42,707 nucleotides of DNA from Streptomyces boncukensis (lineage in GTDB: Bacteria; Actinomycetota; Actinomycetes; Streptomycetales; Streptomycetaceae). Position 1 is the first letter of the stretch; each line of letters starts with the position of its first letter. Under the pieces are notes generated by a model. The model saw only the letters and a list, made by a program, of their open reading frames with translations. It had not been told where the DNA came from and did no database searches. Positions 1-42,707 of the stretch are shown one piece after another. The stretch spans positions 1-42,707 of the forward strand of contig NZ_JAAKZZ010000007.1 of NCBI RefSeq assembly GCF_011045075.1, read 5' to 3'. The translations under genes and the position numbers were made by a program.

Positions 1-893
1 GCCTCCAAGACTGCGGTGCGAGCGCTCTTGCTCTCGGTCGCGTGCGTGGCGGGATAGATGCCGAGGGCGTCGTGGTGGCGGAGGTTGCAGTAGCCGCGGG
101 TGTCTGCGGGGTTCATGTGGCGGCTGGCGATGGCCACGCAGCGGTTGAAGTCCCCGGCGGTGCCCCAGCCGATCTGGGCGGCTCCTTCGCCATGCACGTA
201 CCAGTGGCGAAGCTGCTCGGCGTCGCCGCGGTTCTTGTCCAGGCCGCCAGCTGTCTTGGCTTCGAATACTGCGGTCCGGGCGGTCTTCGCCTCCGGGCTC
301 GCTCGTCTCCCCGGATCGTTCTTGTCCCGTTGTGAGGGCCTCGGCTCGGGTAGTTCTTCGTGCCCCTTGGACTGGGCGGTCTTGCGTTCCAGCCCTGCGT
401 CATCAGCCTTGACTTCCAGGGAGCGCGTCATGGGGTGCGCGCCGTGCAGTACCGGGGAGACCTCGTACAGGTCGAGTTTGTGGATGACGCGCACGCAGTC
501 AGCGCGCTTGGTCGCACCCGATGGCGGGACCCGGTAGCCGATGGAGAACTGGGCTTCGCCGTGCTCGTGCCACTGGCGGACCTGCTCGTACACGTCGCGG
601 CCCTTCGACGTGCGCAGGTTGAACCGGATCGTTGCCACGAGGGCGCCCGCCTCGGGGGGCCAGTTCGGTATGCCGGAGAACCGGGGATCTCCGGGCTGCC
701 ACTCGGCGATGTCCTGGACGACCCCGATGGGGTCCTTCCATTCGTGGTGCCAGACCGTTTTCACGGGCCTGGTGGCAAGGGTGTGGGCGAACGCGCCGGG
801 GACGATGAAGTCCGCCACCTCATCGACGACGCCGGTGACGGCGAAGATCGCCCGGCAGATGCCCTTGCGGGGGGTCGTGGTTCGGGACGGCAC
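1..893 (-). CDS. HK97-type prohead protease with C-terminal extension (3' part beyond window)
   Basis: This is a capsid maturation protease that would cleave scaffold and capsid precursors inside the procapsid. I translated it from the minus strand; it stays open to base 1, so the C-terminus is missing (297 residues visible). Family marks seen are the His region VWHHEW near residue 48, the Ser region GEAQFSIGY near residue 115 and the closing strand DLYEVSPVLHGAHP near residue 145. In HK97-like proteases these regions carry the catalytic His and Ser. The GTG start at 893 has GGAGG nine bases upstream. After the protease core come a basic linker and an extra domain (LRHWYVHGEGAAQIGW ... GYCNLRHHDALG), followed by a second copy of the linker at the edge. 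It is the last visible gene of the head module, and a major capsid gene probably follows to the left. Family assignment is strong; the function of the extension is unknown. Confidence 0.88.
   Translation of the reverse strand, partial: MPSRTTTPRKGICRAIFAVTGVVDEVADFIVPGAFAHTLATRPVKTVWHHEWKDPIGVVQDIAEWQPGDPRFSGIPNWPPEAGALVATIRFNLRTSKGRDVYEQVRQWHEHGEAQFSIGYRVPPSGATKRADCVRVIHKLDLYEVSPVLHGAHPMTRSLEVKADDAGLERKTAQSKGHEELPEPRPSQRDKNDPGRRASPEAKTARTAVFEAKTAGGLDKNRGDAEQLRHWYVHGEGAAQIGWGTAGDFNRCVAIASRHMNPADTRGYCNLRHHDALGIYPATHATESKSARTAVLE
2..297 (-). repeat. Repeated linker motif in prohead protease extension
   Basis: The motif EAKTARTAVFEAKTAGG is encoded at about 247-297 and a near copy, ESKSARTAVLEA, at 2-35 next to the window edge. 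They flank the extra domain after the protease core. This suggests that the linker-plus-domain unit is duplicated and that another copy continues to the left. Confidence 0.6.
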
Positions 894-952
894 GGCGGGG
901 AACCTCCGGCGACTGGACAGGCGGTCCCCGGGACCGTGCCGGGCGCGCAGGG

Positions 953-1174
953 CTACTGTCCTGTCGGCTCCTGCGCCGCCTCGTCGTCTGCCTGCCGCGC
1001 CTCCGCCGCAGTGCGCGCGGAGACCCATCCCTGCGTCCAGTAGCGCGCGCCGAACTGCTGCTCCGGATCGGCGCTGTACGGGTCGTAGGGGCAGGCATCC
1101 GACGGGTCGCCAGCCGTAAACGCGGCTTCCCCCTCACCGAGCAACGCCAGGTACGCCTGACGGTTCAGCTCCAC
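953..1174 (-). CDS. RMF/CrpP-like small protein
   Basis: A 73-residue protein. The pattern G..AF.AG....ACPYD ... R.W.QGW..AR resembles ribosome modulation factor and the small CrpP-like proteins (Gly-rich helix start, CPY, then W..GW). Ribosome modulation factor dimerises 70S ribosomes in stationary cells, whereas CrpP-like proteins on mobile elements have other proposed roles, so I claim only the fold-level likeness. The GTG start at 1174 has AGGAG eight bases upstream, overlapping the stop codon of the preceding gene, so translation is probably coupled. It sits between the acidic protein and the prohead protease inside the head module, which suggests expression with virion genes. Confidence 0.65.
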   Translation of the reverse strand: MELNRQAYLALLGEGEAAFTAGDPSDACPYDPYSADPEQQFGARYWTQGWVSARTAAEARQADDEAAQEPTGQ

Positions 1175-1185
1175 CGGTGCGGCTC

Positions 1186-1740
1186 CTAACTCCGGGACGG
1201 GAAGAGCGGATCTTGTCCGCCGTGTTCGGTCGGCGGATCGCTCTCGTCGCCGTCCTGGGTGCGGCTGTGGGTGCGGGTCATGTGCGCGTCGTCGACATCA
1301 ATGGCCCACACGTCCGGGTCGGGGTACCGCCACACCTGTCCGGTGGTGTCCCGGACCCATCCCGTCAGTGTGCCGTCCTGAGCCTGGTCGAGCCACGCCT
1401 CCTCGCCGTCCTGCCCCTGGTAGGCGGCGAAGGCGTCTGCGGGATCGGTCTCGTCGCCTTCGTCGTACATGTCGCCGGACCACGGGCGGGCGTCGTCCGG
1501 GGGAAGCGGGGGCTCCGCGCTGTCCGGCGGAGGTTCGGTCCCTTCGCCTTCGGCGGATCCAGTGGATTGCTCCGGCTCCAGCGGCGGGGCCTGGACGTCG
1601 CCGGTCTCTTCCTGTGGCTCCGCGTCCGAGTCCTCAGCGGCGGCATCGGCGTCGGTGGGCCGGGCGTCCTGGTCCTCGTCCTCTCCGGACGGCTTGCCTT
1701 TCTTGGGGAGTGCCTTGATGGCGAATCCGTATCTGGTCAC
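1186..1740 (-). CDS. Acidic hypothetical protein of the head module
   Basis: A 184-residue protein that I do not recognise. The N-terminus is short and basic (RYGFAIKALPKKGK). Residues about 19-90 are an acidic, proline-rich, probably disordered stretch. The C-terminal half has Trp/Tyr-rich segments (GDMYDEGDETDPADAF, TGWVRDTTGQVWRYPDPD) that look folded. The GTG start at 1740 overlaps the TGA of the preceding gene by four bases, so it is translationally coupled; no Shine-Dalgarno is visible. Its place between the giant protein and the protease makes a virion or capsid-assembly role possible, but that rests on context only. Confidence 0.7.
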   Translation of the reverse strand: MTRYGFAIKALPKKGKPSGEDEDQDARPTDADAAAEDSDAEPQEETGDVQAPPLEPEQSTGSAEGEGTEPPPDSAEPPLPPDDARPWSGDMYDEGDETDPADAFAAYQGQDGEEAWLDQAQDGTLTGWVRDTTGQVWRYPDPDVWAIDVDDAHMTRTHSRTQDGDESDPPTEHGGQDPLFPSRS

Positions 1741-2078
1741 GGTGGGAAGGGTGGGGAAGCCGGGTGGCTTGTGTCCTGCCGCCGACGTGACCTTCTCCGG
1801 TCGTGATCATTCTTGCCCATTTGTGCAAGCCCTCCCGCGCCGTGCATCACCTCCAGGACGTTCGTGTGCCGCTGGAGGAGGGCGAGGATGGCCGCCTGGT
1901 CGTTGCGAGACACACGGCGAAGCGGGCCCGTTGGCGACAAGGGGATCGCCTCGCCCCTATGCAATGCGACAAGGGCCGCCGCCCGGCGCGAGCCGGTCAC
2001 CGGCCGGTCCGCGTCACCGGTGACCTGCACGTGGTAGGCGGACCCGTCGTCGAATCGGCCGGTGACGGTGAGCGGCAT
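1737..2078 (-). CDS. Small hypothetical protein of the head module
   Basis: A 113-residue protein of unknown function. The N-terminal half looks folded (TVTGRFDDGSAYHVQVTG then helices with QAAILALLQRHTN). The last 30 residues are basic then proline-rich. Two starts are possible: ATG at 2093, which overlaps the stop of the giant gene as ATGA but has no ribosome site, and ATG at 2078, which has AGGGA six bases upstream. I chose 2078. The end overlaps the next gene by four bases (GTGA). Confidence 0.65.
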   Translation of the reverse strand: MPLTVTGRFDDGSAYHVQVTGDADRPVTGSRRAAALVALHRGEAIPLSPTGPLRRVSRNDQAAILALLQRHTNVLEVMHGAGGLAQMGKNDHDRRRSRRRQDTSHPASPPFPP

Positions 2079-2089
2079 CGCGATTCCCT

Positions 2090-5000
2090 TCATCGGGTGG
2101 CGAGCAGACCGAGGAGGAACGCGCGGAGGTCGTCGTCCTCGTACCAGTCGCCGTTGAACATGGCCTGGAGGGACCGGGCGAGACTGTCACCCGTCTCGGG
2201 CTGCGTCTGCTGCGGGGCGAGGAGCCGCCCCAGGGCGCTGCGGTCGGGCCTGCGCGCGCCGGGGCGCCCGGCGTGGGTCCGGACGAACCAGAACATCCGC
2301 TGTGCGGCATCCAGGTCCGGGAGGTGTCCGGCAAGGTGCTGGGCCATGGCGTGTGCGGCGGTGCCCTGCCCCTCGTCGCCGAGATCAGCGATGGTGGCGA
2401 GGTGCGCGCCCGGTTCGTAGCGGCCCGTGTCGCCGTCCACGGCGGTGAGACGGCGCCCGTCCGGTGCGGAGAGCCAGTCCCGGGGAATGAGCCGCTGCAC
2501 GCTGCGCACGGCCCGCTCGGCGTCCGGGGTGCTGTCCGGGCCGAACACGATTCCGGCGTTGCCCCGGGGACCGAGGTCGCGCAGCTCAGCGAGGGCTCCG
2601 GCGACGGCATCGGGGGTTGCCGCAGCGTATCGGGCGCGCAGTGCCTCCCATTCACGGCGCGCGGCTGCGGCCTCCATCTGTGCGGCGGCGATCTCCACGT
2701 CCACGTCTCCGTCCTGGAGGGCGCTTCCGCTGCGCGCGGCCTGGAGGTTGAGCAGGCGCCGCTCGGTCGCGGCGACGTAGTCGTCGGCGAGGCGCATGGT
2801 GCCGTGCGGGTCGCTGCCGAAGTCATCGCCGAGCGCCGCGCCCAGACGCCGTGTGACTTGCCGGTCAACGTCCGCGCCGGCAGCCCGCAGGGCAGCCATA
2901 TGCCGTATGGCGGTCAGCCCCGGGCCGCCGTCGGCCGCGCGGTCCGGGACCCATTGGGTTCGGTCGGAGCGGCCGGGGAGCCGCCCCGCGGCGAGCTGCG
3001 CCCACGTCGTCGGCCGCCACCAGGTGACGTGGCGGGACACTTGGCCGAAGCGGCCCCGCTCGGGCAGCAGGCTCGCCCAGTGGGATACGCGCGTGACCAG
3101 GGAGCCGCCCTCGGGCTCGGGGAGATCGAGCGCGGTGCGCACACGCGCGAGGTGACGGGTCTCCGGCCAGTTCCGCACGCGGGAGACAAGGCGGCGCAGG
3201 AACGACTTCAGTCGGGATAGCCGGTCGCGGTTCTCGCGCCACATCTCGGCGATCTTCCGTGCGGCGGCCTTCACCAGTTCGATGAGGCGGCGGCCAAGAC
3301 GGCCGAGGAGAGCGACGGTGTGGGCGAGGAGTCCGGGTTGCCGTGTGGCGTCCGGTGCCGCGGCTCCGGCCCGGCGGACAATCTGGCGGGCTGCGGCCTG
3401 CCGCGTCGCGTCCAGGTGCGCGGACAGGTGCCGGGCCAGCGCCTCGGGGTCGGCCGGATCGGCTCCGGCGTCGCCGAGCTGCCGTAGGAGCGCGGTCACA
3501 GCGTCATCGGCATGCGCGGTGACCGCGCGAGCCACTTCGCTGTCCTCGTCCTCCCCGCGCTGGTGAGCGGCATCGTGGACCCTCGCCGGGATGAGCCGGA
3601 GCAGGTCCGTAGCGCGCTGTGCCAGGTCCTCGTTGCTCTCACCGGGGAGCGGTTCGAGGTCGTTGATCGTGCGCAGGGCGGCCCGGACTGTCTGGGCGTG
3701 CGCGTCCTGCCCGGCCCGCTTGAGGGCCTGGTGCGCGGCGGCACGCTCGGGGCCGGTGATCCCGGCCGTGTCGAGGGCGTTGCGCGCCTCCCGACGGGCA
3801 GCCTGCCCGGCTCCGCGCAGGGACTCGGGCGTGAGGCGCCGCGCGATCTGCTCGCGCAGCGCGTGGATGTCGCCCGGCGGCTCGGTTCCAGCTGTCGCCT
3901 CGTCGATGATCCGCGCGGCCACGGTGCGGGCGTGATCATCAACGATCCGGTTCATGGCCACTGCGGGGGCCATGCGGGGAGCGCGCGGCTCCGGGGCCGG
4001 GATCGGCTCGCTCGTGTGGTCGTCGCCTGCCGGGGGCGGCTCGGGAAGCTGCCAGAGGGGCATGGCGGCATGGACGAGGCGCCGCCGCCACTGCCGGTCT
4101 TCGTCTTCGAGGAGCAGGCTGCGTATGCCGCCGGGGCCTTCCTCCACGTCCAGGACGCGGAAGACGTGGACCTCGTCGCCGTGTCGCTCATCTGGCATGG
4201 CGATGACGTCGCCCTCGCCGATCTGCGCCGCGTTCGATGGGCGCGGCCGGTCGAGTCCGTCAGGGGCGGGTCGGCCGGCGGCCCGGTCGAGGTGGTCGGC
4301 TGCCCGTAGGGCTGCCCGGCCTTCCGCGGTCCTCGGGTCGGCGGATGCCCGGAGCTGGGCAACGAGCGCGGTCGCCTGGTCCGGCGTGACGGGCAGATCC
4401 ACGCCGAGCCGGGCGGCTGCCTGCTGGGCGTCGGGGGTGTCCTCGGGGCTGTGGCCCTGGTCGGCGATGGCGTCACGGTCGCCGGGTGTGAGCTCCGGGT
4501 CGATGGTGGGGCCGGTGACGGGGGTGATGGCTGGCAGCGGCTCGTGCACGGTCAGCTCGTCGGAGGGGGCGGGCGCGTCGTCCGGCCCGAGGTCCGGCGC
4601 CCCGCCGCCGAGCCCTTCGGCCCGGTGGACGACGGCGGTCGCGTCCAACTCCATGACGCCCAGTTCGCCGGTGCTGGTGTCGGCGTACTCGAAGGTGACG
4701 CGATCCCCTTCGCGGTTCTTGCTGCGGATCTCGACCGTCGTCAAGGTGTCGTCGAGGTCGAGCACAGCGACGTCGCCTTCGTTGACCTCCGCGGCTGTCG
4801 GGTCCGTGATGCCGGTGACCGGGGAGGTCTCGGGGGCTTCGTCTCGGACTTCGCCGATGACGCGGAGGTCTGCGGCGCTGCGGGTGAGAGTCCCCTCGGC
4901 GGTGGTGACCGTGATGCGGTCGCCGTTCGCCTCGTCGACAGGGCCGAGGAGTGCTCCGTTCTCGTCGGCGACGACATGGCCGGGGCGGACTCGCTGGCCG

Positions 5001-8000
5001 CTTGCGGTCCAGCCCTCGGGCCGGTGGTCCTCGGAGTCGACTGCGGCCAGGGAGGTGGGGGCGGTGCCGGTGTCCGTGCCGCCGTCGGCCCACCTGACGG
5101 ACACGGTGGTGTCGGTGGCTCCGGTGATCGTGCCCTGCCGGTCTCCCGAACCGGTGACCTGGCGGCCGGGGAAGAGGCCGCGGCCTTCGGCGTCTGCGGG
5201 TATGCGGTCGGGCAGCTCGCCGCTGATGACATCGCCCTGGGCGCCAGTGACTGGGGCGCCGGTGGCCGCTGTGTCCGGGGCATCGGCGCGGGCTGCGGCG
5301 CTGTCGAGCGGGGTGTAAACGACGTTGCGGGTGCCGGTGCGGCCGTCGAGGCTCTCGCCGATCGACGTGCGCCACATGTCCTGGGTGCGGCCTCGCCGGG
5401 TCACCGTGACGCGCTCGGGCGGGTCCAGGACGTATCCGGTGCGGGTCGTAGTGCGCCCGTTGCGTGTGGTGCCGTCGATACGAGCCGTGTCGCCGGGCCG
5501 GAGCCCGTCGACGCGGGCCCACTGCGCAGGCTGGCCGCCGACCGGTTCGGGCTCGGCCAGTGGTTCGGGCGGGTGCGTCTCGTCGTCGTGGGGCGGCTCG
5601 TGGACGGTGTCCGGGCCTGCGGAGGTGGGTTGTTCGGGGCGGGCAGGCCCGTCGGGTGCTGCGTGCTCGGGCTGGGTGCCGGAGCGTGTGAGTTGGTCGC
5701 TGCCTGGCGTGTTCGTCTCCGCCGCGCGGGGCTTGCGCCGTACGACGCCGAGTTCCAGGCGCGCGTCGTGCTGACGCATGGATTGCCCGTCCGGTCCGGT
5801 CCAGGTGACGTCAGCCGGGTAGCGGTGGTAGTCGCGCGAGCCGAGGGCCTGGATCCCGGTGGGGTTCCAGATGCGGGACTGGTCCTCGGTGATCGTGCCC
5901 CGCACGGTGCCGATCGGGTCCGCGCCACCGTGCGGGGACCGGTCGGTGCTGTCGGCCAGGGGGTAGGCGACCTCGTCTCCGGGCTGGAGGTCTGCGGGGT
6001 CGGCGAGCACGGTGTAGCCGTCGGCTTCCTGCTGCCGATGCCAGGCGGGGGCCATCTGGCGCCAGGCGCGTTCCTCGTCGGCGCGGTTGATGTCGAACTG
6101 CCAGCGGGGACCCTGGTCCTGGTCGTTGGCCAGCGCGCGGGCCATGGTCTCGGCGAGGCTTTCGTCGTTCGGGCCCCGGAACGTGCGGGCTCGTTCGATG
6201 GCGTCGGGGGCGTCCCACGGAAACGGGGTGCCGTCGGCGTCCCGCACGTCCTCTTCGAGGACGTTTGCCGCGTGAAGTGCGGCCTTCAGGGTGGAGAAGC
6301 CGTCGATGTGGTCGTTGAGGACGGGGGTGAGACTTCCGGGGGCGGCCACGATGTAGCGGCGGTTGTACTCGGCGCCTTCACGGACCGCACGGTTGCCGTA
6401 GACCAGGAGCCGCCTGCCCTGGGACAGGCGAGTGTTGGGGTCATCCGCAATCTCACGCCGTTCCTCGGGGCTCGGTGGGCTGGTGTGTAGTCCAGCACCG
6501 GGAGCGGGGGCGTCGAGCTGTCCGCTGCGGATGTGGTCGCGTACGGCGTTGAGATCAGCGAACCGGGGGGTGTCTGAGCTGCTCGGGGCGGCTGCCCGTT
6601 CTGACTGGCGGCCGTGATTGGGCTGCGGCTCCGGCGTATCGGGGGTTGACGGGGCCGGGGTGCTGTCCGACTCGGGTACATCGTCCTCGCCCCGGGGCTC
6701 CTCTGCTGGTGCGGATGCCTCCGGGGTGTCCTCGGCTCGACGCTGTTCCTCCTCATGCCGTTGGCGCTCGATCCGTTCTTCGGCACGGCGTTGCTGCTTG
6801 AACTGGTTGTACGTCAGCCGCCCACCGTTGTTGTCGAACCATTCGATCAGCTCTTCGCTGGCATAGTCCCGCCACCGACCGAACCGGGACAGATTCCCGC
6901 CCGAGAACACGTCGCGCTCGCTGACGGACGGCAGGCGCCTGCTGTTCCGGCTGAAGAAGTAGCCGTTGGTGGCAGCGAGGGCAGCCGTGTACCGGGCCTC
7001 GTCGAGATCCTGGAACTCGCGCTGCAAGCGCTCCTCGCGAGTCTGCGGGCGCCGAGTGACGTCCGTGCCGCCGAAGCCGAGGGCGGCATCCATGGCCTCA
7101 CCGCGGCGCCTCACCTCGTCCGTGTCGGCTGCCGGGGTGGCGGGAATGGCGTCGCGTACGCGCTGGTCAGCGTCGTCGCGGCGGTCCATCTCCTCCATGA
7201 CCCGCATCTGATCGGCCTCCGAGAGGCCGGTGCCCCATGCGGCGGCCAATTCGTCGTCTGACAGAGAGTGGAGTTCGTCTGGCAGGGCGGCGGGCTGCGG
7301 CTCGCCGGGGACGGCAGCAGGTTCCGGCTGTGCCTGCGGGATGTCGCTGTCGTCGTGCTCGCGGTCTCGCTGGAAAGCATCCCGCACCGCGCGCAGGGCC
7401 TCGGACAGCGGGCGCCTCTTGCTGTCGCGCCACTGGGCGATCACGTCGGGCGTGAGTGGCTCATGCCAGTCGATGGGCAGTCGGGACCCGTCGGTGATGT
7501 CCTCGAACCGGTCGGCCAGCTCTCGGGCCTCGTCCGCGTCTCGCGTGGTCAGGCTGATCTTTCCCAGGCGACCGCCGTTGCGTGCCTGAGCGAACCGCCA
7601 CTGTCGCGCTCCGTCGGGGTCGTCGGCGGCATCGTCGGTCCAGGTGACGAGCCCGCCGCCGGAGGAGAGGGTCAGCGTCGGGTTGTCGGCGAGCTGCGCG
7701 AGGAAGGCGCGCCGCTCCGGGGTGTTCTCCCCGGCGGTCAGCCGGTCGCCGCGCCGCCATGCTTCCCGCAGGTCCGCCACCGTGCGGGGCGGTTCACGGT
7801 CGAGCGTACCGCCGTCGTGATCAGCAGTGTCTGCACCGTCGGTGCCAGGCGGCATGCGCGGACGGTGTGGTAGGTCGGCTCTGGGCGCTCCTGGGCCACC
7901 CGCCGGGCCGCGGCCTTCTCCACCCGCACCGTGGATTCCTCGGTGACGACGGTGATGGCCGCGATCGTCTTCCCTGTCCTGAGCTGCTGGCTCTTCAGCG

Positions 8001-11000
8001 TTCGGGCGGTCCTCGGTCCTGCCGTCTGGAGTGCCCGGTGCCTGGGGGCCGCCGTCGGCCCCTTCCGGGCCCTCGTCCGGCGATGCCGCGTCCGCATCCG
8101 TGTTGGGGTCGGGGTGGCTCCGTTCATGGTCGCGCTGCTCGTCCTCCCCGTGCTGAGCGTCGTCATCGTCCTGCTGCTCGTCTTCCGGTCGCTGAGGCTC
8201 CGTTGTCTCGTCGCGCGCGGTGTCTTCCTCATGCGTCGGCACGGTGGCCGTGTCGCCTGCGGGAGAGTTGTTGTCGCGGAGATCCGGTGTTGGCTGCCCG
8301 TCTCGGTCGTCTCTGTTGATCTCCTCGTCCGGATGCCGCAGACGGAGTTCGGAGTCGCGCCTGTAGAACCGCTCCTCACCGTCGCTCGTGACGATCCGGA
8401 CGCGGCCCCGGCCCGTGAGATTCGGCGGCTCGGCAACTGTGTGAGTGCGTCCGTCGGGGTCGGTGTACCGGTCGCCCTCCTCCAGGTCGGCGGGGTGGCG
8501 CATCCGGACCGGACGCAGACGGCTGGTGTCGCGCCCCTCGTGGTCCGCGAACATGTCCGGCGTGCCGAAGTCGTCGTCGGGCTGGTCGAGCGGGTTGTCC
8601 GGGTCGGCTACTTCGGGGGACTGCGTCTCCGGCTCGTCGACGTCGAAGAGGCCGCCTCCCGCGTCTGCGGGCTCCGGCTTCTTCGGCTCGGCCTTCGGTG
8701 CCCGCCCGGCACGGCGGTCCTTCTCCGCCTCCAGCACGGCCATGCGGGTCCGGTCGGCGCCCGTCAGTTCCCCGTGGGCCATCTCCCGCTCCATCAGGGC
8801 CACGATCTCGTCGGCGAGCTCCTGATCCGTCATCGCGACGGGCGCCTTGGTGCCCTCGGGACGTATGGCGTCGAGCTGCTGGGTGACCTCGTCCTGGCCG
8901 AGGGCGACCGAGTCGTCTGAGCCCGCGGTGTCCGCTCCGGGACGGTCGGCGATCGGCTCGTCGCTTGGGGCCGGTGCCGTCTGCCCGTCGCCTTCCTCCT
9001 CGGGGGTCTCGTCCTCGCCGGAGGCAGCGGGCACCGGCGGCAAGGTGGGGCCACCGCTGTCGCCATCGCCTGCGTCCGCCAAGGTGTCCGGTGTATCGGC
9101 GTCGTCGTCACGCGTGGCGTCAGCTCCTGGCCGGAGGCGGCCGAGGGTCTGGGAGACGTCCTCGGACGGAAGCCGCACCGTGTCCCGCTCCGGTTCGTCC
9201 GGCTGTTCGGCGCGCTGGGGCTCGGGGTGCTCGCGGTCGAACTCTTCGAGGGTGAGCACCGCGGCGCCGACGGCGGCTTGGAGCGGTACGCGGGCCTGGT
9301 GGCGTTCCTCGACGATCTTCCGGCGCTGCGCCTTGGTCAGTTTCTTGTCGAGTTCGGCCTCGTCGATCTCGGGCAGCTTGTCGAGGTCGGCGATCCTGCC
9401 GACCACATCTTCCAGAAGGTGGGTGCGGGCCCGTGCGTGGTCGATCTGCGGGGTGAGGTCCGCTGCTGTCTGTGCGGACTGCAGGAGGGCTATCTGCTCA
9501 TCGAGCTCGGGCAGGCGCGCCCGGTCCGTCTGTTGAAGCGCCGGGGCCTTCTCCAGGGCGTTGACCAGCCGGGTGATCATGCCCGCCCCGGCGCCCTTCT
9601 TCTTCAGGTCGTCCGGGCTGCGTGCGAAGTCGCTGCGGGCGAGATCGGGGAAGCCGACGTGTGCGACGAGCTGGCCGTCCGCGCGGCGTTCGGTGCGCAC
9701 GCCAAGGTCGAGCCCGCCGAACTGGCCCAGGATCCTCCAGGGCCCCATGCCGTCGCGGTCGTGTTCCAGGAGCTGGGTGGTGACCTGCCGGTGCAGGGCG
9801 GCTGCGGCGTCGGAGCGCTCGGCGTACGACTGGCCGCCGAGGTTCATGCCGAAGGTGTCGCGCACGTCGCGGATGCGGGGCAGGGCGTCCTCGCGGCGGA
9901 CGATGCCCTCGCGGGTGTCGGCGAGGTCCTGTTCCAGCTCTGCCAGCGTCTCGGCGCGGCGGACGCGCTCGGCGGCCTCGTTGTGCTGGTCGATCTCCAG
10001 GTCACGGAGCGTGCGGCGGGCCTTCATGAGCTGGCTCATGTAGGGGTTGCCGCCGATCTCGGCTTCCATCGTCTCGTAGTCGAACTCGGCGCCGTCGAGC
10101 TCGGAGACGGTGTCGCTGGTGTCGCCTTCGGCGGTCTCCGGGCGCTGGATGTCGATCAGCCCCTCGGCCTTGGCGGCTACGAAGCCCGCCTTCCAGCCGT
10201 CCATGGATCCCTTGGTCGCGAAGATGTCGATCTCGACTTCGGGGTTCTGGTTGCCGTAGCGGAGGATGCGGCCGTTGCGCTGTTCCATCTGCGCGGCGCC
10301 CCAGTCGAGGTCGACGTGCGTCAGGGAGACCATGCGGTTCTGCGCGTTCATGCCCGTGCCCGCGACGGTGCTGGAGCCGATGAGGACGGAGATCTCGCCG
10401 TCCCGGGCCTTGCGGAACAGCTCGGCCAGGTCCTCGGGCTTGCCGGACTTCTTGGCGTCCTGGACGAACGCGATCTTCTCGCGGGGGATGCCGCGCTCGA
10501 CCATGAGGTCCCGCAGCTCGGCGTAGGCGTCGAAGCCGCCCTTGTTGTTGCCGCCCGGCACGCCCTCGTTCAGGAAGATCATCTGGAGTGCGCCGGGGAC
10601 CGGGTGGTCCTGTGCCCTGCCGTAGTACGTCTTGTAGACGCGGTCCTTGTAGCGGTGGTAGCGCTCCGCGTGCGCGTCGGCGACCGCCCGGAGTTTGTGA
10701 CCGGCCGGCGCCTTCGGGTCGATGAGCCGCGGGTCCAGGGCCACGCTGCTGCCTTCGTTGGACACCGCGAGCATGTTGTCCTCGTGGCGGTCCACGTCGC
10801 CGTTGTGGATTGCCCGGCCTCGGGCGACGAGGCTCTTGAGGCGGTCCAGCTGGTCCCGGGTCGGTTCGACCATGACCAGGTTCGGGGTGCCGCCCCGGAG
10901 TGCCGGGCGGGGGATGCCCACGTCGTCGGCGCGCTTGGTGTCGGCGATGAGGCCCCACATGGTCTTCATGGCGCGCTTGTTGTGGAACTCGGAGAACCGC

Positions 11001-14000
11001 TCGACGACGCGGAGTCCTGAGCCGTCGGGGGCGTTCTCGACACGCAGGACCTTGCGGCCGAATGTCGCGGCCCACAGGTCCGGGGCCCCGGCGTTGTACG
11101 TGTCGAGGATCCATGGGGCGGCGAGGGCGAGCATCGTGTACTGCTCGGTGATCGAGTTCGACAGCGGGGTGCCGGTGGCGAGGGTGACCGTGGCCCGGCC
11201 CGCGCGGCGACGGTGCAGGTCGGTCAGCTTCTGGTGCAGGTCGATGCCGCGGATCGAGGCCGGGTCTCCGCCGCCCTCCTTCGAGCGGAAGCCGACGCCC
11301 TTGTACCGGTGGGCCTCGTCGACGACGGCATAGTCGAAGCCGAGGTCGTCCCAGTACGTCTCACCCGGCGTACGCATGGGCGCGGCGTTCTTGCTGATCT
11401 TGTTCTGCACCGTCGCGATGCGCTGCTCGATCTTCGCGACGATGAACGGGTGGTTCGGGTTGTCCGCGTCCTCGTACTGCCGGTCGAGCTGCTCGCGCAG
11501 GGCCTCCAGCTCGCGGAACTCGTACTCCTCCTGCGCCTCCGGCGACATCTTGACCGACCCGAAGGCGGGTTCGGTGAAGATGACCAGGTCGGGCTTGTTG
11601 GCGCGCAGCCACTCCAGGGTGCTCGCGCGCCGCCCGTCGGCCAGGTCCGCGGACGTGATCAGGTGAATGTCCGCGTTCGGGTACGCGAACCGCGCCTCGT
11701 CGTACCACTGCTGCGCGAGATGGTCGGGGACGACGGCGAATGGCTTCTCGATCTGGCCGGAGGCCCGCAGCGCCTGGGTGCCCATCACCAGCGTGGAGGT
11801 CTTTCCCAGGCCCACCTCGTGGGAGAGGACCACCGACCGCTCGAACTGCATGCGCGCGGCGCCGGACAGCTGCCATGGGTGCGGGGTGCGGTCGGGGGTG
11901 AAGCCCTCCAGCGTGGGGGCCATGCCGTCGTAGGAACGGACGACGTGCCCGTTCATGATCTTGTTGTAGGAGTCGGTCAGGCGCGTGAGGCGGTCAGCGT
12001 TGGCCGTCGCGTACTTGGCGAACTCCGCCCGCATCTGGTCGGCCTTCTGCCGGACCAGGCGGGACGTTTCCTCATCGACATCCCGGCGCTTGTCGTCGTG
12101 GTAGACGGTCAGCGAGCCGTGGCCGAGGACGGCGCGGGCGATGTGGACGGCGTCCTTGCCCTTGGTGCCCTTCTCCGCGTTGGCCGCGACGCCGTACATG
12201 GTGTTGTTGGCCTGCGGGACCTTCCCCGCGTGGAGGATCCAGCCGTAGCGGTCGTCGTGAGCGACGCGCAGCGTGCGGTCGCCCAGGTACTCGCGCAGGA
12301 AACCCTGGACAAGCTCGGGCGGCGTCCAGTGCGCGCCCATCTCCGGGGTGAACTCGCCGATGGTGCGCTCGGCGGGCTGGACGGCATCCAGGGCGGCGAC
12401 GTTGACGGCGTACGCCGGATCCTTCTCGGCTGCGCGGCGCGCGGTGTCGAGCTTGTCGCGGACGGGGCCGGACAGGTAGGCGCCGGCCAGCTCCAGGCGG
12501 CCGGTGGCCGGGTCGGTGAAGACCTCTTTGCCGAGGCGGCGCACGGTCTCCTGCGGATCGAGATCCAGCAGGCGGGAGACCTCGCCGAGATCGACCTCGC
12601 CGGTCGCGGCGACGACCGCGGCCAGTGCCGCTTTCGGGTCGTCGGTGCGGGTCAGCGGCTGGCGGCGGGCGGCGGCGCGCTCGGTGAAGACGCGGGAGAG
12701 GACCGGCTCGCCCTTCTCGGCGTCCCACCGCTCCAGCGCGAGGACGGAGGCGGCGTCCGGGTCGGAGCGGAAGTAGCCCCACGCGGTCGGGGTGCGCTCC
12801 TGCGAGCCGTCCGGCCGGGTGCCGGACTTCATGCTGCGCACCTGGCCGGGCTTGGACATGGGCCCGAACTCGGCGACGTACGCGGTGTGCAGGTCGCGCA
12901 GCTTGCCGCGCAGGTTCTCGGCGCGCTCGTCCTCGTCGTTCTTCCGGTCCAGCTCGCGCAGCTCGGCGGCTACGTCGCGCAGCCGGATCAGGGCGCGGAG
13001 CTGGTCGGTACGCCCGTCGGACGGCACGACGGCGACCGGGTCGCCGCCGTTGACGTGCTGGTAGAGCTGACCGTCGTCGTCCTCGTAGAGGCGGCCGGTC
13101 CAGTCGTCGGCGTGCTTGTCCCGCGCGGTCCGCAGGAGCACCGGCGGCCGGTCGTCCCCGTCGGGGTGCGGCTCGTAGCCGTTGCCGTCGGCCACGGCCT
13201 GGGCGGCGATCTGCTCCAGGGCGTCACGCAGCTGGTCGGCGGCCTTGGCCGGGTCGCCCTTGACGGTCAGGCGCGGGCCGTACGGGGATGACTCGGTGGC
13301 CAGGTCACCGAGGATGTGATCGGGGTGTTCGGTGAAATACGCGTTGACGTGCTCGGTGACGCGGCCGACCTTCCGTTCCGGGGCGTTGAGCCACGACGTG
13401 TCGCCCGGCTCCTGGCCGTCGGCGCGGCGCCGCAGCACGAGCACGTCCGTGACGACGCTGGTGCCCGCGTCGTGGAAGACGCCGGAGGGCAGGCGCACCG
13501 CGCCGATCAGGTCGCCGTACTCGGCGATCCGCCGCCGGGCCTTGTCGCCCTTGGAATCCAGCGTGTGCCGTGAGGTGATCAGCAGCGTGACGCCGCCCGG
13601 CCGCGTGAGAGCCAGCTCCTTGGTGATGAACCCGTTGTGCAGGCTCTCCGCCGGGTAGCGCTTGTCACCGAAGGGGACCGAGGCGAAGGGGACGTTGCCG
13701 ATGCCCGCGTCGAAGGCGCCGGGGTGGGCGTCGGTCTCCGCGAAGTTCTCGTTGAGGACGTTAGCGTCCGGGTAGATCGCCTTGGCGATCCGCGCGGTCG
13801 TCGGGTCGAGCTCGACGCCCGTGAGGCGCGCGCCTGCCGGGGAGACGCCGAAGAACGCGCCCGAGCCAGATCCGGCCTCAAGGACGTCGCCACGCTCGAA
13901 GCCCAGGGCCTTCAGGCCGTCCCACATCGCCTCGGCGATGGGCTGCGGCGTGTAGTGCATGGACAGGGTGCCGCGGGACGCCTGCCGCCACTCCAGCGGC

Positions 14001-17000
14001 GTCAGCTCCCTCTGGAGCATGGTGCGCAGGTCGCGGTACTCGGCCCACCGGGCGTGGTCCTGCGCGAACTTCCCGTACCGTGCGCCGCCCTGCTGGTAGC
14101 GCGGTTCCTTCTCGTTCGGCTCGGCCGCGAACATGACCGGAACCGAGCCCCACCCGCTCCAGCGGGCGAGGGCGCGCTTCTCCTCGTCGGTGGCGGGACG
14201 CTCCTCCCGCTCCAGCCGCTTGAGGACCCGGATCGCCTCGACGTTCGCGGCGGCGCGCTGAATCGGGCCCTTGGCCGCGGCGTCGGCCGGGTCCGGCCGG
14301 AAGCGCGGCGCTACATGTCGTACACCGCGTCCTTCATCGCCTGCAGGTCCCGCATCTCCGGGCTGAGCGTCGGCCGCTGCTCGGCCCCCGGCTCCGGCTC
14401 CGGCAGCAGATCGCGCAGCACCTGCTCCGTCGCGCTCGCCCTGATCTGCTTGATCTGCCCCGCCCGCTCCTCGTATTCCGTCGCGGCCGGCACGGTCTCC
14501 TCCAGCGCCTCCTCGGCCGCCAGAATCGACGTCTCGATCTCCCTGCCCTTGTTCAGGAAGAACGCGTCCGGGTCCGCCATCGTCGCCAGCTCCTGCGGCC
14601 GGTACTTCGTCCAGTGCTCCCGTGCCACCTGGCTGTAGATGCTCACCGTCAGCTCCCTCCTCATCCGTTCCCAGGGCAGCGCGCAGGGCCGCCTGCTGCG
14701 CTTCGATCTCCTCGCGCGAGATGACCTTGCGGTCGTCGTCCCCACCATCCTTGCGCACGCCCTCGCGCTGCGCCCCGATCGCGTGGAGCGCAGCGTTGAT
14801 CGAGGCCAGGCGGGTCTTGGCCTTCGACCGGTCCGAGGAGTCCAGCTCCCGGTCGCTGGCCCACAGCATCATCTCGCGGGACAGTTCCTCAGTGGCGCGC
14901 TGGAACTCGGCCAGCAGGCCCTCGGGCACGTTCAGATTGACGCCCTTGCCGCTCTTCCCCGTCAGCGGGTTCGTGCCGTCGGACCAGCCGTAGTAGTGAC
15001 CCTTGAACAGGCCGTAGAGGGTCTGGCGCTCCTTGGTCGCCGAGTCGAAGCCGTCGGCGCGCCGGGAGTCGCGGTACAGCTCGAAGAACATCTTCGGCAC
15101 CCACAGGCGCCGCACGGACCCGTAAAGGCGCACCGGCTCGGTGTCGGGGTCCTGGTCGTAGCGGTGCACGAGCGCCGCCAGAGCCTCCGTCATGGACGGG
15201 TACGCGCCCAGGATGCGGCCGTGCGTGTCGAGCTGGGCGTTCCACCCCTCCTTGGGCCCGCCCGTATACGCGGAGCCGTACTCGCGGTAGACGACCGTTC
15301 CGTACCTGTTGCCGTCGACCGTGACAGCGGTGCCGTACGAACCGCTGCCCCGTAGCGGGTCCTCGCGGGTGTCGGCGCGGCTGACCGTCTGTTCCCGGCC
15401 CTCGACGCCGCGGCGGTTCTGCTCGTCGAAGACGGCCTTCAGCCGCTCGTCAAGAGCCTCTCGTTCACCGCCGCTGGCCGTTCTGCGCTGCTTGTACAGC
15501 TCGCGGAACTCGTCGGTCAGGGCCTGGTCGTCCAGCCCGGTCGGCTCGGGCCGGTTGCGGTAGGCGTCGGCCTTGCGCCTCCGCCGCTCCTCGTAAACCG
15601 CGAGCCGACGGGCCGACAGGACCTCGTTCTGCTCCTTGCCCAGGCTCTTCCAGCGGGCGGGCAGACGCAGGAACTCCTCCTCCAAGGCGGCGTCGTCCAG
15701 CTCCTGGACCGGGGGCCGCTGCTCGATGTCGCGGAGCTGCCGGGTCTGTTGCTCGGTCTCGACGGCATCCCGCCGCTCGGCCAGCGCGTTGGCCAGGTCG
15801 CGCTCCGGGTTGTCGTCCCCGTCCTCCGGCAGGTGGTTGCTCGACACCTGATGCTTCTGGCGGCGCTCGTCCAGGTCCTTCGCATGCCGGGCGAGGGCGT
15901 CATCGCTCAGGTCCTCGGGGGTGCCGGTCTGGGCGAGGAGCTGGTTCGTGCGGCGCCGCCGTTCCCCGTACAGGGCCTGCTCGTCGTCGTTGAGGAGATC
16001 ACCGCGGCGCGGTCCGCGCGGGCCACGGTCCCGCTGGGATTCGACGATCGCGCGGTCCACATCCGCGTCGCTCAACGCAGCCGCGCGCTCCTGCGGACTG
16101 GGCTTCGTCTCGCGGTCTTGGCCCTGGGTGTCGCTGTCCTGGTGGGCGATGCGGCGCCGGTCGAGTTCCGCCTCGACCTTGCGGAGGGCGGCGCGTGCCT
16201 GCTGCTTGCGGGCGGGAGTCCTGGCGACCTGGGCGTGGATCTTCAGGTTCTCGCGGTGCTCGCGCAGGTGAGCTTCAGGCATGGCCCGGAGCCGCTTGGT
16301 GTCCTCGTCGAGCTGCTCCGGCGCGTCCGCACGGTTGTCAGCGTCCTCGTCGGTGATGCGGACGTTACGGCCCTGGCGGGCGAACGCGGCGAGGATCTGC
16401 GCTGCCTTGCGATCACGGGTCTCCGGCTTCCACTGAGTACCGGTGACCCGGGCATTCTGGACGGGCGACCACGCCAGCTTTCCGGCGGCGCCGACCGCCC
16501 TGTCATCTCGCGCGTCGTCCTTGACCGTGCCGCGGACCGCAAGGATGCGCTTGCCCTTGTGCGTGGTCCAGGCAAGGTGCACACGGTCGGCCTTCGCCGG
16601 GTCGAGTGTGGCGAGGTGATGGCGGGCGATGATCTGGTCGGCGGAGGACAGGCTGTCGCCGATGGGGATGTGAACGCCGTCGACCGTGGCGTGCCGGTCG
16701 CCGTAGCTGCCGACGACACGGCCGACCAGTTTGCCGTCCGGGCCGTACACGGTGACGTTGCCGCCGGACCAGGTCGTCCAGTAGCCGTCCACTCCCTCAA
16801 CAGGCTCCGCGTCGTCCGGCACGCCTGCCGGTCGCCCCTCGGCAGCGGCCGGGTCCGGTGTCTCGTCCGGCTGACTGCCCTCGCCACCCGCAGCGTCCGG
16901 GGCGGCGTCCTCGGTGGAGGTCTTCTGCGGCGCCGGAGGGGCGTCCGGCTGTTCCGGAGCGTCCTCCGGGGCGTCACCGGTCTCCGGTGCCTGCCGGTCT

Positions 17001-18520
17001 GGAACGTTTGCCTGCGGGGCGTCGTCCTCACCGAAAGGGCGACGCCGCAGCGTCTCGGCGAGCCGGTCGTTCGCGATGCTGTGCTTCGGCGGGTGTTCCT
17101 GGTCCCAGAGGGCGCGCGCGGCCGTCCACTCCTGGTCGTAGTCGCGCCCCTTCGCCGAGCGCCACTTCGTCCGGTACTCGGCGAACTCGGGGTCGGAGAA
17201 GTCCAGCGGCGTACCGTCCTTGTCCTTGAGGGCGCCGACGACGTGCTCTGCGAACGCCTTGGCGTCGGCCTGCCGGTCAAACCACCACGACATCCGCTGG
17301 CCGCTGCCAGTGGCGTACAGGTACCAGTCCCCGTCAACACGTCGGGTGACGAACTGGCCGTCGCCGACGAGCTTGAGCCGCGACTCCTTCGCAAGGGCAT
17401 CCAGTTCCCGGGCTCTGCTCCGATCCCGCGGGCCGTTGGCGTTCCGCAGCCCGTCGGCCTGCTGGGACCAGTTGGCACGGGCCTGCTGGAGTGTGGTGAA
17501 CCTGGCGCGCGTCTGCGCATGGGTCCGCTGCTGTGCGGCAGCGGACGGGGCGTCGGATCTGCCGGAGGCCCGGAACTCACGAAGGGCACGACGAATGGCC
17601 TGCTCAGCACCCTCACCCTTGGTGGAGCGCCACGTCGGCGCCCACTGCGCCATGTCAGGGTCGGAGAAGTCGAACGGCTCGTTGAACTCGCCCGGCATGA
17701 TGTGCCCGTTGCGGACGTTGTCCTGGACGTACTCGGCCGCGGCTTCGGCCTCCTCGCGGGTGGCGAAGTCGCTGCCGCCGAGATAGCCGCCGGTGCCGGT
17801 GGAGCTGAGATACCAGTGGCCGGTGGACGCGTCTCGCGTGCTGACCAGGCCGCCGCTCGGGGTGATCCGCAGGTCTTCGTCCTCGGCGAGCCGGCGCAGA
17901 GCCTCCCCATTGGTGCCGGTCTGCTCGGCACGGTCGAGGAAATGACGCCGCACCGCGGCGGTATCGGCGAACCGGGCACCGACCTTGGCTGCACGGTTGG
18001 GCAGCGCCTCGACATCAACGTCGTGCCGGTCAGGCTCGTCCTGGTCGTCGCCGTCCTGCGGCCCCTTCCCCTGATCGCGGCTGATGGACCGACCCTCGTC
18101 GTCGGTGTCGTGCGGAGCATCCGGGGTGTCGGGGTCCCCGTGGTCGTCACGGGAGAGTCCCAGGCCGCGCCGCCCGTCGCTGTCACGACGGGCGTCCTCG
18201 GCGGCCACCTTGTTCTCGCTTCTGGTCGGGGCGCTGCCGTCGGGCCGGGCCACCATCGTGATCCACTTGGCGCTGGTTGTGTGCCGTCGGCCGGTGTACT
18301 CCCCGTTGCCCGAGCGGTCCTGGACCAGCACGCGGTCATGGGGGAGTGCCCGCAGGATGCGTGCCAGCTTCCCGCCCCACAGCCGCGCGATGCCGCCGGT
18401 CTCGACGAAGCGCCCCTTGCTGTCCCGCGGGTGCAGGGCGGGGTTCCACGGCCGTCGGGTGACCTTGGTTTCCACACCAAGCAGCAGGTCGGAGGGGGTG
18501 TGCGCGGGCGGATTCAGCAT
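2090..18520 (-). CDS. Giant composite polyvalent protein: DarB-like methyltransferase-helicase with flanking modules
   Basis: A single open frame of 5476 codons between portal and prohead-protease genes. Block A (residues about 1-1285) starts with a WNPALHPRDSKGRF motif and holds two repeat modules plus a row of helical repeats. Block B (about 1405-3510) holds an N6-adenine methyltransferase and an SF2/SNF2 helicase as in phage P1 DarB. Block C (about 3556-5476) has two more repeat modules, SH3/KOW-like barrels and a degenerate zincin-like end. Low-complexity acidic linkers join the domains. Such polyvalent proteins are known to be packaged or transferred with DNA to counter host restriction; virion delivery here is inferred from gene position. 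The frame is open throughout, but at about 14311-14665 and 7790-7985 third-base bias favours another frame, so natural A, B and C products may be separate. Block B has no ATG, GTG or TTG of its own before 14134. No Shine-Dalgarno is visible at 18520. Confidence 0.75.
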   Translation of the reverse strand: MLNPPAHTPSDLLLGVETKVTRRPWNPALHPRDSKGRFVETGGIARLWGGKLARILRALPHDRVLVQDRSGNGEYTGRRHTTSAKWITMVARPDGSAPTRSENKVAAEDARRDSDGRRGLGLSRDDHGDPDTPDAPHDTDDEGRSISRDQGKGPQDGDDQDEPDRHDVDVEALPNRAAKVGARFADTAAVRRHFLDRAEQTGTNGEALRRLAEDEDLRITPSGGLVSTRDASTGHWYLSSTGTGGYLGGSDFATREEAEAAAEYVQDNVRNGHIMPGEFNEPFDFSDPDMAQWAPTWRSTKGEGAEQAIRRALREFRASGRSDAPSAAAQQRTHAQTRARFTTLQQARANWSQQADGLRNANGPRDRSRARELDALAKESRLKLVGDGQFVTRRVDGDWYLYATGSGQRMSWWFDRQADAKAFAEHVVGALKDKDGTPLDFSDPEFAEYRTKWRSAKGRDYDQEWTAARALWDQEHPPKHSIANDRLAETLRRRPFGEDDAPQANVPDRQAPETGDAPEDAPEQPDAPPAPQKTSTEDAAPDAAGGEGSQPDETPDPAAAEGRPAGVPDDAEPVEGVDGYWTTWSGGNVTVYGPDGKLVGRVVGSYGDRHATVDGVHIPIGDSLSSADQIIARHHLATLDPAKADRVHLAWTTHKGKRILAVRGTVKDDARDDRAVGAAGKLAWSPVQNARVTGTQWKPETRDRKAAQILAAFARQGRNVRITDEDADNRADAPEQLDEDTKRLRAMPEAHLREHRENLKIHAQVARTPARKQQARAALRKVEAELDRRRIAHQDSDTQGQDRETKPSPQERAAALSDADVDRAIVESQRDRGPRGPRRGDLLNDDEQALYGERRRRTNQLLAQTGTPEDLSDDALARHAKDLDERRQKHQVSSNHLPEDGDDNPERDLANALAERRDAVETEQQTRQLRDIEQRPPVQELDDAALEEEFLRLPARWKSLGKEQNEVLSARRLAVYEERRRRKADAYRNRPEPTGLDDQALTDEFRELYKQRRTASGGEREALDERLKAVFDEQNRRGVEGREQTVSRADTREDPLRGSGSYGTAVTVDGNRYGTVVYREYGSAYTGGPKEGWNAQLDTHGRILGAYPSMTEALAALVHRYDQDPDTEPVRLYGSVRRLWVPKMFFELYRDSRRADGFDSATKERQTLYGLFKGHYYGWSDGTNPLTGKSGKGVNLNVPEGLLAEFQRATEELSREMMLWASDRELDSSDRSKAKTRLASINAALHAIGAQREGVRKDGGDDDRKVISREEIEAQQAALRAALGTDEEGADGEHLQPGGTGALDEVPAAGAGDDGGPGRVLPEQGQGDRDVDSGGRGGAGGDRAGRDGIRGAGGADQADQGERDGAGAARSAAGAGAGGRAAADAQPGDAGPAGDEGRGVRHVAPRFRPDPADAAAKGPIQRAAANVEAIRVLKRLEREERPATDEEKRALARWSGWGSVPVMFAAEPNEKEPRYQQGGARYGKFAQDHARWAEYRDLRTMLQRELTPLEWRQASRGTLSMHYTPQPIAEAMWDGLKALGFERGDVLEAGSGSGAFFGVSPAGARLTGVELDPTTARIAKAIYPDANVLNENFAETDAHPGAFDAGIGNVPFASVPFGDKRYPAESLHNGFITKELALTRPGGVTLLITSRHTLDSKGDKARRRIAEYGDLIGAVRLPSGVFHDAGTSVVTDVLVLRRRADGQEPGDTSWLNAPERKVGRVTEHVNAYFTEHPDHILGDLATESSPYGPRLTVKGDPAKAADQLRDALEQIAAQAVADGNGYEPHPDGDDRPPVLLRTARDKHADDWTGRLYEDDDGQLYQHVNGGDPVAVVPSDGRTDQLRALIRLRDVAAELRELDRKNDEDERAENLRGKLRDLHTAYVAEFGPMSKPGQVRSMKSGTRPDGSQERTPTAWGYFRSDPDAASVLALERWDAEKGEPVLSRVFTERAAARRQPLTRTDDPKAALAAVVAATGEVDLGEVSRLLDLDPQETVRRLGKEVFTDPATGRLELAGAYLSGPVRDKLDTARRAAEKDPAYAVNVAALDAVQPAERTIGEFTPEMGAHWTPPELVQGFLREYLGDRTLRVAHDDRYGWILHAGKVPQANNTMYGVAANAEKGTKGKDAVHIARAVLGHGSLTVYHDDKRRDVDEETSRLVRQKADQMRAEFAKYATANADRLTRLTDSYNKIMNGHVVRSYDGMAPTLEGFTPDRTPHPWQLSGAARMQFERSVVLSHEVGLGKTSTLVMGTQALRASGQIEKPFAVVPDHLAQQWYDEARFAYPNADIHLITSADLADGRRASTLEWLRANKPDLVIFTEPAFGSVKMSPEAQEEYEFRELEALREQLDRQYEDADNPNHPFIVAKIEQRIATVQNKISKNAAPMRTPGETYWDDLGFDYAVVDEAHRYKGVGFRSKEGGGDPASIRGIDLHQKLTDLHRRRAGRATVTLATGTPLSNSITEQYTMLALAAPWILDTYNAGAPDLWAATFGRKVLRVENAPDGSGLRVVERFSEFHNKRAMKTMWGLIADTKRADDVGIPRPALRGGTPNLVMVEPTRDQLDRLKSLVARGRAIHNGDVDRHEDNMLAVSNEGSSVALDPRLIDPKAPAGHKLRAVADAHAERYHRYKDRVYKTYYGRAQDHPVPGALQMIFLNEGVPGGNNKGGFDAYAELRDLMVERGIPREKIAFVQDAKKSGKPEDLAELFRKARDGEISVLIGSSTVAGTGMNAQNRMVSLTHVDLDWGAAQMEQRNGRILRYGNQNPEVEIDIFATKGSMDGWKAGFVAAKAEGLIDIQRPETAEGDTSDTVSELDGAEFDYETMEAEIGGNPYMSQLMKARRTLRDLEIDQHNEAAERVRRAETLAELEQDLADTREGIVRREDALPRIRDVRDTFGMNLGGQSYAERSDAAAALHRQVTTQLLEHDRDGMGPWRILGQFGGLDLGVRTERRADGQLVAHVGFPDLARSDFARSPDDLKKKGAGAGMITRLVNALEKAPALQQTDRARLPELDEQIALLQSAQTAADLTPQIDHARARTHLLEDVVGRIADLDKLPEIDEAELDKKLTKAQRRKIVEERHQARVPLQAAVGAAVLTLEEFDREHPEPQRAEQPDEPERDTVRLPSEDVSQTLGRLRPGADATRDDDADTPDTLADAGDGDSGGPTLPPVPAASGEDETPEEEGDGQTAPAPSDEPIADRPGADTAGSDDSVALGQDEVTQQLDAIRPEGTKAPVAMTDQELADEIVALMEREMAHGELTGADRTRMAVLEAEKDRRAGRAPKAEPKKPEPADAGGGLFDVDEPETQSPEVADPDNPLDQPDDDFGTPDMFADHEGRDTSRLRPVRMRHPADLEEGDRYTDPDGRTHTVAEPPNLTGRGRVRIVTSDGEERFYRRDSELRLRHPDEEINRDDRDGQPTPDLRDNNSPAGDTATVPTHEEDTARDETTEPQRPEDEQQDDDDAQHGEDEQRDHERSHPDPNTDADAASPDEGPEGADGGPQAPGTPDGRTEDRPNAEEPAAQDREDDRGHHRRHRGIHGAGGEGRGPAGGPGAPRADLPHRPRMPPGTDGADTADHDGGTLDREPPRTVADLREAWRRGDRLTAGENTPERRAFLAQLADNPTLTLSSGGGLVTWTDDAADDPDGARQWRFAQARNGGRLGKISLTTRDADEARELADRFEDITDGSRLPIDWHEPLTPDVIAQWRDSKRRPLSEALRAVRDAFQRDREHDDSDIPQAQPEPAAVPGEPQPAALPDELHSLSDDELAAAWGTGLSEADQMRVMEEMDRRDDADQRVRDAIPATPAADTDEVRRRGEAMDAALGFGGTDVTRRPQTREERLQREFQDLDEARYTAALAATNGYFFSRNSRRLPSVSERDVFSGGNLSRFGRWRDYASEELIEWFDNNGGRLTYNQFKQQRRAEERIERQRHEEEQRRAEDTPEASAPAEEPRGEDDVPESDSTPAPSTPDTPEPQPNHGRQSERAAAPSSSDTPRFADLNAVRDHIRSGQLDAPAPGAGLHTSPPSPEERREIADDPNTRLSQGRRLLVYGNRAVREGAEYNRRYIVAAPGSLTPVLNDHIDGFSTLKAALHAANVLEEDVRDADGTPFPWDAPDAIERARTFRGPNDESLAETMARALANDQDQGPRWQFDINRADEERAWRQMAPAWHRQQEADGYTVLADPADLQPGDEVAYPLADSTDRSPHGGADPIGTVRGTITEDQSRIWNPTGIQALGSRDYHRYPADVTWTGPDGQSMRQHDARLELGVVRRKPRAAETNTPGSDQLTRSGTQPEHAAPDGPARPEQPTSAGPDTVHEPPHDDETHPPEPLAEPEPVGGQPAQWARVDGLRPGDTARIDGTTRNGRTTTRTGYVLDPPERVTVTRRGRTQDMWRTSIGESLDGRTGTRNVVYTPLDSAAARADAPDTAATGAPVTGAQGDVISGELPDRIPADAEGRGLFPGRQVTGSGDRQGTITGATDTTVSVRWADGGTDTGTAPTSLAAVDSEDHRPEGWTASGQRVRPGHVVADENGALLGPVDEANGDRITVTTAEGTLTRSAADLRVIGEVRDEAPETSPVTGITDPTAAEVNEGDVAVLDLDDTLTTVEIRSKNREGDRVTFEYADTSTGELGVMELDATAVVHRAEGLGGGAPDLGPDDAPAPSDELTVHEPLPAITPVTGPTIDPELTPGDRDAIADQGHSPEDTPDAQQAAARLGVDLPVTPDQATALVAQLRASADPRTAEGRAALRAADHLDRAAGRPAPDGLDRPRPSNAAQIGEGDVIAMPDERHGDEVHVFRVLDVEEGPGGIRSLLLEDEDRQWRRRLVHAAMPLWQLPEPPPAGDDHTSEPIPAPEPRAPRMAPAVAMNRIVDDHARTVAARIIDEATAGTEPPGDIHALREQIARRLTPESLRGAGQAARREARNALDTAGITGPERAAAHQALKRAGQDAHAQTVRAALRTINDLEPLPGESNEDLAQRATDLLRLIPARVHDAAHQRGEDEDSEVARAVTAHADDAVTALLRQLGDAGADPADPEALARHLSAHLDATRQAAARQIVRRAGAAAPDATRQPGLLAHTVALLGRLGRRLIELVKAAARKIAEMWRENRDRLSRLKSFLRRLVSRVRNWPETRHLARVRTALDLPEPEGGSLVTRVSHWASLLPERGRFGQVSRHVTWWRPTTWAQLAAGRLPGRSDRTQWVPDRAADGGPGLTAIRHMAALRAAGADVDRQVTRRLGAALGDDFGSDPHGTMRLADDYVAATERRLLNLQAARSGSALQDGDVDVEIAAAQMEAAAARREWEALRARYAAATPDAVAGALAELRDLGPRGNAGIVFGPDSTPDAERAVRSVQRLIPRDWLSAPDGRRLTAVDGDTGRYEPGAHLATIADLGDEGQGTAAHAMAQHLAGHLPDLDAAQRMFWFVRTHAGRPGARRPDRSALGRLLAPQQTQPETGDSLARSLQAMFNGDWYEDDDLRAFLLGLLATR
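2275..2560 (-). other. Domain: degenerate zincin-like C-terminus
   Basis: The last roughly 100 residues read like the metallopeptidase-like tail of phage MuF-type head proteins: PRDWL, then GRYEPGAHLATIADL, then TAAHAMAQHL and LPDLDAAQRMFWFVRTHAG. In the active family the middle part is HELGH followed by PGL..AE..F..RT.G. Here the Glu is Ala and the second His is Gln, so it would not bind zinc normally. The alignment is by eye. Confidence 0.45.
4030..6025 (-). repeat. Array of SH3/KOW-like small barrel domains in block C
   Basis: At least six segments of 50-90 residues with the same outline, a GD turn followed by short strands. Their starts read LQPGDEVAYP (about 5740-6025), LRPGDTARID (5300-5530), LFPGRQVTGS with TVSVRWADG (5045-5180), VRPGHVVADENG (4860-5030), VNEGDVAVLDLDD (4610-4800) and IGEGDVIAMPDE (4030-4245). 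Another lies at 8300-8515 (LEEGDRYTDPDG). Such barrels commonly bind nucleic acid or protein. They differ enough to be old duplications. Confidence 0.6.
6115..6570 (-). repeat. Polyvalent repeat module, copy 4
   Basis: The most diverged copy: helix RFADLNAVRDHI, strand TRLSQGRRLLVYG, strand NRRYIVAAPG, helix LKAALHAANVLEEDV, then TPFPWDAPDAIERA and a closing helix. It is recognised by element order and spacing more than by identity. Confidence 0.5.
7370..7785 (-). repeat. Polyvalent repeat module, copy 3
   Basis: Diverged copy downstream of the helicase: helix RTVADLREAW, strand LTLSSGGGLVTW, strand ARQWRFAQARNG, helix DADEARELADRFEDI, then LPIDWHEPLTPDVIAQW and a closing helix. The order matches copies 1 and 2, but the DFSDP motif has become DWHEP. 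Confidence 0.6.
7738..7990 (-). other. Second frame-switch region in the giant frame; possible small gene
   Basis: Over about 7790-7985 the giant frame encodes an atypical Arg/His/Gly-rich stretch. The overlapping minus frame ending at TGA 7738 has the stronger third-base bias: 18 of 20 codons end in G or C against 11 of 20 in the giant frame, counted from about 7985 down. A GTG at 7929 with GAGGA seven bases upstream could start a 63-residue product (RVEKAAARRVAQERPEPTY...), which I do not recognise. Alternatives are a compensated pair of indels in a linker, or a lost gene border before block C, whose first ATG is at 7855. Confidence 0.4.
10170..11890 (-). other. Domain: SF2/SNF2-type helicase
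   Basis: Within block B, after the methyltransferase. Walker A HEVGLGKTSTL lies near residue 2237, motif II VVDEAHRYKG near 2400, SATGTPLSN-type motif III reads LATGTPLSNS, and the C-terminal lobe has IGSSTVAGTGMNAQ and motif VI MEQRNGRILRYGNQ near 2748. A coiled coil (about residues 2830-2875) follows. All residues needed for ATP hydrolysis are visible, so it should be an active translocase. Confidence 0.88.
13215..14300 (-). other. Domain: DarB-like N6-adenine methyltransferase
   Basis: Within block B. A conserved lead-in RWSGWGSVP is followed by LSMHYTPQPIAEAMWDGL, the SAM-binding motif I VLEAGSGSGAFFG near residue 1547, an acidic turn GVELDPTTARIAK and the catalytic motif IGNVPF near residue 1608, a variant of NPPF seen in DarB-like enzymes. 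LLITSRHTLDS and IGAVRLPSGVF then follow, as in that family. The expected activity is adenine-N6 methylation of the DNA that the protein accompanies. Confidence 0.85.
14311..14646 (-). CDS. Small conserved-looking protein embedded in the giant frame
   Basis: A 111-residue protein in a different frame from the giant gene, fully inside it. It begins with SIYSQVAREHWTKYRPQ and DPDAFFLNKGREIE, followed by acidic helices, and ends VYDM. I recall small proteins of this type beside DarB-like genes in actinobacterial elements, but cannot name the family. Coding is well supported: of its first 20 codons 19 end in G or C, while the giant frame has 8 of 20 over the same bases. The GTG start at 14646 has GGAGG nine bases upstream; an ATG at 14664 is an alternative. 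Its stop TAG lies where the methyltransferase homology begins. The order fits an ancestral operon of block A, this gene and block B. Its function is unknown. Confidence 0.78.
   Translation of the reverse strand: MSIYSQVAREHWTKYRPQELATMADPDAFFLNKGREIETSILAAEEALEETVPAATEYEERAGQIKQIRASATEQVLRDLLPEPEPGAEQRPTLSPEMRDLQAMKDAVYDM
15400..16320 (-). repeat. Row of charged helical-hairpin repeats in block A
   Basis: About 300 residues of highly charged helices with a recurring start such as LSDADVD, LSDDALARH, LDDAALEEEF or LDDQALTDEF, each followed by an E.RRR helix. Related units recur at about 8690-8860 (MTDQELADEI) and 7165-7265 (LSDDELAAAW). They look like coiled-coil spacers between the enzyme domains. 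Confidence 0.6.
17095..17510 (-). repeat. Polyvalent repeat module, copy 2
   Basis: Same layout as copy 1: strand LKLVGDGQFVTRR, then GDWYLYATGSG, helix ADAKAFAEHVVGAL, then PLDFSDPEFAEY and WRSAKGRD. The DFSDP and WRS(T/A)KG motifs are nearly identical to copy 1, so these two look like the most recent pair. Confidence 0.7.
17570..17985 (-). repeat. Polyvalent repeat module, copy 1
   Basis: Protein-level repeat of about 130 residues inside the giant frame. Its order is an N-terminal helix (FADTAAVRRHF), a strand LRITPSGGLVS, a GHWYLSSTG strand, a helix EEAEAAAEYVQDN, then FDFSDPDMAQW and WRSTKGE with a closing helix. Copies 2-4 keep this order. Confidence 0.7.
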
Positions 18521-18627
18521 GGCGCGGACGATGCACAGCGCCCGTGCCTAACGTCGCGCCCTTCGCGATCGGTGAGGGGCCGTACGGTGGTCCCGGCCGG
18601 TGGTGACCTCGTACCCCTCGGGTTCGG

Positions 18628-20298
18628 TCACCGGAAGGGCTTGTCGTCGGAGCCCCGCGCTGCGTTCACGTCCGCTGCTGCATCTCCCACAGATGGAGGG
18701 CCGGTGGCGGTAGTGCGCGCTGTGGCTACGTCGTCGGCTGCATCGCCGGGCAGCACGAGGGGCATTTCGGCATGGGCCTGAACGACGGTGGACGCGGCCG
18801 AGCCCACATTCGGGCCGGTGCTTTCAGGAGGTGCTGTGACCTCCTCGGCAGTGGCTTCGGCAGGGGCGTTCCCGCGTGCTTCGGCAACCACGGATGTGGC
18901 GGTGCTGTTGCCGTCCGGATACGCGACAGCGGGCGGGGAGGAAGACGGTTGGCCCAGGGCACCGGGAAGAGCACCCCCACCGGCGGGATCCTGGGCGACG
19001 CCGAGCGCGGCGGCATCCTGCTCATCCGAAGGAACGGGCGCCTTCTGAGGGCTGATCCACAGAGCCCGGGTGTGCGGCACGTTGAACGGGCGGCGTCCAG
19101 CGATCTCGCGATACTCGTCAGCAGTGATCAACCCGGCATTCCACTCCGCACGGGCTTCCTCGCGGCGCTGGCGGCGCGGATACTCCAGGGCCTCGACAGC
19201 GGAGGTGTTGAATCGCACAGTCCAGTCGTCGTCCAGGTCCAAGTCGAAGCCAGACGCGATGAGCGAAAGGTGCGGAAGTTCGGTGTGCTGCCAGAAGTTC
19301 CACTCCTCGCGGTCGGCGTTCGCGTACGTCCGCTCCGAGGCGTTGCCCACGATCGACTCGGGCACGCCGAACGCGGACAGGATCTCGTCACGGGCGGCGG
19401 TCGATGTCGTCTCGTACGCCATGTCACGCGGCCTCGTACTCGTGTCGACGTAGTTGAGGCCCCCAGGCCCGCTGCCGACGACGACGGTTTCGCCGGCATG
19501 CTGCGCACCGGGCGCGAGCCGCTGCTGAATGCGGTCAATCTCGCGCTGGTCGAGCCCGTCAACGTCGATGCCGACGATCCCGCCGGGCCGGGCATCGTTG
19601 TCGATGAACGAGATGTTGTACAGCCGGGCCTTCACATCCAGGTCGACCGAGAGCCCCGCGGCCTCCAGCGGGGTGACGCCGCAGAACGGGTCGGTGGGGT
19701 GAGGGTCCCGCAGCCAGACGACGCGGCTCGGCTCCAGTTCCCGCACGCGGCCGTCGTAGGTGGTGAACTCGAAGTGAGAGACGTAGTCGCCGTGCGGGTC
19801 AGGAATCGGCTCGACTCGGTTAGGCGGCAACAGGTCGAGTCGGGTGATGGTGCCCGCCCGACTGCGGGTGAGCTCGACGAACACGCCCTTCTTGCTGAGT
19901 AGAAGCTGAGCGCTCAGCCGCTTCTTGAACACTGCGGCAGGCTCCAGAGGGTTCGCCTGCGCGTTAAGCACCCTCAGCAGCGGGTGGTCGTCCAATGTCT
20001 CGGCGAATTCGCGTTCGGTGCCCCCGCGGCCGATCTCGATGCGGAGCGCCCCAGGGTGCTTGGATATCGCCTCGATGGCCTTGAAGGTCCAGATGGACCG
20101 TTCATAGCCCTCGGCGATGACGCGATCCAGGTCCCAGCCCTGGGCGCGGCCCTCTGTGCCCCACATCGTGGTGGTTCCCGCGTAGGTCATCGACGCGTAG
20201 GTGTTCCCGAGGGGCCCGGCAGACTTCTCCTCGACGACCGACGTCGCGGGGCCGGGCGCGAGCAGACGGCGGAGGCTGGGCAGAAACTCGCGCGTCAT
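18628..20298 (-). CDS. HK97-family phage portal protein
   Basis: A 556-residue portal, the ring at the capsid vertex through which DNA is packaged and ejected. Family marks include FKAIEAISKHPGALRIEI near residue 70, RLDLLPPNRVEPIPD, VWLRDPHPTDPFCGVTPLEAAG, the stretch YNISFIDNDARPGGIVGID and, near residue 320, FGVPESIVGNASERTYANAD leading to FWQHTELPHL. The core ends near residue 410. A 140-residue Ala/Pro-rich tail follows that is longer than in most portals and probably disordered. ATG at 20298 shares one base with the stop of the membrane-protein gene (TGATG) and has GAGGG upstream, so I prefer it to the TTG one codon earlier. The giant gene follows after 107 bases. Confidence 0.93.
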   Translation of the reverse strand: MTREFLPSLRRLLAPGPATSVVEEKSAGPLGNTYASMTYAGTTTMWGTEGRAQGWDLDRVIAEGYERSIWTFKAIEAISKHPGALRIEIGRGGTEREFAETLDDHPLLRVLNAQANPLEPAAVFKKRLSAQLLLSKKGVFVELTRSRAGTITRLDLLPPNRVEPIPDPHGDYVSHFEFTTYDGRVRELEPSRVVWLRDPHPTDPFCGVTPLEAAGLSVDLDVKARLYNISFIDNDARPGGIVGIDVDGLDQREIDRIQQRLAPGAQHAGETVVVGSGPGGLNYVDTSTRPRDMAYETTSTAARDEILSAFGVPESIVGNASERTYANADREEWNFWQHTELPHLSLIASGFDLDLDDDWTVRFNTSAVEALEYPRRQRREEARAEWNAGLITADEYREIAGRRPFNVPHTRALWISPQKAPVPSDEQDAAALGVAQDPAGGGALPGALGQPSSSPPAVAYPDGNSTATSVVAEARGNAPAEATAEEVTAPPESTGPNVGSAASTVVQAHAEMPLVLPGDAADDVATARTTATGPPSVGDAAADVNAARGSDDKPFR

Positions 20299-20687
20299 CA
20301 AGCGCCCTCACTGGCCAGCCACACGCCTCCGGCTGCGGCTGCTGCCGCGATCTCCAGCCAGGCCAGGGGCGGATAGTAGAGGAAGGCGCAGCCGATGACA
20401 GCCCCGGCCACGGCCGTGTTGATCCCCCAGATGACGAGGGCTGGCAGCTTGGTCTTCGGAGGCGCCCAGATGTTCAAGGCGACGGTTCCGGCCAGGGCCG
20501 CGCCCGCACCAACGAGGGGGTGCATGGCACCGAGCGCGAAGAGCGCCAGGAGAGCACCAGCGGCAACGAGGAGCAGTCCAGCGGCCTCGCGGACGAGGGC
20601 TCGCGGAGAAGGGGTCTCAGACGGGGTAGCCACCAGAGGACGATGGGCGCCGCAGGCGGTTAGCGTCGCGGGCTGTCCGGTGATCAC
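20298..20687 (-). CDS. Small four-helix membrane protein
   Basis: A 129-residue protein with about 28 polar N-terminal residues followed by four hydrophobic segments, roughly at residues 33-50, 52-69, 78-97 and 100-122. Arg/Lys-containing loops lie between them. There is no signal peptide. The GTG start overlaps the preceding stop as GTGA and its own stop touches the portal start, so it is translated with the portal gene. A holin-like or membrane-anchoring role at infection is conceivable, but nothing in the sequence fixes the function. Confidence 0.75.
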   Translation of the reverse strand: MITGQPATLTACGAHRPLVATPSETPSPRALVREAAGLLLVAAGALLALFALGAMHPLVGAGAALAGTVALNIWAPPKTKLPALVIWGINTAVAGAVIGCAFLYYPPLAWLEIAAAAAAGGVWLASEGA

Positions 20688-21082
20688 CGGGGGCGACAGA
20701 CACCGGCCATGTAGGCGTTGATGCCGCGCCGCTGGATGGTGCCGCCCGGGACGATCGTCGTGCCCGTGGGCGACGGCGGCAGCTTCCGCTTCTTCCGCAC
20801 CGACTGGTCTCCGCCTATCAGGTGCCGGTTGTCGATCTTCTCAGCGCAGTCCTCACCCTTGACCTCGTCGTAGGGGCGGCGGCAGTCCCGGCAGTACACC
20901 TCCAGTGCCTCGATACGCTGTCCCGCAACCGCTTTGAAGGAGCCGCGGAAGTCGGCGATGCTCGCGATGCGCGGCTCCACCTGGATCTCAGCGGCAACAA
21001 CCCAGGAGTGCGACAGGTCCTTGAGATGCGCGGAGGGTGTTGCGTCCGCTGCCGGTGAGAGGAGAGAAGTAGTAGTCGTCAC
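20684..21082 (-). CDS. Small cysteine-rich protein of the head module
   Basis: A 132-residue protein, probably zinc-binding: YCRDCRRPYDEV followed ten residues on by EDCAEKIDNRHLIGGD gives CxxC, a third Cys and a His. A basic stretch RKKRK and a conserved-looking tail TIVPGGTIQRRGINAYMAG follow. The N-terminal half has a WVVAAEIQ ... RIASIADFRGSFKAVAGQRI segment. I recall similar proteins upstream of portal genes in Streptomyces elements but know no function. GTG at 21082 has GGAGG five bases upstream, better than the longer GTG start at 21139, which has no ribosome site. It is the first gene after the 194-base gap below drmC, so a promoter for the head module may lie there. Confidence 0.72.
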   Translation of the reverse strand: MTTTTSLLSPAADATPSAHLKDLSHSWVVAAEIQVEPRIASIADFRGSFKAVAGQRIEALEVYCRDCRRPYDEVKGEDCAEKIDNRHLIGGDQSVRKKRKLPPSPTGTTIVPGGTIQRRGINAYMAGVCRPR

Positions 21083-21276
21083 CCATGCCTCCGCGCTGTG
21101 TTGCTGGTGGGGGCTCACGCAAGGGCCACCCCATTTCACAGCACGGAACGTCGATCAGTCGTGATCTGTTACACCAGCCGCCGAACGAGATCATTGTTGC
21201 TCAATCGGGCAAGCTTCCCCGCCATCCAGTCGGCGGGTGCAGTGACTTGCGCCATTACGCCTGCGCTGTCGGGCGC

Positions 21277-22017
21277 CTATCGGTGGGATACGCGCTCGTA
21301 CACGGCCCCCTCTGCCTCCCACAGCTCGCGCTCGACGGCTTCAGTGAGGCTCGGGTTGTCGATGAGGACTCCGAATTCCACGTTGTCGTACTCAGCGCTC
21401 CAGGAGAAGTTCGCACTGGTCACGAGCAGGAGGTGGTGATCGACGGCGAGAAATTTGGCGTGGTTGCGCACGTATCTGCCATCGAATTTCTTGGTCCGCC
21501 ACACTTCCGCTGGAGCCAGGTGCGCGGCTACATCTGCTGTCGAGGGGGACCGATGTTGTCCGCTGCCGTCGGCAGCATGGGAATCCATGTAGATGCGGAC
21601 GGCAACGTCGTTGCGCTGTGCGGCCTCTTTCAGTGATTCCCAGAGCGCCGAGCTGCGCTGGAAGTTGAAGGTTGAGCAGGTGATCGCGTGACGGGCACTG
21701 TCCACGAGACGGGTCACCGAAGTGGTGAGCGGACCGCTCTGGGCGAGGTGACCGGGCATGGTCCACAGCGGCGACAACGTGGTCGGCAACGTGCGTGCCC
21801 CCTCGATCGCCCGCAGCACCAGTACCTGGTGATCCGACACTCCAGCGTCTCCGGGAAGCGCCTTCAGTAGCTGTCGGACGTCTGCCCGGTGGCCGGCCGG
21901 GACGACCTTGAGCGCGGCGGTCAGGGTGTCGCCGTCGGCCAGCCGGTCCGCTATGTCTTTGGCCTCGGTTCCGGTGAGGAGCTGGCCGAGTTGCCTCAGC
22001 GCGTCCGCGTCACTCAT
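21277..22017 (-). CDS. drmC: DISARM phospholipase D-like protein DrmC
   Basis: A 246-residue protein with one PLD/HKD motif, NHAKFLAVD (HxKxxxxD), near residue 186, followed by LLVTSANFSWSAEYDNVEFG, the usual strand after that motif. The N-terminal 110 residues are helical. PLD-family proteins with one motif normally act as dimers on phosphodiester bonds. In DISARM, DrmC is the most dispensable component for protection. The ATG at 22017 overlaps the drmB stop by eight bases (ATGAGTGA) and has no Shine-Dalgarno of its own, so it is translated by coupling. The stop is TAG at 21277. Confidence 0.9.
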   Translation of the reverse strand: MSDADALRQLGQLLTGTEAKDIADRLADGDTLTAALKVVPAGHRADVRQLLKALPGDAGVSDHQVLVLRAIEGARTLPTTLSPLWTMPGHLAQSGPLTTSVTRLVDSARHAITCSTFNFQRSSALWESLKEAAQRNDVAVRIYMDSHAADGSGQHRSPSTADVAAHLAPAEVWRTKKFDGRYVRNHAKFLAVDHHLLLVTSANFSWSAEYDNVEFGVLIDNPSLTEAVERELWEAEGAVYERVSHR

Positions 22018-24043
22018 CGGCTTGGAAGAAGCCGAGGTCACTGCCGGGGAGGTCGAGGAGGAACCGGCGGTCGAGGAAGCGGTTGGCGCGCTCGCAGGAG
22101 GTCTCCGAGGCCATGACGCAGCAGTGGCAGGCGGCTCCGTGCAGGAAGTCCTCGGGGTCCTGTGGAGTGCGCCTGGAGCAGATGGGGTCGGAGGAACAGC
22201 GTGCGGCCTTGCGGAGCGCGCTGTCGACGACACGTTGAAGGCGCGATGGCTCGCTGAGCTGCACGAGGCCGCCCAGGGTGCCGTCGCTGTCCGAGGCAGT
22301 GGTGCAGATGAGAAGACCGGCGGCGGGGTCACGTCCGTCGGCGGCGGGCCAGGCGTAGAGGCGTTCGCTGAGGCTGGCGGCCGAGTATCCACAAGTCAGG
22401 GCGAGTTCGCGGATGAGGATGTGGGAGAAGGTGTGGACGAGCCAGTAGCGCGGGGGCTTCAGACGGCTGTCGGGGTTGACCTGGCCTGCTGTGTCGGAGA
22501 AGCGGCGCTCGAAGTTCCTGCGGTGTGCCTCACGGTGAAGCTGCCACAGGTCGGTGTTCAGGATGCGCTTCTCCCAGGCGGCGACTGCGTGCTCGTCGAG
22601 CTGGAGGAAGATCCCTTCGCCCCGGTCCTCGGTGGCCACGGTCCAGGCCGGTCGTGACGTACGAGTGAGTGGAGCCAGGCGGCGTGGGAGGTCGCCCACG
22701 CGGTCCATGTCGTCGATGCGGGTAAAGCCCACGAGGGCGTTCACCTTGCGGAGACGTTCGACTGCGAGGACTCGGGTGATCTCTGGCTGTAGGTCCTTGC
22801 CCCGCTCCCGGGTGGCGAGGGTAAGTCCGCTCTTGGGCTCCTCGGCGCGGCTACCGGGGATGGGACGCAACAGGTGTCGCCATTCGGGTACGAGGAGGTC
22901 GACGGGGTCCCAGTCGCGCAGTTTCGCCTCTTGTTCCTCTGGGGTGTCGGTCTCTGCGGAAGCCGCTTGGAGTACTTCCTCCAGGTCCTGGTCAGTCAGT
23001 CCGGCGACGTCGACACCGCCGTCCATGCCCAGCAGGTCTCGGATCAGGTCGAGGTTGTCGCGGTACTTGGCGAGCTTGTCACCCAGTGCAGTGCGCACTC
23101 GGTCGGCCAGATCGCTGGCCTTCTCCTCCGGGGAGTCCGGCATCACGATGATTGACTGGGTGGCTGGGAACCAAAGGTTGGAGGCGCCGACGAGCATCAG
23201 CCGGGTCTCGTTGCGGCAGCCCTTGGGCTCGAAGGCGTCCAGGTGAGGGTGGCGGCCACGGCATTGCGGCAGCTTCCCTCTGCCGGCCTCGCCTTGGGCC
23301 TCGTTCATCGGGCGCCGCATGTCGCAGGATGCGCACTGGATCACGGCCGAGGCGCCCTTTCCGGCAGTCCGGTCGACCATCTTCAGCGCGGGCAGCTCCG
23401 CCATGCTGCACGGTTGCCCGCGGTGCACCCACTGGTCGTACGGGAACTCGTCCAGGTGTCCGTCAGGACAGGCCAGCAGATAGCGGGCGGGGATGGCGGT
23501 ACGGCGCATCGGCTTGCGTGTGCCGGCGCCCGTGCGCCCCGTGCACTTGGTGTGTTCGAAGACGGCCAGGTCGGTGCGGAAGGGGTGTGTATTGCGGTAG
23601 TCGAACTGGGTGAGCAGTCCGAGCATGTCGCAGCCCGTACATCGCAGCCACTGGGGGAAGACTCGGGAGGGGACGCCGAGGTCGTTGCCTTCGGTAGACC
23701 GGCTGTGCTTCTTCGGCTGCCAGGGATATGGGCGTAGCTGTACGTCGGGGGAACGCAGCATCATCCGCACTACGTCGCGCAGCCGCGGGGCGTGGATCTG
23801 TGGGGGTGCGGAGTCGCGGCGCCGCCAGATGCGGTCCCAGTCGTCTAGGCCCGTGGGCATGATCGTGAACTGAGGCAAGTCCATGATGGCACCGGGCCCG
23901 TAGGTGTAGAGCAGAGAGGAGGGGCGGGCCGAGCCGACCTTGGCGCGGTTGTGCTTGGTGGCCTTCTCCGACTCCTGCTCCAGGTCGCCGAGTGGGTCGA
24001 CGGCGTGGGCGACGTCGTAGACGAAGCGTGTCCCGGCACTCAC
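22010..24043 (-). CDS. drmB: DISARM protein DrmB (DUF1998)
   Basis: A 677-residue protein. The C-terminal DUF1998 region shows HTFSHILIRELALTCGYSAAS near residue 530, LLICTTASDSDGTLGGL, and a cysteine cluster CSSDPIC ... CHCCVMASETSCERAN near residues 615-645. Further CxxC pairs (RCTGC, QCASC) lie in the N-terminal half, so several zinc sites are likely. DrmB binds DrmA, and the pair forms the DNA-sensing and translocating core of DISARM. I moved the start from the ATG at 24067 to the GTG at 24043. The GTG gives a GTGA overlap with drmA and has GGAGG seven bases upstream. Confidence 0.95.
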   Translation of the reverse strand: MSAGTRFVYDVAHAVDPLGDLEQESEKATKHNRAKVGSARPSSLLYTYGPGAIMDLPQFTIMPTGLDDWDRIWRRRDSAPPQIHAPRLRDVVRMMLRSPDVQLRPYPWQPKKHSRSTEGNDLGVPSRVFPQWLRCTGCDMLGLLTQFDYRNTHPFRTDLAVFEHTKCTGRTGAGTRKPMRRTAIPARYLLACPDGHLDEFPYDQWVHRGQPCSMAELPALKMVDRTAGKGASAVIQCASCDMRRPMNEAQGEAGRGKLPQCRGRHPHLDAFEPKGCRNETRLMLVGASNLWFPATQSIIVMPDSPEEKASDLADRVRTALGDKLAKYRDNLDLIRDLLGMDGGVDVAGLTDQDLEEVLQAASAETDTPEEQEAKLRDWDPVDLLVPEWRHLLRPIPGSRAEEPKSGLTLATRERGKDLQPEITRVLAVERLRKVNALVGFTRIDDMDRVGDLPRRLAPLTRTSRPAWTVATEDRGEGIFLQLDEHAVAAWEKRILNTDLWQLHREAHRRNFERRFSDTAGQVNPDSRLKPPRYWLVHTFSHILIRELALTCGYSAASLSERLYAWPAADGRDPAAGLLICTTASDSDGTLGGLVQLSEPSRLQRVVDSALRKAARCSSDPICSRRTPQDPEDFLHGAACHCCVMASETSCERANRFLDRRFLLDLPGSDLGFFQADE

Positions 24044-27000
24044 GAATTGTCCTCCGGCATCTTCCACTGGGGGGCGTGGTCGGGTGCGCGGTACACCAGC
24101 CGCTCCTTGATCGGGCTCACCAGGAGATTGATCTCCGGCTGTACTTCGCGCATCGAGTTCGCCACGATGAACGGCGCCGCGTCCCGGGTGTCGATGTCTG
24201 CCTTGGCGTTCTCCGCGCTCATCATCAGTGCGTCATGCCGACTATCGTCCAGAACCTTCTCGTACACGAGTGACTTACGATCCTCCGCGAGATGCTTGCG
24301 ACGCTTGACCCACTGGTCGAGCCGGTTCCCCAGGCGCAGGCGGGCGCGGTCGGCTGCGTCCTCATCACCGGCCCGCAAGATCCGGCGTACGAGGGCGTCG
24401 ATGAGTTGTCCGGCGAAATGCTGCTCGGCTTCGATGTAGCCAGCGCCGTCCTCGGGAGACAGCCCCTGTCCGCTGCTGGCCTTGGCAGCCTGCAGCACCC
24501 GTGCCGCGCTGACCAGCACGCCATCCAGGCCGCGCTCTAGGGAAGTCACCGAGAACGGGGTCACGGACAGGGCCTCGACCTGCGCGTAGAACGTCTCGTG
24601 GTAGTGGCGGAACTGTTCGAAGTGGGCGAGGTCCCTGGGGCGCGCCCAATTCCCGAGCGCGACCACCAGACCCGGTCGGTCTGCGGCCCGGCCGACACGC
24701 GACGACGCCTGGATGTACTCCGCGGTGTTCTTCGGCTGCCCGACCACGAGCATCAGGCCAAGCCGGGTCACGTCCACACCTACCTGGAGCATGGAGGTGG
24801 CGAGGACGACGTCGTACGGGTTGACCTCACGGGTGGGTTCCGGCTTCTTCGCTTCCCGTAGCGCACGCCGGTTCCGCTTGCCCGCCGTAGAGTCGAAGCC
24901 TGGATCGAAGGACGCTGCCATCTGGTCCAGTGTCGCGGTGATGTCCGCGCTGGCTACACGCGAAGTCAACTCGGCGACGTGCAGCGATCCGTAGTCGGTC
25001 CCGGTACGGCGGGGGAGCTTCGACCAGGGACGGCCCTTGGCGAGCGCGGTCTGGATGTCGTCGCTCATATATCGGGCCATGCCTGCGAGTTCACGGGTTG
25101 CGCTGAAGTAGCCGACCAGGCTCAAATACGGATCGGCCACCTGGCCGGAGCGATCCAGGAGCAGTTGCCCTGCAGCCATGAGAACCTCAGCCACCCGGAT
25201 CTCCGCTGTGGTCAAGCGCACTCCGGTCGTGCTGATGCCGATGTAGCGGCGGCCCGGTGACTTCTCGGAGACCGGGATCTCCTTGGAGAAGAAGGTGTTC
25301 CCGGCGTCCAGGACCTGCGGGGGGAAGATGGTGACGTCGCGCCCGTAGAGCGCCCGAACCTGCTCGGACGCGTTGCGCGCAGTGGCCGTGGAGGCGACCA
25401 GCAGCGGGCGTACCGGGCGCCCGTCCTTGGTCTGCCAGTCGGTCATCACGTCGATGGCCACCTCGAACAGGCCCACCGTCGTGCCGAGCGACCCGGTGAT
25501 CAGGTGCAGCTCGTCCTGGATGATCAGATCCGGGGGCCTCAGCCGCGTTGCCGGATGCACGGGGGCGGCCGGGTGGCCGTCCTTCTTAGGGTGTTTGCTG
25601 CCGTCCTTGATGTCGCAGGGCTGATAGTCCGGGTGAACGAAGCCGTGCCGCTCACAGCGCCGCGAGACATGCCCGAAGAGTGAGGCGGCCTCGCCCTCCC
25701 GTGCCAGGCGGGCGAACTTGTCCACGGTGGCGATGACGAATGCCGGCGCGAGGCGGTAGATCTCCTCGTCGACCGTGAGCACCGGCAGACCGTCAGGGAC
25801 CTCACCGCCGTTGGCGAACGGACACTCGGCCAGCTCGTCACCGCAGTACACGTAGACCCTGCGCAGTGCTGGGTCTGTGTCCACGTCCCGTGCCTCGACC
25901 CGGGTTCCGCACCACGGGCAGCGCTGGACCTGCAGCACTGTGAGCCGATAGCCACGGCCTCCGTGAGCCTTCTCAAGCTGCTGGGCTGCCTCGTCGTACC
26001 GCTTCGGGCTCACATCGGTACCGACCCACAAGCCGATCCGGAACGGCTCCTCCCCCCATGTCGCCACATCGTCGCGCCGCGCCAGCTCCGCCGCGCACAC
26101 CAGGGCGGTGGCGCGCTGAAACTGCTGGGACGTGAGCAGCCGCAACGTATACCGCATCAGAACAGCCACCCCGGACCGTCCGTCCAATGGCCCGTCGAAC
26201 GCCTCGACCACTCCCTGGCGGCGGCGGATGGCGAAGGTATAGGCGGCCAGACCGAGATACGCCTCCGTCTTGCCACCACCGGTCGGGAAGAACAGCAGTT
26301 GCGCCTTGGCCAGATCCCCCGACCGTTTCTCGGCCGCCGGGTCGGACAGCAGCGGCAACTGCATGAGCACGAAGGCAAGCTGGAACGTACGCCAGGAGTG
26401 CGCCCGTGCCCCCTTGTCATCGAGGATCGCCTTGGTGGCCTCCTCGATGCTCTCCCCAGGCACGCTTGCCCGCCGCTCCGAGACCTGCGACTGCACACGC
26501 TGATCGGCCATCACCCGGTTCATGAACCGGAAGCAGCGCAACGCCTCCTCATCCTGGAGGAGGAACTTCAGACCGTTCGCGAGCTGCTCTTGCACCCGGC
26601 GTGCATCCCCGACCGCCTCCAGCGCCTCGGACCGCAGATGCTCCGGAAGAGCGTTGGCCCTCTGCTCCTCGCCATCCAGCCAGGCCGTGTACCCCGCGAC
26701 GATCGGCTCAAGCCCCGCGCGCAGCTCAGCCGCGGACGCCTCCTGGAGCTTGCGCATGTCCAGCAGGGCCGAACTGATCTCCTCGGCGGCCGTCTGCGGC
26801 GTCTCGCTCACCGGCAGCCACGTCGTCCAGACCGCGCTCGCCCTGCGCGACCCCTCGGCTGCCTTCCAATCCACCGAACACGTCCGGCCATGAGCGAACT
26901 CCAGACGGTTGCAGTACTGAAGCCGCAGCCGACGCAACTCGTCGTCCCGCTCTTCACGTGTGTCCAGGAGTACGTCATTGACCGGCAGGAACGCCTCAGC

Positions 27001-27798
27001 GCCGTCGGCCGACACCGACAGCTTGGTCTGGTACAGCCACGCCTCGACAGGGATCTTGCGGGGAGTCTCCCGGTCGTTGCAAAGCGCCACCTCGATCAGA
27101 CGGCAGCCACGCTCGCCATCGTCGTATCGATCGACCCGAAGGATGACCTTCTCCTTGAGCGCGATCTCCGTCGTACGGGACGGCTCCAGATCGGCAACCT
27201 TGATCGTCTTCGCGATGGCGTGCGGGGTCCGCTGGAAACGACGGAGCGCCGGGGAGGGCGTCGCATCGTCGGTCCCGCCCTCTTTGGCACCCTGGCCCCG
27301 CTTCTCCTTCACCGGCTCGTACGTGCCCCACGAGGCAGTCACCGTGAACTCGTCCAGATCGTCGGGGATCTGGAACCGCAGCCCCATGGACGCCGGAATC
27401 ATCAGCCCACGCTTCTGTGGCTGATCCTCGACCTCGTCCTCATCCGAGCTGGCACTGCTGTCGTCCACAGCGGTGAGTGGCACGCCCCGACTCTCGGCAG
27501 CGTCCACGGCATCGCCTACGTCGGTGGCAGCGTCGTCCGAGCCTGCCTCGCCGGGGTCGTCCTGGCTGGCGGTGAGCCGGACCGGGGCGATCCGACCGAT
27601 CAGGTACGCCGAGTCCGGGACACCTTCAAGGATCTCCTCCGGACCGTTGGCCGGGCCGAGGAGCTCACGCTCCAAGATGTCGACCAGGTTCTCCCGGGCC
27701 GTCCAGGAACGATCATCGGGTTCGAGGGCGAGACGGTAGGCGGGGGCCTGGGGGGCGCCGACTGCGGACTGGGCGCTGTTGCGCTGCGGGGTGGTCAC
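24040..27798 (-). CDS. drmA: DISARM helicase DrmA
   Basis: A 1252-residue SF2-type helicase. Walker A FFPTGGGKTEAYLG lies near residue 503, a zinc-finger-like pair RCPWCG ... YCGDELAEC near residues 625-655, motif II DLIIQDELHLITGSLG near 759 (DELH in place of DEAH), VASTATARN as motif III, and YIQASSRVGRAADRPG as motif VI near 1030. The N-terminal 450 residues are a family-specific region. With DrmB it binds DNA with a free 5' end and moves along it; ATP turnover is needed for defence. The GTG start overlaps the drmMI stop as GTGA with GAGGAGG upstream. Confidence 0.95.
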   Translation of the reverse strand: MTTPQRNSAQSAVGAPQAPAYRLALEPDDRSWTARENLVDILERELLGPANGPEEILEGVPDSAYLIGRIAPVRLTASQDDPGEAGSDDAATDVGDAVDAAESRGVPLTAVDDSSASSDEDEVEDQPQKRGLMIPASMGLRFQIPDDLDEFTVTASWGTYEPVKEKRGQGAKEGGTDDATPSPALRRFQRTPHAIAKTIKVADLEPSRTTEIALKEKVILRVDRYDDGERGCRLIEVALCNDRETPRKIPVEAWLYQTKLSVSADGAEAFLPVNDVLLDTREERDDELRRLRLQYCNRLEFAHGRTCSVDWKAAEGSRRASAVWTTWLPVSETPQTAAEEISSALLDMRKLQEASAAELRAGLEPIVAGYTAWLDGEEQRANALPEHLRSEALEAVGDARRVQEQLANGLKFLLQDEEALRCFRFMNRVMADQRVQSQVSERRASVPGESIEEATKAILDDKGARAHSWRTFQLAFVLMQLPLLSDPAAEKRSGDLAKAQLLFFPTGGGKTEAYLGLAAYTFAIRRRQGVVEAFDGPLDGRSGVAVLMRYTLRLLTSQQFQRATALVCAAELARRDDVATWGEEPFRIGLWVGTDVSPKRYDEAAQQLEKAHGGRGYRLTVLQVQRCPWCGTRVEARDVDTDPALRRVYVYCGDELAECPFANGGEVPDGLPVLTVDEEIYRLAPAFVIATVDKFARLAREGEAASLFGHVSRRCERHGFVHPDYQPCDIKDGSKHPKKDGHPAAPVHPATRLRPPDLIIQDELHLITGSLGTTVGLFEVAIDVMTDWQTKDGRPVRPLLVASTATARNASEQVRALYGRDVTIFPPQVLDAGNTFFSKEIPVSEKSPGRRYIGISTTGVRLTTAEIRVAEVLMAAGQLLLDRSGQVADPYLSLVGYFSATRELAGMARYMSDDIQTALAKGRPWSKLPRRTGTDYGSLHVAELTSRVASADITATLDQMAASFDPGFDSTAGKRNRRALREAKKPEPTREVNPYDVVLATSMLQVGVDVTRLGLMLVVGQPKNTAEYIQASSRVGRAADRPGLVVALGNWARPRDLAHFEQFRHYHETFYAQVEALSVTPFSVTSLERGLDGVLVSAARVLQAAKASSGQGLSPEDGAGYIEAEQHFAGQLIDALVRRILRAGDEDAADRARLRLGNRLDQWVKRRKHLAEDRKSLVYEKVLDDSRHDALMMSAENAKADIDTRDAAPFIVANSMREVQPEINLLVSPIKERLVYRAPDHAPQWKMPEDNS

Positions 27799-30700
27799 TC
27801 GTCGCCCTCCTCTTCCTCGATGGCCTCATTGTTGCCGGTGGCTCCGACAACGCCCTGCGAGGCGGCACGGCGATGATTCTCTTCGAGGAGGCGGTCGAGG
27901 ATCTCCACCCGTGCGGCGGGGCTCACCGTCCAGCGTTGCATTTGGCGGTAGGTGTGGAAGCCGTGGTCCAGGGGGATGTCGTCCCACCCGTAGGCGGCCG
28001 TGACTGCGCGGTCGAGTTCCACGTGGATCTCACGGAGGCGGGCGATGTCGGGGTCGGCGGCGTTGGTGATGTCGGGGTCGTTGACCAGATTGTAGAGCTT
28101 AGTTAGACCCAAGCCGCGGCGAAGCATGATGTCTCGACGTTGCGTGTCGAGGGTTCGGCCAAACTCGGTGAGCTCATCCGTGCTCCTCGGCTGAGGAAAG
28201 CTGTCGAAGACGTCGGAAGGTGTGTATCGGAAGCGAGTCTCCAGCGTGGACCCGTACTTAATGGCCCAGGCCTGGTGGATTGACGAAGACAACACGGCCT
28301 GGCTCGCGTACGAGTCTGTGGCGAACACCCCCAACATGTGGCTACAGATTTGATTAGCCGAAACACGCACCGGAATCACTGTCTTGCTTACAAGGGCGAT
28401 TGCGAGCATCTCGTCCAAGTCGGCGATCGCCTCACGCATCGCGGGAGCTGGCCTAGCAAATTGCCACCACTCCTCTCGGCGATGCCTCTCCTTATTCTTC
28501 ACTCGTGTCGGCTTCACTTGCTCAAGCACTCTCTGAAACGGTAGTGCATACTCTTGTGCCTGCCGCTCCGTTCGGTCATTGAAATCGATGACCCATCGTG
28601 AATACGAGGTATCAGGCCGGGAGTTAAGGTCCTCACCGTTGAGGTAGGGGAACAACACTTCCCCGTTCTTTGCGTCGGCTCCAATCAATGCCTCAACCTC
28701 ACTGGACTCCAGGACAAATCCCATGCCGAGTACATAGCAGCCGATGAACGCAACTCCTGCGTTTTCTACCAGTCGTACTGGATCACCTTCGATTCGACCG
28801 CCAGGCTCCAGCAGAGTGGAGATCCGCGCAGCCTCGATGTAGCCCCCGGCCTCGGCGACGATCCTCGGCACCGTCGGGTCGATCTCGGCCCGGCTGCCCC
28901 ACACCGCCGCATACTCCAGATTCGCGCTAGCCGCCGGCCATGATCGACTTTGGATCGCTCGGGAAATCGTAAAGTCCCTCGCAGCAAGCTGGTCGAGGCC
29001 GACGTTACGGGTGTCCCCCTGGGCAACTGTATTAGTGGCGATCAGCCCGAGCCCACCGTGACGCGATAGCAGTCCGTACGCACGCAGGAAAAAGTACGCC
29101 ACAAGGTCCGCGCTGCCCTTCCTGCCACCCGCGAGGGTGTTGACGAACCAGTCGCGGACGTTGGTTCCCATCGAACCGGTGAGCTTCTGACCACCCAGGA
29201 AAGGCGGGTTCCCGATCACCGCGTCGAACCCACCCCGCTCCATCACATCCGGCACCGCCAGGATCCAGTGCAGCGGCTTCCACCGCACGTAGTCCGTCGT
29301 GACCATCGGCGTAAGGCCGACCTCCTGGATCCGATCAAGCATAGTCCGGTCAGCCGACGTGTCCTCACCTACCGGGTACGCGCTCTCGACCGCGATGCGC
29401 AGATTCTCGTACGCTTCCCGTCGCTTCTTATCGGGCTTTCCGCCGAGTGCTAGACCCGCAGCGATCACCCCGTCAGCAATGTCGGCAAGTTCCTGCGTGA
29501 CCTGCTGGTAGCGGTTCCACAGCCGCCGCTTGGAGTTTGCGGAGCGCTGCGGGTCGTCGTTGTCGACTTCTGAGCAGAGCTGACGGCGAATTCGAGCAGC
29601 CTCCGCGAGGCTCTCATCGATCTTTACATTGAACATGGTGAGCTGCCCACCAGCCGCATCCGGGTCGATGTGGAGCTCGTGCAGCTGCCGCCTGTTAGTC
29701 AGCCCAAGCAGCGCGTTACCGTGCAGCACCTTGTCGTCAACGAAGGAGAAGGGGAGCTTCGGGTCGAGTGATACCAGCCACAGCGACAGCTTGCACATCT
29801 CTACGGCCATGCCGTTGATGTCGGCGCCATAGAGACAGGTCGCAACTACAGTCCTTATGGCGTGGACGTGCAGGTCGTGCGGTGTCCTTCCGTACGCCAC
29901 GCCTTCGCGCTGCCACGCTTCGACGAGCCGGTCGGCGAGATAACGTGCCGCAGCCACAAGGAAGGCCCCCGAGCCGCAGGCGATGTCGGCGATACGCAGT
30001 TCGAGGATCTGGTCGGAGTCGACCAGCCGCCATGCGTCCTGGTTGGTGGTCTCGTGTGGCCCGCGGTAGACAAGAGGCTCCAGCGCGTACCGGACTACTT
30101 CCTCTGCCAGCGACCGGGGCGTGTAGTGCGCTCCAGCCGTGGCTCGTGAGGGAGTTTCCACCAGCAGAACGCCCCCGGGCTCCACCACCAGAGGGCGGTC
30201 ACGCAGATCACGGCGAATGATGCCGATGAACGGACGCAGCCGGTCGCGTAGCGCGGGGTCGTCGGTGACGTCACGCAGGGCAGTCTCGGTGTCGTCGAGT
30301 GTCTCGCCCGCCTTCAGCGCCTTGGCGAGGGCATTCTTGCTGGACGGCTTCGCGGCCGGCTGGTTCTGCTTGATCCAGGCCAGGATCGCCTCGGACAGTG
30401 CGGCCTCAGTGCGCTTGCTCTCCGCGAGTTCTTCGAGGGTGGCGAGGAGGATCTCGGGTTCGGATCCCGCGCTGCCGGTGAGGCCGACGATGATGTCGTC
30501 GACGGGTTCGCAGGAGTAGCCGAGTAGCCCCTCGTAGATGTAGCCGATCTGCTCGACGTCGATGTCGCGGAAGGAGATCCGGCGGGCGCCACCGGTCAGT
30601 TGGGCGATCTGGACGGCGCGCAGGACTTCGAGCATGACGCGGTCGCTGACCGAGATGGCCAGGGTGTCCTGGGAGCCGCAGGCGGTGAGGAAGGGGAAGC

Positions 30701-31835
30701 GGGCCGGGTCGAAGAGGGAGCCGCCGTACTCGGGCAGGCGCAGGTCCTCGAAGGTCGCGCCCTGGTACAGGGCCTGAGACGTGGCGAGGAGACGGTGCCA
30801 GGTCAGAAATGTGGCGTCGACAGCCTGTTCGCCCTCCTCCTTCTCCCGTGCGTCGAGAAGATCGAGCTCGTCGCTGATGCCGTAACCCATCGCGAAGAGA
30901 CGGCTCTGCGGGAGCAGTCCGCGTTCTTCGGCGAAGAGGAGGAACACGACGCGCATCATGACGGTGACGGCAGCCTCGTAGACCTCGGCGCGCTGTGCGG
31001 GCAGCGGGTCGGGCTCGCCGCGTCGTCGCGCGTCCAGGGCGCCTTCGGACAGGGCCTGGACGATGAGTTCGACGGCGCGGCGGACCTGAGTGCCAAGCGC
31101 TTCGGTGATCTTCTCGGCTGCGGTGACGGACTCGCCGAACAGCTCGGTCAGCCGGTCCTGCGGTTTGCCGCCGACCAGGCGGCGGCGCTGGAGGAGCTCG
31201 ATGAAGGCGTTGCGGGTCTCGGGCTCTTCGATCCAGGTCTGGGCGTCGACGATGCCGGAGGCCACCATGGTCTGCGGGCGGGCGCTGACGATGGCCCACC
31301 AGCGGCCGTCGGTGACAACGCCGATGGGGACACCGGAGGCACGCAGCAGCTCTTCCATGCGGTCGATGGCGCTGGCCGACCAGCCGTCGGTGAGCGGGTC
31401 GCGCAGGGAGTCCGTGGGTTCGGTGACCAGGACGAGGGCCCCGGTGGTGTCGCCGTGGACGAGGGCGCCGTCGGCTCGCACGGTGACCGTGTAATCGGGC
31501 GAGTGGACCTCGGTGGCGGCCGGGGCGGGCACGGTGTAGGAGGTGCCCCAGCGCAGGCCCTGGCGCAGCACGAGGTCGACCCACGTGTCGCGTGCCTCGC
31601 GGTACACAGCGAGGGCGGCCTCGTCGTCGCGGTGCTCGTCCCAGTTCTCCCACGCCTTCTCGAAGGCGGGCTTGGCGTCCTTGATGGCATCCAGCGCCCG
31701 GGTGTCGGGCTGGGGGATGCCCTGCGGGTAGACGCGCTCCAGGGCGGGGACGGCGAGGAACGGGCCGTCAGCGTCGACGAGTTCGAGCCAGGCGCGGTGC
31801 AGGTCTGCGGTGGTCGGGGCGTACTTGCGGCTCAT
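27795..31835 (-). CDS. drmMI: DISARM class 1 adenine methyltransferase DrmMI
   Basis: A 1346-residue DNA adenine-N6 methyltransferase that would mark host DNA as self. Motif I IADIACGSGAFLVAAARY lies near residue 618 and catalytic motif IV DAVIGNPPFLGGQK near 875. Before them, AGAHYTPRSLAEEVV is the usual lead-in. The N-terminal 500 residues are helical, as in large Eco57I/PglX-like enzymes. The C-terminal third, where target recognition is expected, has clearly lower GC: I counted 31 of 60 at 28321-28380 and again at 28501-28560. The presence of this gene rather than a cytosine methyltransferase defines class 1. ATG at 31835 overlaps drmD by four bases. Confidence 0.95.
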   Translation of the reverse strand: MSRKYAPTTADLHRAWLELVDADGPFLAVPALERVYPQGIPQPDTRALDAIKDAKPAFEKAWENWDEHRDDEAALAVYREARDTWVDLVLRQGLRWGTSYTVPAPAATEVHSPDYTVTVRADGALVHGDTTGALVLVTEPTDSLRDPLTDGWSASAIDRMEELLRASGVPIGVVTDGRWWAIVSARPQTMVASGIVDAQTWIEEPETRNAFIELLQRRRLVGGKPQDRLTELFGESVTAAEKITEALGTQVRRAVELIVQALSEGALDARRRGEPDPLPAQRAEVYEAAVTVMMRVVFLLFAEERGLLPQSRLFAMGYGISDELDLLDAREKEEGEQAVDATFLTWHRLLATSQALYQGATFEDLRLPEYGGSLFDPARFPFLTACGSQDTLAISVSDRVMLEVLRAVQIAQLTGGARRISFRDIDVEQIGYIYEGLLGYSCEPVDDIIVGLTGSAGSEPEILLATLEELAESKRTEAALSEAILAWIKQNQPAAKPSSKNALAKALKAGETLDDTETALRDVTDDPALRDRLRPFIGIIRRDLRDRPLVVEPGGVLLVETPSRATAGAHYTPRSLAEEVVRYALEPLVYRGPHETTNQDAWRLVDSDQILELRIADIACGSGAFLVAAARYLADRLVEAWQREGVAYGRTPHDLHVHAIRTVVATCLYGADINGMAVEMCKLSLWLVSLDPKLPFSFVDDKVLHGNALLGLTNRRQLHELHIDPDAAGGQLTMFNVKIDESLAEAARIRRQLCSEVDNDDPQRSANSKRRLWNRYQQVTQELADIADGVIAAGLALGGKPDKKRREAYENLRIAVESAYPVGEDTSADRTMLDRIQEVGLTPMVTTDYVRWKPLHWILAVPDVMERGGFDAVIGNPPFLGGQKLTGSMGTNVRDWFVNTLAGGRKGSADLVAYFFLRAYGLLSRHGGLGLIATNTVAQGDTRNVGLDQLAARDFTISRAIQSRSWPAASANLEYAAVWGSRAEIDPTVPRIVAEAGGYIEAARISTLLEPGGRIEGDPVRLVENAGVAFIGCYVLGMGFVLESSEVEALIGADAKNGEVLFPYLNGEDLNSRPDTSYSRWVIDFNDRTERQAQEYALPFQRVLEQVKPTRVKNKERHRREEWWQFARPAPAMREAIADLDEMLAIALVSKTVIPVRVSANQICSHMLGVFATDSYASQAVLSSSIHQAWAIKYGSTLETRFRYTPSDVFDSFPQPRSTDELTEFGRTLDTQRRDIMLRRGLGLTKLYNLVNDPDITNAADPDIARLREIHVELDRAVTAAYGWDDIPLDHGFHTYRQMQRWTVSPAARVEILDRLLEENHRRAASQGVVGATGNNEAIEEEEGDE

Positions 31836-34800
31836 GCCTTGACCATTCCGTTCTTCGCGTCTTCGGGGGTGAGAGCGAACACGACCGCGGCGGCGGATAC
31901 GTAGGGCCTGATGTCGCTGTAGCGCTCCTGGATCGAGGCGATCTCGCGCGCTTCCTCGTCATCCAGGCTGTCGAGGCGCTCGTTCATGTGGTGCAGGTCG
32001 CGGCGGCGCTGCTTTTGCTGGTCGTCGGTGAACAGCAGCTCTTCCTCGGCGCGGATGGCCTGCTCCAGGCGATCTCGGGACTCGCGCAGGTTGAGCCGGA
32101 ACGCGTCGAAGATCTCATGGGCGCGCTTGATGTCGGAGTCCCGGCGCTGTGTGAGGGCCTCGGTGACCTTCTCCTGGCGGCTGGCGCTCTTGCGCTCCAT
32201 CGCGTTCAGCAGACGTGTGCGCAGTCGGGACCCGTCGTCGTTCCACTGCTCGGCAAGAAGGGCACGGATCTCCTCATTCGCGAGGAGCAGGTCCTCGGAG
32301 TCGAGGGTCTCGTCGAGGACCTGCTCGACCTTGGCCTCGGCGAGTGCCTGGCCGCGCAGGCGGACGCCGGTGAGGAAGACCTCCTCGTGGAGCCGCAGCC
32401 CGCCGCGCCCGACCAGGACGAGCCGGGAGACGGCCGCGACACAGGACTCGGGCAGGTCGGGGGCGATGACGGCGGTGACCCGGTGGACTGGGGAGTCCGT
32501 GCTGAACAGGGCCGAGCGCAGGGCGCGGGTGGCGCGCTGCATGAGGGCGTGGCCGAGGTGGATGTGGACGAGGTCGGTGCGGTGCTGGGCGGCCTGGTCA
32601 TCGAAGGTGATGGGGCGCGGCACGCCCGGCTCCAGGCGAGTGTCGAGGCCGCGCAGCGTCGGCTGCCAGGAGCGGCTGAGGTTCGGGATCTCGAAGACCT
32701 GTGCGTCGGTGTGGTCGTCGCCGATCTCGACGAGCGGAGGCTGAGCGGTCAGGCCGAGCGCGGTGTCCACGACCCGACGGGCGTTGCCAGGCGTGAGGTG
32801 CATGGTGGCCTTGCGCTTGTCGTACGTCTCTGACAACTGCGTGAGTCGGCGGTTCAGCTCCATCCCACCGGCCAGCACCCGGGTGATGACTTCATTGCCG
32901 TCGTCCGGCGGAGCCGGGCGCGCTTTGCGGGCTTTCCGGGTGGGAGTGAAGTGTTCCTGCACCTCGGCGTCGATGACCTGGTTGACCTTGCCCAGGTCCT
33001 CGGTGGCCTGACCGACTTTGGTCGCGATGATCCCCATGAACTTCATGTCCGCTTCGTACGTCGTGGAGCCGGAGACCGGTACGAAGTGGAGGATTTCCGG
33101 GGTCCTCGTCTGCCCGTACCGGTCGATCCGGCCGATGCGCTGTTCCAGGCGGGACGGGTTGAAGGGGATGTCGAAGTTGACTAGGCGGTGGCAGTGAGTC
33201 TGGAGGTCGATGCCTTCGCCCGCGGAGTCGGTGGCGAGTAGGACGCGGACCGGGTGCTTGTCCGGGCTCTCGGTGAACCGGGCACGGATCTTCTCGCGTT
33301 CCTCGGTCGGGGTGGAGCCCTGAATGACCTCCAGCACGTCGTTGTAGCCACGCTGTCGCAGGATGCGTTCGATCCATTCGAGGGTGGCCGCGTACTCGGT
33401 GAACACCACGACCCGCTCGTTGGTCCAGTGGTTGCCGTCCGGTCGGCAGACGCCGCCGAGGAAGGTCAGCAGTGCTTCGAGCCGGGAGTCCGGCTTGTGC
33501 TCATACCGGCGTCCCCACTCGATGAGCGATGCGATCTCGCTGCTGGTTGCCGTGACCAGGGGATCCGAGCCCTTGGAGTGGCGCAGCGCGGTGAACTCGG
33601 GGTGCTCGGCAGCACCCTCCTCCTCGTCCGACTGACCGCTGCCCAGCACCTCCGTGTAGTACTCGTCCTCGTCGTCCACCCGAAGCTGCCGGTCGCCGCC
33701 GTCCGCGCCCTCGTAGAGCTCTAGGGTGCGGGCGAACGACCACGGGCTGGACAGGAAACGCTTCTTCAGCAGCATCGCGACGATGTCACCGCCCGATCCC
33801 TTGCCGTTCGCACGGGCACTCTCCGCCAGCAGCCGCTCCAGCCGCTCGAACTGCTGCTGCTCCTCCTCCGACGGTGTGAACGGGAGGGTCCCCAGCTTCC
33901 GGGCCTTGAACCCCTTGTCCGGGAGATCGGTCTTCAGCCACCGCACCATCACCTCCCTCAGCGCGCCCTCATCGATGCTCGCGCCGCGCGTGAACCGGCG
34001 GCCGTCGATCATCTCCAGGAGCGCGGTGAACGACTCCGAGTAGCCGTTATGGGGTGTCGCGCTCAAGAACAGCCGGTGCTCGCACGCTTCCGCGAGCTTC
34101 TTCGTCGCCGTCGTCCGCTTGCTGTCCACCGCGTAGCCCCGCTGCCCCGGCGCCGTCGTCGGGCTGGCCGGCGCCACATGGTGGGCCTCATCAACCACCA
34201 GCGCGTCGAACGCGTACCGCCTGGCCGTCCCAGAGCTGCGCACATCGGCCAGCACGTCACGCAGTAGACGCTGCGCCCGCAGCGACGGCAGCCACGCCAT
34301 GCTCACGATCACGCGAGGGAAGAGCCGGAACGGATTGGCATTCAGCCCGTGGCTCCGCCGCACCTTCGCCATCAACTCGCTGTTGACGATGACGAAATCG
34401 AGGCCGAACTTCTCCCGCATCTCGTCCTGCCACTTCAGCGACAAGCTCGGCGGGCACACGATCACCACGGACCGCGCACGGTGCCGCAGCAGCAGCTCCT
34501 GCACGACGAGCCCGGCCTCGATGGTCTTGCCCAGGCCGACGTCATCCGCGAGCAGCAGGTTCGTACGCGACGACTGCAGAGCGCGGCTGAGCGGCACCAG
34601 TTGATACGCCTCCACATTCGCGCCGCTCCGGAACGGAGCCTGATAGGAGTTCGCGTCCGCCGAGGTGACCGCACCCCAGCGGACCGCGTCCACGAACGCG
34701 GCGAGCGTGTTCGGATCGTCGAAGGCTTCGGCCCGCACGGTCTCCGGAAGCCCTTGGTTCGGAGCTACGGTGTGCCCGACCTCCAGCTCCCAGACCACCG

Positions 34801-35065
34801 TCAGCTCCTGACCGAGCCGGTCCTCATCAAGCGACTGCAGGCTGACCACATGCGTCAGACCTGGCACTCCCTCGTCGGCCGGGCTACGGGGAAGGCCCTG
34901 CTTCTGGACGTCGGACACGGCCCAGGTAGAGCCCCGAACCTTGACGACCTGCCCCGGATCCGGGACCGGCGGAAGGGCCGCCGCGTCCGGGGTGCTGCTC
35001 GCTGATCCCTGCGGATACTCCGTCGCGGTCGCCACCTGGGCAGACTCCTTCACCAACGCCATCAT
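31832..35065 (-). CDS. drmD: DISARM SNF2-like helicase DrmD
   Basis: A 1077-residue SNF2-type ATPase that marks class 1 DISARM. Walker A DDVGLGKTIEAGLVVQE lies near residue 178, CPPSLSLKWQDEM follows, motif II LVVDEAHHVAP is near 290 and LSATPHNGYSESF is motif III. The C-terminal lobe has LLATDSAGEGIDLQ and QRIGRIDRYGQTRTPEI near 648. A charged coiled coil occupies about residues 930-1060. It is the first gene of the five-gene operon. ATG at 35065 has no good Shine-Dalgarno and is preceded seven bases upstream by a 12-base palindrome; the second ATG, immediately after, could also serve. Confidence 0.95.
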   Translation of the reverse strand: MMALVKESAQVATATEYPQGSASSTPDAAALPPVPDPGQVVKVRGSTWAVSDVQKQGLPRSPADEGVPGLTHVVSLQSLDEDRLGQELTVVWELEVGHTVAPNQGLPETVRAEAFDDPNTLAAFVDAVRWGAVTSADANSYQAPFRSGANVEAYQLVPLSRALQSSRTNLLLADDVGLGKTIEAGLVVQELLLRHRARSVVIVCPPSLSLKWQDEMREKFGLDFVIVNSELMAKVRRSHGLNANPFRLFPRVIVSMAWLPSLRAQRLLRDVLADVRSSGTARRYAFDALVVDEAHHVAPASPTTAPGQRGYAVDSKRTTATKKLAEACEHRLFLSATPHNGYSESFTALLEMIDGRRFTRGASIDEGALREVMVRWLKTDLPDKGFKARKLGTLPFTPSEEEQQQFERLERLLAESARANGKGSGGDIVAMLLKKRFLSSPWSFARTLELYEGADGGDRQLRVDDEDEYYTEVLGSGQSDEEEGAAEHPEFTALRHSKGSDPLVTATSSEIASLIEWGRRYEHKPDSRLEALLTFLGGVCRPDGNHWTNERVVVFTEYAATLEWIERILRQRGYNDVLEVIQGSTPTEEREKIRARFTESPDKHPVRVLLATDSAGEGIDLQTHCHRLVNFDIPFNPSRLEQRIGRIDRYGQTRTPEILHFVPVSGSTTYEADMKFMGIIATKVGQATEDLGKVNQVIDAEVQEHFTPTRKARKARPAPPDDGNEVITRVLAGGMELNRRLTQLSETYDKRKATMHLTPGNARRVVDTALGLTAQPPLVEIGDDHTDAQVFEIPNLSRSWQPTLRGLDTRLEPGVPRPITFDDQAAQHRTDLVHIHLGHALMQRATRALRSALFSTDSPVHRVTAVIAPDLPESCVAAVSRLVLVGRGGLRLHEEVFLTGVRLRGQALAEAKVEQVLDETLDSEDLLLANEEIRALLAEQWNDDGSRLRTRLLNAMERKSASRQEKVTEALTQRRDSDIKRAHEIFDAFRLNLRESRDRLEQAIRAEEELLFTDDQQKQRRRDLHHMNERLDSLDDEEAREIASIQERYSDIRPYVSAAAVVFALTPEDAKNGMVKA

Positions 35066-35071
35066 GCCAGA

Positions 35072-35083
35072 GGGTGATCACCC
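35072..35083. promoter_or_regulatory. 12-base palindrome in the drmD leader
   Basis: GGGTGATCACCC is a perfect inverted repeat that ends seven bases before the drmD start codon, where a ribosome site would be expected. It could be an operator or a small hairpin that limits initiation. Confidence 0.4.
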
Positions 35084-35085
35084 CG

Positions 35086-35100
35086 GCACAATGTGCACAA
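35086..35100. promoter_or_regulatory. Direct repeat upstream of drmD
   Basis: GCACAA occurs twice with a three-base spacer (TGT). On the coding strand this reads TTGTGC twice. It adjoins the palindrome and may belong to the same regulatory site. The repeat is short enough to be chance. Confidence 0.25.
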
Positions 35101-35133
35101 CCAGGCCACGGGTGGTCACGGGAACATCAGTAT

Positions 35134-35146
35134 CCCTGACTCAGGG
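35134..35146. promoter_or_regulatory. 13-base palindrome in the DISARM promoter region
   Basis: CCCTGACTCAGGG has six-base arms around one central base, about 70 bases upstream of drmD. The place suits a repressor operator over the operon promoter. I cannot identify convincing -35 and -10 boxes. Confidence 0.4.
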
Positions 35147-35314
35147 TAGGACCCGCTTCCAGTTCCGAGGACTCTGCTCTGCCGTCGGCAGGGTTTTACT
35201 CAGAGTGGTCGGGGACGGCGACACCGATGAAGCCCTCGGCACGTCACGGGCTTCTCAAATTTGCTGTCGGCGCCGCTGACGCGGCCAGGATGGCCACACC
35301 GTTCTCCGGCCCGA

Positions 35315-37057
35315 TCATCTCCCCCGGCGTTTCCTTTTGGGCTGCCGCTTGGGCTGCTTGCGGACGGTGCCGCTGCGGTCTGGCGGCGCTGCGGTCCGGC
35401 GGGGGGTGCCCGTGGCAGCGCGCAGGATCGAGGTCGCCTGTGCGCGCAGGTTCTCCTGCTGTTCCGGCGTGGTGGCAGAAGCGGGGGTTTCCAGCAGGTG
35501 CTGCTTGGTGATGGCGATGATGTCCCTCTCCCAGACCGCTCGCTCCGTGGCATCACGGGGAAGGGGGCAGTTCTCGTCGTAGAGCTGGTCCAGGAAGGCG
35601 AGCGCGTCCTGGTCGCTGATCTCGGTGACGATCTCCCGGTCGGGGATCTTCAGGGCCTTTGCCTCGTTCTCCCGGATCTCCTGGATCAGGGTCAGGCGAG
35701 CGGTCTCCCGGGAGCGGAAGACCTTCGGGTGTACGGCCAGCCAGGCGCTGGCGGCAGCGAAGGCCAGCAGACCGGCCGCGTCGTCGCCTGCGGTGGGCGA
35801 GAACTCGGCTTCGCTCTGGCGGCCACCGCCCTTCATGACGGTGAGGAGCTCCCCGGCGGCCTGCTGGTGTTCCGTGGGCGCATACCGGGTGATCAGGTCG
35901 CGGGCGCCGTCGGCGACGGTGGTGTTGGCCAGGAAGCTGCCGTGCGTCTCGGCCTGGTAGAAGTAGGCGTTGGTCAGCTTGAGCGCTTCGCGGGAGGCGA
36001 GCCGGAACCGGGGCTGCGGGTAGGGGCGTCGGCCCGGATCGTCGTCGTAGGTGGCGATGCGGTTCACGACGGCGGCGAGGGTCTCCCGGTCGCCGTCGAT
36101 GAGGGCCAGGATCGCGCGCCGTGCCAGGGCCCGCATCCGGCCGATCCGCTCGGCGACCTCGTCCGGCATCTGCTGCAAGACATCGTACGCCGTCTGCTGT
36201 TCCGCGTCCCGAGGAGCCCGGCCGACCGTGCGCTCTGCTTGTCGTGCGGCCCGGCGGGCGGGCTGTGCCCGGATTGCCGCGATCATCATGCCCAGCTCGA
36301 ACAGCAGCGCATGTTGATTTTCCTGGGACTGGGCTGCGAACTCCTTCTGCGTGCGTCGCTGTTGGCTGGTGGTGCCGTGGACCGCTTCGACGGTGCGGCG
36401 GGCCAGCCCTACCGGAGCGGACTCGTGCGGGAACGGTTCCATATGCTCAAGGGCGCGCGAGGACAGCACGGAGGCGGCCACCTGCGCCCACGTCCGCCAC
36501 ACATCCGCAGCGTGGCCGGCTTCCTGCACCAGGTGCTCCAGCCGGGCGCTGGCCGCCTCCTCGTGTAGCTCGGTCAGCGCGCAGATCGTCCACGCGGCCG
36601 TGGTCACCCACGGCGCGTCTCCGTTGCCCGCGTAGTGCCGGTGGGCACCTTCCTGCTCCAGTAGTTCTTCCAGCCCGCCCGCTAGCTCCACAGAGCGGCT
36701 GGTACGGGTGGACAGGTGGGCGAGGAGCGCGGCGCGACCCGGTGCGTCCAGCTTGGTGGCGCAGTCTCTGGCGCTCGCCTCGGTCTCCGCCTCACCCTGC
36801 ACAGCGGCTTCGGCGAGCTGTCGACCATGCCGGACCCAGGGCTCCTGCTGGTCATCGGCCTCGGCGAACAATGAGGAGGTACCGATTGCCGCCAGGCAGA
36901 TCTGCGTCCACGTAGCCAGTAGTGCGGCGGACCGCTCGCTGTCCTGGGCAATGCCCTGGTCGGCCAGTAGCGCGGCGGCTGACCATTGGCGCGGATCTTC
37001 CTCCAGCGTCTCGGTCAGGTGGCGCGCCTCGGCGAACCGGGGCTGTTGGATGAGCAT
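35315..37057 (-). CDS. Hypothetical helical protein upstream of DISARM
   Basis: A 580-residue protein that I do not recognise. It is almost entirely predicted helix, with an Ala/Glu/Arg-rich body and a very basic tail of about 20 residues (RKQPKRQPKRKRRGR). I see no nucleotide-binding motif, cysteine cluster or membrane segment. The frame is open back to 37276, but residues before ILIQQPRF-like text look non-coding in character. I chose ATG at 37057, which has AGGG seven bases upstream. It is on the same strand as DISARM, 249 bases before drmD, so it is probably a separate unit. A DNA-binding or accessory defence role is only a guess from the basic tail and the neighbourhood. Confidence 0.65.
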   Translation of the reverse strand: MLIQQPRFAEARHLTETLEEDPRQWSAAALLADQGIAQDSERSAALLATWTQICLAAIGTSSLFAEADDQQEPWVRHGRQLAEAAVQGEAETEASARDCATKLDAPGRAALLAHLSTRTSRSVELAGGLEELLEQEGAHRHYAGNGDAPWVTTAAWTICALTELHEEAASARLEHLVQEAGHAADVWRTWAQVAASVLSSRALEHMEPFPHESAPVGLARRTVEAVHGTTSQQRRTQKEFAAQSQENQHALLFELGMMIAAIRAQPARRAARQAERTVGRAPRDAEQQTAYDVLQQMPDEVAERIGRMRALARRAILALIDGDRETLAAVVNRIATYDDDPGRRPYPQPRFRLASREALKLTNAYFYQAETHGSFLANTTVADGARDLITRYAPTEHQQAAGELLTVMKGGGRQSEAEFSPTAGDDAAGLLAFAAASAWLAVHPKVFRSRETARLTLIQEIRENEAKALKIPDREIVTEISDQDALAFLDQLYDENCPLPRDATERAVWERDIIAITKQHLLETPASATTPEQQENLRAQATSILRAATGTPRRTAAPPDRSGTVRKQPKRQPKRKRRGR

Positions 37058-37426
37058 GCGGCTGCCCTGTCCCCCCCGCATCTGGATCGCGGCAGCGTCT
37101 CGGCCCTGCCGTCTTGGTGTCTGGTTCACCGGTAGCGTGTCAGCGGCTCGGCTGCCGCGGCAAGGGGCGCTTCCACAGTCCCAGGCGCCGCCGACACCGT
37201 GTCCGTCCGTCGCTGGAGCCGGTGTACCGACTGCCCGGCGTCTGGTGCGCCCCGGCCACCGGGCGCGGGTATCCACGGCGACTTCGAAGATGTTCTCGCG
37301 GGTAGGGCGTGTACCGCCGCAGGTTTTAGCAGATCAGTAGCCGTTGCGCGGTATACGGCAGCCATCGGGACTTGGCCAGTGGCTATACCGACGTGTTGGG
37401 GCGGTCGCCTCTTTGCCGGTCCCCGA
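37058..37426. other. Gene-free stretch with imperfect hairpin
   Basis: I see no gene in these 369 bases. An inverted repeat lies at 37349-37390: CGGTATA and GCCA on one arm, separated by a five-base bulge, pair with TGGCTATACCG on the other. On the minus strand it begins 37 bases after the stop of the gene at 37427, so it could act as a terminator, though no T-run follows. The promoter of the 580-residue gene should lie in the lower half. Confidence 0.4.
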
Positions 37427-37999
37427 TCAGTAGTCCACGTCCCCGGTCACAGCGGCCATCATGGTCGAGCCGATCGTGGCCAGGCGAGCCCAGGCCGGGT
37501 GCGGGTTGTCCCATCGGGCGTAGGGATCGTGTTCCTCTTCCCAGCCCACCGCGTTCCAGTAGCGCAGGTTGGCCTCGGCCTGCTGTTGGGTGACGCTCAG
37601 CCGCCACGCTTCACGGGCGATCTCGTGTGTAGCCGGCTCGGGCAGGGTTGCGCTGTGCCAGGCCGCCCGCATTCGCTTCGCGTGCAGCAGCAGGGGCTGC
37701 GCGCCGCTGATATACAGCTCGACCAGTTCGATCATCGGTGATGCGGGAAGCCGGTCCCTGCGCTGCGGCACCAGCTCGTCGTGGGCATTCTCGACAAACC
37801 GGGCCAGTACCGTGAGGTTCTCGACGTGCAGACGATCCCCCCTCTCCGGCCCCGGCGGAAAGTCCGGGTGCTGCTCCTCCATAGCCTTGGCTTGCTGGAA
37901 GAAGGCGCTGCCAAGCTCGACTTCCTCAACGGTCGGCAGCCACTCGCGGCGGTTGAGGGACCGGGCGATCTCGCTCAACCGGTCCGGCCTCGTGGTCAT
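37427..37999 (-). CDS. Hypothetical protein
   Basis: A 190-residue helical protein of unknown function. Features seen are an N-terminal RLSEIARSLNRREWLPTVEEVELG segment, a central helix bundle with MIELVELYISGAQPLLLHAKRMRAAW, and an aromatic C-terminal part (LRYWNAVGWEEEHDPYARWDNPHPAW). No catalytic motif is evident. The frame continues upstream to 38416, but that part reads as a low-complexity shadow of the neighbouring gene, so I start at ATG 37999. No clear Shine-Dalgarno precedes it; a leaderless transcript is possible. It lies alone between two larger unknown genes on the same strand. Confidence 0.65.
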   Translation of the reverse strand: MTTRPDRLSEIARSLNRREWLPTVEEVELGSAFFQQAKAMEEQHPDFPPGPERGDRLHVENLTVLARFVENAHDELVPQRRDRLPASPMIELVELYISGAQPLLLHAKRMRAAWHSATLPEPATHEIAREAWRLSVTQQQAEANLRYWNAVGWEEEHDPYARWDNPHPAWARLATIGSTMMAAVTGDVDY

Positions 38000-38177
38000 G
38001 CCGCACACGGTACGCACACACGCCCGGCGCTGCCACCGACCGCAGACACGACGGACCATCGCACGGTCCGTGCGGACGCGCGTTGGCTCCCTCTTCGGGC
38101 ACTCCCAACTCCTCACATCGCAGCCACACAGCGGGCGATCTCGCTGCCGGTTTGCATCATTGCCGGGGGTGAGGACG

Positions 38178-40343
38178 TCAGAATCGGACACCGTGCATCG
38201 GGTCAAGGACCCTGTCGAGGCCCGCGACCAGGGCCGGTTCGAGGCGCTCGTCGATGATGCCGACCGGGCGCTCGGTGCACAGGTGCCGCCACAGTGCTGC
38301 GACGGGATCGTCTTCAGCGTCGAGGTCGTGTCCGAGCGCCTGAAGCCGCGCGCCCCACCGTGGCGGGGCCTCACCGGCTGGCTCGGCGGAGTCGACCGGC
38401 AGCAGGTCACGGACATCGTCCACGCTCACCTGGTCGGCACCGGTGCCCGCCTCACGGGAGAGGATGTAGATGGCGAGCGTTAGTGCCGCGCAGCCGTCGC
38501 TGAGGATGCCGTCGCGCACCCGGTGGCGGGCGAAGCGGGGACCGGCCACCTCCAGCGTGCGGGTCCAGGCTGCCTGCCACGCGTCCGGCCCACCCTCGTC
38601 GCGCCATGCCTGGAGCCGGTCCGGGACCGGCTGCCGACTGGAGGCCCACCGGTCGCACTCCGCCTTCAGATCGCTCACGAGGGCGCATGCCTCGTCGGCC
38701 AGGCGGCGTCCGTCCTTGCTTTTGCTGACGGCCGGGATGGACAGTGCGAACGCCACCCGCAGGAGAAGCAGCGTGAGCGCGCGGCCCCCGTGGCGCTCGG
38801 GCAGTTTCGGACGCAGGGCCGCCATCAGGGCCTGCACCAGTTCCTCGCCGTTCAGGTCGATCGCCTCGGCGAGAGCGACCTCCCCGGCCTCTGGGCCGCA
38901 ATACCAGGTGTACGCGCGGCTACGGTGCTCGCGCTCCCGGTGCTCGGCGAGCGGCGGCATGAGGCGGCGTGCCGCGTACGCGGGGTCTGCTTCGCACAGG
39001 ATGAGCCGCTTGAGCAGGCGACGTCCGAGATCGTCGGGGGGCGCGTCGAGGGGGGACATCACGGTGACGCCGCAGCGGCAGTGCAGTGTCAACGGGTCGC
39101 CCCAGCGGCCTTCGACGAGGAAGCTCTCCTGGCTACCGCAGGCGGGGCATGCTAGGGCCTCCAGGCCCACCTCGTGATCGTAGTTGGGCTCGCTGATCGT
39201 GGAGTCTTCCGAGACGTTGTCGTTCCCGCGGGCCACGTCGGCGTCCCATCGCTCCAGGAGGATCCGGTCGACGTTGATCTGCCAGGCGTGGTCGGTGGGG
39301 TAGTCGTCCGGGGCACCCTCGACGGGTTCGTCCTCTCGGTAGCCGATACGGGGCAGGGCCACTCGGCGGCCCTCCTTCGTGGCCTGTGCGCTCGCCGGGG
39401 TCTGGGCGTCGCTGATGATCGCCGATGCCCGGTGGGCGACGGTGCACGCGTGCTCGACCTGGCGCAGGCCGTGCGGGCAGTCGCCGGTGTGGGCAGAAAG
39501 AACATGCCGGGCGAAGCGGCACAGCTCAGTGAGGGCGTCGTCGTCGTGCCGAGCGAGGCGTTTGACGGGCACGGCGATGTCGTCGGCCTCCGGCGGCGCC
39601 GCCCAGGTACGCAGGATGCCGCCCGCCTGCTCAGGCTCCCGCAGAACCGGGACCGCGCGGGTGAAGACCAGGTCCGCGATCGTGCCGACCGTGGCGTCAT
39701 CCTGGACGGCCTGGCGGTGAAGCACCGCGCCGAGGAACACTCCCAGGGCGTCGGTGCTGTTGCCCGGCACGCCCAAATCGCGGTGCGCGAAGACCCGCTT
39801 CCTCCACCTGTCGGTGAACTCGCGGGCGGCCACAGGCGCGGTGGTGAACCACCAGTCGACCATCCCCAGCCCGACCGCGACGCAGGCTTGGGGGCGGGTC
39901 TGCCCGCCGTCCATGCCTCCGTAGTGGGCGACCGTCAAATGCCCGACAAGAAGGTCGAGCGCGGTGTCCGCGGCCCTTCGCCGTTCGGCGTGCGTCATCC
40001 GCCCGTACTCCTCAACGAGGGGCTCGGCAGCGTTCACTGCCCGGACCAGACGTCGGAACTCCATCGAGCCCGGACCGGACCTGTCGTCATCATCCGTCAT
40101 GAACGGCGGCAGTTCACCCTGGTAGACGCGGAGCGCAGTGAGCCGGGATACCTCCACGAGCCGGGACAGGCAGGCCGAGTCGCGAGCGACCTCACTCAGA
40201 AGCTGGTCCACGCACTCCGCACAGTCGTTGAGGGCCGCACCCATCAGCTCGCCGAGCAGACGCCCGTCGACAACCTGCCCGTCGGCATTCGTCGAGCCGC
40301 CCGGAAACTCCACCGGCTCGTGATGGTGCTGGTGTGTCCCCAC
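38178..40343 (-). CDS. Hypothetical protein with zinc-ribbon-like motif
   Basis: A 721-residue protein that I do not recognise. The N-terminal 370 residues are helical, with NDCAECVDQLL near residue 40 and a FVRAVNA-like region. A zinc-ribbon-like pair, ACPACGS followed by HCRCGVTV, lies near residues 400-425. The C-terminal 290 residues are again helical. No ATPase or nuclease signature is visible. GTG at 40343 has GGGAGGGG seven bases upstream and is preferred over the GTG at 40436, which has no ribosome site. The zinc motif suggests nucleic-acid or protein binding. It may be host DNA or an accessory gene of the element. Confidence 0.7.
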   Translation of the reverse strand: MGTHQHHHEPVEFPGGSTNADGQVVDGRLLGELMGAALNDCAECVDQLLSEVARDSACLSRLVEVSRLTALRVYQGELPPFMTDDDDRSGPGSMEFRRLVRAVNAAEPLVEEYGRMTHAERRRAADTALDLLVGHLTVAHYGGMDGGQTRPQACVAVGLGMVDWWFTTAPVAAREFTDRWRKRVFAHRDLGVPGNSTDALGVFLGAVLHRQAVQDDATVGTIADLVFTRAVPVLREPEQAGGILRTWAAPPEADDIAVPVKRLARHDDDALTELCRFARHVLSAHTGDCPHGLRQVEHACTVAHRASAIISDAQTPASAQATKEGRRVALPRIGYREDEPVEGAPDDYPTDHAWQINVDRILLERWDADVARGNDNVSEDSTISEPNYDHEVGLEALACPACGSQESFLVEGRWGDPLTLHCRCGVTVMSPLDAPPDDLGRRLLKRLILCEADPAYAARRLMPPLAEHREREHRSRAYTWYCGPEAGEVALAEAIDLNGEELVQALMAALRPKLPERHGGRALTLLLLRVAFALSIPAVSKSKDGRRLADEACALVSDLKAECDRWASSRQPVPDRLQAWRDEGGPDAWQAAWTRTLEVAGPRFARHRVRDGILSDGCAALTLAIYILSREAGTGADQVSVDDVRDLLPVDSAEPAGEAPPRWGARLQALGHDLDAEDDPVAALWRHLCTERPVGIIDERLEPALVAGLDRVLDPMHGVRF

Positions 40344-40572
40344 AGCGGGACCCCTCCCGTCCGTTCGCGAGAGCATCTGCGGTCGGGGTCCGCAGCTCCC
40401 ACCCGGTCTACTCTCTGTGATCGTGAACCGTGCCACCGGCCTGGTCAGCGGCGACAGGGGCAGCCGCCCCTACACTAGATTGACAGCCTGGCAGGGAGAA
40501 CATGCACAGAAGACCGTGACTGGCGGGCGCCGGACAGATCCCATACCCGACTGACTCTGCCGACGGGCAGGT

Positions 40573-41352
40573 TCAGGGTTTCCTGGCGACTCCCGCCAGG
40601 GCATCAACCGGAGAAGCTGGTGCGGGATCGGCCACTTCGGGCCGCCAGTCCGGCACCTGCACTACGCCTGGTTCCAGCACCTCCAGGCCCTCGAAGAATC
40701 CGGTGACTTCCTGCGCGGTGCGTAGGTTATAGGGGACGGCGCCCGAGCTGTTGTACGCGTCGGCAGCCGCCACGATGTGGTCAGACGTGCTCGTGCAGTC
40801 GCGCAGGACGAGATAGCTCCCGCTCGGCACGCCGCCCATCAGCTCATCGACGATGGCGCGCGCTTCCTGGTAGTCAGCTACGTGGCCGAGGATGCCCATG
40901 AGGATCACCGCGACCGGACGGTTGAAATCTATGGTTTCACCCGCTTTGGAAAGAATATCCCGAGGGTCGTGAACGTCGCCGTCCAGGTAGGCGGTGCGGC
41001 CCTCGTGGGAGCTGGTGAGCCGGGCCTGCGCATGGGCGAGGACCAGGGGGTCGTTGTCGACGTAGACGACGCGGGAGGACGGGGCCAGCTCCTGGGCGAC
41101 CGCGTGGACCGGGTCGACGGTGGGCAGTCCGGTGCCGATGTCGAGGAACTGCCGGATGCCCGCCTCCCCGGCGAGGTGGCGCACGGCCCGCACCAGGAAG
41201 TACCTCGACGTACGGGCCACATCGATCAGACCGGGCCAGCGCTCAGCAATCCGCTCGGCGATCTCGGCATCGACCTCGTAGTAATCCTTACCTCCAACCC
41301 AGAAGTTCCAAAAGCGGGCCGAGTGCGGCGTGGTCGTGTCGATCTCGGGCAT
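40573..41352 (-). CDS. DUF574 SAM-dependent methyltransferase
   Basis: A 259-residue class I methyltransferase of the DUF574 family, common and multicopy in Streptomyces; substrates are unknown. Signature text: HSARFWNFWVGGKDYYEVD at the N-terminus, SAM motif I FLDIGTGLPT, then VVYVDNDPLVLAHA binding the ribose, YLDGDVHDP, and VAVILMGILGHV. Three starts are possible. I chose ATG at 41352, with GGAGG five bases upstream and the usual family start; TTG at 41373 has AGGAG and would add seven residues. It probably belongs to the host chromosome or plasmid backbone. Confidence 0.9.
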   Translation of the reverse strand: MPEIDTTTPHSARFWNFWVGGKDYYEVDAEIAERIAERWPGLIDVARTSRYFLVRAVRHLAGEAGIRQFLDIGTGLPTVDPVHAVAQELAPSSRVVYVDNDPLVLAHAQARLTSSHEGRTAYLDGDVHDPRDILSKAGETIDFNRPVAVILMGILGHVADYQEARAIVDELMGGVPSGSYLVLRDCTSTSDHIVAAADAYNSSGAVPYNLRTAQEVTGFFEGLEVLEPGVVQVPDWRPEVADPAPASPVDALAGVARKP

Positions 41353-41645
41353 GGAAGCCTCCATCCTGGGCAACTGTGCTCCTGCGCCGGTCTCGGGCAG
41401 GGCGGATATGGCGATATGGGCGGCATAGCCGGAACGGGATGGGTCCCCTTACCCTCTCTCGTTCCGTTGGACGCATTGTGGGTAGAGAAGGCTGAGTTGT
41501 CGGCGCCTCAGTGCCCCCTGTCGGGATGTATGGCACACGCCAACGACACGGAAGGCAAGAGCGGGCGTATTCCGTGGGGCTGGAGTCCACGGCGTATGCG
41601 CCTAGCTTGGTGATCTCATTGATGGTGTCCAGGCGGTCAGGGCTT

Positions 41646-42371
41646 CTAGGAGTGGAACGGCATGCCTTCTTCGGCACCCGTGGCTGAGGGTGGTAATGCG
41701 TTCGCTTCCCCGAGGGGGATCTCGTGGAGGTGCTGGAAGGTGTAGGTGGGCGGGGTGACGTGCTGGCGTTCCCACACCAGCCACACCGTGGAAATCTCGG
41801 CGCTGACACGGGTGTCCGGCAGTAGAGCCCGGCTGATGTGCGAGGCGCACGCGTCCGAGCGCGCGGCCAGCTGCGGGGTGTCCGTGTCTCGCAGTCCGTA
41901 GCCGATCGTCATATGCGGCCAGAAAGGATCACCTGCGGGTGGTATGTCCAGGCCGGCTGTGAGCGTTCCCGCGCGGACGCGGCAGTGCAGCTCGTGGAGT
42001 ACGTCGGCGGGCGCGATGTCGACGACGGCGGCGGACCGGTCCAGGCGCGGGGGCCCGATGTCGGCCCGGATGGGAGCTAGGCCCCGCAGTTCGTCGCGGA
42101 TCGCATCGGCTGCGTCGGCGAGCTGCTCCCCGTCTGCCCGCTTCCCGTCGCTGGTGCGTGACCGGATGGCCTGGATGGTCATGTGCAGATCGCCCGGGGC
42201 GATCAGGGCCAGGAGATCGGTGTAGTCGTGGAGTGCGGTGCGAAGCCGGTCGAAGTAGCGCATCACGTCCGGCTGCTGCTGGGGGAGCCACAGTACGTGG
42301 GGGCGTATCCACTCCGTGTCCGGGCTGCTGGGATGTGCCCACAGGCGGGACGGCTTCATGAACGCTCGCAT
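41646..42371 (-). CDS. 2H phosphoesterase (2'-5' RNA ligase/cyclic phosphodiesterase-like)
   Basis: A 241-residue protein with the two HxT motifs of the 2H phosphoesterase superfamily: GDLHMTIQAI near residue 62 and FWPHMTIGYG near residue 153. Such enzymes open or ligate 2'-5' or 2',3'-cyclic phosphate bonds in RNA or small nucleotides. The N-terminal PHVLWLPQQQPDVMRYFDRL matches the first strand and helix of the fold. The C-terminal 30 residues look disordered. ATG at 42371 has AGGAG seven bases upstream. Some 2H enzymes degrade 2'-5' oligoadenylates or cyclic signalling nucleotides, but the substrate cannot be told here. Confidence 0.85.
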   Translation of the reverse strand: MRAFMKPSRLWAHPSSPDTEWIRPHVLWLPQQQPDVMRYFDRLRTALHDYTDLLALIAPGDLHMTIQAIRSRTSDGKRADGEQLADAADAIRDELRGLAPIRADIGPPRLDRSAAVVDIAPADVLHELHCRVRAGTLTAGLDIPPAGDPFWPHMTIGYGLRDTDTPQLAARSDACASHISRALLPDTRVSAEISTVWLVWERQHVTPPTYTFQHLHEIPLGEANALPPSATGAEEGMPFHS

Positions 42372-42568
42372 GGGCCTTCTCCTAACTGCTGAGGCGCGGG
42401 GAGGTGCGTAAGGAATGTCGCTCGCGGCCAGGCCCCGAATCCTGCACGCTGGGAGGGTTGGTTTCTTTGTTCGAGCAGGCGCTGCCGATTCCCCGGCCGG
42501 GGTGGGCGGGGCGGTGTCTGCCGGTCGTTACCGGGCCGCCTCGTCGGGGTGGTCGGGGATTGTGAGCG

Positions 42569-42707
42569 CTACCGCGAGTTCCCCTCATCCGCCGCTTCAG
42601 AATTCACGAACTCCCGGGGGATGCGGTCTTCGTCGTAGGTGGTCAGCACGGGCAGGTGGTCGGAGGCGGTGCGGGTCTGGGGTGTGTTGAGCGCGCGGTG
42701 GTCGAGG
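42569..42707 (-). CDS. Endonuclease/exonuclease/phosphatase-family protein (C-terminal end only)
   Basis: I translated the last 45 codons from the minus strand: ALNTPQTRTASDHLPVLTTYDED, then a short acidic tail, then a TAG stop at 42569. SDHLPV is the C-terminal catalytic motif of the DNase I/AP-endonuclease-like superfamily, with Asp and His at the active site. The rest lies beyond the right edge, so I cannot tell whether it is a nuclease or a phosphatase. The 197 bases between this stop and the 2H gene show no other gene. Confidence 0.7.
   Translation of the reverse strand, partial: LDHRALNTPQTRTASDHLPVLTTYDEDRIPREFVNSEAADEGNSR

Follow-up and report, generated by a model that had tools for sequence, protein, structure and literature searches.

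Two questions are raised by the window, by which we mean the whole stretch of 42,707 nucleotides analysed from a draft contig of Streptomyces boncukensis: is a single open frame of 5476 codons one gene or several, and why does its coding bias break off on the way? The frame lies on the minus strand (2090..18520), is continuous from an ATG start and encodes a giant DarB-like polyvalent protein of 5476 amino acids. A sequence-only reading had placed it between portal and prohead protease, and Pfam and PHROGs matches bear out this head and packaging setting, with a phage portal gene at 18628..20301 (minus strand; PF04860, E 3.8e-45) and a prohead protease gene, truncated by the contig end, at 3..1028 (minus strand; PF04586, E 3.6e-12; phrog_80). 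Two small ORFs are situated between the giant gene and the prohead protease gene. A second phage portal gene, with a better Pfam match than that of the window, is present elsewhere in the same genome (contig C741, locus L001).

Three blocks had been distinguished within the frame, and separate searches of them against Pfam and PHROGs were informative for one only. Block B (9400..14293, minus strand) comprises the core with helicase and putative methylase and matched phrog_10089, ‘DarB-like antirestriction’, with E 2.1e-268, so that the earlier recognition of a DarB-like polyvalent gene in a phage head module was confirmed, whereas blocks A and C gave nothing significant in these scans. An SNF2-type helicase is present in the giant protein, as Helicase_C scored 24.4 bits against a cut-off of 23.5; SNF2-rel_dom, with 21.9 bits, stayed below its cut-off of 24.9. 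A PHROGs methyltransferase (phrog_3820) matched residues 119-216 of block B with E 8.1e-9, and no Pfam methylase was found in the giant protein at E 0.01. Blocks A (N-terminal, 14647..18520, minus strand) and C (C-terminal, 2093..7729, minus strand) are linked by a repeated domain, of which two copies occur in A (residues ~199-327 and ~376-463 of the giant protein) and a third in C (residues ~3598-3730, positions 7729-7331); the best similarity had E 1.25e-7 within A and ~1e-4 between A and C.

At 21277-35065 on the minus strand, PADLOC profiles recognised five neighbouring DISARM-type genes (DrmD, DrmMI, DrmA, DrmB, DrmC), a complete DISARM set, presumably of class 1. This set adjoins the portal gene on its upstream side, so that the phage-like element has a defence system in addition to its giant gene of antirestriction type.

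The coding bias had been described as leaving the giant frame in two places, of which one is sharp and the other much weaker. At ~14665-14311 GC at the three codon positions changes to 0.97/0.70/0.43 against the usual ~0.70/0.50/0.94, and this departure is caused by a small gene in the +1 frame relative to the giant gene. The small gene (14311..14646, minus strand) encodes 111 amino acids from a GTG start to a TAG stop at 14311-14313 and is preceded by the Shine-Dalgarno-like GAGGAGGGAG (14653..14662, minus strand), with GAGGAGG upstream of the GTG; translation may alternatively begin at an ATG at 14664. It lies wholly inside the giant gene, covering giant residues 1292-1404 just before the DarB-like core. 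The giant-frame product over this stretch is rich in Gly, Ala, Arg, Asp and Pro and likely forms a disordered linker. As had been stated, block B possesses no start of its own in the spacer, for the giant frame contains no ATG, GTG or TTG between residues 1256 and 1462. The first departure recurs in all relatives profiled, namely a plasmid homologue (L012) and the phages PEp14 and LASTA. The second departure, near 8170-7720 at the passage from B to C, is compositional, and further single windows, mostly in A and C, show first-position GC slightly above that of the third position. A second small gene at the B/C passage was considered and rejected: the +1 reading at 8020-7720 resembles a short ORF, which is not shared by a relative (L024).

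Full-length counterparts of the giant frame exist. On the circular 129.6-kb Streptomyces plasmid CP108533.1, where the gene order of the window is repeated with portal, giant CDS and then the major capsid gene, a single CDS of 5846 amino acids (L012) leaves its frame at the same place, and another frame (L015) extends over 5463 codons from stop to stop. Because of these homologues, because of the repeated domain common to A and C, and because the Arg/Gly/Pro-rich B/C linker (7720..8020, minus strand) has a counterpart in the giant frame of two relatives (L024 and L012) that is similar by eye, the 5476-codon frame is one gene and not three, with A, B and C as parts of one protein. The earlier suggestion of a real fusion is hence upheld, and that of three neighbouring genes which merely read through is given up; full-length homologues with conserved linkers, named beforehand as the finding that would refute the earlier reading, were encountered as far as the homologues and the B/C linker are concerned, whereas the A/B stretch proved to be the nested +1 gene. 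It could be objected that indels in the assembly or sequencing of the contig produced the joined frame, since the genome is a draft of 8.27 Mb in 1141 contigs and an ATGA at 14664 holds a third-frame stop at the end of A. However, complete records of plasmids and phages, viral contigs and further genomes contain the joined frame as well, and such an artefact is vanishingly improbable. A separate gene A, ended at this ATGA through a missing base, was also tried and rejected, since relatives of the same layout are joined in the same way.

Is the small ORF itself a gene? Nested ORFs are frequent in GC-rich DNA, and when the window copy is taken by itself, Pfam, NCBIfam and PHROGs give it no significant match; both would suit an ORF that merely shadows the giant coding sequence or its composition. 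Against this, the codon bias follows the small frame instead of the giant one over just this stretch, copies exist outside giant genes, and a Shine-Dalgarno match of at least 4 nt stands before the small start in 45/46 dereplicated actinobacterial loci (background 43/351) and in 26/27 dereplicated loci of the phage-type set (background 117/945). Furthermore, the protein is conserved and TnpV-like, one relative scoring above the Pfam cut-off, and third positions are the fastest of its three in 5/5 clades. A shadow is therefore hardly to be credited.

The TnpV family (PF14198) is known from Tn4451-type mobile elements. When 14 small proteins including that of the window were scanned for it, one exceeded the cut-off (L105, 27.4 bits against 27), ten stayed below it with 14.3-25.6 bits, three of them reaching 23.9-25.6, and three (the window copy, L012 and L038) had no match; for the window copy this holds at E up to 1. 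An earlier Pfam scan of eight small proteins yielded one TnpV match (E 0.0075), and in 16 of 57 plasmid records the small gene bears the NCBI label ‘TnpV protein’. The window and PEp14 copies share only 17% identity, and the family is joined through a chain of profiles. Lengths in relatives vary from 80 to 187 amino acids, the window protein has a net charge of -10, and the median pI over 107 loci is 4.6 (range 4.2-8.0). An AlphaFold2 model from 21 aligned sequences is all helical with a pLDDT of 86.2; Foldseek returned best E-values of 4.3 in PDB and 1.8 in BFVD for it, and VIA-align a maximal Z of 5.9, which is ordinary for helical models; the fold thus gives no hint of a function. The small proteins are thus predicted to be acidic, helical and TnpV-like, the window copy itself not matching TnpV.

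How far the nested layout is distributed was followed with the small protein. It was found in 8/150 genomes of the genus, one of the eight copies (L010) looking unrelated, and profile searches found it in 20/392 genomes of the genus, 13/296 of the class and 6/296 of the phylum, counts that each include the genome of the window and stem from overlapping genome sets. In named GTDB contigs 21 loci were confirmed. For every copy, the position of the DarB core and the openness of the frame one base back, which is the giant frame, were determined. The 66 locus rows correspond to 44 distinct loci, the other 22 being the same places reached by another route, and after dereplication 38 remained: 29 nested, one doubtful with the core farther off (L042), seven separate and one in which no core was found (L030). 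In the 29 nested loci the core follows within ~75 nt downstream in the giant frame, which is open through the small gene.

All 13 plasmid loci show the nested layout, six of them from Sinomonas, Pseudonocardia, Pimelobacter, Arthrobacter, Micromonospora and Microbacterium. Across the loci L066-L095, which include ten of these 13 and range in GC from 0.58 to 0.73, the giant frame was open in 30/30 and the core matched in the expected frame in 28/30, the exceptions being L082 and a locus close to the end of its contig, L088; at L094 the core match is 1481 nt away from the small gene, and at L092 the giant frame ends soon after it. Four phylum-wide loci (L103-L106) are nested as well, among them L105 with 47% GC, where the third frame has 11 stops inside the small gene and the giant frame none, the latter ending 641 nt past the small gene. 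In viruses, the giant frame was open inside the small gene in 61/61 loci, and each of the 60 loci with a core match had it in the expected frame. Fifteen of these loci are of Streptomyces type and 43 stem from a second IMG/VR scan; the others are the phages PEp14, LASTA and PBC5, three of which, judged by length, recur among the 43. The annotated DarB-like CDSs of PEp14 and LASTA (4914 and 4433 amino acids) span the nested gene, and match coordinates indicate the same frame relation in the phages SopranoGao, Pavtok, POI1126, Itty13 and Stean. Hence the nested arrangement recurs across Actinomycetota, on chromosomes and plasmids, and in phages of Pseudomonadota.

An obvious rival is that A, the small gene and B (and C) are separate neighbours and that the giant frame is open merely because GC-rich DNA is poor in stops, as the sequence-only reading had also considered. 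It gains some weight from the small number of giant-frame stops expected, only ~0.3-2 per gene in the 29 nested loci. A test was available in the codon context, because a codon of the small gene that ends in T creates a stop in the giant frame when it precedes a codon beginning with AA, AG or GA. The set comprised 107 loci, of which dereplication at 90% left 76, and fell into 28 clades at 45% identity, L103-L106 being left out; loci had entered by presence of the small gene, and the 29 nested ones had further been picked for a close core, not for openness. Inside the small gene of the 76 dereplicated loci the giant frame contains 0 stops, compared with 351 in the third frame. A T-ending codon stood before an AA, AG or GA codon in 0/1790 cases and before other codons in 387/4206, with a Fisher p of at most 1.3e-17 when one locus per clade was used, and synonymous permutation within genes (28 loci) gave a mean of 29.5 giant-frame stops with a minimum of 19, where 0 were observed. 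The avoidance disappears in the controls, that is in the DarB core of the 29 nested loci (102/2509 against 386/8840, p 0.54) and in seven non-nested copies of the small gene (17/155 against 61/561, p 1.0). Phage-type loci alone (27 loci, 6 clades) show 0/612 against 132/1219; here shuffling within genes discriminates weakly (mean 3.9 stops, minimum 0), and redrawing by helicase codon usage gave a mean of 15.8 stops with a minimum of 9. As the avoidance belongs to nested small genes and loci of 47-60% GC are open too, openness through high GC is contradicted.

Substitution rates point in the same direction. Although third positions of the small gene are its fastest, they are slower than the third positions of both flanks in 5/5 clades (in an example clade 0.142 against 0.304 and 0.241), as would be expected if they are at the same time first positions of another coding frame. 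In pooled deeper pairs, substitutions are spread evenly across the codon positions (375, 454, 415). The outer frame is under selection inside the overlap, as judged by T-codon context and permutation, and so is the inner one, as judged by protein conservation, Shine-Dalgarno sites and codon-position rates; avoidance of giant-frame stops together with slowed third positions accordingly places both frames under selection. Across 102 loci, moreover, the distances of the small gene go with those of the core (Mantel r 0.859, 0/999 permutations). This would be expected under joint descent, although the gene may also have been inserted repeatedly in the same frame.

Start sites bear on the same rival. 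In the window A has no stop and B no start, and in 44/107 loci the giant frame lacks ATG, GTG and TTG between the small start and the helicase motif, a start with a Shine-Dalgarno site being found there in only 14/107; translation of the core must therefore often begin farther upstream. Of the 46 dereplicated actinobacterial loci, 27 have a short leader, the giant frame opening less than 400 nt ahead of the small gene, and in 23 of these 27 loci a conserved N-terminal peptide (such as MARR..DGQLSLESLWA; GQLSLESLW and variants) is recognisable by eye upstream of the small gene in the frame of the helicase. A similar leader peptide, again by eye, begins two alphaproteobacterial plasmid homologues without a small gene, and thus the leader belongs to the helicase protein. 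In favour of separate genes it may be said that the NCBI starts of several helicases fall after the small gene or at its very end, and that one locus (L053) has plainly separate genes, the small gene standing directly before a helicase with its own ATG and the -1 frame containing 7 stops. Taken with the stop tests, the leader makes separate neighbours with an accidentally open frame very improbable.

Annotation, which mostly allows one gene per stretch, treats the overlap in two ways in the records examined: in Streptomyces plasmids and phages the small gene is dropped, and in other actinobacterial plasmids the N-terminus of the helicase is cut off instead. At L069-L073 and similar plasmid loci the NCBI helicase start lies after the small gene and misses the conserved upstream peptide, at L074 it lies at the end of the small gene, and pTC2 (L087) is annotated with an earlier helicase start. 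On a 938.8-kb linear Streptomyces plasmid (L066; NZ_CP108821.1, 149205-181922) a single CDS of 32,718 nt (~10,905 amino acids), annotated as ‘UvrD-helicase domain-containing protein’, contains the nested small gene.

A further explanation would be programmed frameshifting from A into the small frame (+1) and back into B (-1), resulting in one A-small-B protein. The frame relation of small and giant gene is indeed the same nearly everywhere, and in phage PBC5 (L126; the same phage as L144) the upstream part reads in the frame of the small gene and ends at its stop. However, two opposite shifts would be needed and the giant frame would be kept free of stops needlessly, the small gene has its own Shine-Dalgarno site and start in nearly all loci, and in 14/104 loci its frame opens at most 15 nt from the start, which leaves almost no room for a shift. 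We regard frameshifting as unlikely. The split DarB-like gene of PBC5 possibly reflects a frameshift or a sequence error; relatives such as Atu_ph08 are described as having one protein of 4877 amino acids. Phage copies of the small protein and that of L105 match the very end of phrog_938, ‘endolysin’, a profile that we think was built on the shifted frame of PBC5.

Not every DarB-like gene has the insert. The small gene was absent in 5/5 other DarB-like plasmid loci (R. opacus, Agrobacterium, Streptococcus, Acetobacter, Lactobacillus), and tblastn with one query detected it in 20 phage records, compared with 113 phage records with the core; none of the Burkholderia phages listed among the core matches was among these 20. 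A second, non-nested copy lies just upstream of the nested one at four loci (L038, ~7388-7708; L009, 894-1214; L040, 7391-7708; L054, 1040-1429), and these four make up, with three further separate copies, the seven controls in which giant-frame stops are not avoided. The core of L057 is 947 nt from the small gene, and the core search at L059 and L030 gave no match.

Taken together, we consider it highly probable that one DNA stretch encodes two proteins, a single DarB-like giant and a separate small +1 protein made from an internal start. The giant protein would consist of a repeat-bearing N-terminal part, a flexible linker rich in Gly, Ala, Arg and Asp, the SNF2-helicase/methylase core, a second linker and the C-terminal part. 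Within the DNA of the first linker, an internal Shine-Dalgarno site would let ribosomes start anew in the +1 frame, resulting in a separate, mostly acidic and helical TnpV-like protein that ends just before the helicase core. We infer internal initiation on one mRNA and a single ancient origin, in which a TnpV-like gene lodged in the linker; since TnpV-like genes exist alone, DarB-like genes exist without insert, and the nested gene lies between N-terminal part and core, lodging in the linker explains the layout best. By analogy with P1 DarB, the giant protein most likely enters a new host with the DNA and would protect it there from restriction. Cooperation of the small protein with the DarB-like motor, for instance as a partner or as a helper that mimics DNA and is produced in step with the motor, is a guess from the place of the gene and the charge of the protein, and a rather doubtful one. 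Also speculative is the wider picture of a single ancient invention kept in the +1 frame in phages, plasmids and chromosomal elements across hosts of at least two phyla, with the small protein as a dedicated motor partner that would act as loader, regulator or, by mimicking DNA, as anti-restriction helper, its production being tied to that of the motor and its delivery perhaps likewise. The small gene is a candidate partner beside DarB-like antirestriction proteins, and a gene pair nested over such a host range would be an unusually widespread same-strand nested pair.

DarB-like polyvalent proteins, with P1 DarB and the giants of Bcep22-like phages, PEp14 and LASTA (Iyer et al., 2017; PMC5512222), resemble that of the window in combining an SNF2-type helicase with a methylase, which is putative in the window protein, and in lying among head genes, and the genes of PEp14 and LASTA have the same nested gene. 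The main text of that paper seems to describe no nested gene and mentions neither overlap nor TnpV nor a small protein, its two uses of ‘nested’ and one of ‘reading frame’ relating to other matters; its excerpts report P1 DarB as carried in the virion or transferred with DNA, and excerpts on phage JC1 place the DarB-like gp69 among the virion proteins (PMC9144972). The literature matches listed, mostly openly accessible papers, do not report nesting of a gene within DarB-like genes or of TnpV. As to the TnpV family, nested relatives match PF14198, mostly below its cut-off, and the window copy does not; in the excerpts of PMC3158075 a role in excision is postulated for TnpV by homology with lambda Xis, and the tnpV genes are listed as ordinary ORFs, unlike the nested gene described here. 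The Rz/Rz1 spanin genes, of which an embedded Rz1 is described in excerpts on JC1 (PMC9144972), and other same-strand phage overlaps likewise hold a small gene wholly within a larger one. Unlike Rz/Rz1, the small gene reported here is related to an independent mobile-element family, has its place where a giant protein has a linker, and is shared by phages, plasmids and chromosomes whose hosts come from two phyla.
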